Shown: positions 1-64,000 of the stretch, in pieces
Numbering within the stretch: the first letter of the stretch is position 1
Layout: each line of letters begins with the position of its first letter
NCBI GenBank assembly: GCA_037951105.1
Contig: JBAMJV010007397.1
Span: forward strand, 104,501 to 168,500
Source: Echinarachnius parma
Lineage: Eukaryota > Echinodermata > Echinoidea > Clypeasteroida > Echinarachniidae
Direction: 5' to 3'
Length of the DNA stretch: 64,000 nt
Translations under genes and position numbers: made by a program
The notes under the pieces: model-generated
What the model was told of the DNA's origin: nothing
Database searches by the model: none
The model's input: the letters and a program-made list of their open reading frames with translations, nothing else

Positions 1-890
1 ATTAACTCAGCGCTGGATTGCCCGTTAACCCATTGAGAACGAAGACCACATATTTATTCCTAAGAGGAAATAAATCTCTATTGTATCAACAAATTGGCAA
101 TAGAGGAAACTTGATGTTTTGTGTAGACAAAATAAAATATGCACATTTGGCAATCCTGTCCAATCTTAAACGTTGCCAATTTGCACCTAAAATAGTGATC
201 TTCAATCTGTTTATGTTGCCAATTTGACAATTCTCAGATTATTTTGCCTAAAATAATTCCTACAATGTATGAGCCGTCGCAACATTTAACTGTGACAAAT
301 GAGGGCTCATATTTTGCAATACACTTTTCTTTTTCTTTTGGTACATAATTCAGAACCCTTTCGTGATGTTTTGTCAGTTACCCAGTTGTGCGCGTTCTGT
401 CCAATTAGATTTGCACATTTTTGAACGCGAGATCTGTGGATTATAATTGGCTGCGTCTCTTTCCGCGGTAGGGTTCCGGTATATATGCTACCTTGTGAAG
501 GTCCAGATCACATTTTTAGCCACACTATACTTGCTAGTGCACTTAAATTATCTTTATTATTATCTTGACTTATTGATTATTTGATATAGGGTTGATACAT
601 TTCTCTGAATTATTCTATTTTGATATTCTCTAAAAAGTTATTATAATATTTGATTTTCTATTACACTTTCTTACTATTACGCTGAATTATTTATTCAAAT
701 TACTATTGAAATATGAATTTAAATAATTGCATTCTAATGTCTCCTAGGAACTGGCAGATTACAATGTACTTGATATCGCACTTAAATTTATATTACTATT
801 ATCTGGAGCTATTATTAGATATACTACTTTGAATTATTTCATTTTGATATTAATTATTTCAAGAAGCTACAGGGAAACCCCGTTATAACG
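1..890. repeat. Dispersed repeat R1, copy 1
   Basis: Almost the whole block recurs at 16575-17460 in the same orientation with scattered substitutions and short indels (shared anchor TGTATGAGCCGTCGCAACAT). It has a TATA-like GGTATATATGC and an internal degenerate repeat (GCACTTAAATT at about 538 and 779). No coding sequence. A long terminal repeat or segmental copy is possible. Confidence 0.8.
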
Positions 891-925
891 AGGTAGTCAG
901 GACTATCAAATGATGTGTACAATCA

Positions 926-947
926 CCCCCCCCCCCCCCCCCCCCCC
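926..947 (+). repeat. Poly(C) tract, 22 bp
   Basis: Uninterrupted C run directly after R1 copy 1; one of about thirteen G/C homopolymers in the window. Confidence 0.95.
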
Positions 948-949
948 GG

Positions 950-1689
950 TTTTAGGGAAGGATATATATTTTTCTGTATGTATCTGTATACGAGTGGGAA
1001 AGAAAACATTAGTTGTATGAGCTAAGACTTGTTAATTCTAACGTTAACAGTCATTTATACATCCATTTTCAATTTTCGCTGCGCGCTTTGCGCGCGAACA
1101 GATTATCTCATAACTTCACCATAATAGCGAGTATCTCAGTTTGTTGTGTAACTTGCGTATGGTCTTGGGTGAGTATTTTTTTCTGTATACCGGGCCACGT
1201 AGTTCCAGTGTAGGCTGGCATTGCTCTGGCTGCTTGTGTGACGTGCAGATTGCACCATTTCAAGTATATTATATTGGTCTAGTGTGCAACAACACATGGA
1301 AGATAAAATAATTTCCTTATATAAGTTGCACGGGCAGCCAGGCTACAACATGATAAGTATCAAAATTTACTTAAGTCATGAGAATATTGCGCAGGGAATG
1401 AAATAATGAGCAAAAAACGTCTCTGAATGTAATTCCGTTATGGTGGAATTGCCCATATGTTCAAATCTTATTATATTACCAGAGGTAATGTGTGATATTT
1501 TACCACTTGGCAGTGTACATGTAATACAATTTTACTCAAATGTAAAGTTCAAGTATGGATTAGCTAATGATTACATTGACCATATTCCAACACTGCTTAT
1601 TCAGAAGAGTGACAGTTGAACATCAATGCATATGAAAGTACAATATTCAATTACTCTCTTGCACAAGTTGGGGTAAATCATTGTAATAT
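950..1689. other. Gene-free stretch, nothing recognised
   Basis: AT-rich DNA without supported exons or clear repeats apart from a short GCGCGCTTTGCGCGCG palindrome near 1080. Confidence 0.5.
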
Positions 1690-1855
1690 ATGCTCCCCAG
1701 GGAGTGGAGATGGTACACACAATGTGTGCTGGTTTGCATTGTATCCTATGACCGGGGGTAATATTATCATTGTAAAGCGCTTAGAGATGATTATCAATAA
1801 TATTAGGCGCTATATAAATCGAAACATTATTATTATAATTATTAATAAAGTTTGC
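1690..1855 (+). mobile_element. SINE-A, 5'-truncated copy
   Basis: Matches the last part of the SINE at 59985: CCGGGGGTAATATTATCATT, then AAGCGCTTAGAGATGATTAT, then GGCGCTATATAAATCGA and an ATT tail. The tRNA-derived head is missing. Confidence 0.8.
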
Positions 1856-1859
1856 AGGC

Positions 1860-2400
1860 TACTTTGTGTGAAATGACAAGTAGTTGTTTTCAGATTATTG
1901 TGTAACCAAAGACATTAATTTCATATCAAGAAACAGGTTGCTGCCTTTAAAGATGAGTCACATGAACTTTTGTCTCTGTAAATTGATTGAGGAATGAATG
2001 TGAAGATTTTGGGTTTATCTTTGTTATTTCATAAATTATCAATGCATTCATAGTACATGTAGCACATTTTGTTTGATTGTTACAATGTATCTTGTCCATA
2101 CCAGAGTACTTTCAGACTGAATTTTCTTTTAAAATTTGAATTGTATTAATTTTGTCCACTCTGGAAGAAAACTGTGTCATCTATTATTCAATGATATATT
2201 ATCATTATTTTTTTTGGTCCCAGAATATTAAGATAGTTTATAGTTCTGAAATGAATCATTTTGATATTCCTGGTTGTGTGTCTTGTTATTCCAACATTTA
2301 ACAAAATGATGTATCACATCATGACATCTTGCATTGAATTAAAAAAAAAAAATATTAACTACTTTGGTGTGTATTTACATATATATGAGTGATCCATCCT
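1860..2400. other. AT-rich, nothing recognised
   Basis: No exon, RNA gene or inverted repeat that I could support. Confidence 0.5.
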
Positions 2401-2402
2401 TA

Positions 2403-2590
2403 GCTGATGAAGATGATAATAATGAGCATGATGGTGATGATGATATTGATGATAGTTATGTTGGGATATGATATGATTAACATGGCTATTATGATGATGA
2501 TGATCATAAGATGGTTTTAATGATATTGATGACTATGATGATCACGATAATGGTTGATGATGATGATGATATTGATGATTGGGCTATAAT
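2403..2590. repeat. Degenerate GAT/ATG-rich low complexity
   Basis: Imperfect (GAT)n-like tract interrupted by AT stretches; frames through it are low-complexity. Confidence 0.75.
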
Positions 2591-2980
2591 AATATTATAC
2601 AGATATTGACTGTCTAGAGGGGCAATATAGCATTTGAGATCCTCGAGGGAAGTTATATTTTTGTCGAGGGACATTATATTTTCCGTAGCGCCTAGCGCTG
2701 AGGAAAAAATATAGTATTCCGAGACAATTTCCATCTAAGAGAACTAGGCCTACCCCCTGGACAACTACCCTCTCCTGTTATTATCTATATCTCATGCGTT
2801 GATTGCTATGAGAGATACGCATTCGTTTTATGTAAGTTGTTTAGGATTTGGACAATGTAAATAGATCCCTTAGCTACAACATCTTGAAATTACATTTACA
2901 ATGACAATAATTTAATTTTAAATTCAATTTATTCCATTCTTGAACAGTATTATACAGTATATAAATAACATGTTCATTAC

Positions 2981-3622
2981 CCGTAAAACTCCGTGTATAA
3001 GACGCACTTTTTTTCCGTCGGAAAAATTTCAAAGTGGGGGGTGCGTCTTATACACAGGTATAGGAAAAAAAACACCTGTAGTCATGGTGAATGTGTATAC
3101 ACATGGTTTAGGGCATGACAAGAGCTTGTTGTCAGTTGAAGCATTCAGCAAGATATACCCTTTTCTCACACAAAAAATATGAGCAGTAATACTGCTGCTA
3201 ATGAATATTCATACATTTGTGAGCAGCAGTACTAATTAAGTATGCAATTTTCTAACCAGTGGTTATAAGTTTTGCTCATAATTAGAAATAGTTGTTAGTA
3301 AATTTAGAAAATTGCATTATATTTAGTGAGTATTGGTGCTCATGAATATTCATGAATATGAATATGAATATTTATGAGCACCAGTGTTACTGCTCAATAA
3401 ATGTGCAATTTGTGTACTAACCACTATTTTTATGTGAGAAAATGATGTTGATGAATGCTACATTCAACAATAAGCTATTGTCATGCCCTAGACCAGTGGT
3501 ATAAGCATTCCAACAGCACTTCAGGGTCTTTTAAAAAAAATACAGGGTGTCCCAAAAAAAACGCTGTGAAAGTTGGGGGTGCGTTTTATACACGGGTGCG
3601 TCTTATTCACGGAGTTTTACGG
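2981..3622. mobile_element. TIR element (MITE-like) with inner palindromic halves
   Basis: Inverted ends CCGTAAAACTCCGTGTATAA (left) and CGGAGTTTTACGG (right) with GACGCAC / GTGCGTC just inside. The two halves are also imperfect inverted copies: GGCATGACAAGAGCTTGTTG mirrors CAACAATAAGCTATTGTCAT. No transposase remains. The superfamily is not assigned; flanks TTAC/TAAT leave the target duplication ambiguous. Confidence 0.8.
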
Positions 3623-3629
3623 TAATATC

Positions 3630-4930
3630 AATATAAATTCAAAAGATAAAATGCTCCACTAAAATAGAAACTGTACACTCGTATAAGATTTAATATTTCA
3701 TATTCATTTACGATATCATCTATGATATTGTATGAACTAAACCCCTTAATCACATAAAAATAAATATTTCAATGTTAAAATTACTTATTTCATAATCAAT
3801 AAGGAGTTTTAACCCTTTAAATATTGGGGTAGTCTGGGCATAATACGATGTATTAAATATAATCTGAACTGCCCTTTTCTGAAGTTAACATAAACTTAAC
3901 ATAACAGTAATTGATATGGTAAATAATCAAAGCATAACAAAAAATAATTGAAATACATCTTGAGTAAATGTCATTAGGCAATGAAGTAATTTAAATTAAA
4001 TATCAATTGGGGGCTCCGGTACAGCGCCCCCGCCCCCAACGCCCCTAAACGTAATTTTTGGCCTGGGCTACCCCTCTACTGAATTAGTAATATTGTTTAG
4101 TAGGTTTAGTATTTAGCTCTGTGCCAAGAATGGCGCTTTTGTCCGGCAGGTAACGATAATTTCACTAAGCCACCTGACTATAATAACCTATCACCTATTG
4201 TGAAATCATTATTATATGAGAGCAAGCGAATTGAAATTAATAAGCTTAATTAAACAAATTATAATTATGTACGTATTACAAGTTTAATATCAATATTTTA
4301 CCAACATTCAAGGGAGCAAACTGCACCCATTAACATATCGCCACAGTATGATACTGAGATCAATTACTTTCATGGCACAGCATATTACAGAGCATATTAT
4401 TACTAATTTCGTAATCTGTATTACAAATACGTCACAGTTACAGACAGAATATAATTTAATTTGATATTACAATGGGAACGGTTATGAAACGTGACATACT
4501 GTAATCCAGTGTCGTCGTACCATGTATCTTGCTAAAGGATTATTATTATTAATTTTTTTTAAATCTCAGTTCGTTAGTGTGAACTTTTATAATTCCTTAA
4601 CTGGCTTGCACACACACCTTGATTTATATTGTTCAATACGTATTATAATATAGGTAATTTTGTATGTACTGAATTATAATATCATAGTATTTCATCAGGT
4701 GATAGTCTGTACAATCAGCCTTAGTTTACTGAAGTAATTTTATGATAAATCCTCATCCCCGCCGAAGATAATTGATTATTAAGTTATAACCTATATATTA
4801 ATGAAAAAGATAAGTGTAAGTTAAGGGGATTTCTCCATGACTGCCAATAAGTCTGCATTACCCTTTTTTGTATTGTGCAGTAAGGAGTATTTTGGTTTCA
4901 AAATGATGTTTCAAGTCAGATAATCTAGAC
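3630..4930. other. AT-rich, gene-free
   Basis: No exons recognised. A 19 bp word (TTATAACCTATATATTAAT) at about 4785 recurs at about 5252, bracketing the left arm of the next element. Confidence 0.5.
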
Positions 4931-6558
4931 ATAATCCCAAATTAAGAAAATAACATCGAAAAACCGTGTTTCCCCCTAAGGCGCAGTTTTATAGCATTCA
5001 ACATATAAGAGCATCATTTTTTTCATGTGGATATCTCCTTCTGTTGACATGGGGGTATAGTATAATCGACTCATATTACGCCTTATGGTGTTGTTTTGAT
5101 GCAAACAAAGTAGCACATGATAAAACTAGCAGGAAGGGCTATAAAACAGTGGTCAATTCGTTAGGGCGAAAGGTATGTTTCCCCTTAACGACACATTCCC
5201 CCTAACGTGCTGTTTTATAGCACGCATATTCGCCCTAAGGCGACTTCTAAGCTTATAACCTATATATTAATTTTTTTTTTGTCAGGTTAGTGAAATATGA
5301 TGCACGTAAGCATCCCTCCCGAACCCTGATTGACCCTGGTCAAAATGGTCATTTTTGGAAATCTGGACATCGAATTTTCAAGAAAATGCAAGTGGCTGGT
5401 AACGTGCTAGGAATACATACTCCTATTTAGTTTGCTGCAACATAAAACAATTATGGGAAAGTCCGATTTTGAAAGAAAAAAAATTTAAAATTAAGAGTAC
5501 ATCATAGTAAACATCCTCTGTGAATTTGAGCCAATTCCAATCATTTTAAAAAAAGTTATGGCCGTTTTCTATATTATCCACTTGAGAAAATCGTTACAAT
5601 TGGCTGGAAAATCTTCTTTTTGCCATATCTCAAGAACCAAATGACCAATTGACACCAAACTCGGTATATTCATGTATCTAGGGGGATAGATGAAGGGTTG
5701 TGATTTTAAGGTCATTTGGTCAAAGATCAAAGGTCACATGTCACAGGTTTCCATTTGCGTGATTTTATATCTGGCAAATGTATGTGTTATAAGATAAGTT
5801 ATTTTCTCAGCCAATTACTTGTATTATGCAATAAATTATATATATTTCCGTTAAACATGAGTTGCTAATCATTTCTATATGTCTCATTTAGTGACTTCTG
5901 CATTCTCAAAAAAAAATATTTAAAGGCTGAGACAGGTTTTTTTAAAAATATTTTCGCGAAAAATTCTTTAATTCACCTGAAATTCACACTGGGGGCTTAT
6001 AAAGGCATACCGAATAATTGTCCAAGGTTCCAGCAATTGTTTTGTAATAGTCACAGTAAAAAAAACGTCGGAATTAGTAATCTCGAGTATATTGTGTAAT
6101 ATACTTTAAGCGCGCGGTTACTGATTATTAGTAATCTCGAGTATATTGTGTAATATACTTTTAGAGCGCGGTTACTGATTATAATTATTTAGTATCAGTA
6201 CTATTAGCCGTGTCCGATTTGTAATACAGATTATACAATTATATAATTCGTTCAGTCTACTATAACGTAAAAAATATATAATAAGCTTAGAAGTAGCCTT
6301 AAGGCGAATATGCGTGCTATAAAACAGCACGTTAAGGGGAATTTGTCGTTAACTTGGGGGAAACATACCTTTCCCCCTAACGTTATCATGTGCTACTTTG
6401 ATTGCACCAAAACAACACCCTGAGGACGTCCTAGCTATGTCAACAGAGCGAGATATTCACATGACAAAATGATGCTCTTATAATATGTTGAATGCTATAA
6501 AACTGCGCCTTAGGGGGAAACACGGTTTTTCGATGTTATTTTCTTAATTTGGGATTAT
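4931..6558. mobile_element. Long-inverted-repeat element
   Basis: Ends ATAATCCCAAATTAAG and CTTAATTTGGGATTAT. The arms (about 4931-5262 and 6281-6558) carry mirrored blocks such as TTTCCCCCTAAGGCGCAGTT and AACTGCGCCTTAGGGGGAAA, and GTGCTGTTTTATAGCACGC. No transposase frame. A related fragment is at 21425-21475. Confidence 0.8.
6074..6181. repeat. Two 54 bp tandem units
   Basis: ATTAGTAATCTCGAGTATAT starts at about 6074 and again 54 bp later, both ending GCGCGGTTACTGATT. Confidence 0.85.
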
Positions 6559-6559
6559 T

Positions 6560-7188
6560 TGGGATTATATAAATGCGTTTCACGAAGCTCATGACAACTT
6601 GTCATCGAAAAAAATTGTTTTAATCTTTTATGGACGAGCCTGAATGTATAATCTGCCAATACAACAAGAAGCCAGCAAGAACCAAATGATGGCCGTAAGT
6701 TTTTATCTTATTTTGTGTTTAATGTGTGATTGTGAGTTTGCATGCTATGTCATTCAGCTATTATATGTCATTGTTATCGACCTTACATATTATTTGTTGA
6801 CAAACTATGTAGAAAATCGTTATATTTCAATGAAACCCTTCGATATTGCACTAGAGCGGTTATCGAGATCGCACCCCGCCGAAACTCTGCGGTGGCTACT
6901 AATTATGTCCAAAAACCCGTCTCCCTGGCTATAAACGCGAAATAACATTAAACCTCCTTCACTCCTTGACCTTGTCCTTGCCCTTGATCTTACTCGAGTA
7001 AGACTAAACTCTAAAATTTAACACCTTTCTTTGTCATAACTTGCAGCCATGATATGGTAGACTGTCTCTGGTCTACAATTACAAAGAGCATTGTAATTGC
7101 CCTTGACCTTGTCAAAGACTTTGACCTTTGTGTCGTGAGTTTGCAGAAGCCAGCCTAATAAATTGTGCTAATACTTACTAATATTATA
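6560..7188. other. Gene-free, nothing firm
   Basis: A short ATG-starting frame at 6630 ends soon and has no supporting neighbour. Repeated CCTTGACCTTG-type words near 6960-7110 have no assigned role. Confidence 0.4.
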
Positions 7189-7341
7189 CAACTAACGAAT
7201 GGGCTTCTTGTGATAGTCAAATCTATTACCGAGGTGGGCTCAAAATGATTATTACCCGAAGCGTAGCTGAGGGTAATAGTCATTTTGAGCCCACCGAGGT
7301 AATAGATTGCCTATCACAATCAAGCACATTCGTTAGTTGTT
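7189..7341. repeat. Foldback sequence, 153 bp
   Basis: CTATTACCGAGGTGGGCTCA is inverted as TGAGCCCACCGAGGTAATAG around a GAAGCGTAGCTGA centre; the outer ends ACTAACGAAT / ATTCGTTAGT also pair. Hairpin-forming, MITE-like. Confidence 0.85.
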
Positions 7342-7344
7342 TTA

Positions 7345-8555
7345 TATCACTCATCAATATCAGTGATTGTGTTCAGCTTATAGCAAAATAAGTGATAATC
7401 TCTGAATATTTCATAAAATCGCTTGTAAATTTTGATATAAAAATCAATCGACATTAATGAAGCCAGTATGAGCCTCCAGAACCATGGCGCATCTAATACG
7501 CTTAAAGTCATTGTTATTTTGCGCACACAATCACAAAGACGCAAAACTGAGTGCGCACCAACGCGCTGGCAGTTGCGCACATACGCGATGAATGCGTGCT
7601 AGCGCTCCCACGGATGTGCTTATTGGCTGTCTTGGCGTTCTTCTTCCCAGGGTGTTAGTTTTTACCAGCAATGTCAATCACGTGACTAGAACGTGTGCGC
7701 CATAGAGTACTGCACAAATTTGATCGCGTGTGCATTTTGCTTAAACACATGATCTATGGGACGAATGCGTAACAAACTTTTAGTGTTAATTTTTTGCTAA
7801 CAGCCCGGTCACATGATTGCGCGGGGATTGCGCGTGTTGTCCAAAACTATCATTTGTCAAATACAATGGTAAAACGATCTTATGAGGGATATAATAATAA
7901 TTAATAATTTTAATATTATTATAAATTTATATGCCACGAGTATAGCCACTAAACAAGGGTTAGGTTTATATGTTATAATGGTATAGTATGCAGTTGGGCC
8001 TAGTAATACACAATGTTAATTGTTATGTGATGTAAAGTGTAATTGATTAACTTGGCGCTAGATAAAATTGACAATTTTTCGCTCCATTCCAAATCAAAAT
8101 ACGTGATTTCTGCACCACCTCGACTTCTCTCCGAGTCGTATCGCGACTTGTGACGTTGTGTTAATTAGCCTTTGCACTATCATATCAGTGGCAGCACGGC
8201 TAGTATGCTCCCCAGGTAGTTGAGATTAAATACCAGTGACAGTGTGTCACTTTAAAAAAACGGCGAGTGCATCTGCACTCCCATGCAGGATACTCATACT
8301 TCACAACTAGCTTGATGCGTTGACTGAAGTAAGCGAACAAAACTAATTCAATATACTAAATCCTAAAATAACGTACAGTCGTACAAGTTGAAGTAGTACT
8401 ACTAGTAGACAGAAGTACTAGTACACATTTAATTCCTATTTGAGAATTTTAACAGATATGATCATTAGACAACATTCAATGCTAGTGTTATTTCAGTCAT
8501 AAATTATTGAAATTCTGATATGTATTTTTATTGTTCTATTATCTCATTCAATTTA
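7345..8555. other. Gene-free stretch before the Myb-like exon
   Basis: Moderate CpG content near 7500-7840, otherwise AT-rich. No exon supported. Confidence 0.45.
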
Positions 8556-8558
8556 CAG

Positions 8559-8663
8559 GAATCAAGCCGAAAATCAAATCTTTCTACAGAAGATATCAAG
8601 ATTCTTGCTAATTTTGTCAGCGAAAATTATGATGACATATTTGGGAGAGCAGATCGGCCACAG
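8559..8663 (+). CDS. Isolated exon with Myb/SANT-like sequence
   Basis: A clean exon of 35 codons, phase 0 to phase 0, between acceptor ttcaatttacag and donor CCACAG|gtaagc. It reads ESSRKSNLSTEDIKILANFVSENYDDIFG and ends RADRPQ. The pattern 'lysine-rich, x-(L/F)-(S/T)-x-E-D/E, then (V/I)-x-x-x-Y/D-x-(I/L)-F-G' resembles the first helices of the Myb/SANT-like DNA-binding domain found in NAIF1-like and Harbinger-associated proteins. No matching next exon was recognised; 12735 has a good acceptor but its reading does not continue the domain. Confidence 0.5.
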
Positions 8664-8954
8664 GTAAGCAGGGAAAACAATGAAATATATATATCACTTT
8701 ATCAGGGACTACTTTTTAAGCCATGCCTGCACAAAAATTGATTTAAGTTAAAGGAAGTTTATTGGGCATGGAATGTCTTCTACAACATCTGTACATTGGA
8801 CATTAGATATTTAACTTGTATAATTAAATCAACTTTTATAGAGAAAGGCGCAGGATCACGCGAAGTGATGCAGCTTTTTTTTATTAATTAAATTCAAACA
8901 TAGAGGAAACTGACTAGAAATATTTGAGTGATTAAAAGTGAGCAAAGAAAAATA

Positions 8955-9026
8955 GGCTTCGCCGGGAATCGAACCCGAGACCGCCGGATTGCTAGACCGG
9001 TGCTCAAACCATCAAGCCACGAAGAC
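8955..9026 (-). tRNA. tRNA, anticodon AGC (Ala codon), left arm of palindrome
   Basis: 72 nt with all arms. Acceptor GTCTTCG/CGAAGCC has one mismatch (T2:C71). D-stem GCTT/GAGC. Anticodon loop CTAGCAA gives AGC. Five-base variable loop. The T arm has a perfect B box (GGTTCGATTCC). A TTTTT terminator follows within four bases of the 3' end. It lacks the G3:U70 pair that marks alanine tRNAs (here C3:G70). The body and the loop CTAG-AA resemble tRNA-Thr(AGT) with one anticodon change. Confidence 0.82.
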
Positions 9027-9191
9027 TTTATATGGTGGGCGTTCCCATGAAACCCTTTTCAATGCTCGATTAGTCAGAAGCTATATAAACTGGGCCAATT
9101 GATTTAATTATTCTTGGGATTGGCCCAGTTTATATAGCTTCTGACTAATCGAGCATTGAAAAGGGTTTCATGGGAACGCCCACCATACAAA

Positions 9192-9263
9192 GTCTTCGTG
9201 GCTTGATGGTTTGAGCACCGGTCTAGCAATCCGGCGGTCTCGGGTTCAATTCCCGGCGAAGCC
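9192..9263 (+). tRNA. tRNA, anticodon AGC (Ala codon), right arm of palindrome
   Basis: Differs from the left copy at one base, in the T loop (GGTTCAATTCC instead of GGTTCGATTCC); both are allowed purines at position 57. It has the same T2:C71 mismatch, the same anticodon and a TTTTT terminator at 9266-9270. The fold is canonical, so it may be transcribed; its charging identity is uncertain. Confidence 0.82.
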
Positions 9264-9329
9264 TATTTTTCTTTGCTCACTTTTAATCACTCAAATATTT
9301 CTAGTCAGTTTCCTCTATGTTTGAATTTC

Positions 9330-10120
9330 ATTTTTATTAATGTTAACATTGTAAGTGTAACATTTGTATATTTTTCTTGACAGAAATACAAGTTTGATAG
9401 TGGCTGAATTGCTGGCCTATTGGAAGTTCTGATCCAAGATCATACATCATGTACCTCTCTCTGTTCATCAGGCCCAACTTCCCAGCCCACTTTCTTGGCC
9501 CCAATCTTTGGTAAGAATTAAAAATTAAATGTTTTACATTTACATCACAGTCATACATTTAAATGATAACATACATGGATATTTCCATATATTAGATGAT
9601 GGTACAGACAGCAGAGATTACCTGTGAACAGTCATTGTTGGATATTTCATAATTCATTTTTGTGTTATATGTATCAAGTCAGACCATTTACATTTATTTG
9701 CCAAGGGTTACTTTGCAAGCAAGCCTTCATGAAGAGAGCATGCTAGAATTGTTTTGCAAAATTATGTAAATTTATAAGGGCTCTTTTTGGTATTTGGGGG
9801 AGCTAAAGAGCCCTTTGTTCCCCTCTCCTCTCCCATATTTCTTCCTGCATTATGCATATTGAATATAATTATGATACCGCATTGGCTTTTGATTTAAATA
9901 GAATATCTCCTTTTTTAATTTCTTTTTAAAATTAGAAATGCTGAGATTCTGGGCACATCACGTTGATCTGTCATAAAGACCAGTCATCGCACTTGCAGGT
10001 CCATCCATCCAGGCACGCATGTATGTTGAACTTCAGAAGGACAGTCTTCGAAAAGGTGTAGAGGTACATTATTAGAGAGACATTTGACACTTTTGTTATT
10101 CTAAACTTTTGTATTTTAGT
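9330..10120. other. No supported gene
   Basis: An acceptor-like cttgacag (9382) and a donor-like CTTTG|gtaaga (9511) frame a 128 bp stretch, but every frame has stops. Non-coding exon or chance. Confidence 0.35.
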
Positions 10121-10124
10121 TAAT

Positions 10125-12134
10125 GGGCAATTCCAAGCAAACGCCGTGACGGTCAGAGGGTGTTTCTCACAATGAAAGTCCAAATAACTCATAAAATCTA
10201 AATATCTAGAACCAACTTTTGATATGCATCTGTTACCACTATCCTACCAATAATTTACAATAGGAAAGAAAACCAAAATTCCCAATAAATTATGAATTAT
10301 GAATATCAATATCTGCCGTAACACCGTGATGGCAAAAAGACATGGGTTTCTTACATGCTAAGAAACTAAGTAAACTCTGTGAACTACCTGAACATTTTGC
10401 ACTTTTGTCACATTGATTCTTTGTACTAGACATCAAGCTAGAACATCCAAATAAAAATGTAGAAAAAATCCAAAGTTAATAGTAAATATGATATCATAAA
10501 TGTATCTATGCACTGTAACGCCGTGACTGTAACGCCGTGACTGTAACGCCGTGACCTCTGAATTGTACATGTTATATATATGGGAGATATTAAAGAGATG
10601 AATAATATGATATAATTTTAATGTAGTGATCCAGAATCAATAAAGAACTAGATGAATGGGTGATATAACCAAGATGCTATTAAATGATCATCCGCATGAC
10701 ACAAATTTGCAGCACAGCGCCCTCTATTGATCAAAAAATCTTTTAGGACATAATTGAAATTCTTATCTATTTCAGAAGTTAGTTAATGGAACCATCAAAT
10801 ATTAAAACCAACATACATACTTAAATGTAACAATGAAATATGAGACCTTTGACCTTGTTTCTCAAAATAACATACAAATGTTTAATTTTTGGTCTGCACA
10901 GTGCATATTTGCAAGTGATTTGTTTCATGTAACATGATTTCAGAGTTAGTAAATGTTCGTTTTTGAATTGGTAATTATCCGAGTGACCTTTGACCTGTGC
11001 CCCAAACAGTTTCAGAAAATTGTCTTTTACCTACAGTACTCTTTCTAACATTGATTCTGGAACTTAATTGTGAGAACAAAAAACAACAATATTTTGACCT
11101 GTTGACCTATGACCTCCCATGATCCCATTCCCTAATCAGGTCATATACTTCACTGGATGCATACCAGTATTATTATCATGTTATCCTTCAAGGATTCTCA
11201 AACTATCTTGATAATAATATAATTTTTGCATATTTGTTAGCTATGTGACCTTTGACCTTTGACCTCATGGACCAAAATCATATCCAATAATCTGTACCTC
11301 TAAATACATGGATTGTACAAAGTTTGAACGAAATCCATCCAACGATTCTTGAGATATTGCAAAAAAAAGAACACTGATGTACAGATGCACATACAGACAG
11401 ACGGACGTACAACCCATACACATACATGACTCGGGTAACTTTGAGATGGAAACATTATCAACTGACCCTATTCATATAATTATAGCATGAGCAATGCCCA
11501 AGCATACCTCCAATAAATATCTTACACTATTTGATTATGTCTACTGTGTTATGTCAATGGGAATCCAGTAGGTAGCGTCACGGCGTTACACAAAACGTAA
11601 CGCCGTGACCAAATTGATATTGATTATATTAATAAGTGGTAAAAGATAATGCTGCTATTCAGCATGCATATTATAGCCCTATGGGCTAATACAGAGAAAA
11701 CAAAAAATTATTTCATTCCCATTCATATTTTTCCAGAAATATTAAAAATATCTGTTTTTAGTGTAACGCCGTGACATATTGATGACTGTAAATGAGACAG
11801 TCACTGAAGCGGAACGAAGAGCGAAAATGACGAAATCGATGTTTATCTGAAAAACTGAAGCAATGATCCTATCAACACTGAAATAAAATTTTATGAAAAC
11901 TCCTTTTCGCAGTTCTTTTATGCTTACTATTTAATGGAATGTTTTGTGAAAATAACTGAAAATTAATTTATGCTATATATTAACAATAAAATGATAGTTT
12001 ACAATTTTTTTTTTCAAAAACAAAATGCATTTTTGGAAAGTTCAATCTTTTAGCTTTCATTTGATACCAAATTTGTTATGGTACAACGAATTTGAAAATT
12101 CAGTGGTTATGTCAATGTTTGCTTGGAATTGCCC
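10125..12134. mobile_element. 2.0 kb foldback-type TIR element with repeated GTAACGCCGTGAC motif
   Basis: 18 bp perfect terminal inverted repeats GGGCAATTCCAAGCAAAC, flanked by TAAT on both sides (target duplication TAAT, or TAA with a terminal mismatch). Inside, the 13-mer GTAACGCCGTGAC or a close variant occurs about eight times: at both ends, as three tandem units near 10515-10553, as an inverted pair near 11576-11608, and near 11762. No transposase frame. Confidence 0.85.
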
Positions 12135-12138
12135 TAAT

Positions 12139-12734
12139 ACAATACACGATTTTATTCTATAAGCTCAGAATTTGTGTCAGATAACAGGATTAAAATGCTA
12201 TGCTGAACATGTACAAATACATGTTCTCTATTGCCTAGTCCCAGACGTTCATTTAAATGTTTGTTATTAATTTGGCCGTTTATAATGAGGTAAATTTGAA
12301 AGTCCTAGTTGAATTTAGTTGAATTTAACAAAGATTATCATTCACTTTATACAACCCTGTTCCTTATTTGCTTTTTCTGTTGTTAAATTTTTTATTTTGT
12401 AGCTTGTTTGTTATTTTGTTTAATAATAATTATTTTTAGTTAAACCAATCATTGACAAGTGTCCACAAATTATTTATTCTATAAAAAAAATATTGTGAAC
12501 TGTAGGAGATTATGATAATGAGCAATTTCTTGGATAATATCCAAGGTCATTAGCAGTTTACTTGATCATTCCATACAGTCTTCCAAGATATGCTAGACTA
12601 AAATTAATAAAGCGGCAGGGTGATATCTTTATGAATTGCATAGTTAACATGCAAAATTTTGAGCTCGCTCTTTCCTTTGTCTGCTGATTGCATTTAATGG
12701 GCACTATTTTGTTTATTTTTTCTTCATCTGCAGA
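12139..12734. other. AT-rich, nothing recognised
   Basis: Ends in a strong acceptor-like pyrimidine tract and ctgcag at 12734; the sequence after it (ILATAVQPQDITGWDELV, then stop) matches no family I know. Confidence 0.4.
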
Positions 12735-13169
12735 TACTGGCCACTGCTGTGCAACCTCAGGACATAACTGGATGGGATGAGCTTGTAGGGACTCGCTTCA
12801 CAGTCTGAACATCAGACTAGCCATGCATGTACAACAAACCATCGATACCAGCTTGGTAACTCATCCACTTCAGAGGAAAAGCTAGACCGATGTTAACAAA
12901 ACAACTTGGAACCACTTCCTTACTCTGGCCTAGCGTTTACTTTCGCCCAGATAACTGTCTCTTTGTTCCAAGCTCTCTTCATGTCAGGTACATTGACTTT
13001 TGGCAAAACATCACTACTCTCTTTCTACCTCTCATCCAAAGAACACCTTCGCCTTCTACCTCCTCTTTGACATCGCCATGTGCAGTTACCATCTGACTCA
13101 CATGGGCATCGACAACCATGGATTGTAAACAGGGCTACAATCCATGCCTCACTCACACACCTGTAATAG

Positions 13170-13208
13170 GGGAGAATCTGCCGACCAACATGGCCAAGCC
13201 TGCTTACG
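13170..13208 (+). CDS. Candidate end of an upstream FN3 domain exon (same titin-like gene)
   Basis: The end GENLPTNMAKPAY plus one base, followed by donor ACG|gtaagc at 13208/13209, resembles the linker after an FN3 domain. Its phase-1 end plus the next exon's AT makes aspartate, giving AKPAYD-VPHAPSKP, the standard linker between titin FN3 repeats. The start is uncertain: ctgtaatag just upstream is the nearest acceptor, which would make a very short exon, and no FN3 sequence is readable further upstream in frame. Confidence 0.45.
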
Positions 13209-13420
13209 GTAAGCTTCTCCACATATTTTGTGAATTTACTTTATCAGTATTTTGGTTTATACTGTTCTATTCATTCAGCATTGGTTCGGAAAACATTTTG
13301 GCTGGGGTCTATGCCTGCTAGATGTATACCAAAAAAGTCTTGAACACGTTGGAAAAAGTATAATTTAAGCATCAATTATTGATGGATCAGTCTTGTGTAA
13401 GGTTAGAAAGAGTTCTTGAA

Positions 13421-14155
13421 AAAGAAATATGGAACCCTTGAATTAAATCCTATGCTTGATTTTGTATCACGAACAGATAAATATATTATCACTGATCATT
13501 GCTTTGTCATCATTAATTCTATATGAGCGGTTAACATCATCAGGGTGCCCCTAGTAGACTCTACTGTGCGCCACAAGTGTCTAATGACAGATGTGCTCGC
13601 GCTATAAATTTATAGTTATTATTAGTATTATTATATGCTTTTTATAGGCTCATTTACATTGTAATTGTGCAAATTTACATCTGATTTTAATTTTACTTTG
13701 ACAAATTAATTACTTTACAGATGTGCCGCATGCTCCAAGCAAGCCACAAGTCACTGCCGTTAACGCAACCTCAGTGACCCTCAAGTGGCGACCACCAACA
13801 GAAGACGGTGGCTCTCCGATCACTGGCTACGTCGTCCAGAAGAAGGAGCGACTTGCCCTTCGTTGGACGCCGGTGAACTCCACTCCGACCACCGAGGCCA
13901 TCTTCACGGTCACCGGACTCATGGAGAAGTCTGAGTACGAGTTCAGGGTATATTTGGACAGCCCAGCGAGTCGACCGAGTCTGTGCTGGTCAAGCCTCCA
14001 TATGGTAAGGCCATAAAATGGACTTTATTTTGCTCACAAAAGTGAGTAATGTGATACAATGCTAATGATAAGTGCTTATGTACAAAAGTACCAAGAAAGA
14101 AATATGGAACCCTTGAATTAAATCCTATGCTTGATTTTGTATCACGAACAGATAC
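13421..14155. repeat. 62 bp direct repeats flanking the FN3 exon
   Basis: A block of about 62 bp (starting AAGAAATATGGAACCCTTGA) occurs near 13421-13482 and again near 14093-14155, one copy on each side of the FN3 exon. The second copy runs directly into another duplicated block (14151-14440, repeated at 15929-16230). Confidence 0.75.
13721..14004 (+). pseudogene. Titin/twitchin-type fibronectin type III exon with a frameshifting lesion
   Basis: Acceptor aattactttacag at 13720; donor TATG|gtaagg at 14004/14005. Read from its phase-1 start, the exon gives VPHAPSKPQVTAVN, SVTLKWRPPTEDGGSPITGYVVQKKE, WTPVN and EYEFRV: an FN3 domain of the titin/twitchin/projectin class. The expected end (PSESTESVLVKPPYG) is present but in the +1 frame. 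Exons of this class are bounded by phase 1 on both sides and need a length divisible by three; this one is 284 nt. The loss lies just after EFRV, where FN3 domains carry a short A-E-N-x-x-G-type segment; a deletion of 22 nt would restore a 306 nt exon. Either the copy is non-functional or the assembly lost bases here. Such proteins act in muscle sarcomeres. Flanking 62 bp repeats show that the exon lies in locally duplicated DNA. Confidence 0.75.
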
Positions 14156-14472
14156 TACTCATTAATTTCTGCAATACCCCTTAACTGGAAAGCAGGAAAG
14201 CAGTTATGAGGCATAATTTCATTGAAAATGCTGGAGAACGTTCTGATGAACGATTTGATCTCTTTCTACAAGTTAAAAGAACCACAACATTTTGATATAC
14301 CATGTTTGTTAAAGAGCATTGCTCACCAATTTCTGATTTAAATCAGCAACATGTGATTATTACTTGTTCATTTACATTTCAGTTGTGTGGTATACTTTCT
14401 GAAACATTCTGTAATACATGTATTGATACATTCTGTATATATATTTCTTCGCACGGAGTAAAATTATATTAA

Positions 14473-15732
14473 AGGGGACCACCGGGCAAATAACAACACA
14501 TTACTACATGTTTTGGTACCGTTTTGTGATATAATAGATACCTAACATTTTGCAAAGGGTTGAGTAATTCATAAAAAAAGCAATTAATTTCCACCACTTA
14601 TGGAACCACTACTATTTCCTGGTTTGCGAGTGCGCCAATTCTACTCACGCGTACGTTTGTAGGCAATATAATTCTGAGCGATTCGCTTGCTGCACCCGCG
14701 GTAGTCTACACAATTCAGACTGCATAAACGCATGCTTTAGAATGGTGATGCGGTTTCCAATTTTATTTTTTTTCTGCAAACATATTTTTGTGAACTTGTT
14801 GATGGAATGGAATACTAAAGATGTTACCTTTCTATTATACAAATATTAGTTTTGGGTGGTGGTACCCTTTAATAAGAGAAATGTCTTTTGAAATTACTAC
14901 TCCAAAACATAGATCAGAGTGAGTGAAATATTCATTCATTATCCTATTAACTATCAACCATTCATTCAGGTCTTTCCAAAAAGAGATCACTGTTACGGTA
15001 CACATTTAAGAAAAAGATGAGTAATTGTTTGTAAATATGAATGTTGCAACAGTTACACATTGGGGACGATTTTACTCCTATCTTAAATAAAAATTTGTTT
15101 GTTGAGATTATCCTATGAAGAAATTTGTATTGAAAGTTCAGGGTACCACCACCCAAAAATCATATTCTTATTACAGATTTATAGGTAACATCTGGAGTAT
15201 TCCATTACATCAACAAGTTCACAAAAATATGTTTCCAGAAAAAGAAAAAATACTTGGAAACGCATCACCATTCTAAAGCATGCGTTCATGCGGTCTGAAT
15301 TACGCAGACTGCTATGTGTGCGGAGCGAATGAATCGCCCGGGAATCTATTGTTTACAAACGTGCGCGTGAATAGCTGCATTAGCGCACTCGCAAATGGTT
15401 GGCCCGTATGGAACCAGTAAATAGCAGTGGTTCTGTAAGTGGTGGAAATTAATTGCTTTGTTTATGAATTACACAACCCCTTGCAAAATGTTGGGTATCT
15501 ATTTGATATCACAAAACGGTACCAAAACATATAATTAATAGCTGCATTAGCGCACTCGCAAATGGTTGGCCCGTATGGAACCAGTAAATAGCAGTGGTTC
15601 CGTAAGTGGTGGAAATTAATTGCTTTGTTTATGAATTACACAACCCCTTGCAAAATGTTGGGTATCTATTTGATATCACAAAACGGTACCAAAACATATA
15701 ATAATGTGTTGTTCTTTGCCTGGTGGTCCCCT
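14473..15732. mobile_element. TTAA-flanked foldback element, 1.26 kb
   Basis: Flanked by TTAA on both sides (14469-14472, 15733-15736). Ends AGGGGACCACCGGGCA and its inverse; the inverted arms extend for hundreds of bases (TTGGTACCGTTTTGTGATAT mirrored by ATATCACAAAACGGTACCAA). The right arm contains a 167 bp tandem duplication. TTAA targets are used by piggyBac and Kolobok elements; no transposase is present. Confidence 0.85.
15372..15705. repeat. Two 167 bp tandem units inside the TTAA element
   Basis: TAGCTGCATTAGCGCACTCG starts at 15372 and 15539, and the units are nearly identical to their ends. Confidence 0.88.
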
Positions 15733-16261
15733 TTAAGCTGTTATCAATGGATGATTTGTAAATCAATGAAAACCGAGTGTTCCAAGTGATTTGCCCATCT
15801 AAATTTTCCTCTATATCTTCATGAGAAATTTGTTTGAAAATGGTGTAATTGTTTTGAGAGATATATACAATGCTAATGGCTCGTTCTTAAGTTATGATGA
15901 ACAGGTTCGGATAAGTTCCCTATATTCAATACTACTCATTAATTTCTGCAATACCCCTAAACTGGAAAGCAGTTATGAGGCATAATTTCATTGAAAATGC
16001 TGGAGAACGTTCTGATGAACGATTTGATCTCTTTCTACAAGTTAAAAGAACCACAAAATTTTGATATACCATGTTTGTTAAAGAGCATTGCTCACCAATT
16101 TCTGATTTAAATCGGGAACATGTGATTATTACTTGTTCATTTACATTTCAGTTGTGTGGTATACTTACTGAAACAGTCTGTAATACATGTATTGATACAT
16201 TCTGTAATACATGTATTAATACACTCTGTAATACATGTATTACATTAATTTTAGATAGCCA

Positions 16262-16574
16262 CTTGTCTATAAGTAAAGAAGTCGATTATTAGTCTTTTGC
16301 GTTGAGATATTTAAAGCATTTTGTTGGTGAAGGAAGCTGGGAGTTTTGCAAGTACATGTAGTTTTAATATGAGAGAGTGCAGGCAATCATACAAAATAAT
16401 CCCACTTAATAACCAAATAAATCAAGTAAATTTTGGTTAAGATAAAAACTCTTTATGTCTTGATTTTCTAACTTAGACTTTGGGAAAAAGGGGATTTATT
16501 CCTTTTCTCGAACATTTCTGAGTGAAATCTTACAGACCAACAAATTAGAAAACGACTTTCATAATAGGTACATT
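16262..16574. other. Nothing recognised
   Basis: AT-rich spacer between duplicated DNA and R1 copy 2. Confidence 0.5.
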
Positions 16575-17460
16575 TGTACTCAGCGATGGATTCCCCTTTA
16601 ACCCATTGAGAACGAAGACCACATTATATTTATTCCTAAAAGGAAATAAATCTCTATTGTATCATCAAATTGGCAATAGAAGAAACTTGATGTTTTGTGT
16701 AGACAAAATAAAATATGCACATTTGGCAATCCTTTCCAATCTAAAACGTTGCCAATTTGCACCTAAAATAATGATCTTCAATCTGTTTATGTTGCCAATT
16801 TGAGAATTCTCAGATTATTTTGCCTAAAATAATTCCTACAATGTATGAGCCGTCGCAACATTTAACTGTGACAAATGAGGGCTCATATTTTGCAGTATAC
16901 TTTTCTCTTTCTTTTGGTACATAATTCAGAACCCTTTTGTGATGTTTTTGTCAGTTACCCAGTTGTGCGCGTTCTGTCCAATTAGATTTGCACATTTTTG
17001 AACGCGAGATCTGTGGATTATAATTGGCTGCGTCTCTTTCCGCGGTAGGGTTCTGGTATATGCTAGCTTGTAAAGGTCCAGATCACATTGTTAGCCACAG
17101 TATACTTGCTAGTGCACTTAAATTATCTTTATTATTATCTTGACTTATTGATTATTTGATACATTACTCTGAATTATTCTATTTTGATATTCTCTAAAAA
17201 GTTATTATATTTGATTTTCTATTACACTTTCTTACTATTACGCTGAATTATTTATTCAAATTATATACTATGTTACTATTGAAATATGAATTTAAATAAT
17301 TGCATTCTAATGTCACCTAGGAACTGGCAGATTACAATGTACTTGATATCGCACTTAAATTATTATTACTATTATCTGGAGCTATTATTAGATATATATA
17401 TTATATTATATTTTACTTTCCATTACACTTACTTACTATTACGCTGAATTATTTATCCAA
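16575..17460. repeat. Dispersed repeat R1, copy 2
   Basis: Second copy of the block at 1-890, sharing the anchors GAACGAAGACCACAT and TTAACTGTGACAAATGAGGG. It differs by small insertions, for example an extra AT-rich stretch near 17390. Confidence 0.8.
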
Positions 17461-17519
17461 ATTATATACTATGTTGAAATATGATTCTCAATAATTTAAT
17501 TTTAATGTTGTTCATTATA

Positions 17520-17765
17520 CTATTTTACTGCCCTGCGCTGGCAATTATATGCCAGTGTCCTGGGTTATGTATTTCTTTTTATTTTGTTGACGAAATTTGA
17601 CTAATAAAGTGATGATTTTAAAAACCTATAAGGTTCTTGATGTTTTTTAATTAGGTGCTCTCTATTCAAGCTGTGCTTTTAGAGATGTTCACCTCCAATT
17701 ATATTGTTTTGTTAATGTTTGTTATTGAAAATATTTGGAAATAAATGTTGTATTGAACTTGAACT
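17520..17765 (+). mobile_element. Probable LINE 3'-end fragment
   Basis: Ends GGAAATAAATG, TTGTATTGAACTTGAACT, like the GAACTTGAACT-type 3' ends of CR1-like LINEs, the same end as the element on the opposite strand at 18383. No RT coding sequence remains. Confidence 0.45.
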
Positions 17766-17850
17766 AAATGCCAAGTGTAGGCCTACTTATTGTTCTCCCT
17801 GTCATGATCGAAGGGGAAATATGAGATGCATTGTCACTATAGAGGGAAAT

Positions 17851-17882
17851 ATTTATTTATTTATTTATTTATTTATTTATTT
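17851..17882 (+). repeat. (ATTT)n microsatellite
   Basis: About eight TTTA/ATTT units. Confidence 0.9.
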
Positions 17883-17994
17883 TGGTATACATTTCAAACT
17901 GATCAGCAGCAGTGCTGAAAGGATCAGTGTACATTGAACTTCAAAACATACATACTATAAATAATACAATATAATTGAAATATAAACATGCATT

Positions 17995-18378
17995 ATTGTC
18001 ACTAAGAGGGGAAATATGAACTTATAATTCCCCTTTGTCACTTTTCACTAAGAGGGGAAATATGAACTTATTATTCCCCTTAAGCCTGGCGCAGACAGAG
18101 CCGACTCGACCCGATCCGACTGGTTTTAATCAGGCTAGAGTTGGGCCCGGTCGGTCGGAGCAGATTTATCGTGTTGAATCGGCCCCAACTGGCATCCGAC
18201 TGTCTCTCGACTGGCAAAATATGTGTCGCGAGGCACTGAAAACTGAGCCGATCGGAATGACAACCAGTCGAGTCGGCTCTGTCTGCGCCGGGCATTATGG
18301 TCACTTTTCACTAAGAGGGGAAATATGAACTTATTATTCCCCTTATGGTCACTTTTCACTAAGAGGGGAAATATGAAA
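17995..18378. repeat. Minisatellite split by a MITE
   Basis: Repeated units CACTAAGAGGGGAAATATGA, then ACTTATTATTCCCCTT, then ATGGTCACTTTT, four in all. The MITE at 18083-18294 sits between TTA copies in one unit; the adjacent unit at about 18345 shows the uninterrupted CCCCTTATGGTCAC. Confidence 0.88.
18083..18294. mobile_element. PIF/Harbinger-like MITE, copy H1
   Basis: Inverted ends AGCCTGGCGCAGACAGAGCC and GGCTCTGTCTGCGCCGGGCA, flanked by TTA on both sides. Three-base TTA/TAA duplications are typical of PIF/Harbinger; assignment beyond that is inference. Other copies at 40257 and 63264. Confidence 0.85.
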
Positions 18379-18759
18379 TTATTCTCAAGTTCAACTGTTC
18401 AAGTTCAGTTTATTTCACATCACATTAAAAATACATCAAAATATACATCAAAATATATATACATAGGGAACAGTATAGAAAACAGTATTCAAGAGTATAA
18501 ACAAACATCTAAAACATCTACACACAGCTATACAAGGACATGATAAAATCATAATAATAAGCCGTAGAGGATGTGAGGGAAAGGCAAAGGCCATTGGCCT
18601 TGAACATTGGCCTGTCAAGGCCTTTTCCCTTTTTTAAACTACAACTTATTGAAATAAATATCAAAATTAATTACAAAAACACACGTAAAAAGCAGACGTT
18701 TAAATTATGGATCTATTGTAATAACGTATAATTCAATAATCCTTTATACTTCCTTTTAA

Positions 18760-19985
18760 AATTACCTAGAGTTGGACACTGTTCGAGTTCATCAGGCAAA
18801 TCATTCCACACTATCGCACCTTGATAACTAATAATTGATCTAGAAAATTTATATTTACAGAACGGAGTATATATTTTATATGTGAGTTCCTTGTTTTATA
18901 CACATTTACATCCCTATTATATTTAAAATATCCATCAAAAAGGGGAGGTAATAATTTTTTGAAATATGAATACATAAAACATGCAGTCTGCAATTTATTT
19001 ATGTCATATACATTTAATATTTTCAATTTCAAAAATAAATCATGTGTATGTGCTAAATAATGTGATTTAGTAATCGCACGGACAGCCCTTTTCTGTAATA
19101 AAAACAATCTATTCAATAAATAAAATGAGCAATTGCCCCATACAATATTACAATAACTTAAATGTGATAAAACCATACTATTATATATATTCACTAACAT
19201 TCGCAAAGGCAAAATATATTTCAAATTATTTAATACTCCAACTATTCTCGAAATCTTTAAAGAAATATAACTAATATGCTCATTCCAACTTAATTTTTCA
19301 TCTATAAATACACCAATAAATTTAGTACATTTTACTTGCTTTATTACAACCCCATTTAATTGAATATTTATCAAATCTTCATTAATATCTAAATGATGTG
19401 GTCTAAATATTATATAACATGTTTTACTGTAATTAATTTGGAGTCTATTACATGTAGCTATAAACCATGATTGCACTTTACCCATTTCTACATTAATTAC
19501 ATCATTTAAATGTTCTAAATCTTTACCCGACACATAGGCCTATAGGCTAGTATCATCAGCAAACAAAAGTACAGATAAAACATCACTTACATATTGCAAA
19601 TCATTAACATAAAGCAGAAACAAAAGAGGTCCCAGGTTAGATCCCTGAGGTACACCAACAGAAATATTTCTACACTGTGAATTATGACCATCTATACATA
19701 CATACTGTGTCCTATATAACTTTGAAACCATTTTAATGCGATACCTCTTATTCCGTAAAAATTAAGTTTTTGTAATAAAATAGAATGATCAATACAATCA
19801 AATGCCTTTGACAAATCTAAAAAAAGTCCTATAACTGTTTCTTTTTGCTCAAGGCTTTGGCAAGTTTATCTGTAAAATCAATGAGGGCATGATTAGTACT
19901 ATATCCTTTTCTAAATCCTGTTTACTGTATAAAATATTGTGTTTATCAACAAAATGTATCAATTTATTGTATACAATCCTGCTAG
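18760..19985 (-). pseudogene. LINE reverse transcriptase remnant
   Basis: In three frames: RT finger/palm start (IVYNKLIHFVDKHN), then [17 protein letters not shown] and FADDT (catalytic aspartates present), then the thumb and C-terminal region (LSYCNIVWGN, LQKRAVRAI, GAIVWNDLPDEL). Stops occur at about 19535 and 19735, with frameshifts at about 19800-19850. The domain follows ORF1 directly, with no endonuclease. Confidence 0.85.
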
Positions 19986-20823
19986 TAAGGTCTTCATGTA
20001 CAGATAGGCCGGTTCTCTTCAGATTTCTCTTCACTTTCATGATTTCGATTTTTTTCTTGTAGGAGCACAGCTTGATGAGAATGGGTCTCGGTTAAGATGT
20101 CTTGTTTCCACTTCCAGGACCCGAGACACGAGGCTTCCCCGATCTATGGCTGCTTTCGATGTCATCCGGCGAGAGTGAGCAGGGAAGGTTTGAATTGAGC
20201 GCTTGGATGACAGCTCGGTCAGTGTTTTCTCCAACCGCTTCTGGAACCCCATACAGCCTGATGGAGTTCCGTCGATTATGTTGTTCTGCATCATGTAACG
20301 TGTTCTGCATGGCATCGATGTGGTCTTTCATCTCGCTGACTGATTTTGACAAGGCTTTCACTTCTTGGGCTTTCTCATCTAGTGAGTTCTGCATGGTTAG
20401 TAGAATTCCATCATGATTTTCAAGTCTATTTTCGGTTTCTAAGATGCGTTTAGAGAGATGTTCCTTCACTTCAACGATTGTGTTTGCGACAATCTTTGCT
20501 ACACAATTCTGTAGTAGCTTTGTGAAGTCAGTATCCTGTAGTAGTTGTTTTATAAAACCCGAGAAATCAGACTGCGCACAGTTCAAGCTTGGTTTTGACT
20601 TGTCTGATTTCTTTTGGCTTGAGGGTTGTTTTTTTGAAGACTTTTTCCCTTTAATCTTCTTCTGGCTTGTGGATGCAGATGCAGTTCGTTTTGATGTTCT
20701 TGTGTTTGCACTTGCAGGTGTATTCATGATTTCAGTTTCAACATCGTAAGAATCGTCAAGATTTGTTGTCACATTAACAGTGTCGGCCATGATGATCAAT
20801 ATTAAAAGTTTATTCAAATGCAA
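19985..20823 (-). pseudogene. LINE ORF1 (coiled coil + RRM-like domain)
   Basis: The protein starts at MHLNK (20823) or at the inner MADTVN (20787). It has a low-complexity Ser/Lys/Thr N-terminal third, then a heptad-rich coiled coil (ETENRLENHDG, LLTMQNSLDEKAQEV), then NRRNSIRLYGVPE and SSHRSGKP, the marks of an ORF1p RRM-like domain. The C-terminal part (KRNLKRTGLSVHEDLT) is in a second frame, so there is at least one frameshift near 20092. ORF1p binds the element's RNA. Confidence 0.82.
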
Positions 20824-20830
20824 ACGGACG

Positions 20831-21117
20831 TAAATTCATATCATACGAGTCAACTGAAAAAACATGCACTTTGCGTGATCAACGTATTGTATTGCATATA
20901 CCTGTACGTACTAACTCACGATGTAGTGTGTGGGACTACGTAGGTCGGCTGGCAGCTAGTCGGTGTCATTATTCAGTTCATTATTCAGCTTAAAAATCAA
21001 GATTCATGATATTCGTTACCGTAGATGCTCCAACCAAGCTAACTCATAACTCCTTGCTCCAACCAGGCCATTGAAGATGGTGTTAAGACGTTGTTTAGAG
21101 CATTTCCTTGATGATAT
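20831..21117. other. Nothing recognised
   Basis: Flank of the LINE 5' end; no promoter motif that I can support. Confidence 0.4.
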
Positions 21118-21274
21118 ATAAACATTCCCCTTAAAGACAGTGCTTGGTTTTCCTTAAGGGGAAATATAAACATTATTCCCCTTAACGATCGGCCTAGTGC
21201 TTGGTTTTCCTTAAGGGGAAATATAAACATTCCCCTTAACGTCTTCCTAGTGCTTGGTTTTCCTTAAGGGGAAT
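21118..21274. repeat. Minisatellite with palindromic TTCCCCTTAA / TTAAGGGGAA
   Basis: Three units of about 60 bp containing AGTGCTTGGTTTTCCTTAAG and CATTCCCCTTAA. Shares the CCCCTTAAGG theme with the minisatellite at 18 kb and the element at 4.9 kb. Confidence 0.8.
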
Positions 21275-21424
21275 TTTTCAAGCAACCAAAATAAGTATGT
21301 TTGTTATGTTCATTCTGAATCTCAAACAAATATTTCAGAATTGTGCATATAATCAAATAGTATCTAATTCATGAAGAACATATGGAAATATGATGGTTAA
21401 TTGTCTTAAATCAGCAAATTTCTT

Positions 21425-21475
21425 AAATTCCCCCTAAGGTCGATATTTATAGCATTCGCCCTAAGGATGGTTCTA
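21425..21475. mobile_element. Fragment of the 4931-6558 element family
   Basis: TTCCCCCTAAGG, then TTTATAGCATTCGCCCTAAG, matching words in both arms of that element. Confidence 0.5.
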
Positions 21476-21477
21476 AC

Positions 21478-21605
<128 letters not shown>

Positions 21606-21837
21606 GGAGTATGTGGAATGTTGCTGGGGGCGGTGGTTCGTGTGATCGTGACATAAGCTTCGGCGAAAGTTGTACCGCTGTAAATTTCTCATAAACCAAC
21701 AAATAGATAAAGCCCTATAACCAAAACAACTAAAACTTTAACCCGAATCATAAATATAACATAGGGTCAAACCATAATTTAGCCTGAGAGAAAGGGCGGT
21801 AAGATTTTTTTGTTGGGGGAGGGGTGCGGATACTTTC

Positions 21838-22230
21838 TTTCTCCTCCCACTCCTCCTCCTCCTCCTCCTCCTCCTCCTCCTCCTCCTCCTCCCCTCCTTT
21901 TATACTGCTCCATCTCCTCCTTCCCCTCCCCTCCCCTCTGCCCTCCTACCCCTCCCCTGCTCCTCCTCCTCCTCCACCCTCGTCCTCCTCTTCCACTCCT
22001 TCTCCTCCACCTCTTCCTCCTCCTCCTCCTCCTCCCATCCTAATCCTACTCTTCCTCTTCCTATTCCTCCTCCTCCCCTCTTCCTCCCCCTCCTCCTCCT
22101 ATACCTCCTTCTCCTCTTTTCACTGCTCCTCGTCTTCCTCCTCGTTCTCCTCCTCATCATCCTCCCCCTACTCTTCTACTCATCCTTCTCCCCTTTCCAC
22201 CCTCCTCCTGCCCATCCTCCTTTGCCTCCT
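21838..22230. repeat. TCC/CTCC-rich polypyrimidine tract
   Basis: Nearly 400 bp almost purine-free on this strand; (TCC)n with interruptions. May form triplex DNA; no gene. Confidence 0.93.
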
Positions 22231-23900
22231 TATGGAAGTTTTGGCTTATGTTCTGAATGTATCGAATTTTACATTCAGATTTTGCCATCTTAACCATTTT
22301 CTTATACTATGACAATACTATTTTAGTTGGGCCAATACAATATGCTTTCCGTATTTCCCAAGCGTTATTCTATACTAAAAACATATTGCACAATGACATT
22401 ATGTTATATATTTAATAATGATATCATAAGCCTGGCAATCTAGTTATTACGATCTACAAAATGTTTCCTCAATGGGACGCACACATGATGTATAGACAGT
22501 CGCGAATCACAGCCACACATAACAGACAGGTCGCGAATGATATCGGTATGCGTTCGTCATGTTCGTCGCTGCGCTTCGTGGGGTGCGCGTGATTGCGATC
22601 TAATTTGTTGCGAAGAATCCTATTACCCGATTATTGACAACCAAGATTAACCCATGGTTTACCTTACCGTTGTTGATCTTAACGTGACTGGGTCGCCAAA
22701 TATCCTTTTGCGTACACGGACGTTGCCATGTCGGTTCAAAACCAGGCGGAATTGGGCGTAAGCGCGACATTCGCGCAACTCGCTATAGCGCATGTAAGCT
22801 ACATAGCACGCGGCGTGCGTATATCATCCATGAGCGTGAATCTTGCGAGCCTTAAATATGAAGCGTTAAAGGGACAGTTTCTCTTTTACAAAACATCTGA
22901 ACAGTTTCCAGTTGACGGATGGGGATGAATGTAACACTATAATAATAAAGGAGTTTAACTGATTTAGCATAATATTACAACAATATTGTACTTATTCTGG
23001 TATAGGTATTGTGAAGCCGACATTTGTAAAGGTATGTCACGGAAAAAGATCCAAAAAATGAAGAGTAATTACATGTAGTCAGTTTAAGCGAGGTTTGGTT
23101 ATTTTATTTAGTATCCGCTTATGCCGTTGTTATTTATGCGCGGGTCACGTAGCTAGCGCGGGTCACGTAGGGGTCACGCATAGCGATGTAGTACTCCGTG
23201 GAATCAGTGTGCGAACTTTCTCACCGGGTGAATACACGTATATATAATGCACAATTAAATGATGGACGACGGTTTATTGGTTTTAGGTCTATAACTCCAC
23301 GAAAAAGAGATTTCAAGCCCTAATTTTATCAGGCATGCTATTAAATGACATTTTCTTTCATATAAGACAATAACCTCGCAACTTTTGAAATTTGGCTTGC
23401 AAAAGAGGGTCTGTCAGAGCTTTGTACAAGCTCAGTGGGACTTGCGTTATGAGGGATTAAACGGGTTAACTTTATCTGTATTACCATATTGTCTGCTTGT
23501 GCCATCTCACGATTATTGACAGGAGAAATATCAGGCCTACGCGCAGCGCCGCGCAGCGGGAGAGGAATTTCTCTCTGACACTTATTGTGACGTCGTCATT
23601 GGAAGACATAGATAAGATCACTGATCTCTAAATAAACTCTGGATAACCTATTCAATCTGTTTTTAATGTAAACGTTGTAATTTCTATCTGATACAGGGCC
23701 CTCTTGTAAAGCAGGCCTTTATGGCACTGAATGGGGCTACCCTATGTTTTTAAAGAAGACTGAATAAATAAATAAATAAATACATAAACCCTATTGTGAC
23801 CAATGTTTGTCAGGATTTGAGGATGATGCGTATAATGTATTGTACGTTGGTTAGTTATTTGTTTGTTTGTTTTTACATACACGTTCAATCAATAGTGAGT
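22231..23900. other. CpG-richer gene-free stretch with a weak first-exon candidate
   Basis: CpGs concentrate at 22500-22940 and 23130-23200. GCC-ATG-TCG at 22728 opens MSVQNQAELG before a donor-like GGGC|gtaagc. A short repeat GCGCGGGTCACGTAG occurs near 23139-23168. No family match. Confidence 0.3.
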
Positions 23901-23902
23901 AT

Positions 23903-24012
23903 TTATGTTTGGGTCCGCCCTTTATCGTCACCATCAGATAGACGCAGCCTGGGTTCGAACCCATGCTGATTAGTGCGAAGATTGGAGCTCTGACCACTAG
24001 ACCAAAACACCT
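23903..24012 (-). mobile_element. SINE-B (tRNA-derived), copy 1
   Basis: On minus: A-box-like TGGTCTAGTGGTCAGAG, B box GGGTTCGAACCC, then GGCTGCGTCT and AAAGGGCGG. The same order recurs at 38001-38113. Confidence 0.75.
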
Positions 24013-24619
24013 CTTCACATAATATAAAGTGACTTTTGTCGTCTGACACGGTTTTATAAAATAAAATAACATTACATTTAAACATAATACTCATCTCAAT
24101 CCATTGGGTTCGTTCCCGTAAACTTCTTGAAACGAGGATCACGGATCTCTATCCGAACTCAAGATAGTGTATTCAACCCTATTATGGCCACTGATTCAAT
24201 GACTGGATGTTGTGACTGCGACTGAAGTCATCTGTCGCCATCTTAGTGGACTGATTCGTTATACATGAGCATGGAGCCCTCATATACAGGGATAGCATAA
24301 ATCAGTCACCCTGTATAGCTGCTGTCACTCGCCTATAAGTATAAGTGGGTCACAAAATCAATCACTCTTGAACCATGTTGGGGTCCTGGCACTTTGGGGA
24401 CTCTCTAACTTGAAGTTAATTAACCTTGGTGTAATGATAATGATCCCCCTATGTGAGCTACATGTTGATACATTGCTATAAATATCAATTTTTGTTCCAG
24501 GGCATTTTGTTTACCAAAGACGATCGTATAATTGTAATAATGCAGATTTGTAAGCTCGTGCGTTTTTTTCTGGTTCTAAGCCAACGAAACTTGTAGTCTT
24601 TTGAGGCCAGTACCATCAC

Positions 24620-24867
24620 TTGATTCCGACACACACTTACTCACACACACGTGAGTCAGATGCAAGCAATGATGCATGCACAAATTAATCCACAAATTAT
24701 TAACTAACAAGTAACATACACACATACACACACTTTTTTATTTTGTGTATGCTCGTACGCACGCATACACACACAAACACACACACACGCACATCCACAC
24801 GCACATACACAAACACACACACAAACAAACATAAGCGCACATCATAAGCACACACAAACACACACAA

Positions 24868-24898
<31 letters not shown>

Positions 24899-24932
24899 CG
24901 CACACACACGTAAACAAACCCGCACGGCATGT
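24620..24932. repeat. CA/TG-rich microsatellite region
   Basis: Interrupted (CA)n; the longest pure run is near 24870-24893. The cysteine/valine-rich frames on the minus strand are low complexity. Confidence 0.93.
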
Positions 24933-24934
24933 AT

Positions 24935-25590
24935 TCGCATTCCTCATGCTCACCTAAACAACTTTACACAGCACACACACTGTCTCATCCCGACAAGAAC
25001 TGCACGTATTTATAAAGTGACAAATGCTATTATTTTTTGTTCACGATCAAAGACGCGAGACTTGGATGTAATTACAGATGTTGAAACCAAATGAAACTTT
25101 CCATTCATGATTTCGCTGAAATTGAAATGATATACCGAAACCCATCGAAACACGAACCGCTGGAATGGCTGAAATATTCGCATTCTGTAATTAAAGGAAC
25201 GTAGCAAACACAGAATGGTGAAAAGTAAGACGGCGGTCCCTTTGAGTTTGATATCAATATTTATGGCGAACTAGAAAGCAATCCAGCCCGTGCGCCGATC
25301 TGCCATCGAATACTGTATACGTGCTGTGGAAATGGAAATCCATCCCCAAATATTTTCTCTGTTTAGCGAGCGTCAAATATGAAGGAGTAAGTAGCTCTTT
25401 GGTCATAATATCAAGTCACTGATGAAATATTGCCAAGAGAGGCTTTTTAATTTGCCGCGTTCTAGTTGAGGATCCTGCCTGGGCCAGCCAGTCCAGGGAC
25501 AGACAACCTTCAGACTGCCGCCAACGTTTCATTACTGGTTGGGGACTATCGAGGAGAGGGCATAGGGAACAGGTCAAGATGAACATGAGA
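24935..25590. other. Nothing recognised
   Basis: No exon or repeat supported. Confidence 0.4.
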
Positions 25591-25604
25591 GGAAGAGGGT
25601 AGCT

Positions 25605-25742
25605 TTGATGTTGTTGTTATTGTTGTTGTTGTTGCTGATGTTGATGTCGTTGTTGATTTTGATGTTGCTGTTGTTGTTGTTCTTCTTCTTCTTCTCCTCC
25701 CCCTTCTTCTTCTTTTGACTCTTCTTCTTTTTCTTCTTCTTG
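25605..25742. repeat. (TTG)n then (TTC)n polypyrimidine-like tract
   Basis: TTG/TGTTGA units to about 25680, then CTT/TTC units. Confidence 0.9.
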
Positions 25743-25744
25743 TT

Positions 25745-26465
25745 ATCAATATTTTGAAATATGATTATTTCTGCGTATCCATTTTGGGCAATATTTATCT
25801 CAACAAGACCCACGAAAATATTCAGTAATTGAAATAAGAAGGTCACTAGAACTATTTAAAAGTACAGCATTTGTAAAGATTAACTCCACAAGATATTTCT
25901 TGTTGTAATCCTCGCGAAACTAGATACTTATCCCGTTAACAGAGAAAAGGTTATTTACTGATTGTGTGTGCCTGTACTGAACTTTTTAAGGCCATGTTTT
26001 TAAGTGAAGTACAGTTTTAAATGTATAAATACATGGGCTAAGTGGTTGTGGTTGTGTACCACAGTTCCATAAACTGTGAGGATGGATATCGTGCATAGTC
26101 GTATCCAGGATTTTTTCAAGGGGGTGTTCTAGCTTCATTTAGTGGCGAAAATGGGATGTGTTTGTATACCTAATACAGTACCCTTTTCGCTAAAGGTGGG
26201 TGTTTAACACCCCAAACACCCCTGGGTAAGCCCATGATATCGGGCATCACACTCCGACCTCTGATATACATTCTGCGATGGGGGAAACGAACAAAATAAC
26301 GGAAACCTACAAGAAAAGACACAAGAATCAACCAAATGAGCAAACAAACAAATTAAATGTTTTTATTTTCACCAGAAGGAACGCTTACAGATTGTAAGCC
26401 ATATACACATAATGGAAAAAGTACAAATATAGAAAACAAACACTTTTATGCTTTTCCTGGTAGAT
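25745..26465. other. Nothing recognised
   Basis: Ordinary AT-rich DNA. Confidence 0.4.
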
Positions 26466-26466
26466 T

Positions 26467-26512
26467 GGTGATGACGACGACAACGACAATGCCGATGATG
26501 ATGACGACGATT

Positions 26513-26551
<39 letters not shown>

Positions 26552-26555
26552 GTGA
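26467..26555. repeat. (GAC/GAT)n microsatellite
   Basis: GACGAC/GATGAT units, with 12 or more uninterrupted GAT repeats at the end. Confidence 0.93.
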
Positions 26556-26654
26556 TAATGGTGTACAAACTTTGCCAGCGGTAACTTGCCGATTGGATTA
26601 CAGCCATTTGGTATACTCCCATTTGGTCAACTAGAACATTTTGGGGCTTATGAT

Positions 26655-26815
26655 TATAATTAGGGATTATGATTAGGGTTAGGGGTGTGGATTAGTGTTA
26701 GGGTTAGGTTTTGGGTTAGGGATCATGTTTGGAGTTGGGGAAATTGAAGTTAAAGGCATCAGGTAGTAGACCAAATAAGTTGTAGACCATCTGAGTGTAG
26801 ACCAAGCGAACATAA
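26655..26815. repeat. Degenerate TTAGGG-like and GTAGACCA repeats
   Basis: ATTAGGG/GTTAGGG words near 26660-26720, then AGTAGACCAAATAAG, GTAGACCATCTGAG and GTAGACCAAGCG. The same GACCAA word series recurs near 33290-33420. Confidence 0.55.
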
Positions 26816-27043
26816 ACCAAGAGCTCTGCCATTCTAAAAAATCAACCCGGGTTCAAAACCTAGGCTGCTGCATCTCTCGGATGGTGACCATATGTAAACC
26901 ATCATAATTATTTGAGCGCATCTCTAAAATCCAAATAACAAACCAGTAACCTATATCGTATCGTCACTGTTCCCTCGCAAACTGTCATTATTTTATCGAA
27001 ACTCATCATTAGCGGGGAAGATGAAAGGGAAGTGTATGTTTAA

Positions 27044-27431
27044 AGGGACTTAGTAACATGGTCCAAATCCTCAAAATCCAATTGGAATTCTAGCGGTTCC
27101 CTCATACCTTGTTGTATTCGTATTAACAATAAAAGCATGGATGGGACAGGTTTCGGTTTGTCAAATTTCCCTTTCGTTAAAAGGTTATTTACGATTGAAG
27201 TGTTCAGAAGTTAAATTATCCACTGGACCGCGAAAACCGTGTACAAAGTGAGTGCAATGAGTTAGTGAATATCACTTTGCATTTTTGCTCATTACTCGGC
27301 CAAATAACATCCAATTAACTTGAAATTTTTCTCACAACACTCATTGGACATAATTATTCAGATAACAACAATATACATTTTGTCAACCACTCATCACTAT
27401 TTGCACTTGTCATCAAAGTTAGTAGATCCCT
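27044..27431. mobile_element. TTAA element family X, copy 1
   Basis: Flanked by TTAA (27040-27043, 27432-27435). Ends AGGGACTTAGTAAC and GTTAGTAGATCCCT. Internal landmarks (TTGTTAATACGAATACAA in the other orientation, GATGAGTGGTTGA) are shared with copies at 38420, 42468, 43486 and 53168. Confidence 0.82.
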
Positions 27432-27439
27432 TTAATTTT

Positions 27440-28195
27440 CCCTCATCCATCAACCCTAAATAAAACAACTTGGCCATAAAGCATTCTTCCATTGTTCACC
27501 CGCTGGTTTGAGATATTAATAACTTTCTTAGGATCTTAGAAGGGAATACAATCTTCCAATTATATTGCGTATGTATTCGGCATTGAACTGGAATGTGCAT
27601 TAGCTTTGCCGATCGAGTTGTAGCGAAAGAAATAATGATAAATATAGACATTTTTTTAGGGCATATCTCTTTTACGTAAACCATAAACAAACACAACTAA
27701 AAAGAATGCTAAGTATTAAAACCATGCATAACGGCCTTTCGCATACTGGGGAAGATCAAAAGAAACTGGGCATTATTCTCTCACCAATCGGCCATATCAA
27801 CTTACAAATTTGACTTCGTTAAGAATGTTAATAGCTTTCCTACAAACTCAGACATTTGTCACTACCGCGATATTGGTATTAATATTGTATTTGTCATCGT
27901 ATAGTCGACAATCCCCGTCACATCAAACGTAAATTAAAAAAGAAGGGGAAGTTTCTAGGTTCTTCAAAATAATATCAAACATTTTCCATCATCCTACAAT
28001 AATTATACTTTCATAACGTTTAAATGTCTTACTTTTTGGTTCCATGAACTATCGCTTCTATCGGCGTTCTTTTATAAATTCATGATCGGAAATACTGACG
28101 AAGTAATGCAGTGATGCAATATAAGAATGTAATAAATTGTATACTGTATTAACAGAATTTCCCTCAAATAACAGGGGCCGCGGAAAGGGTTTTGA
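27440..28195. other. Nothing recognised
   Basis: AT-rich; no supported exon. Confidence 0.4.
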
Positions 28196-28199
28196 AAGT

Positions 28200-28372
28200 G
28201 TGAGGGGGGGGGGGGTTGGGGGGGCTGACCACATTTTGATTGTAATAATAGTTGTTATTTTATGCTTATGTATTTTATTGTTTTAAGCCAAAAAAGTGGG
28301 GGGGAGGGTGTGGTGGGGGGGGGCTGCAGCCCCCCTAGCCCCCAGCCCCCCCCCCCCCCCCGGTTCCGCGCC
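28200..28372. repeat. G-rich and C-rich tracts, imperfect inverted
   Basis: G runs at about 28204-28224 and 28299-28322, and C runs at about 28350-28362; GGGGGGGGGCTGCAGCCCCCC forms an inverted pair. Ends GGTTCCGCGCCCC opposite GGGGCCGCGGAA at 28174, so this may be a small TIR element. Confidence 0.55.
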
Positions 28373-28374
28373 CC

Positions 28375-29245
28375 CTGAATAATACATTAATTAATTTGAT
28401 GTATAGGCTATCATTGTGCTAAACATGTTGTTAGCTGGTGCATGGATGAAGTAAGCAAGTCCTCCCCTCAATCGATATTAATCGGGCCATTTTGTCCAAA
28501 CTAATGATTAATCATTTAGTGGTATACATGGATTAGAAAGGGCAGCTGACGGACCCGCTGATCTCCTTACGGGACGCTATTGAACTCGCACGCCGAGAGC
28601 TCGGGGGAGACAGAGCCGACCATGCGGCACCATCGACAGCGCGCTTCTATTGCCATGACGAGAGATCCCTCGTCTCTTGTTTTCGACTTACTCTCTTGTT
28701 TACAAGAACATAAACACTTACACAAGAAAATAAAAACAAGTATACATAGAAAAGTTAGGGCCTTACAATTTTAAAGGGATTTCCCTCTGCATTTGACGAA
28801 GCATAATACATGATTTTCAGATAGAAAAAATGACAATCGCACTGACAATAATATCGTCGATTAGCAAAGTAAAATCTTTGCATGCTATTTACCCCAACAA
28901 ATTCGAATTTCATTTCTTGTTTTTGTATGATTTAACCTCAGTGCTTCACCCTCCATGCCCTCAGCCCTCGGCAGTGGTTCTGGCGGGAACACGGCCCCCA
29001 ACCATGCTCAGTTCCGCACATCACATCAAACCGGGTAAATGTGTCCTAACGGGCCTGTCATGACAGTACGGGACATGAAAGACATGATTAGTCGCCCTCA
29101 CATCCGGTGTCATCAGTAGTTGCGTTTCGATAGAATCGCTTAACCCAGATTCGGCGCTTTGAAACGATTATCAGACTATTATTACCGAGTGATAGATCTG
29201 CCTAATCAGTGATTTTAAAACGTTGATTCTGTGGCTAGGTAAGGT
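28375..29245. other. Nothing recognised
   Basis: No splice-bounded coding block with a known motif. Confidence 0.4.
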
Positions 29246-29480
29246 GTAACGGTATAACTTCGGGCCTTCGTCTTTCAATACGATGGTCGTGGGTTCGATT
29301 CTCAACCGCGGCACGTGTGTCCCTCAGCAAGACACTTCATCCACATTTGCAGATGCTCTCATCCCAGGTGTAGTTATTGGGTACCTGGTAGGATTTACTG
29401 CTTGAAATGCTTGAAGCGCTTCATCACGGCATCTCGGGCTAAAGCCAGGGTTACAATGTAACATCGCTTAGAGACATTAT
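29246..29480 (+). mobile_element. SINE-A, copy with tRNA-like head
   Basis: Head with B box GGGTTCGATTCTC, then CAGCAAGACACTTCATCCAC, ATCCCAGGTGTAG and GGGTACCTGGTAGGAT, and a tail with ATCGCTTAGAGACATTA. The body is shared with the copy at 59985. Confidence 0.82.
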
Positions 29481-29704
29481 CATATGAGAGCCATATCAAT
29501 CATGTATCTTTCATGATTTACTAATATTCAACGCAGCAATTGGACATCACTAGAGGATATTCAAGATTATGACGGGGTAAAAAAGGTCATGAAATTAGAA
29601 CGAGTTGTTTTCTGTAACACGGTTAACCCCTGGTAACCGTTGTAGTCGGAATTACAACTGTATCTGTTTCCTCCTATTTACATGCTGTCGTTTTATTAGA
29701 TTAA

Positions 29705-30081
29705 AGGGAACCAGCAACCCCGAAATAATCATTTTGATATGTACAATATAATATTTTTTATAGTAATTAATTCCACCAGCTACTGTAGAAATATGTGTAT
29801 CCAACAATGTATTTATTCAAACTGTATATCATAACTACTCCGATCAAACATCATTGGGTATGCAGAAACCCATTGGTTCTGTTGTCATAGGAACTTAAGC
29901 ACCCCTTAAATTCCAAGACAATTTTATATCTTCTTCAGACGCATGAGCACATTATATCATAACCTTTATCTGGAAAACTATTTTTCTGAACTTGTTGACA
30001 TGGTTGATGGGATGGACTACCAAAAGCTGTTCCTTTTCACTGATTTAATATTAGCAAATTATTTAGGGGTGCTGGTTCCCT
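29705..30081. mobile_element. TTAA-flanked MITE (related to the 14473 family)
   Basis: TTAA at 29701-29704 and 30082-30085. Ends AGGGAACCAGCAACCCC and GGGGTGCTGGTTCCCT. Confidence 0.85.
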
Positions 30082-30201
30082 TTAAAGTCCCGCGAAAGTG
30101 TCGGGAAGCCGCTATAAAATGTCCCGGGAAACCCTCAGAATCATCGCAATTACAAATGACGTACCAAATGATTACCACCCTTGCGTGGTAAAAGGTCTGG
30201 T

Positions 30202-30505
30202 GGGGGTGTTTCACAAACTTTAAGATCCTCAGTTGAACTTAAAATTATGGAAAACCGTTATTGCTACGCATAATTTGTACATTATTTGTTGATACAACAT
30301 TAAATTATGTTTAGCGCAAAACTATTTTCCATTATCGAGGAAATGTAGATATGTTCTTGATGTAAACATCATTAAAAGTCTCAAATAAAAATGTGGATTT
30401 TTGTTCTTGATTATATTTTCATTCCATTGCTACAAATGGCTCCCATAACTTTAAGTCTAATTACCTAAAATTGATTCAACTTAAAATCTTGGTGAAACAC
30501 CCCCT
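30202..30505. mobile_element. TIR MITE with GGGGGTGTTTCAC ends
   Basis: Left GGGGGTGTTTCACAAACTTT, right inverse GTGAAACACCCCC; the adjoining TTTAAG words also mirror. Similar end style to the element at 50891. Confidence 0.75.
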
Positions 30506-30509
30506 GAAG

Positions 30510-31540
30510 TTGTTTTCTTCGTGATGGGGAATATAAATGACATTAGCAAAAACCTGTCCTCTCAGTGAATGCACTGTCCGGCATATTACTCGAGAGTCAG
30601 GAGGAGCCTAGCTCTCGATCATAGCAGGATCTTCGTCAGGGCAGAAGTGCCACATTGCGTAGGTATTGCATTGTGTATGTATGATCCACCCAATGCAACA
30701 TTGGGATATATCAGCTCACACTCCTATGTGATATGTATGTTGTCTGTTCTTTACACCGGGATATTAGTTTTTCAGTCATTTTGATTAATACAAAATCGGT
30801 CTTAAATTAGGTCTTCACAAGCACAAAATCTGAAGTTATATGATATATAGTTATGTTCATTATGTTATGTATTAAAGAGGAATAACTACTCTTAAAAAAA
30901 ACATAACATGGACTGAAGTCAAATGAAAATAGAACGTCACTTGGATTGCTCTTATTATCGTGACTAAAAATAAATAAATATTAATGCATAAAGACTAGTG
31001 TTAGATGTTTTTTTTTTTTTCATTTGAAACGTACGGAAACTGACGAGAAGTATATAATATAGTGATATAAGTAAATATGGTTCTGTTAATAAATTTGTTA
31101 TTTTTTTAATATTGTAAATGCCACGTGAAACTTATAACTTGAAATAAACTCCCTTGTATAGAGGGGATCGAATAACACACAAATAAAACACAAAATCATG
31201 TTCGTTCAAATGGTTGTGTAATGAAAGCAAGATTTGGCACTATATCATCGGGGGCTCTCCCTGATGAGGTAGCAACAACCTCCCTGGTACACACGGTTCC
31301 CTAAGTAACGTGCCAAGGGATGAGAGAACGAAATCGAAAGAAATCTTCTCCGCCATCTTCCAGGGATTATGAACTCTGCTCACCGGTGGATTGTTCTGAA
31401 GTTTCTATCGCATTCTCCCAGCAGCAAAACATCGGGGATATGCGACAGATGGCAATGTCTCAAAGAATTATTTTCTGGTAAAACATGAAAAAACACCGCC
31501 TCCATGCACTCCCTCGTGCAACATGAACATGCGAACTTAT
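30510..31540. other. Nothing recognised
   Basis: AT-rich with a poly(T) near 31010; no supported exon. Confidence 0.4.
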
Positions 31541-31544
31541 AACT

Positions 31545-31982
31545 GCACCCCTCCTTATCCTCCCACCCCTCTGCCTATACTGTCTTCTCCCTCTCCCTTT
31601 CCCTCTTTGTTCCTCTTAATATTTCCACCTTCCTCTGTCTGCATCCCCTCCATCTGTTCTATTTTCCCATCTCCTCCCTCCCTCCTCCCTCCTCCCTCCT
31701 CCCTTTTCCCTTCTAACCCACTCCCCTTCAATGCAGTCTCTCTCCTTCCCCTCACTCCTCCCGTCTCCCTCCTCTATTCTCCACTTTCTTGCGTCACTAT
31801 CCATCTATCTCTCACTGTAGCAAAAAATATCCTTTATAAACCGTCTCTCTCATCCTACCTATACCTCCCACCCCTCATCCCTCCTCCCGTCTCCCTCCTC
31901 TATTTTATGTCACTCTATAGCGAGAGATCTTTAAGAACTGGGGCAAGTATTCCATCTTGGAGGAGGGGGGGGGGGGGGGGGG
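31545..31982. repeat. CTCC/TCCC polypyrimidine tract and poly(G)
   Basis: Pyrimidine-rich to about 31910, including CCTCCCT units near 31675-31710, then 18 G at 31965-31982. Confidence 0.9.
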
Positions 31983-31984
31983 CA

Positions 31985-33135
31985 GGGGATTACCCCTCAT
32001 TTGTCCCATATCCATGCAACCGGTAGGAAATGTCTTCATGTCAAAGGTGTAGAGAGGGACTGTAGTGACCACCTTGCTGGGGGTCCGAAGACATGCCAGG
32101 AATGTGAGAGTGACACCGACAAAGGGGTGTGCTCCTGCCCCGCTTTATTGGCCTGTAATGAGGCGGGACCGGTGATTGGTTACGCACGGTGCCCGTCGCA
32201 CGGTGATCGAAGTCTTTCTGATCGTCGTGAAATACCATCAGGGGTGCATGGGTGTCGTACCTTTCTGGTACAATACCTTCTAAAGATGATCTTTAACACT
32301 TAGTGTCTTTAAAAGACAGGAGTAAATATGGATCATGTTGATTACAACGGTAATCAATTAACACGTTATTAGTCCAATTAAAAACATAATAAAATCTATA
32401 TGCATATTATAAATACAGGGTAAATAGCGTGAGTATGACAGTGTTCAAATGAGTATCAAAATATATTTACAAATCAGAAAGGGCTCGGGATGATGGGTCG
32501 GTGGTTGAATGCAGTGCTTTAGCGTAGTCGGACGGATTGCAATGGGGGCACACACTTTGTATTTATTTCAACTATAACATATTCCCCCTAGTGTTTGTTG
32601 TAGTCATTGTCAAATTATTAGGGGGGCGTGCCCCCATGTACCCCCACGTACCTTAGCTACGCCATCGGTTGGATGGAAGATAAAGGACGAAAATCAAGTT
32701 TCGGATGCGTCTCTCATTTTCATTACCCGATAACATTCACCTGGGACCAGGAACGGTCGCCTCGAGCGCCAAAACATGTCGCACCTGCACAAGTATCGTC
32801 TCACCAAGGAGGTCTCCCATTTCCCTGGTCTCACCTTTACACCGACGCATAGCACATTCTTTCTTAGAACAAAATTATAGAAATTGGGTTAATTCCTTAC
32901 TATATAGTCAAAGCTGTCTTAGTGGCCACTGCAAATGGTCCTATATGCAGAGAAAACAATGTTATATGACCTGCCTATATCGAGTCCACCTGTCTACAGG
33001 GGTAACTTCAGTGGTCACTATGACCAGAGATGTCTTCCCACCTCTCTGCTATGACTAGTTGACTGTACCCCCTCCCATTCGTTGGCGTTCTCGGATGTTG
33101 TGAGGGGCATATACATATTGATAGGTGATACTACA
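31985..33135. other. No supported gene
   Basis: A cysteine-containing frame at 32001-32300 has no splice sites, family match or codon signal that I can support. Confidence 0.35.
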
Positions 33136-33139
33136 TCAC

Positions 33140-33152
33140 CCCCCCCCCCCCC
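33140..33152. repeat. Poly(C)
   Basis: C run inside ACATCACC(C)nTTCC. Confidence 0.9.
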
Positions 33153-33239
33153 TTCCTCCCTTGCAGAACGAACTTCTACAAACAAATTTCTTATAGAAAA
33201 TTATTGTAGGAAACTATTTTCAAATAGCTTTAGACTGTG

Positions 33240-33425
33240 ATTAGACTAACATAATACATTATTGTTAACCAAAGTGGCGTTAAACTAAAATGGCATTAAT
33301 GGCGTTATAGACTAAATGGTGTTACAAAATGTAATAAGACCAATCTTTGTAGACTAAAATGACCCTAGACCAATATATGATTAGACCACCAGCCAGGTTT
33401 TAGACAAAATTAATGTAGACGACAA
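33240..33425. repeat. Degenerate 'TAGACTAAA / TAGACCAA' repeat
   Basis: Irregular repetition of GTTAAACTAAAATGGC, TTATAGACTAAATGG and GTAGACTAAAATGACC with drift. Confidence 0.6.
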
Positions 33426-33486
33426 TTATGCAAAATGCACCACGCGTAACTGGCGACGTGAATCGGATTCGATCAAATGGGATTTC

Positions 33487-33675
33487 ATGGAATCATCGCG
33501 GCATCGATCATCGATCGCGTTTCGTCTGGTGTCGTCTTTTATGTCTTTTGTTTTACAAACCCCCTCGGACTGGTCTGCTAAAGCCCCTTATTCACCGGGA
33601 ACAATGAAAGAGGAAGGAATTGGAAAGTTAATGGAAAGTTTGGAGAAGAAATTTTCTCTTCCTCGTCGACTTCTA
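33487..33675 (+). CDS. Weak candidate 5' exon
   Basis: An open frame from 33487 ends ATG-KEEGIGKLMESLEKKF, SLPRRLL before a donor CTTCTAG|gtaagg (33675/33676). Charged helical composition. No acceptor is needed if this is a first exon, but there is no partner and no recognised family. Confidence 0.22.
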
Positions 33676-33733
33676 GGTAAGGTCTGTTAAACCCTGTGTT
33701 CCGGACCAGTAGAGAAGCGTGGTCCGACTGCTT

Positions 33734-33866
33734 GGGGGGGGGGGGGGGGGGGGGGGTCGGGGGGCACGCTCTATGTATTTCTTTCTTTTATAAATGAATT
33801 CACCTTATGTGTTGTATTGCCTGTGTCCAACTATTGGGATACACGTGCCCCCCCCCCCCCCCCCCC
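33734..33866. repeat. Poly(G) 23 bp and poly(C) 19 bp pair
   Basis: G at 33734-33756 and C at 33848-33866, about 90 bp apart, with GGGGCACG and CACGTGCCCC also mirrored: the ends of a small inverted-repeat element resembling the GGGGGGGCACG end of the hAT element at 57946. Confidence 0.7.
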
Positions 33867-33869
33867 ACC

Positions 33870-34369
33870 CCATAGCTTCGCCACTGTTCCGGACATTCAT
33901 TTCGATTTAAAAAGCTGCTGACTCTGTGAATAGCCTTTTCTATACCAGACGTCATGTCACCTGCGTCATGTTATCTTGTGCGAGTCAACTCGGCAATTGA
34001 TTTTTTAAATACATTTTTCCGCTTCATCTTTACTAGCATGGAATCTGATGGACTTTATCAGGCCACATGCAACATAACTGTATATTTTCTATAACATATG
34101 ATATAGATTATTTAAAAACAGACAAAAGTAAATACAAGACAATGTGTTAGAACAAATTCATCTAGCATTCAAGTATTTTAGCCCGAAATATCCACATTTT
34201 CAAGATCTTATGTCACCTTTATCATATGAAATAGACGTGTAGCATTTTATGTTGGTCTACTTGGAAAGATAAATAAATGTGCTATGATTTAGATGGCTGC
34301 AGTAGGGAAAAGTTACATTATTGTCATAAAATGCCATGAATATTAAGATGTCTGGAAAGGAGAAATTAT
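33870..34369. other. Nothing recognised
   Basis: No gene or repeat supported. Confidence 0.4.
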
Positions 34370-34540
34370 ACAAATAATACACGGTCTGGAGTGCGTTGTG
34401 TAAATGCATTGCACGCGAGGGCTATGTTAGCTGTGCGTTGTGCACGAGGCGTATGCCGAGTGCACAATGCACAGCTAACATAGCCCGAGAGTGCGATGAA
34501 TTTACATGACGCACGATACAAAGGCCGTAGTATTATTTGT
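34370..34540. repeat. Foldback sequence, 171 bp
   Basis: ACAAATAATAC ends mirrored by GTATTATTTGT; core GGGCTATGTTAGCTGTGC mirrored by GCACAGCTAACATAGCCC around GAGGCGTATGCCGA. Confidence 0.85.
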
Positions 34541-34544
34541 TTTA

Positions 34545-34970
34545 AAAACGAGCTCAACCACGGATTGTTTTATTTTGCTGGATTATTGAAAACAGACTTG
34601 TCAAAATTAGTAACCCAGACTAGATCTACTCTTAGAGTGTGAATTTATTAGGAATTTACAAAAATCATCAATACGAACTCGCTTCACTGAATTCGACTCT
34701 GCAGATCAAATGCAGTTGATGGGAATTGCCGAATATTTTCCCATAAAAGTGAGAATTAGCAAAGAATTGTATGCATTTGCATTCTAAAACTTACCAATAT
34801 CAAACCACATACCATATAATTTACGAAACTGCTTCGATTTATATACTACAGAACAGATAATTTACAAAATTTTACAAAAGCATTTTACATCTTTTTTTTT
34901 TCACTTTCGCAATTTGTCTTCGTAGAATTCTATGTAAACAAGCATTGTGACGTCATGGGTTGCACACCTT
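34545..34970. other. Nothing recognised
   Basis: AT-rich. Confidence 0.4.
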
Positions 34971-34971
34971 C

Positions 34972-35047
34972 GGCACGATGGTTGCGCGGTATCGGCACGG
35001 TGGTTACGCGGTATCGGCACGGTGGTTACGCGGTATCGGCACGGTGG
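34972..35047. repeat. 22 bp minisatellite
   Basis: About 3.5 units of CGGCACGGTGGTTACGCGGTAT. Confidence 0.93.
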
Positions 35048-35148
35048 TGCAGTTGGTGAAAAGTAATCAATGCCCACGTGATCGGTATTAGCCAATCACG
35101 TTACTGAATTTACCGGAGCCGTTTTATAAAATACATTGTTGCACTTAA

Positions 35149-35460
35149 AAGGGACCACTAGGCAAAGAACAACACAAACTTATATGTTTTGGTACCGTTG
35201 TGTGATATTAATTAAATATTTGCAAAGGTTTGTGTAAATCATAAGCAATACTATTAATCACAAGTACTTACGAAAACAACATGGCCTCATGGTTCCGTAT
35301 ACACATGCATGCTTTAGTATGGTGATGCGTTTTCTACTTATTTAATATGTATGGAAACCTTTTTTTTTGGTTTTATTTGTTGGTGGAATGGACTAACCCT
35401 AACCCTAACCAACAAATACCTTTCATTTATTAAACTATTACTAGGGGGTGTTGGTACGCT
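35149..35460. mobile_element. Degenerate TTAA element related to 14473-15732
   Basis: TTAA at both sides. Left AAGGGACCACTAGGCAAAGA, and TTGGTACCGTTGTGTGATAT as in the larger element. The right end is diverged. Contains a short ACCCTAACCCTAACC. Confidence 0.7.
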
Positions 35461-35464
35461 TTAA

Positions 35465-35849
35465 GTTGCCATCCGGTATGACCGGAAAAAATATGTACAG
35501 AAATTATCAACGAAACAAAATTAATCCCATTTGAAAGCAACAATTATCACACCATCTCACAAACACAAGTATAGTAATTAAGCGCCACAAAACGTCAATT
35601 TGTTATTACTTTAGAAATACTCGGGCGAATGTTTACGCCATGTAAACACCTATATACAAGAGTATTTCATAGACCGACCCAAGTGTTTACAACAGTTATT
35701 GTGAGTTTACTAAATAATACCATTACATTTAGAGAAAGTTTCAACCGCATTTCCGTTTTACTCAATCCATTTAACACAGAATTACTGGTCCATTAAATAC
35801 GGAAGTCTTCTATATTCATCGCTCCCTTGTATTTGCCGCCGCGGTTCCA
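35465..35849. other. Nothing recognised
   Basis: No gene or repeat supported. Confidence 0.4.
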
Positions 35850-35853
35850 TTAA

Positions 35854-36413
35854 AGGGGAATTCCACCCCAGAAATGTGATGTTTGCTATAATATGAAGTG
35901 AATATGAAGAATCATGATCGAAAATCTGAGCCAAAACGATAGAGCAATAAAAAAGTTATGACAGGATGAACTTTGCTCCGATTTGTAGTATCGTTCGCAA
36001 TTGCTATCGATCGTGACGTCACTTGCGAGCTGCAGCCATTTTGACTTCTACATGGAAATTTTACAAAATTTAAATTTTCTTAATAACAAAGCAAATTTAT
36101 GAGCTTACAAATTCCAAAGAGGTTGGCCCATCGATATTCTTCTATGAATTCGTGAAAACAAGCAGAGAAAAATTAACTTTTAGTAACGAAAATGAGAAAT
36201 AAGTGTATTTTCATGTACTAAAGCCATGGCGAGTTGCTCGTCAATGATGTTGCATATGGCGGCAATTTTGAAACGATCGCTCATTACTACATGATGTTCA
36301 AATAGGTATAACTCCCGTGTTTCTTGTCTGATTTTGATCAAATTTTCACCAATTATGCCTCTTATTCTGCTTATTCAAATAATGAATGGTTTTATCAGGC
36401 CCGGAATACCCCT
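35854..36413. mobile_element. TTAA-flanked MITE, 560 bp
   Basis: TTAA on both sides; ends AGGGGAATTCC and GGAATACCCCT. A distinct internal sequence from the other TTAA families. Confidence 0.82.
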
Positions 36414-36419
36414 TTAAGC

Positions 36420-38000
36420 TAAGCCACTTTACTCTTCCCTATCGATATCTGCTAATCCCTTGGTATTGATAATATCTTCCTTTTATCCATTGTGATTTTA
36501 TTTACGGTATTATTATTGCCTTTTTCAATTTCTTCCCCGCTATATTGTATGTTTTATTTTTAATTGAATTTTGCTTGTTATATACAAAATAAGGATAAAA
36601 GAATAAACTTATGAAGCGTTTGTAATCGTCTATTTTATTTGTTGAACCTAGAATGATAGTTCGTTTCGTTGGGCCTTTGGGTGTTTTATATTTTGCGCAT
36701 CTTTATAAGTTGAGTTTGAGCTAATTTTGATTCAGCCAATCCAATGGCTGTTCTTCATGCAAGGTCGTGCAAAGTATTACAACCGATCAAACATAGGCCC
36801 ACGGAAGACTACTGTTCTTGACGGTCGACCTTAACATGGACCTTACAGTACAATGAATCATGCATGTTACTTGCTGGGTTTTTTTTTTGTTGGGGGGGGG
36901 GGGGGGGGGCGAGCATTGCTGTTAGAATTAAAATATGGCATAATTTTCCCCTTTTAATGAGCGTACATTTTAAAGTTATAATCAATTACCAAAGCACTTT
37001 GCGGGAACAGGTCGTGAACTGTACACGTATAATTACTTACGACTTTCTATTGAAAGGGTCATTATGATTTTCTGCATTTTGAAGCTCGTTCGAGAGGTCT
37101 TACCGGCCCACCATCGAACAGCAGGGTAGAGCTTGCTGCTGAGTACTTCTAGCGAAACCTCCCCCGCTGTTCAAGCCAGCCCTCTCGGGGGCGGCCTTTG
37201 ATGCAAGACCGCTAACATAATAGCGGGCCAAATCAAGTATACTTTCCCCTACATGGTGAGTGCGCCTTATAAAACCTCTTTAAATGGAGCTATTCAAATA
37301 ATTTGCGAGTTTGTTTGGTTAACTCGCAGCAATGGTGGGCTTCACGCAGGGGCAATTAGTCAGAGGACCGTCAAATCATTGCTCCACTTGCTTTGAGTCG
37401 AGGAGGTACGAAGCAGCAGGCCCAAAGTTGACATAAAACGATTTAGATTTTGGGTAGAATAACACCGAGGTAATGAATTCAAAGTAAAAGAGAGCGACGC
37501 GGTACGATGAATTGACCGTGATCGTTTATCAAATGCATCCTAATTATTGAGGAAGACGTTTAACATGATTGAACTTTCGTAATCTGTCATGTCTTTTTCT
37601 CAGCGCCCCCCCCCCCCCTCCCCTTGCTATCCACATTGTGAATTCGATACGCCCACCTCTCATTATATGTCCTTCCCCCTCACCATCTGACTGAGCCCCC
37701 CCCCCCCCCCACCCCACCCAACTATAACCCTCCACCTTTCCTCCTTCTCACATTCGTGCCCCCCCCCCCCCCCCCTCTCCCCTCTCTCCCCGTGTCCCCC
37801 GCTCTATCTATACACCTTCCGTCCGTTCTCCCAATATCGAGTACAGTCAAACCTCGTTTTAAGGTGCTCTGATATAACCAAGTAAGTCCTTGATATAATA
37901 AAACCCTCTCAGGATAATTTTGCCGGTACCACGGAATTTTCATGGCTGGTTGTTTATTTATTTATTTTTTGTACAGACGCGTTCAAGAAGTTATGATTAT
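36420..38000. other. Gene-free, G/C homopolymers
   Basis: Poly(G) at 36892-36909 and poly(C) at 37606-37618, 37696-37710 and 37759-37775. No supported exon. Confidence 0.6.
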
Positions 38001-38113
38001 TTACGCCTGTAACCGCCCTTTATCGCCACCATCCAAGAGACGCAGCCCCGATTCGAACCCGAGCCGATGTGTGCGAAGAGCAGAGCCCTGACCACTAGAC
38101 CAGAACACCTCAT
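38001..38113 (-). mobile_element. SINE-B (tRNA-derived), copy 2
   Basis: On minus: TGGTCTAGTGGTCAGGGC, then GGGTTCGAATC, then GGGGCTGCGTCTC and AAAGGGCGG; the same layout as 23903-24012. Confidence 0.75.
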
Positions 38114-38400
38114 CGGCGAATGCTGGTCCCAAGGTATATCCATTTTCTTCATGACTTTTTCTCCCTCCCCTCACCCGCGCTCTCTTCTTGACTTTCTCTT
38201 TTTCTTATTTTCTCTTCTCGTTTCTCCCACTCTTATTCGATGTCTCCCCTCTCTCAATTTCTCCTTCCATTCTTCTTCCGTTCTGCTCCCTCCCTTCATC
38301 GATCGTATCCCTCTTTACTTTCATTCTTCCTTCTTCACCTGATGAGTCATAATAGCTTTCACTTTTTGCGAATGTTGGTAATTTATTCAGCTCTCTTCCC
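38114..38400. repeat. Pyrimidine-rich low complexity
   Basis: TCTC/TTCT-rich on this strand to about 38340. Confidence 0.7.
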
Positions 38401-38518
38401 ATTTTAATTCTAGTAACTTTGTTGACATGTGCAAACAGTGATGAGTGGTTGATACAATGTATATTGTTGTTATCTCATAGATCCACTGGGTGTTGTGCGA
38501 AAATGTCAAGATAATATG

Positions 38519-39034
38519 TAATAATAATAATTTACTCGATTTATATAGCGCCTAATATGAATGATAATAATCTCTAAGCGCTTTATAATGATATTATAGG
38601 TTTTCCCGCTCAATTTGACACTTTTTTTTCTCAATCGAATTCATTAAGGGCCATTCAGATTCACGCATTGCCGCATAATCGTTGGTATCGGTCATTCAAA
38701 TTCCGAATAAGTGCAAACGAATTCATGCATACGCATACGGTTTCGTGAATAGTCACGATAGTTCATTTATGGGCACTCGAATTCGCGAATGTGCAGTAGC
38801 GCCAGCGTGAACTACGTGCGATTTTGAATGACCATTTGTGCAAATTCACTTGCTCAGACGACTATTTACGAATTCGAATGCTGCTTTGACACGGCGATCG
38901 CAAATCGCGCGAATTCGTTTGCTCCTTATATCAATTTGATTGTCACAATCGCGAAATTGAGCGGGAAAACCTACCCCGGTCATAGGATACAAAGCAAACC
39001 AGCACACATTGTGCACTTGCACCATCTTCACTAT
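38519..39034 (-). mobile_element. SINE-A fragment inserted in element X, split by a MITE
   Basis: On minus: GTGTGCTGGTTTGCTTTGTA and TCCTATGACCGGGG, then (after the MITE) AAGCGCTTAGAGATTATTAT, GGCGCTATATAAATCGAGTA and an ATT tail. The flanks share ATGTA. Confidence 0.82.
38599..38971. mobile_element. Tc1/mariner-like MITE inside the SINE
   Basis: Ends GGTTTTCCCGCTCAATTT and its inverse, with TA on both sides (38597-38598, 38972-38973). Intact SINE copies show the uninterrupted TATTA-CCCCCGG site. Contains several ATTCGCGAAT/ACGAATTC-type words. Confidence 0.9.
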
Positions 39035-39289
39035 GTATGGCCAAGTAATGAGCGAAAATGCAAAGTTATATTCACAAACTCGTTGCACTGACTTGTTACA
39101 CGGTAACGACTATCCAGTGGATAGTTTTACATCTGAACACTTCAATCGTAAATATCATTTTAACAAAAGGAAAATTAAAAAAAACGAAACCTGTCCCATG
39201 CTTCTATTGTTAATACGAATACAACAAATTATGAGGGAACTCTTATTGGATTTTCTGGACTTGGACAATGTTACTAAGTCCCTTTAATG

Positions 39290-40253
39290 ACTCGGTTGAG
39301 AAAGAGAAGGGTGCTAATTCACTTCTTGTACTTCAGGCTTAATGTTGAAAAGTTGAAAGCCGTGCAGTAGCAAATATTTTGATTTATTTTATATTTTATG
39401 AATATTCTCAATATTGGACTAATAATTGGACGTTATTGTTATCTGAATATATCCCACCACCTAAACAGTATGTATAGAGGAGGCTCCGACCCACAAGATG
39501 GTATGTGTAACTCGATTCACCCAGAAATCCACTGCACTTGCAACTGCACTTGTGGGTAAATTTATTAATCTAAATTTAGATTTTCAAGCCATGAGAAAAA
39601 CCTCTTCACAAGCTTTTATTTTACTAAAACATCGAACAATATTTGGCAAATATAGGGTTGTTTCAATTTTACAAACATAAGTCTTTTACAATATGTGAAC
39701 TTAAAATGCCAATTTGTATCCAAAACATGAATTACCAACAAGTGCAAGGTTTTGCTATATCATTATACAGACCCTGCTGACATTATTCATTCTCTCTACG
39801 CTTCTAGCCCGCTAGATGGCGCCAAGCCCCATGGTTGAGCTGTGCTCATCAATTATGTATATATAGATCTCGCAACCACGGCTATAATAGCATGTGATCT
39901 GGACACCTGGAGGGCGTTTTTTCCCCCACACTTATTGCAGCAAATCCATATTAATTATTCATAAGCAGCGATGTAGGTCAAGGGCTAGTCATATGAATAA
40001 CTAGGATAAGGGTTATGGTTAGTTTTAGGAGACCTACGAACGACTGACGATTCACGTGGTCTATTGGTCACTTTTGTGGGTTTCGGGACTAGGAATCCTT
40101 ACGTATGAATTTTCTTTTCTTTTGCCATTACATATATGAGAAGAGGAATATGTAGTTATTATCATGCACAGTTTTCTGAAAATAGTGACCTAGATTGTTG
40201 CTTTTGAATAATTCATAAGGAGAACGATTCAGTGACCGCGGGAAACATTAGAC
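39290..40253. other. Nothing recognised
   Basis: No supported exon; short frames only. Confidence 0.4.
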
Positions 40254-40256
40254 TAA

Positions 40257-40479
40257 TGCCCGGCGCAGACAGAGCCGACTCGACCCGATCCGACTGGTTT
40301 TCAGCCTGATTATCTCAGTATACGCTGCCTCAGGACTCCGGTTTTTCCAGTCAAGTGCCAGTCGGAGGTAATTCGAGGCCGATTCAACATGTTGGATCGG
40401 CTCCGACTGAGCGAAACTGACTCTAGCCTGACTGAAAACCAGTCGGATCGGGTCGAGTCGGCTCTGTCTGCGCCGGGCT
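40257..40479. mobile_element. PIF/Harbinger-like MITE, copy H2
   Basis: Ends TGCCCGGCGCAGACAGAGCC and GGCTCTGTCTGCGCCGGGCT, flanked by TAA on both sides. The inverted arms extend to CCGACTGGTTTTCAG on each side. Confidence 0.88.
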
Positions 40480-40484
40480 TAATA

Positions 40485-41365
40485 AGGCAGAGGGTTGTAG
40501 GATGCTACAGGTATCAGTCTTGTGTCATCGTGCGTGGTGATGCGGGGATGCGCAATTGTCTCTTTTGGTAAGGAGGTCTCTCTTATTTTGTAGACTTCGT
40601 TTTACCCTCGCCTTTACAGGCGCTGTTTTGTTTACTTTACTTATTAAGAAATGTATCAACATTATTAAATAATAGGAAAGGACAGGCGATCGACTGCAGT
40701 ATATTGCTTCACTCGTTTAAAAAATGTTCAAGGACTATTAGTTCTTTTGGAGATGATAAACTTTCTATATCAATCATCATGACGTATTCTTTAATTTGTG
40801 GTTCAGGCAATATATACCCCACTCATGCACCCACATGTTATAGATTCATCCAGATATCAGTCAAATATTAATAATAATTATCATGCATTGATGATTATGA
40901 CGTTTGCAATGCTTAATATGCCAAATAAGACTGAAACGGATCTAATAATTCAAACAATGATGATCGGATCGTAATGATAATCATTGTTTTATTGTTACGT
41001 CAGACTGCGTTAAACAGCTTTAATTGCACGTGAATCATTCGCCATGAATTGCATAATTATTTTTATTCATGACAACATGAGAGCGACCACTTATATTTGA
41101 GTTTTGTTTGTGACGTATAGAATACCATAACAACCCCGAAGGAAGGTAAACATGATCACACAAATTATAAGTGAATGTTTGTACAGAGAACCCAAGTAAA
41201 CCAAAATACATTTTCCCCCAGATGCGACAAGATTATGGAGTTCTCTTCATCAAAATATTGTCGGGAGCACCTCCTTGGATACATTCAAGCAGGAGGTGTC
41301 GCAAATAAGGCTCCGCTGAGCTCAACGCGATAGTTTGATAATAGGCCAACGGCGGTGTGTACTTA
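40485..41365. other. Nothing recognised
   Basis: AT-rich. Confidence 0.4.
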
Positions 41366-41370
41366 AATTG

Positions 41371-41524
41371 GAAGAAGAAGAAGAAGAAGAAGAAGAAGAA
41401 GAAGAAGAAGAAGAAGAAGAAGAAGAAGAAGAAGAAGAAGAAGAAGAAGAAGAAGAAGAAGAAGAAGAAGAAGAAGAAGAAGAAGAAGAAGAAGAAGAAG
41501 AAGAAGAAGAAGAAGAAGAAGAAG
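41371..41524 (+). repeat. (GAA)n microsatellite, about 51 units
   Basis: 154 bp uninterrupted GAA. Long GAA arrays can form triplex DNA. Frames here are artefacts. Confidence 0.98.
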
Positions 41525-41802
41525 ACTTTTGACTTTTCAAAAGGATATCATTATTTACAAACTATAAATCAAAGTCAGAGGTTTACAATAAAATAATAGT
41601 ACATAATACAACAATAATGTTTGTTTACAATGGTTATACAAGGATAAACATTGTTATTAAAATAAACAATGTAAAATCAATACATCATAATAACAAACAC
41701 ACCTACATAAGGTAGATGCAAATCTAAAACAACCAAATCAATGAGCAAGCATCGAAAAGGAACAGAGTATTATTGTGTGACCACGTTTTAAGAAAAGCAT
41801 CA

Positions 41803-41988
<186 letters not shown>

Positions 41989-42119
41989 CTCCGAGATACA
42001 CCGAGCCAAGTTTTCGTTCAGAGTGTGTTTCAAGAAAACCAAGAATCTTGGTGTATCTTTTTTTTTAAAGAACGTGATTATGAAAATATTCATAAATAAT
42101 AGTCATATCATTGGAACAA

Positions 42120-42450
42120 TTAATGTGGGCCCTACAGTTATTTGATAAATTGTTTTGTAACGTCTACACATGTTTGAAAATATATCAGAGTGGCTTTTAA
42201 ATTGTTTGAATATTCTCGATATTGAATCATTATTTCAACAAAATAAAGTTCACAATTTTAGATTATAAAAATTGTTGAAACTTTCAGCTGCTCAGAGCAG
42301 TCTATATTATATAATATATAGGGATTTGTTTCAGCTGTCTGAAGTGCGTTAAGTTAACGGCTGTTATTTGAATGTAAACAACCTCCTTACTTAGCCGTTA
42401 AGATGCTTTTCTACCATTCGAGTATACTTGAATGAATGATAATGACTGTA
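42120..42450. mobile_element. Degenerate fragment of TTAA element family Y
   Basis: Shares GTTGAAACTTT, CATTATTTCAACAAAAT and the order of words with the right half of the Y copies at 43283 and 47930. Confidence 0.55.
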
Positions 42451-42465
42451 CTATTTTTATTTACA

Positions 42466-42760
42466 ATAAAGGGATCTAGTATCATTGTTAAAATGTGCAA
42501 AAACTGACGGAGCATTGATAACATTTGTATGTAAGTAAATGTAATCTGATATGTCCACTGTGTGATGTATGAAAATTTAATGGTAAATGAATGTCCGAAA
42601 AATTAGCAAAAAATATATTTGCTTACTCATTGCACTTACTTTGTATAAAGTTGGAATTCTATCATGGAGATTTGTTTAATCCGAACATTTTAATCATAAA
42701 TATCTTTGTAACGAAAGATAAATAATTTTTAAAATCGAAACCGTATGAATTAGTTCTATC
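42466..42760. mobile_element. Degenerate family X fragment
   Basis: AAAGGGATCTAGTA, TCTGATATGTCCAC, TTGCTTACTCATTGCACT and TAAATATCTTTGTAACGAAA in family X order. The right end is lost. Confidence 0.65.
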
Positions 42761-42789
42761 CCGTATTGCACTTTGTAATTATATACTAG

Positions 42790-43278
42790 GAGGGGGACGT
42801 ATTGAAAGTCAAAGCCAGTGGTCATTTAAAACTACCGAGCTAGACGTTAGATTTGTTCGATTCTGTGTTTTAGATATATGTCTAGAACAGTATGCACACA
42901 TTGTCCCTTTTTAATTTTAGCTGCCAACTAGGATTAGCTTATAGTGGGTACGATTTCCTACCTCACTTGCAAATAAACCAAGTTTTAAAAGCCAAATTGA
43001 CCCCTTCATCAGATTCTCGTTCTCCTTACAGGTCAAATTGGGTTGTTTGACAACTGCAGGGCTGCACAGCCGGAAAGGCTTAAAGTTCGACCCGGAGGCC
43101 CACCCCGTCACCTAGCTGGATGGAAGCTACCTCGAATGGGACTCGGTCTTCTCCAAACTCAGAGTTTTACAGCGATCATCAACACAAAACGAACAACCTA
43201 ACCAATAATCAAGCAATCAAACAAAACAATTGACAGGAAAACAAGCACACAGACTCTTGGCTATGACCGATACGCAAA
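42790..43278. other. Nothing recognised
   Basis: No exon supported. Confidence 0.4.
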
Positions 43279-43282
43279 TTAA

Positions 43283-44193
43283 AGGGGTAGTTAAGTTTGG
43301 TTATAGAGGGCGCTTCAAGATTTCTTTGTTGTGAGGTAATAAAAACTGAGTGTCAAATTTGAAAGAGCATTCAATTTGAATGACAGAATAAACTTTTTTT
43401 GATCAAAATCGGTACAGAAACAACCGAAATATAAACAAATAAATCCGATCGGAATAAACATGGGGCCCCAGGTTTATTCGATGAGGGATCTAGTAACTGT
43501 ATTGACATGATTGTGCAAATAGTGATGAGTGGTTGATACAATGTATATTGTTGTTATCTGATATGTCTACAGGGTGTTGTGTGAAAATTTCAAGTTATAT
43601 GGCCGAGTTATGAGCAAAAATGCAAAGTGATATTTACTTACTCATTGCGCTCACCTCACTTTGTACACGGTTTTCGCTGTCCAGTGGATAATTTAACATC
43701 TGAACACTTCAATCGTAAATATCTTTTTAACGAAAGGGAAATTTGAAAAACCGAAACCTGTCCCATGCTTTTATTGTTAATACGAATACAAGGTATGAGG
43801 GAACCGCTAAAATTCCAATTGGATTTTGAGGATTTGGACAATGTTACCAAGTCCCTTTAAGAAAAAACTAAATAAATTGCTTATACGTTTTCAAAATTGT
43901 ACAGAAGAGGTTTAAAATGATTGTTAATGATCTCTATAATCATTATTTCAACAAAACATCACATGCATAACCTTTTTTATTATACAAAATTGTTTAAACC
44001 GATGCGTTTTTAGAGAGCGCCCTTTTGTGTTTTAAAATCTCTTTTTGAATGATAACAGGCTTTTTATTAATAGTCGTTTTTACTTTTTTTGTTATACCTT
44101 TCGAGCATGGTGGAGTTATAACTATTAGTTTATAATGTTATGGTGCATGTTGTGGTTACTAAAATTCAGTTTGACCCAAACTGTACTATCCCT
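43283..44193. mobile_element. TTAA element family Y, copy 1, with a family X element inside
   Basis: TTAA on both sides. Ends AGGGGTAGTTAAGTTTGG and CCAAACTGTACTATCCCT (one C more in the window). A family X copy occupies about 43486-43856. Confidence 0.82.
43486..43856. mobile_element. Family X element nested in Y1
   Basis: GGGATCTAGTAACTGT, then GATGAGTGGTTGATACAATG, then TGTTAATACGAATACAAGG, then ACCAAGTCCCT and TTAA. The left TTAA is mutated. Confidence 0.82.
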
Positions 44194-44197
44194 TTAA

Positions 44198-44733
44198 AAG
44201 AATAGTTGAGTTTTGGTATAGAGGACGCTACACAATATAATATGTTTGTGAGTTAATGAAAAAGGAGTGTCAAATTTGAAAGAGCATACAAGTTTAATAA
44301 CAGAATAAACTTCATTTGATCAAAATCGGTTCAGAAATGGCTGAAATATCCATAAACATAACCGTTTGTAATAATTGTGGGGCCCCACAAATATTGGATA
44401 ATTTTGAATCAGCCGTTAATTTTTTTTTTTAATGCTTCCTCTTTATAAAAATGTACAAAAGAGGTGTTTAAATAGCTGTTGATTATCTCTCTATATAATC
44501 ACCATTTTCAAAAAAACATCACATGCACAATAAATAATTTAAAATGGTTGAAACCATGCAATGACTTTTTAGAGAGCGCCCTTTTAAGATTTTAACGGTT
44601 CTTTTTGAAGAAGAGGCTTTTTACTTGTAATTTTGTAATTTTTTTAATTTTGAGTTTTAACTGTTAGTTTGTAATGTAATGGTGCAGGTTTTGGTTACTA
44701 AAATTCAGTTTGACCAAACCTGCACTCTCTTTA
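44198..44733. mobile_element. TTAA element family Y, copy 2, abutting Y1
   Basis: Starts after the same TTAA that closes Y1 (AAGAATAGTTGAGTTTTGG) and ends in degraded TTTGACCAAACCTGCACTCT. Confidence 0.75.
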
Positions 44734-44939
44734 CCAAAACTCAGCTATGCCAGATTATATCGCCTACTGCCCACTGATTTGGAATATAAACAAAAGCGCT
44801 CCGGAACGCTTTTCATTACCATCACAAATATCCCATTTCATTCTTCTGTCATAAGCCAAACAAAAAGGTACAAGAGAAATATGAAAGCTCCAAGTGAATT
44901 CGTCAAAGTTTATGGATCCCTTTAAAAGTATTTAAATGT

Positions 44940-45128
44940 TTTATTAAAAGGTAAAATACTTTTTCTTTTTTACTGACATTTGCTTTTCCACTTCGAACTT
45001 TGGTTGCGATCGAAATTGCAATCAGAACATTCAATATAAGATAGCCTTTTGTGTACATTAAAAGAAAAGGCGCAACTTTGCACCATTATGAGCTATGCAA
45101 AGCTCAACCTTCACGTAGCTTTTTAATT
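44940..45128. other. Spacer, nothing recognised
   Basis: AT-rich. Confidence 0.4.
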
Positions 45129-45459
45129 ATTTAACCTCATTAGATATGAATATAGACTACGGCGTCCCTCAAGGCTCGATGCTAGGGCCACTTTTATTTA
45201 TTATTATTTATGATATTGTTAAACAATTAAAGTATCGCAATGTACATTTATAAAGCAGACGATGCGATGATTTATTTTTCTCACAAAGACACAAATGTTA
45301 AAGAAGAAATAATTAATCCTGATTTATTGAATATATATAGTTAGTTGTGTAATTCTAAATTGAGCCTTAATAACACGGTCAGTATGTTATTTGGTTCTAA
45401 TAAGATGTTACATAAACATTATAAATGTAATCATTTAAACTTAAAAGTAAATGACAAGG

Positions 45460-45621
45460 GCCCCGTTGCAGAAAGAGATTCAATCAATTGAAAGTTACAA
45501 TTAATTGTAAAGCAGATCATGTGTTCTAAATCTGCGAATCTGATTGGTTGAAATGCGCAAAGTTTCTGACTTACAATCAATTGTAACTTACAATCGATTG
45601 TATCTCTTTCTGCAACGGGAC
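45460..45621. mobile_element. MITE Q, copy 1, inserted in the RT
   Basis: Ends GCCCCGTTGCAGAAAGAGAT and ATCTCTTTCTGCAACGGGAC, flanked by CAAGG on both sides (5 bp duplication). Nearly the whole element is palindromic. A second copy starts at 63932. Confidence 0.87.
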
Positions 45622-45804
45622 CAAGGAAATATAAAATGTACAGGCTACAAAATACATTGGTATGATACTTGATTCAAATTTAAAGTGGAATCTACACATT
45701 TGTACTCGAACTAGTAAATCGATAGGTCTTTTGATCTCGTTTGCGATATAATGTTACATTTCCTAACTTGAAAACTGTGAATAAAGCAATCATTCTCCCA
45801 ATGT

Positions 45805-45929
45805 GAAATCTATTTTAAACTTTTGATCACAATACAAATATTTACCTCCGAAATTTTCGGCTGTCATCTACAGCCGAAAATTTCGGAGGTAAATATTTGT
45901 ATTGTGATCAAAAGTTTAAAATAGATTTC
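45805..45929. repeat. Perfect hairpin, 59 bp arms, 7 nt loop
   Basis: Arms 45805-45863 and 45871-45929 are exact inverses around TCATCTA. The 12-mer ATTCTCCCAATG precedes the left arm (45792) and recurs after the right arm (45967). Confidence 0.95.
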
Positions 45930-46210
45930 ATATTAACTACCAATACAAAGAACTTTCATAGTAATATTCTCCCAATGATTATGAAGACTTGGTATCTGAA
46001 ACAGACTGTACTACTAACACACTGATTTATTGTAGATTAAGCTCCAAAACAGAGCTTGCAGAATTATGTTAGGGATTAGCCCATACAGACATAACTCAAT
46101 TATAGATTTGCATGATCGAATTGGTTTAAAATTATTAGCAGCAAGGCGAAATTCTCATTTAAACTCGATGGTATATAAGGCAACACATAATTGTACTCCA
46201 CCTTATTTAA

Positions 46211-47212
46211 CCCTAAAAAGACTGGGGCTGATTTAGCCCCCCACCCCCCCCCCCCCCCTCCCCCACCCCTCCTCAATTTTCGCGATTACTTCGCAATGCT
46301 TAAATATTTTACGGTGCCACTTCATGGCTTTTTTCTCAGAGTCTTGCGCATCTTCTGATATCAAATTTGCGCACACCAGGTCAACGGTCCGGGTTTTATG
46401 TAACATTTTGCGATCGCGTGTCACTGAAAATTCGATTTTTTATTTGTTTATATTTTTTATTCTTCCATAATAACATACAGAGTTTTTAGATGCACAATTT
46501 ATGTTGCAGTTTTATACCCATCTTTCCACATGTACTGTTAGTATTCCCATTTGGCATGGTGAATAAAAGTTATTGCATTCTCATTTAGAATAAAACAATA
46601 CAATATATAAAGAATAATACAAAGAAAAACTAATAAAACAAAGAAAAAGATGAAAAAAAAGAAAAAACATAGAAAACGGTAAAACTAAATCAATTTCATG
46701 ATTATCCTGTTGTTATCTTACATATGTCAACACTTATGAATATATTGGAAGTGGCATTACTTCCTAGTTCCTTGACAACATAAAAAACAATAACATATAC
46801 ATAAGGAATGTAGAGAAATATGATCATGATATAACGCTCATAATTATTCATAAGTTTGATAATTATCATATCAATTACCTTTTTTTAATCAGAGATTGTG
46901 TACATATAATCTTATCATGTACAGTATATTGTACCATGAACACAGTTTATTTTCATAAGAATCACCATATATAAAGATAAATACCAAAAATACCCAAAAT
47001 TCAATTTTTTCATATTTAATTAGCTCTAATTAGCATATTCTAATTTAAAACAATATTTTAACTATGCAATATTGTAGAGGGACATCTATCACCATGCCAA
47101 ATTTGGAGTCGATCGGAGTTTCGGTTGCCGAGATCTTAGGGGAGGGGGGGCCTTTTAGCCCCCCCTCGCCCCCATTTGTTTAAATGTTCAAAATAGCCCA
47201 GTCTTTTTAGAG
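46211..47212. mobile_element. piggyBac-like non-autonomous element, 1.0 kb
   Basis: TTAA on both sides. Ends CCCTAAAAAGACTGGG and CTCTAAAAAGACTGGG (inverse), close to the known piggyBac end style TTAA-CCCTAGAAAGA. Just inside are GATTTAGCCCCCC and its partner TTTTAGCCCCCCCT. No transposase frame. A second end is at 52316-52381. Confidence 0.85.
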
Positions 47213-47216
47213 TTAA

Positions 47217-47655
47217 ACAAATCCTTTCAATTGCGATTATTATAATTATTTACTAAGAACAAACGGAACATATCTTCACCAAATCTTATTATGTGTGTTT
47301 GTGTGTTCTTACTCTCGTACAGAAATGTCGCAAGTGAGGGAGTCATCACTAACATCATTATAATCATATCCAATAGTCAAGTATTTTAATAACTTATCAA
47401 ACAAACACGTTTTCCGAGTGAAATTGGACAATGGCAACATAACATAATACACATTTCGTCCTTATACAGTGCAATGCATTTGTTGAGCAATCAAGGAGAA
47501 AACACAAACATGTTTATATTATGCTATCAAAGAAAACAAATTACTAATTTGTTTACTAAGAAACGTTAACAATTATTACAATTGTTATGCTGAATGAAAT
47601 TTACGATTACACAGCAAACAAAGACACTACAAACTGAGTTATAGGCATAGTAACA
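47217..47655. other. Possible LINE tail, otherwise nothing
   Basis: May hold the end of the decayed LINE; no motif is strong enough to call. Confidence 0.35.
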
Positions 47656-47656
47656 G

Positions 47657-48492
47657 CCCTACCAGAAAAACAAACACAGTGTGAAGACATTGTGTTACAC
47701 AGTGTGGACCATAGTGTTCAATTTGAACTTTTTATCAGTGTGAAACCCAACTCACACTGTGACCACACTGTGAACACACTGTGAGCGCACTGTCGCCACA
47801 GTTTGAAATTGCCTGCGTTCACAGTGTGTAAAATAGTGCGCACACACTGTGTATATCAGCCATTTCATAGTGCGCTCACAGTGTGTTTACAGTGTGATGA
47901 GTGTTCACGCTGAAAAAGCTCAAAATTAAAGGGATAGCTCAGTTTGGGTTTAGAGGGCGCTACAAGAATTGTTTTTAGTGTAAAATTTGAAAGAGCACGC
48001 AATTGTAATGACAGAATCAACTTTATTTGATCATTTGTTCAGAAACGGCTGAAATATCCATAAGTACATCAGATGGGAATAAATGTGCGGGACCAACTTT
48101 TATTCAATAATTAAAACAAATATTTTAAAATGCTGAACATTTTTGAAAATCTACAAAGTGGTGTCAAAATTGTTTTTGATGATTTCACTATTGAATAATT
48201 ATTTTAACCAAACATCACATTCACATTTTGTTGATACAAAATAGTTGAAACTTGAGGTGTCTGGGGGCGCCCTCTTTAACGGCTGCTTTTTTTTTTTTAT
48301 GAAAACAGCCCGGTAACTTAACCGGCCGCGTATATGTTCTACTACCATTCAATCATCGTTGAATTATAACTGTTAGTTTTTAATGATAATTTGCCAGTTT
48401 TAATAACTGAAATTATGTTGACCAAAACTGTACTATCCATCCCTTTAATATAGTATACACAGTGTGTTCACACTGTTTTCTTTCCGGTAGGG
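47657..48492. mobile_element. TIR element with many CACAGTGTG motifs, carrying a Y insertion
   Basis: Ends CCCTACCAGAAAAA and GGTAGGG (inverse CCCTACCGGAAAGAAAA). The left part has more than a dozen CACAGTGTG/CACACTGTG words in both orientations; the right end has two. A family Y copy sits at 47930-48444. The target duplication is unclear. Confidence 0.78.
47930..48444. mobile_element. TTAA element family Y, copy 3
   Basis: TTAA on both sides. Ends AGGGATAGCTCAGTTTGG and CTGTACTATCCATCCCT. Confidence 0.85.
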
Positions 48493-48791
48493 AGTCTATT
48501 ATAATCACATGTATGATATTTAAAATGGTAGAGAATATAAGTCTACCCGTTACGGTATAAGTTATGTCTCTTGTTTCTACTCTAAAGAACATGGTAAAGA
48601 AACTCGACAAAACAATGTACAAAGCATTTCCGGAACAGTCTGGGTCCCTTTACATTGATAACTCCAATTGTTGAGACTTGGCAACTATTAATGCTACTGC
48701 CATTAATGCTACGCTCAAGGCCATTTGATTGGTACCCATTATAACAATAACATGTTTTACAAGTATTGAGATAATTATTGTCATGAGGAGT

Positions 48792-48895
48792 TTATTTCTG
48801 GCAGCGGGCATGGATGATGATCACCACCGCAAGGAACATAAAGCAGGCAGATGCGATGATCAGTGGCACGTCCTGGAGCTTACTGCTTGCCCAGC
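48792..48895 (-). CDS. MAM/ZP gene, exon g: transmembrane segment and stop
   Basis: Acceptor ctgttgctag, phase 1. It encodes WASSKLQDVP, then a hydrophobic helix (residues 368-387 of the model), then ARCQK and TAA. The stop codon lies inside the sequence AAATAAA, so a poly(A)-signal-like hexamer overlaps the stop; whether it is used is unknown. Confidence 0.85.
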
Positions 48896-51800
48896 CTAGC
48901 AACAGACCAAATGGGACAGAATGCGGAGAGAAGGGGGTGGGTGGATGGACGGGGAGGAGATGGGGAGAGGGGGATGGGGGGGGGGGGGGGGGGGAGGAGA
49001 GGGGTAGGCGGAAGACAAATAGGGAGAAGGTGCGAAACGTGAGTGGGAAGAGAAATAAAGGATAAGACAATGAGGAGGGGATGGGTAGAGTGATAGAGAT
49101 GATGATAGAGAAGATAGGATGATATGGGAGAGGGAAAGTTAGAGGACAAGATGGGAAAGGATCGAGGGGGGTGAAAAAGAGGAATAAAGCAAGAACGGTG
49201 AAGAAACAGCAAGAACAATTCGAAACAAAAATACAAATTAAGGCATAATGCAGTCATAAATTACAATGAAATTGTATTCAATTACAGTACCTACCACTAT
49301 CATTATAGCGTAAAAAGTAGACCATGTTGACTGATGATGATGTTTCTTGTGAGTCGAAACGCCTGTAAAAATTTACCAATCAATCCATATAAAGAAGCAA
49401 TTAATATAGACTATAACATTATTTATTTTACGATACAAACAAATTGGAATGCCTGGCCCCTGCTTACATACCTGCAGTCGTCGGTTCCGAGTTGCTGCGA
49501 GTGCGCTTGGGGAAGAACGGCCCCTGGGATACCGTGTGCGGACCGGAGGAGCTGATATCTCGTGTTACGCGAGAGTGTGGATCTCGTTCACTGCGAGACG
49601 GATTGTTGCAATCGTTGATCTCGCAGGACGACCCTTGTGATCGGTGACAGATGAGCACTTCACAATGCACGTAGATCTGTCGTGGCAAATAGTGATGTTT
49701 CGTGTAAGTATTAATTGTCTAAAATACATTGATTAGATTCATGCTGAGCAAATAAAATACAAAGGGTCAATTGATTTCACGCATTTGTTTACATATTGTC
49801 AGTTCCCTTTATTGTTTATTTGTCAAACAAAAACATAAACTATATTTACAGATGTGTGTTTTAAATAATTGATTGATTTAAATTATATCCAACAAAACCA
49901 TGACATCACACATAAACATATGTGTTTGCTGTTTACGTTGAATTATAACGTTAAAGAGAGATTTAACAATTCCATGTCTTCCCTCAAGGTGAAAGATTGA
50001 AGGCCTTCATGGAGAAAAGCACCTTTCACCGACACTGGACGGAAATGCTGAGCAAATAAAATACAAAGGGTCAACCAATGTAATGCATTTATTTTCATCT
50101 ATGTTCCCTTTATTTTTTATCTCTAAAAACATAAACTATATGTAGATAATAAGTGATTTACCAATTCCATGTCTTCCCTCAAGGTGAAGGCCTTCATGGA
50201 GAAAGGTCTGGATCTTTCACCGACACTGGACGGAAACACTCTCACTCCTCCTGCAAGTGGACATCTAGACAAACCAAATCATTAGAAAAAATTAGACAAA
50301 TACAACAAAAAACAAGCTCAATATTATATTTAACAAAACACAATAATAGTAAAGAAAGTAATTGAAACACAAACATCGATAGCCATATAAAAAAAATACT
50401 AATTAGATTGAAAAACCGCAAACAAATAAATACGCAGTAAATATAATTGAAAAAAAGTTAATATTGAAAAAAAAAGCCCATGGAGGCTAATTTATCAAAG
50501 ATTCAGAGAAGATCATGATTTAAATCAACTTGAAATTCCCTGAACAAGTAAACACCTGCACGGCCTGCAACCGGACAATCTTTTTTACGAGACCGAAAAT
50601 ACAAACCCCCAAAACCATATGAAATTCTATAATCCGTCTTCACATTCTGAATCGATTTTCACTCATTCATAAACTCGTTGCCTTCACACTAATGTTTCTT
50701 TACAGTTTACATCTCTCTAACCGTTTAATTTTGTCTAAATGTCTATGTCTAGTATTGAAACAGTAAGTTTTCCACGCTGTAAAAGCTTGACAAAAAGGCA
50801 AGTCGATCTGCACAACAGAGGCCACATGATTCACACCCGAGGTGTCTCAACACACGGCATTCCAGCACACATCAAGATTCCTAAACAACTGGGGTGTATT
50901 CTGAAAACGATTTTCAGTTAAAATGTATGTAGAATGTTTTGTATCTACGCCCTATCTACGTCATTCAAATATTAAACTGTACTAAAGGAATAGCGATTTG
51001 CTAAAATATATTTTAGTGACGTAGATATGACGTAGATACAATAATTCTTAACTTAAAATCGTTTTCAGAATACACCTCCTGATCTGTATTATCATGCACA
51101 GGTAAATCACTTATCGTGGGAATTATTACCACGACTCATGTCGAGCTATCGATCTCTAGTTGTTCTCCGATCTCTCTACGACGTGCGCCGAATTAGCCCG
51201 ATCTCTCTACGACATGCGCCGGATTAGCCCGATATCTCTAGGTAGTGTGCTGAATTAGCCTGATCTCTCTACGAACATGACGAATTGCGCAGAATTAACC
51301 AGATCTTATACAAAGTGTGCTAAATTCGCACGAAGTGCGCCCCGTGCGCCGAATTAGCACAAGGTGTAACTCGATACCCATCACGGCCCATTTGCAAGCT
51401 GAAATATGCCGCTGGTGTAGATTAGTATGCTACAGAATATAAATATAAGATATCCACATGTGACAATCTGTTCTTCTTACCCGTCTGTGATGAGCGTTTG
51501 CTGCACCTCGTCGGTAGGGTCCGCCGTTGATGTTGCCCAGCAACGCGCGTTCTTCAATGCCAGGGTCTCCTTCAGGAAGTAAATATTGGTTGCTAGGTAG
51601 ATGACGTCACCCTCATCCACCTTCCGACAGTTAGCATACAATAATAAAAATTTTAAAGGGATATTCAGGTTCTGGATTATAGTAGGTGCTTCAAAAATAA
51701 GTATTATTTCCTGAGGGAGAGGGAAACTGAGCGTAGGAATTGTACGAGCACAGAAATTATGAAACAAAACAGTGTTTGATCGATGAAAATCCGTTCAGAA

Positions 51801-54800
51801 ATGGCTGAAATATCCACAAATTATAGTTTGAATACAATTACAATAATAATTAATTTATGAAACAAAATAACGCTTGTTCATTGAAAATCCGTTAAGAAAA
51901 GTCTGATATATCCACAAAGGAAGCGATTCAAATCAAATTAACAGACGTTGACCTTATGCGTGAACTCGCTTATAAATGACAGATTTCTAGTAGTCAGCTC
52001 TTCAGAGCAACCCAAACTGCCAATGAACATGAACCCTCATACATTTCCTAGTGAAATTTATACAAGTAGGACAATACTTTCCTAACAGTGTTATGGACAT
52101 TGTCACATTTTCAAGATACGTTATAGCTTTTGTCACATTTTGAATGCAACAAACTCGAATTTGGTGGGAATATTATTTCGAACTTCTAATGCCACACACA
52201 CTGTCCGCACATATATCATAGTAGAGTGTAACAAAATCTGATCAAGAATGTCTGAAATCAATGCTTATAGTAGTTTATAAATGATAGGGTCTTGATTTTG
52301 TTCTGTTGAAACGAAACGGTGCCCCCCTCCCCCCACCCCCATCGTAGGAGGACCTCAAATAGCCCGGCCTTTTTAGAGTTAAGACCTACTCATCAGAATT
52401 CAGGCCATGGGCGAAACTATTTTTTAATGTTCAGCCGACCAATTGTGCAGTCACTCTGCTTAATTCCACATGTTCTATGAATACTGTCTTGATGTGGGGA
52501 TACAGATTAGTCTCAATAATAATTCTGCGACACACGCCGAAATAATCTTTGTTAATCAATAAGTCGGATAAACTATGAATGACCCCTTTCCCCCTATGGC
52601 ATCCTACCTGATGTGGAAATGCAGACACTGGGAACGGCTCGAAGAACTTGTCGCTCGGATACTGACGGAACGACACCGAGAAGTTGCCATACGCTTCATC
52701 ACGGACGTAACGGATCCACTCGTGAGAGAGGTACGTGAGATCCGTCTCGTAGGTCCGTCGTAGCGAACAGTTGAGGGCGATCTCCACGTTGCTACGGCGA
52801 ATCCCCGAGCGCGGCAGAATCGTGACTCGGTTGGTAAAATCAATGGCACTGGCTCTCTCCTGAATGGGAAAAAATATAGATGACGGTCATATTCGGGGAA
52901 AACCATTTCATATTTGAAAAAAAAACCATGCCACATTTGGGCAAACCATAACATATTCATGCAAACTCATGTTACATTCGGGCAAAATCATCTTATTTTC
53001 GGGCAAAACCGTCTCATATTAGGGCAAGATAATGTTGTTTCGGACCTTGTATTCTTTTTTTTGCTTGTCAAGGAAAAAATCTGGCAGGAATAGTATTCGG
53101 GCAAAATACCCCAGCCCGCCCACCCCCCCCCCCCCCCCCCCCGAGGAAAACCTTTTCCTACGCCAAATGTTATCTGATATGTCCACGAAGTAATTTGTAA
53201 ACATTTGACGTTAAATGGATGTTTTATGGCCGAGTATAGTTAGCAAAAATGCAAAGTGATATTCGCTAACTAATTGCACTGACTTTGAACACATATACAG
53301 CTTGTCCCAGAAAAAATTACAACGGCACTTTCCGCAACGATAACTTTAAAGATATTAGATCAATCAGAATGATATTTCAGGATATGAAACTATAACCTAT
53401 TACCTACATCTTGCAGAAAACCCTATTCGATTTGCTTCAGTGGTCATGGAGAATGAGGATCTTTTGTAAATCATGTCATGTGTCCATTTTCGTTCATAAC
53501 GCGTGAACAATGGTGAACAAGTCCATTTTCGTTCATAACGCGTGAACATAACGAAAGTGGACACATGACGTGATTGACAAAAGATCCTCATTCTCCATGA
53601 CCACTGATGCAAATCGAATAGGATTTTCTGCAAGATGTAGGTAATAAGTTATAGTTTCATACCCTGAAATATTATTCTGATTGATTTACTATTTTTAAAG
53701 TTATCGTTGCAGAAAGTTGTCAATGGACAACACGTCTCCTTATAGTCCAGTCAATCTAGCAAATATTAGGAGGTAACCTCGGCAAAATTGCAACACGGGA
53801 TTTTTTTTCGGAATTCTGTTCAGGAAACTCCCCTTAACAACCAAAAAAAAGTCCTAAGAAATCGAAGCTGCGGAAAGTGGTTTAATTTGCATTATAAAGA
53901 TAATTAGCAAATTTGCATAATTATGAAATAAGGTCAGGGGTCATTTTCTATCTAGGAATAGTACGCTAGTAATTAAAACAAATATTCTAAGGTATTTTGC
54001 AAGGAATCTATTTCCGGTGCTCGTTTGCGAGTGCCATATGGAGAAATCCCTGAAATCCAAGATGGCTGCTTCCTAATTTGCATATTTATGAATATTAGGT
54101 TTTCATTGGCTATAGCCTCTAATAAGCAATAATTATAGTGTTTTTTTCTTGAATCATGTTCTAAATGTATATCAAAGATACTTCAGCTTGGTTGCCGCCT
54201 TGGCAACCTCTTGCAATGCATATAATTAGCATAATTTTTTTATTATTTACCTAATTTGCATATTCCCCCAAATTGAGTATATTGGGAACCCGGAAAATAA
54301 AAATGACGTGAAATACCACTTTTCCAAGGTTTTTTGGGGCAGGAAATCCATTTATGATACTTAATTCGACGTATCACCTTGGCAACCCACATAAATCCAA
54401 GATGGCCGTCTTTGGCATTTTAAAGGAGATATATATGATATTTGCCACTTTAACGGCATTTTTTTTAGAGCATAATTTATTCACTGTTAGCACATTGCAA
54501 TTTAAGTATTCCGATTGCTAATTCGAATAATTGAGAGTCCAAAAATTATAATATTGTTCTAATATAACCAAAAGAATGAAGCTGTGTATCATTACATGTG
54601 AAATGTGGGGAGCAGCCATCTTGGATTTAAGAAGGTTGCCATGGTGCTATATGGAAAATGAGTATAAAAAATGGACTTGTTGCCCCCCAAAACCTTGGAA
54701 AAGTGGTATAACTTGTAATTTTTACTTTCCGGGCTCCCAATATATTCAATTTGGGGGAATATGCAAATTAGGTAAATAACCCAATTATGCAAATTATATG

Positions 54801-57800
54801 CATTGATAGAGGTTTCCAAGGTGGCAACTAATCTGAAATAGCTTAACTACATATTTAGAACATGAATGAAAAATAATAATCCGGAATGATTGCTCATTAG
54901 AGGCTGTAACCACTTAAAACCAATAATATTCATAAATATGCAAATTAGGGGAAGCCATCTTAGGTTTTAGGGCGTTGCCTATACGACACATACGACACAA
55001 TGAGCACCGTTAATGGATGCCTTGCCCTAAATTACCCTAGTATAATCGTTTTTATCAATATTATGCTATTCCTAGATAGAAAATGACCCCTCACCGCATT
55101 TCAGAAATATGCAAATTAGCTTATATTTATAATGGAAATTAAACCACTTTCCGTAGCTTCGATTTCTTAGGACTTTTATTATGTTGTTCAGGGAAGTTTC
55201 CTGAACAGAATTCCAAAGAAAATTCCCATGTTGCAATTTTGCCGAGGTCAAGACCCTATAGATATCAGCAACCGTTTCAATAGCTCATTTGAGTATTATG
55301 CAAAGCACTTTAATTACAGGCCTACTGTTTTGGTAGGATGTCTAACAAAAATACTTGGTACTACTGACCTGAAAAATATAGGTGTTATCGTTTGTATTCA
55401 CTCAACAAGTCCGTTTTTTGATAAAAATGTGCAATATTTTACTATTTTTGTGGACATTAATTTACATATTATGCAAATTATATGCAAATTATGTTGAACT
55501 GATATACGTGTCACCGTGTGTTATGGTATATTGGCTTTTGATACTAGATGTGCACACTATTCTGGCTATGATAGTGCATCTAGATTTTAAGCAATACATA
55601 ACTTCATATTGATCCAATCAAACTATAGCTCATTTGCATATTATGCAAAGTACTTTCATGCTAACGTTTCGATTGAGTGCCACCCTAACCTGTTTCATAT
55701 CTGAACTTAAAAATATAAAGGCTTTATCATTTGCATCCACTCGATCAAACCTAACCCTAGATATATTTTGTTCAACAATATGGAATATTTTATTTTTTGG
55801 GGAACCTAATTTGCATATTATGCAAATTATGTAGTCATTACAAGTACGGGTATGCGTTCATCGTGTACCTTATAATACTAATATTGGGTTGCCATACTTT
55901 TCTGGCGTCAATATAGTATATAAATATTTTTTAACAATTTATTTAATATGTTTACCTTTAAACAATACCTAATTAGCATATTATGCAAATTAAACCACTT
56001 TCCGCAACTTCGATTCCTTGGGACTTTTTTTTGGTTGTTAAGGGGAGTTTCCTGAACAGAATTCCGAAACAAAATCCCGTGTTGCAATTTTGCCGAGGTC
56101 AAGGCCATATATTGACTGGACTATTACAAAATCTGGAGGGAAGGGGCATCTGACATGATTGACAAAAGATCCTCATTCTCCATGACCACTGAAGCAAATC
56201 GTATAGGGTTTTCTGCAAGATGTAGGTAATATGTTATAGTTTCATACCCTGAAATATCATTCTGATTGATCCACTATCTTTAAAGTTATCGTTGCAGAAG
56301 TCCCGTTTTCAATGGACAACACGTCTCCTTACAAAATCTGGAGGGAAGGGACATCTGACATGATTGACAAAAGATCCTCATTCTCCATGACCACTGAAGC
56401 AAATCGAATAGGGTTTTCTGCAAGATGTAGTTTCATCTATAGTTTCATACCCTGAAATATCATTCTGATTGATCCACTATCTTTAAAGTTATCGTTGCAG
56501 AAGTCCCCTTACAAAATCTGGAGGGAAGGGACATCTGACATGATTGACAAAAGATCCTTATTCTCCATGACCACTGAAGCAAATCGAATAGGGTTTTCTG
56601 CAAGACGTAGGTAATAAGTTATAGTTACATACCCTGAAATTTCATTCTGATTGATCTACTATCTTTAAAGTTATCGTTGCGGAAAGTGCCGTTGTAATTT
56701 TTTCTGGGACAAGCTGTATAACTTTCCAATGGATAAATATAAATCCGAACCCTCAATCGTAAAATATATTTTTAACGAAAGAGAAATTCGTGAAAAAAAA
56801 GTTTCATGCAACAACTATGAGGGAACTATACGAGTTCTAAGTAAGTTTTTTGGACTATAACAATGTTACTAAATTTCCGTTTAAGAATTACACAAATCTT
56901 ATATCAGGCCGATGGCTATTGTATTATTCTTTGTGCATCTTTGTGCAATGACAATGAATCAAATCATAATACAATATTGACGAAAACAAGTTCGATAATC
57001 TCATGTACATATTGTATAGATCGAGATGCTGAGGTACTGCATCATAACTGTGTATTCAAACTGTCACAAACCAACTTCTCTAGCACATTGAGGGCTTGTC
57101 AATCCGAGAGAAGCCCGGGACCTCTATAGAACAATGTTCGCATCACGCATTCATTCACATTTAGTATATCCTATTAAAATTAATATAATATAATAACAAT
57201 TAAAATAGTACTAGCCAATCCTTATTGGCTACCTCTCCAATTAACACAAATTGACATAATAGGCTATTTTCGCTAGTGTGGACGAGGACGAATTTCCCGT
57301 CCTCTAACGATGCGAATAGACCGTTTCTGTAATTATACAGGGTGGCACAGAAATAACGGAACGGGGGATTTTCCATTATGAAGAAACGTACAGAATAGGT
57401 TCACTGGATAGATAACCTTTCAAAAAGAAATTTGATACCAGGAACAGTAATTTTGGTCGAGTATTTTTTTTATTTAGGGCGTCTTAAGTGACACCATGTC
57501 AGGGTCAAATTTTGTCAATTTCTAGAAAGTCGGTGCCTGATAAATAGCCATTCATGCCCGCCATAGCACCAAGTAGCGATCAATACGAATTATTTTGTCC
57601 ATGTGCATTCTGCTGTAAAACCAAAGTCGACTATGCGAAGGGGCATGAATGCACATGGACAAAAGTATTCACATTGATCACTCATTGATGCTATGACGGG
57701 CATGAATTGTTATTTATCAGGCGCCGACTTTCTAGAAATTGACAAAAAGTTGACCCTGACATGGTGTCACTTAAGACGACCATAAAACAAACTACTTGAC

Positions 57801-59934
57801 CAAAATTACTGTTGTTGATATCAAATTTTTTTTTTAAAGATTATCTATCCAGTGAACCGTTTCTGTATGTTTCTTTATAATGGAAAGTACCCCGTTCTGC
57901 TATTTCTGGGCCACCCTGTATAAGCAAATAATATGCGTATGACGTCAGTGGCGTAGCTACGGGGGGGCACGGGGGGGCACGTGCCCCCCCCCCCCCCCAA
58001 TCGTTTGGCAAAAAAAAAAAAAAAAAATGACGACCCGACATGAAGCCAAATGTGTCTACAATGTATATCATTCATTATTATCACGTTTTATTTAATGTGT
58101 GATAATAATCATTATCAACGATAATAACCAAGAACATAACATCGTTCCCTAGTACTAGCAATAGCGCACCTATATCAGTTTGAAGAATCCTTCCAATATA
58201 GCGCCTTATGCAAATTTTCAGTCCCGTGCGCGAGGATCGACGCTCACCGCATTTTAGAAGACATAGAGCGCGTATAGGCCTAACAAACTTCCTAGCATGG
58301 TAAATCGTTTACTGTATCATACCAAGGGCCCTTTTAGGATCTTGAATCTGCCTCCCGCTTTTATAGATAATTTTGACGCCTTCATGCAGGCTATAAAGGC
58401 GCATAGCTGCACTACGTAGTCCTAAATGTCTAGGTAAAGACAAACTTCTTTTACTAATTTCTTCACTCCAAATGCACCCGTTCCATTAATTCATGATGCA
58501 TAATCTAGGCATATTGTTGATGATCATGATTGAAGGAGCACCAGTCATCTTCTCCAGAGTCGATATCTGCATCAGTTGAGCATAGGCCTACTGAAACTAA
58601 TTCAAGGGACCCGAGCATAGCTGTTTTTTTTTTAGTTTGAAAAGGACTGTAAATCTTAATTTTTGCCGCGCGCTTCGCGCGCATATTCTGAAATAATGAT
58701 ATATACGAAATTTATTAGACCCTCATCTATCATGTCTATAGCACAATATCATCGGAAAATAAAATAATTTGAAATAATATATCTTTTAGTAAATTCGGTC
58801 CATATGCGCTGAATGCAAATAAAATTGAAATATTATGTCCCCCACATTAGAAAGGGGAGGAGATTGTCCCCCTCCTTTGTCATTAAGTATGTTTGGTTCC
58901 ATACTTATATACTTTATATTACGTGAAATTTCTGTCTTAGGTGTGCACCAAATCGCACAATTTCAGGCCCCAAAATACGAAAGCTCCAGGCCTACTGTGG
59001 GAGGGGGACACCACCTCCCACACCCTCCCCCAATCGGTCGCTTCGCTTCCTCGCAATGTCTCCCCTCCACTTTTGCTTAGTTCCATTGGAGCTCAATGCC
59101 CTAGACTATATCGATGGCTCTATAGTATACAGGATCACGTGGATCCATCTCACGGGCTTAATCTTTCCTCGCTATTACCGTTTTAAAATACGTAACGAGT
59201 AGATTCACTATTATATACCATTTTAACACCCATGATTAAGACAATGATAAAGACAATAATGACCATACTTCTACAGTGATATTTTAAACACCAATTTCAA
59301 AAATTTCAAAAAAATTGGGAGGGGGTGAACCCCCTCCCACACCCTCCCCCAAATAAATGTAGACAAGCATACGGCGTGAGAGTATTTGAGTCTGGTGTGT
59401 GTGTACACGTATGTTTGATTGTGTGTGTATACTTTATCATGAGGGAAATGATTTCTTTAATTCAGTATTATCAAATTTCCTTCCAAGGTATGCACCAAAT
59501 TGCATTATTTCAAGTAAAAATTTGCAAAAGCTCCCTACCGTGGGAGGGGGGACACGCCCCTCCCACACCCTCCCCCCTCAGGAGCTACGCGCCCTCGGGC
59601 TTGGTCGCTGCGCTCCCTCGCAGCTGTGCCCCCCCAATCACTTGACCCTCGCTACGCCACTGTATGACGTAATACTCCCCGTTGGCAAGCTTAACAATAG
59701 TAACTAGGTCCGGCAAGCTCCGGCAAACTTAGCTTGCCGGACCTAGTTACTATTGTTAAGCTTGCCAACGGGGAGTCTATACGTCATACGCATATTATTT
59801 GCATACATTGGATGTAGTCAACCCGTCCTGTTCACTACCTGTTCGCTGCCTTTGAACCATTTTCGCTTTTAGTCAACGCGCGTTCACAATGACGGTTCCC
59901 TCCCGCACACAATCATGACAAACTCACACACACA

Positions 59935-59970
<36 letters not shown>

Positions 59971-60925
59971 AACACTTGTGGTGTGGCAAGATTGGTAGAG
60001 CGCGCGCTTTCCGATCATGAGATCCCGAGTTCGAACCCTGCCCACTGCCTTTGTCCTTCAGCAAGACAATTTATCCACAAATGCTGCTCTCTACCCAGGT
60101 GTATAAATGGGGACCCGGTAGGAGGTGAAAGCCTATGTGAAGGATCTTCTCAATGCCCATGAGCCGCTTGGAAGGAATGCTCCCCATGGAGTGGAGATGG
60201 TGCACAAATGTGTGCTGGTTTGCATTGTATCCTATGACCGGGGGTAATAATATCATTGTTTGGAAATGAAATAAACTAAACTGAAACTGAACTAAAGCGC
60301 TTAGAGATGATTATCAATCATATTAGGCGCTATATAAATCGAGTATATTATTATTATTATTATATTATTTCACACATCATGCGCAAACACACGAACACCT
60401 AATTACTCAAAACTCCCACACAGACACACAAATACACACACACAATCACACAGACACACACACACTTACACACACGCACAAACATCCACTCCCGCACGCA
60501 CTCGCACTCAAACAAACACAAATGCACACAAACACCCCATACACGCGCACACGCGCACACAAACCCTTACACACACGTATACACACAAACACAACATTAA
60601 TAAAACTCCCACACAGACGCATACACATACACATCTCACACCCACACAAACACAAACACACGAACGCACACTCACAAATGCACACAAACACCCACACACG
60701 CACATCCACACAAACACACGCACGACACTCATCCACGTGAGCACTCAAATAAACACAAACACACGCACACACTCAAACAAAAACCCACACCCTTACACAC
60801 ACGCATATACACACACACACGCAGGAACTCGCATTCCAACAAACATGCACAAGCACACACATACACGCACAAACACCCACATACACACAACAACATAAAC
60901 ACCCACACAAAAGTACTCAAACACA

Positions 60926-60989
<64 letters not shown>

Positions 60990-62636
60990 AACGCGCACAC
61001 ACGTACACACAGCCACAAACGCACATAGTCAAACACACACGCATACACCACAGTTAGATAATCCACCACACACAGACATACACACGTATAAAATACACAC
61101 ACATACATGTTGATAATTCTCTGAATACGTCATTCTGAGGACGGCGTACTGGATTTTCCGACGAACCTGAAATCGGGCATGAACGAGTGCTCAGACTGGC
61201 CAGACGACGAGAGAGAACGTAAGTGACGTAATTTCTCGCCTAAATGACGTCATTTCTTCTTGTAGGGTGGTTAAGGGCCAAACATATGGGTGTCCACTGC
61301 ATTTTGGGGTACAATTGTTTTACTTGACATACAATAAAAATCTATCAAAATGGTGTATTTATTGATATAATTTGAGAGATCATATTAAATTATGGAAATT
61401 AGGCTTAATTTGCATAGATACAGAGTGTCTCTTTGTACGAATTTTCTTCTTTTGATCCAAGGAGTATGTATGCCAAGTAAAACAATCGTACCCCAAAATG
61501 CAGTCACGGACCCCTTACCCACCCTACTATTCGTCGTCCTCAGTGAAGACGTGGCTTGCGAAAATTCCGTAATAAAAAAAGTTGAACATCGTTGAAGCAT
61601 AAAATGTGTCTGCATGCATCGAACACAAAATATGAATCACGCGTCATCAGTCCACACGTCGCTGTTCATTTATCATGTTGCAGATGTGGTCTAACTTCCC
61701 CATTTGAACGGGACGGGAGATACGATTTATGCCTTGCTCACTTTACTTTAACAGCTTTTATCCAAAAGCGGGTATGTTACCATTGTTTATACCGTGATTA
61801 TATACACTAAACAAACAAACAAACAAACAAACAAACAAACAAACTTTGCACAAAATTCAACAACCAAATCGGTTACGTGTGATAGAGATTATTACGTGAA
61901 CTGTTGTTTCACAGCCCGTGTATGGTGTCGTGATCGCGAGGGTCTCGCTGTCCAGTTCGTATCCTTGGCATGTCGAGCTCCTGAGCGTGACGACGTCGAG
62001 GGAAGACACACCGAGTGCTGCTTTGTCTAGGTACACGGTCATGTAAGTATCGTTGCATCGAAGTCTTGAACCTCGTGAGAAGAAGGCAAATGGGAAGGAA
62101 TAGGTAGAGAAGAAGTGTTATTATTGTGTGTATACATTTCTTATATACAATTTTTTATGTTCGATGGTGATTACAAATAGGCCGAATAAGTGATGTACAA
62201 CACACGTAAGCGGTTGATAGTTGACCATCTACATTATTTAATGTGATATTACAAATACAATTTAAATCCAGAATAATTCCATTATAATAGTGGAAGCCGA
62301 TTTATACGTTATAAATCATTATAGTAATATGAAAGTTAAACCATATTAATGTTTGTTCAGGTGAGTTATTTTAGGTGTACAAAAGTTGAACTAAGAAGTC
62401 CTAAAAAGTAAGTTCATAAAGCCTGGTCAGTATATACTTTCTCTGCAGGGTCCAAATTCGACGTCATCGACTGCGACAACAAACAGCGTCGGGTCCGTGA
62501 CGATTGCCTTGATGACGAGTTTGCCGACGGAAGAGGCTGGAACCTCGACCTGAGCTCCGATCCACTTAGCGGGCTGCTGGCCGAACGCTGACCAGAGAGG
62601 CAGCAGGTTGCCCGCGACGTCTGGCTGGAAGAACAC
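48792..62636 (-). CDS. MAM + ZP domain transmembrane protein, 3' part of a seven-exon gene model (5' end outside window)
   Basis: Exons in transcript order: 62636-62438, 62071-61896, 52859-52608, 51620-51481, 50264-50162, 49676-49472, 48895-48792. They total 1179 nt (392 codons plus TAA), and all junction phases agree (1, 0, 0, 2, 0, 1). Residues 1-65 are the end of a MAM domain, closing with VAVDDVEFGPC. Residues 72 to about 313 are a ZP domain with four cysteines in ZP-N (C72 first) and six in ZP-C, the ten-cysteine (type II) pattern. R-V-T-R at 326-329 is a candidate furin-type site. Residues 368-387 are a membrane helix, followed by a five-residue tail. ZP domains polymerise into extracellular filaments or matrix after cleavage and release; the MAM domain is an adhesive ectodomain. 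The product is inferred to be a surface or secreted matrix protein. The signal peptide and other N-terminal domains are not in the window. The orthologue is not identified. Confidence 0.88.
48960..49190. repeat. GGGA/GAGG-rich intron sequence with poly(G)
   Basis: Purine-rich on this strand; 19 G at 48976-48994. Lies in the last intron of the MAM/ZP gene. Confidence 0.88.
49472..49676 (-). CDS. MAM/ZP gene, exon f: ZP-C end and candidate cleavage site
   Basis: Acceptor gccacgacag, donor ACTGCAG|gtatgt, phase 0 to 1. It reads IYVHCEVLICHR, then two further cysteines in SSCE and NDCN, which close the ZP domain. Next comes a basic, serine-rich stretch with SRVTRD (R-x-x-R) and PFFPKRTRS. Either could serve as the consensus cleavage site typical of ZP precursors; which is used is inference. 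Confidence 0.86.
49741..50240. repeat. Tandem duplication (period 304 bp) containing a broken copy of exon e
   Basis: The block starting at 49741 (ATGCTGAGCAAATAAAATAC) restarts at 50045. The first unit holds a partial copy of exon e (49966-50045) with a small insertion and with the donor GT changed to TT. The acceptor side is missing because the duplication breaks inside the exon. Confidence 0.8.
50162..50264 (-). CDS. MAM/ZP gene, exon e: ZP-C middle
   Basis: 103 nt. Acceptor ggtttgtctag adds one base to complete glycine, followed by CPLAGGVRVFPSS, so the join reads LITDG-C-P, the canonical ZP-C continuation. It then continues SMKAFTLRED and ends at donor GAATTG|gtaaat in phase 0. A nearer AG (acttgcag) would produce a stop codon, which decides the start. 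A broken partial copy of this exon lies at 49966-50045. Confidence 0.86.
50891..51077. mobile_element. MITE with GGGGTGTATTCTG ends
   Basis: GGGGTGTATTCTGAAAACGA, then TTTTCAGTTAA, inverted at 51046-51077. Also mirrored inside: ACGTAGATA / TATCTACGTC. Intron of the MAM/ZP gene. Confidence 0.87.
51150..51360. repeat. Degenerate minisatellite, unit about 37 bp
   Basis: About five units of GATCTCTCTACGACGTGCGC and CGAATTAGCC, drifting towards the right. Confidence 0.8.
51481..51620 (-). CDS. MAM/ZP gene, exon d: ZP-C start
   Basis: Encodes VDEGDVIYLATNIYF, then NARCWATSTADP, then TLITDG, matching the ZP-C order: strand, Cys-Trp-Ala-Thr, loop, Leu-Ile-x-Asp-Gly. Donor ACGG|gtaaga is good and leaves phase 2. 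The acceptor (gctaactgtcggaag) has a branch-point-like CTAAC but a weak pyrimidine tract; only 32 bp of intron separate it from a TTAA-flanked element. Confidence 0.85.
51657..51900. mobile_element. TTAA element family Y, copy 4 (partial)
   Basis: After TTAA at 51653-51656: AGGGATATTCAGGTTCTGG, AGTAGGTGCTTCAA, TGATCGATGAAAATCCGTTC and AGAAATGGCTGAAATATCC, in family order. The right end is not definable. It stops 32 bp from the 3' splice site of exon d. Confidence 0.65.
52316..52381. mobile_element. Right-end fragment of the piggyBac-like family
   Basis: CCCCCACCCCCATCG, AAATAGCCCGGCCTTTTTAG, AG and TTAA, matching the right end at 47213. Confidence 0.7.
52608..52859 (-). CDS. MAM/ZP gene, exon c: ZP-N end and linker
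   Basis: 84 codons, phase 0 to phase 0. Acceptor tttcccattcag, donor CATCAG|gtagga. The segment FTNRVTI, then an arginine-rich turn, then EIALNCSL supplies the fourth ZP-N cysteine. Later NFSVSFRQY and SDKFFEPFPVSAF lead into ZP-C. The intron before it (52860-61895) is about 9 kb and carries most of the window's large transposon insertions. Confidence 0.88.
53123..53142. repeat. Poly(C), 20 bp
   Basis: Homopolymer just upstream of the family X fragment. Confidence 0.93.
53296..56718. mobile_element. Mariner-like foldback element, 3.4 kb, with inner tandem copies
   Basis: TA on both sides. Ends TACAGCTTGTCCCAGAAAAA and the inverse TTTTTCTGGGACAAGCTGTA. The inner block with GATTGACAAAAGATCCTCAT, TCTCCATGACCACTG and ATCATTCTGATTGAT is repeated about five times in total, mostly tandem at 56150-56690. 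It contains a second element at 53743-56123. Confidence 0.87.
53743..56123. mobile_element. Foldback element nested in the previous one, TTA target duplication
   Basis: Ends TAGTCCAGTCAAT and ATTGACTGGACTA, flanked by TTA. A parallel copy of the host repeat shows the intact site GTCTCCTTACAAAATCTGG (about 56325). Inside is a 1.5 kb inverted repeat centred near 54540, plus partial copies of the arm end at 55130-55250 and 55985-56110 (ATTTTGCCGAGGTCAA). No transposase. Confidence 0.85.
57336..57920. mobile_element. Mariner-like foldback MITE, 585 bp
   Basis: TA on both sides. Ends TACAGGGTGGCACAGAAATA and the inverse GGGCCACCCTGTA. The arms are inverted over most of the length (CTTAAGTGACACCATGTCAG / CTGACATGGTGTCACTTAAG). 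Confidence 0.9.
57924..59803. repeat. Palindrome split by a hAT element
   Basis: Left arm GCAAATAATATGCGTATGAC and GT (57924-57945) continues after the hAT at 59671 and pairs with 59731-59803. The central part is a 46 bp perfect stem (59674-59719 / 59731-59776) with an 11 nt loop. Confidence 0.88.
57946..59662. mobile_element. hAT-type non-autonomous element, 1.7 kb
   Basis: Ends CAGTGGCGTAGCTACGG and the inverse CGCTACGCCACTG, flanked by the 8 bp duplication TATGACGT (57938-57945, 59663-59670). 8 bp duplications and CAGNGGCGTAGC ends are typical of hAT. Inside are three blocks of the type GGGAGGGGG, then CCCCTCCCACACCCTCCCCC. No transposase frame. Confidence 0.92.
59920..59968. repeat. (CA)n microsatellite
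   Basis: Interrupted CA run before the SINE. Confidence 0.93.
59985..60352 (+). mobile_element. SINE-A, full-length copy with a 32 bp insertion
   Basis: tRNA-like head (TGGCAAGATTGGTAGAGCGC, B box GAGTTCGAACCC), then CAGCAAGACAATTTATCCAC, ACCCAGGTGTATAAATGGGG, ACCCGGTAGGAGG, CCGGGGGTAATAATATCATT, AAGCGCTTAGAGATGATTAT, GCGCTATATAAATCGAG and an ATT tail. Between CATTGT and AAAGCGC is an extra GGAAATGAAATAAACTAAAC, TGAAACTGAACT. Confidence 0.88.
60365..61110. repeat. CA-rich microsatellite field
   Basis: Interrupted (CA)n over 700 bp, with a pure run near 60928-60984. All long frames here are repeats of Cys/Val or Thr/His. Confidence 0.95.
61806..61846. repeat. (CAAA)n microsatellite
   Basis: About ten ACAA/CAAA units next to exon b. 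Confidence 0.95.
61896..62071 (-). CDS. MAM/ZP gene, exon b: ZP-N start
   Basis: Acceptor ttctcacgag opens the exon with two bases that complete a serine codon (phase 1); donor CAC|gtaata ends it in phase 0. The first ZP cysteine is in RCNDTYMTVYL, the second in SSTCQG and the third in TPYTGCET, the usual order of ZP-N. A slightly downstream acceptor (ttcaag) exists but would break phase with exon a. Confidence 0.87.
62438..62636 (-). CDS. MAM/ZP gene, exon a: C-terminal part of MAM domain
   Basis: Acceptor tactcacag precedes GTG at 62636; donor GAAA|gtatat follows 62438. The exon starts in phase 0 and ends in phase 1. The translation has the MAM landmarks LWSAFGQQPAKW and the closing VVAVDDVEFGPC. 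The earlier half of the MAM domain must be in an exon to the right; I found none between 62637 and 64000. Confidence 0.87.
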
Positions 62637-62705
62637 CTGTGAGTATGGATATCAGACTACGTTTTGTGAGCTTACATAGGAACACGGGGATGAAAGAAGT
62701 AATAG

Positions 62706-62835
62706 AACATCAACTCAAATAACCTAACCACGTCTAGAGGGATAGAAGGGGTGCGCAATCATGAAGTATAATAACATCAACTCAAATAACCTATAACCCC
62801 GTCCCGAGGGATAGAAGGGGTGCGCAATCATGAAC
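62706..62835. repeat. Two 65 bp tandem units
   Basis: AACATCAACTCAAATAACCT restarts 65 bp later; both end GGGTGCGCAATCATGAA. Confidence 0.9.
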
Positions 62836-63263
62836 GAGGAGGTGAAATGCGTGTTTATAGGAAGACAGTTCGAAACAGCAATATAGCCTACCGCCCATCA
62901 CCGTGAGTGTTGTTGGTTTCTGCAAACGGATGGAATTCGAATTTGTAGGCGTACAAGTGTTGATAATATAGGTTTTCCCATTCATTTTCGTCCTTTTGTC
63001 ATTCAATTTCGTCCCGAGAAGCCGAGAATTAATGTGCCAATGCCAACTTCAATTTTGTCTATTGTCGACCACTTTCACAAAAAGTCCATTCAATTTAGTC
63101 GTTCGTCACGCATTTTCTTCTTCTTCTTCTTCCGGTACTGTGCAGAACCTCCTAGGAGTATACTCGTCGATTACAATTCAAATTCATCGGTCACAGTTGC
63201 TGAACACAGCTGTGACTGACGAATTTGAATTGTACTGGACGAAAATGTGTGACAAATGACTAA

Positions 63264-63440
63264 AGCCCGGCGCAGACAGAGCCGACTCGACCCGACCCGA
63301 CTGGTTTTCAGTCGGATCGGCTCTGTGTGCGATGCCTCACGATTCCGATTTTACCGGTCGGTATACAATCGTAGCCAGTCGGGCCCGATTAGACATGTTG
63401 AATCGGGATCGGGGAGTCGTGGCCAACTGGAGAGCCTCAA
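63264..63440. mobile_element. PIF/Harbinger-like MITE, copy H3, right end lost
   Basis: TAA, then AGCCCGGCGCAGACAGAGCC and GACTCGACCCGA as in H1/H2. The expected right end is not found. Confidence 0.8.
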
Positions 63441-63441
63441 C

Positions 63442-63930
63442 CAATCACAACGCTAGAAAATGACGTGATATTTTGGCTATGTATGTCAGCTGAAAGGCGA
63501 CAATATTTTCCCTTCAGGAATGCATTGACTTTACGTGTAATTATTTGTATCGCACACCGTGTATTGTACGCATAGCTTGTATACGTTTCTTCTGTTTATT
63601 ACGTTATCGGTTGTGCATTTGCTGCTGTGAGAAGAGGCAATTTCGGAAGAAAGGTACATTTTAAGTAGATATCCTTCATTAGTAATGGCATAGATTTGCT
63701 GTATACAATTTTCATAAGTTTCAAAGAATTGATTTAGTCTAGCGTATGTAGCTGATGCCAAAACGCAAAGTTCGTAAACGCGAGTGATAACTTGCCATTA
63801 TGACTTGTGTTTTCAAGAGTCTGGGCAAGTGGTAATCTACCCATAGCACTTACAAGTTTACTTACATTTACAAATCTGAACTTGAAATATGGAGTTATAT
63901 TACGTCTTGTATGTTAGGCCTTACACCTGG
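63442..63930. other. Nothing recognised
   Basis: No MAM exon found here on the minus strand. Confidence 0.4.
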
Positions 63931-63931
63931 G

Positions 63932-64000
63932 CCCCGTTGCAGAAAGAGATACAATCGATTGTAAGTTAAGATTGATTGTAAGTCAGAAAATTTGCGCGTT
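63932..64000. mobile_element. MITE Q, copy 2, cut by the window edge
   Basis: GGCCCCGTTGCAGAAAGAGA, TACAATCGATTGTAAGTT, then a partner of the inner part of copy 1 (AGTCAGAAA, TTTGCGC). Confidence 0.85.

Follow-up and report, generated by a model that had tools for sequence, protein, structure and literature searches.

A tRNA-derived SINE begins at the 5′ end of its tRNA and is mobilised by a LINE that has the same 3′ end, and the Twin SINE of Culex pipiens is reportedly a retroposon from a dimeric tRNA precursor, with two tRNAs in direct tandem. Helenus is described as a TRIM with a tRNA-like sequence in its LTRs (PMC10886601). The Penelope element of the rotifer Adineta vaga (Pen2a) is presented as an insert bounded by direct and inverted pseudo-LTRs, where one inverted copy may carry an extra tail of 31 bp, with a TATA in the repeat that can be read both ways, partial tandems, and target duplications of 8–10 bp, and as having mobilised a host gene in trans (PMC3846280). 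Animal non-LTR retrozymes are characterised in the reports drawn upon as tandem repeats of ~150–450 bp with a G+C content below 50% and target duplications longer than 4 bp, and these non-autonomous elements have been proposed as riders on Penelope-like elements (PMC7229834, PMC7761336). For L1, inverted copies attributed to twin priming are stated to make up 30.9% of insertions, with duplications of 10–17 bp (PMC2912911).

The window, meaning here the whole stretch of 64,000 nucleotides that was analysed (G000:C7386:104501-168500, from a 1.2-Gb genome), contains a palindrome with inverted arms at 8886–9099 and 9119–9332, each of 214 nt and separated by a 19-nt spacer; no ungapped inverted pair of greater length is reported for this stretch. 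The near-identical palindrome that the first-pass annotation had placed at 8890..9328 is thus real and even extends further, with three mismatches in 214 positions (8889/9329, 8970/9248, and 9030/9188), two of which fall inside 8890–9328. The same annotation had described two complete tRNA genes in the inverted arms differing at one T-loop base, and on this ARAGORN (tRNA-Ala with anticodon AGC at 8953–9027 on the minus strand and 9191–9265 on the plus strand) and Rfam RF00005 (47.2 bits for each, at 8954–9026 and 9192–9264) agree, the difference being the pair 8970/9248. No other tRNA was detected by ARAGORN over the whole window, and RF00005 was the only family above the cut-off in an Rfam scan of it. 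A TATA-like box lies at 9130–9136 (+) in the right arm, ~55 nt upstream of the tRNA gene, with its mirror at 9082–9088; a T5 run of the Pol III terminator type directly follows the tRNA gene at 9266–9270 (+), mirrored at 8948–8952. A pattern search of the unit consensus located the B box of the internal Pol III promoter, GGTTCAATTCC, at 9243–9253 (+), the A box matching a relaxed pattern only. The possibility that the palindrome is an assembly foldback is refuted by 18 contigs that match the entire 511-bp query around it at 99–100%, and divergent copies elsewhere, having different flanks and mostly different inner junctions, also speak against it. A blastn search of the palindrome against plasmids returned short pieces only (best E 0.4, in the best 5 of 24 records).

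At least 218 pieces matching the 511-bp query were found in the genome. They are of two main kinds, the full-length matches at the 18 contigs just mentioned and many half-length pieces lying in head-to-tail arrays with a step of ~287 bp. The repeat unit, taken from the array at locus L016, comprises 287 bp with a G+C content of 41.1% and, numbered in tRNA sense from U1 to U287, holds a TATA near U20, the tRNA at U81–153 with the T5 run directly after it, and a second TATA at U267. Between 1 and 18 such tRNAs per stretch were called by ARAGORN in 20 stretches of 10 kb. The left arm corresponds to U8–U287 in reverse and occupies 8820–9099 (−), matching the unit at 99.3% (L009). Homology extends to 8820 in arrays with other flanks; since the whole of 8820–9099 belongs to the unit there, the start of the element lies to the left of the palindrome. 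Read by eye against the unit, the right arm at 9100–9328 (+) consists of U276–U287 followed by U1–U217, the palindrome spacer being mostly the head of this arm, and the two arms meet at the inner junction 9099/9100, where U8 stands head to head with U276. As a separate observation, window 8820–8885 (+), which is U222–287 antisense to the tRNA, carries a TATA, after which come a small hairpin and then a T8 run, resembling a short Pol III gene; there may be a faint likeness to the 3′ part of U6, and Rfam gave no match for this antisense stretch.

A total of 17 independent insertions were read (the window family, L016, L017, L020, L021, L026, L027, L028, L032 to L038, L040, and L041), and their edges differ from locus to locus. 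L019, L025, and L042 were counted together with the window as one insertion because a target repeat is common to all; likewise, L018 is the same insertion as L016, and L022 the same as L021. Edge repeats of 11–17 bp are common to both sides in 15 of the 17 loci, their lengths being those of the longest exact matches, which may contain a few unit bases. Left and right edges paired between different loci share 5.9 bp on average and reach 11 bp or more in only 6 of 304 pairs, the window family having been entered twice in this comparison, as L019 (longest shared repeat 9, with an indel) and as L042 (12). No convincing target duplication was found at L026 and L033, a 12-bp edge match at L033 having been rejected because its sequence belongs to the unit. 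At the window locus, the surviving copy of the duplication is CATTTTTATTAATG at 9329–9342, identified from edges and empty sites, and its left counterpart is retained in L019, L025 (one base changed), and L042. The sequence TTTTTATTAAT at 8878–8888 resembles the target duplication and is a decoy: it had been considered together with 9331–9341 as the target-copy pair of the window insertion, and was rejected since the left one is unit-internal in arrays. Although TTTTTATTAAT has 3 matches in the window against 0.36 expected, the pair at 8878 and 9331 is a coincidence.

Empty sites were sought by joining the flanks in silico with one repeat copy for 15 of the 17 loci (all except L026 and L033) and scoring the 40 best candidates. 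Full-length matches were obtained for six of the 15, namely the window family (11 places at 98–100%), L035, L017, L021, and L040 (one place each at 97–99%), and L041 (26 places of a repeat at 95–97%). Seven empty places were aligned, two for the window family and one for each other locus, and the joins were continuous, with two single-base gaps near the site in the case of L040. The single partners at 97–99% could represent the other allele, in which case those insertions would be recent. The tRNA repeat was inserted with target duplication, as the empty sites and edge repeats demonstrate. The genome search for copies of the palindrome and its flanks with and without the tRNA, as had been suggested at the outset, thus yielded both dispersed insertions and empty sites, and the idea of a mobile palindrome that carries tRNAs holds in so far as a mobile tRNA-bearing family exists; what moves is the 287-bp repeat.

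The 17 loci comprise 10 divergent insertions with the tRNAs pointing outward and six of a single orientation with scattered 5′ heads (L026, L027, L034, L035, L037, and L038), L033 being assigned to neither class. All 27 outer ends lie within U176–187 or U215–224, i.e. near U178 or U221, compared with 2 of the 27 inner heads, the remainder being scattered across the unit with two more at U225, just outside; these windows were chosen after the data had been seen, positions were entered by hand, and one of them, at L020, was moved by visual trimming from 191 to 183. In all 10 divergent loci, an end of the U178 type is paired with one of the U221 type. The inverted insertions bear a tail of roughly 40 nt on one arm, the two end sites being ~43 nt apart. 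The inner junctions differ at most loci, and this, together with the six single-orientation insertions, suggests that inversion takes place during insertion. Both heads (U8 and U275–276) are common to L040 and the window family, with nine extra bases in L040, and the right head of L028 is common with them; junction hot spots, or copying of the palindrome as such, could account for this sharing. Microhomology is seen at L020 and L037, where several bases at the edge can be assigned to the target repeat and the unit alike. Two cDNAs meeting midway, each started from a different strand of a staggered cut, would leave this picture. Arms longer than one unit occur, and their length suggests a template of more than one unit, such as a read-through or circular RNA. 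An old and diverged 83-nt unit fragment at L029 (185–267), outside the 17 loci and with no clear target repeat at its edges, covers U95–178 and likewise ends at U178.

With a probability of roughly 0.75, the window palindrome is a single insertion of a young non-autonomous retroelement that was inverted on landing via target-primed reverse transcription. The unit consists of a TATA-bearing leader, a 73-nt tRNA gene, and a trailer. An RNA covering more than one unit would be copied into the nicked target, with one target strand priming near U221 and the other near U178, each via a few paired bases, and the two cDNAs would extend inward and join at a variable point. The product would be two divergent arms with outward tRNAs between direct repeats of 11–17 bp; later, arrays would expand and contract by unequal exchange. 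In the window, a deletion would have taken the left edge, and a large segmental duplication would then have carried the insertion along. That RNA is the intermediate, how priming proceeds, and which enzyme acts are inferences from the sequences compared; for the enzyme, the likeliest candidate, at slightly better than even odds, is a Penelope-like reverse transcriptase with a GIY-YIG nuclease. The fixed U178 site, for which no cause is apparent, is a point against this mechanism.

Penelope-like elements are the best anatomical match of the tRNA repeat, both displaying inverted arms, a tail on one arm (31 bp against ~40 nt), tandem partial units, and a TATA, and all 10 divergent loci combine direct and inverted pseudo-LTR copies with a short tail and a target duplication. 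The target duplications are nonetheless of 8–10 bp there and 11–17 bp here, and, unlike Penelope, the repeat carries a tRNA gene while the copies read are devoid of a reverse transcriptase or nuclease frame: inspection by eye of frames of at least 170 aa at the tRNA loci revealed no reverse transcriptase with GIY-YIG in the element, and no Penelope reading frame joined to the tRNA unit was found. The genome contains at least 17 GIY-YIG matches, and L044 combines RVT_1 with GIY-YIG. None of the 15 contigs listed with GIY-YIG matches occurs among those listed for the unit. Three Penelope copies of one family were read (L044, L045, and L046), of which L045 alone has the inverted form; its segments at 899–2103, 2568–3888, and 4676–4932 are arranged as a divergent inverted pair with a partial tandem, the inverted arms sharing 98.8% identity across 1205 nt. 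The idea that the Penelope copies have a fixed 3′ end was rejected, since the L045 end is internal according to L046. Comparison of the unit with these three copies gave no convincing match, the best being 21 bp long with 86% identity or an exact stretch of 12 bp, at E ~0.1.

The tRNA repeat also shares with animal retrozymes the tandem units of 150–450 bp, the low G+C content, and duplications longer than 4 bp, given its 287-bp unit at 41.1% G+C, up to 18 tRNAs per locus, and 11–17-bp duplications. Animal retrozymes have a hammerhead ribozyme, whereas the repeat has a tRNA gene instead, which occupies the place held by the ribozyme. The hammerhead family search found none at E ≤5 in 1.3 kb of the L016 array and none at E ≤3 in L042, and a pattern search of the unit found only one-mismatch cores, CTGACTA; the presence of a hammerhead in the unit was rejected accordingly. 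An apparent microRNA precursor at the L042 palindrome centre (RF04164, 41.7 bits against a cut-off of 73) was likewise dismissed as the plain hairpin of two arms. On these comparisons, the element would be a non-autonomous retroelement, Penelope- or retrozyme-like in form, distinguished by the tRNA gene in the repeat and by the lack of a detected ribozyme. Tentatively, and at rather less than even odds, it may be a Penelope-driven “tRNA retrozyme”, that is, a retrozyme relative without the ribozyme in which a whole tRNA gene within the pseudo-LTR supplies the Pol III promoter and RNase P/Z perhaps replaces self-cleavage, palindromic tRNA pairs being a by-product of insertion. Among the best literature matches, in which subscription journals are thinly represented, no title or abstract describes a tRNA gene located in the pseudo-LTR of a Penelope element or in a retrozyme. 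Should Penelope enzymes indeed drive it, the copies, being short and young and having empty sites, fixed outer ends, and varied inner junctions, would document cleanly how inverted repeats could result from Penelope-type insertion.

Other tRNA-bearing elements are more distant. The Twin SINE, to the extent of its available description, likewise is a retroposon derived from a transcript with more than one tRNA; the tRNA repeat differs from it in its divergent arms and in its spacer-plus-tRNA unit, arrayed up to 18 times. Nor does the repeat begin at the tRNA 5′ end as a SINE does, its heads being scattered and the tRNA-upstream sequence lying inside the unit. Helenus, as portrayed, resembles the repeat in being small and mobile and in having a Pol III promoter of tRNA origin within the terminal repeat, and differs from it as an LTR retrotransposon with a primer-binding site, a polypurine tract, and 4–5-bp duplications (PMC10886601).

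The main rival to the Penelope engine, rather unlikely in itself, is that a LINE mobilises the tRNA repeat in trans like a SINE, the inversion being ordinary twin priming. LINE-like reading frames, recognised by eye, lie ~10 kb away in the window, and target-primed reverse transcription in general would account for the 11–17-bp duplications, the microhomology at the edges, and the 5′ truncation; L1 twin-priming insertions and tailless tRNA retrocopies, as reported, resemble the repeat in insertion logic and end microhomology (PMC2912911). Against it, inversion is rare in the Alu and SVA copies that L1 mobilises in trans (a single inverted Alu insertion is reported, and 4 inverted copies among 477 SVA insertions, compared with 10 of 17 loci here), and the portion of that source drawn upon does not describe two fixed end places (PMC2912911). 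Nor does twin priming alone predict that all 10 divergent loci should have a second fixed site ~43 nt away from the other.

A normal host tRNA gene array, kept under selection and dispersed by chance recombination, is improbable. The fold is intact in the copies scored (40.5–54.8 bits), the B box and T5 run are present, and 46 of the 78 complete tRNA copies are identical; target duplications and empty sites nevertheless show insertion. Conservation was assessed on 91 units from 18 loci, a set that includes the old L029 fragment and leaves out the window-family loci except L009, as well as L018 and L022. Without CpG sites, variation in the tRNA is 0.66%, about half of the 1.0–1.3% in the 3′ spacer, yet equal to that of the leader (0.68%), and with CpG sites it is 0.96%, inside the spacer range of 0.75–1.24%. 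The anticodons of the 78 copies are AGC in 74, TGC in three, and GGC in one. The tRNA has no G3:U70, the identity pair of alanine tRNA, and is mismatched at 2:71 and 31:39. Selection on the tRNA is thus hardly visible at the sequence level, some weak constraint may exist, and the simplest reading would be that the tRNA is a promoter kept by the element rather than a working tRNA. Counts of tRNA genes in such genomes should be treated with caution, as they include mobile copies.

The capture of a tRNA gene by a foldback or MITE-type DNA transposon bearing long terminal inverted repeats is very improbable as an origin. The inverted arms and target duplications of at least 11 bp would suit it, and Drosophila Foldback has tandem sub-repeats in its arms that recall those of the tRNA repeat. 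The outer ends, however, are two different sequences (U178 and U221) with no common terminal motif, in place of the shared terminal inverted repeat and fixed-length duplication of such a transposon; the duplication length varies from 11 to 17 bp, and single-orientation copies with scattered heads exist. Weakest of all, with practically no probability left, is the view that a resident tRNA gene was duplicated locally in inverted form and that the arms are kept alike by gene conversion between them, both of which had been proposed in the first-pass annotation: the arms are 99% identical, L042 arms are identical over 171 positions, and opposite arms of one locus (98.5%) are one point closer than units of different loci (97.5%), but joining the flanks gives an empty site that has a single target copy, which refutes recent inverted duplication at the window locus, and arm differences persist and vary among duplicated copies. 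Conversion is not needed, given that units of different loci reach up to 100% identity, and it was rejected as the cause of arm likeness because, among copies of the duplicated segment described below, the palindrome (0.74%) differs no less than its flanks (0.36%) and so evolves no slower. As products of insertion by the retroelement, inverted near-identical tRNA pairs are explained otherwise than by gene conversion.

The retroelement insertion in the window sits in a segment of more than 24.5 kb that has been copied around the genome. Aligned with contig C3519, this segment spans window −2999 to 817, 1102 to 18083, and 18075 to 21575 at 98.6–99.6%, and a probe from 20000–20600, within a LINE-like frame, matched 23 contigs over its full length at 98–100%, and 16 of these belong to the 18 that match the palindrome. 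The duplicated segment (window 1–21575 plus at least 3 kb upstream, L043) may be a segmental duplication or a giant element. Direct repeats of ~1.5 kb, 92% identical and 16.6 kb apart, lie within it at −679..823 and 15896..17396. Of two frames at 18811–20835 (−), one resembles, by eye, LINE ORF1 and the other the last part of a LINE reverse transcriptase, the latter giving no Pfam match at E 0.01, and a frame at 13723–14016 (+) looks by eye like the fibronectin type III repeats of a titin/twitchin-like protein.

Changes after insertion are also evident. Within the window family, L042 has both target copies and two tRNAs, and L019 and L025 have three tRNAs; from the window-type copy, ~0.4 kb is missing, a loss that covers the left target copy as well as a partial unit. 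L016 and L018 have their flanks and inner junction in common, yet hold 18 and 5 tRNAs, respectively, and the unit lengths in the L016 array (3488–8585) follow a higher-order pattern of five units. Arrays therefore expand and contract where they have inserted. The TGC anticodon occurs in L016 in two units that are five apart. At 5157/5158 of L023, a 41-nt deletion (U113–153) has removed the 3′ half of one tRNA up to its exact 3′ end. Finally, one tRNA array occurs twice in L026 (1018–1811 and 4320–5113), 3.3 kb apart and with the left flank in common, as a tandem locus duplication.
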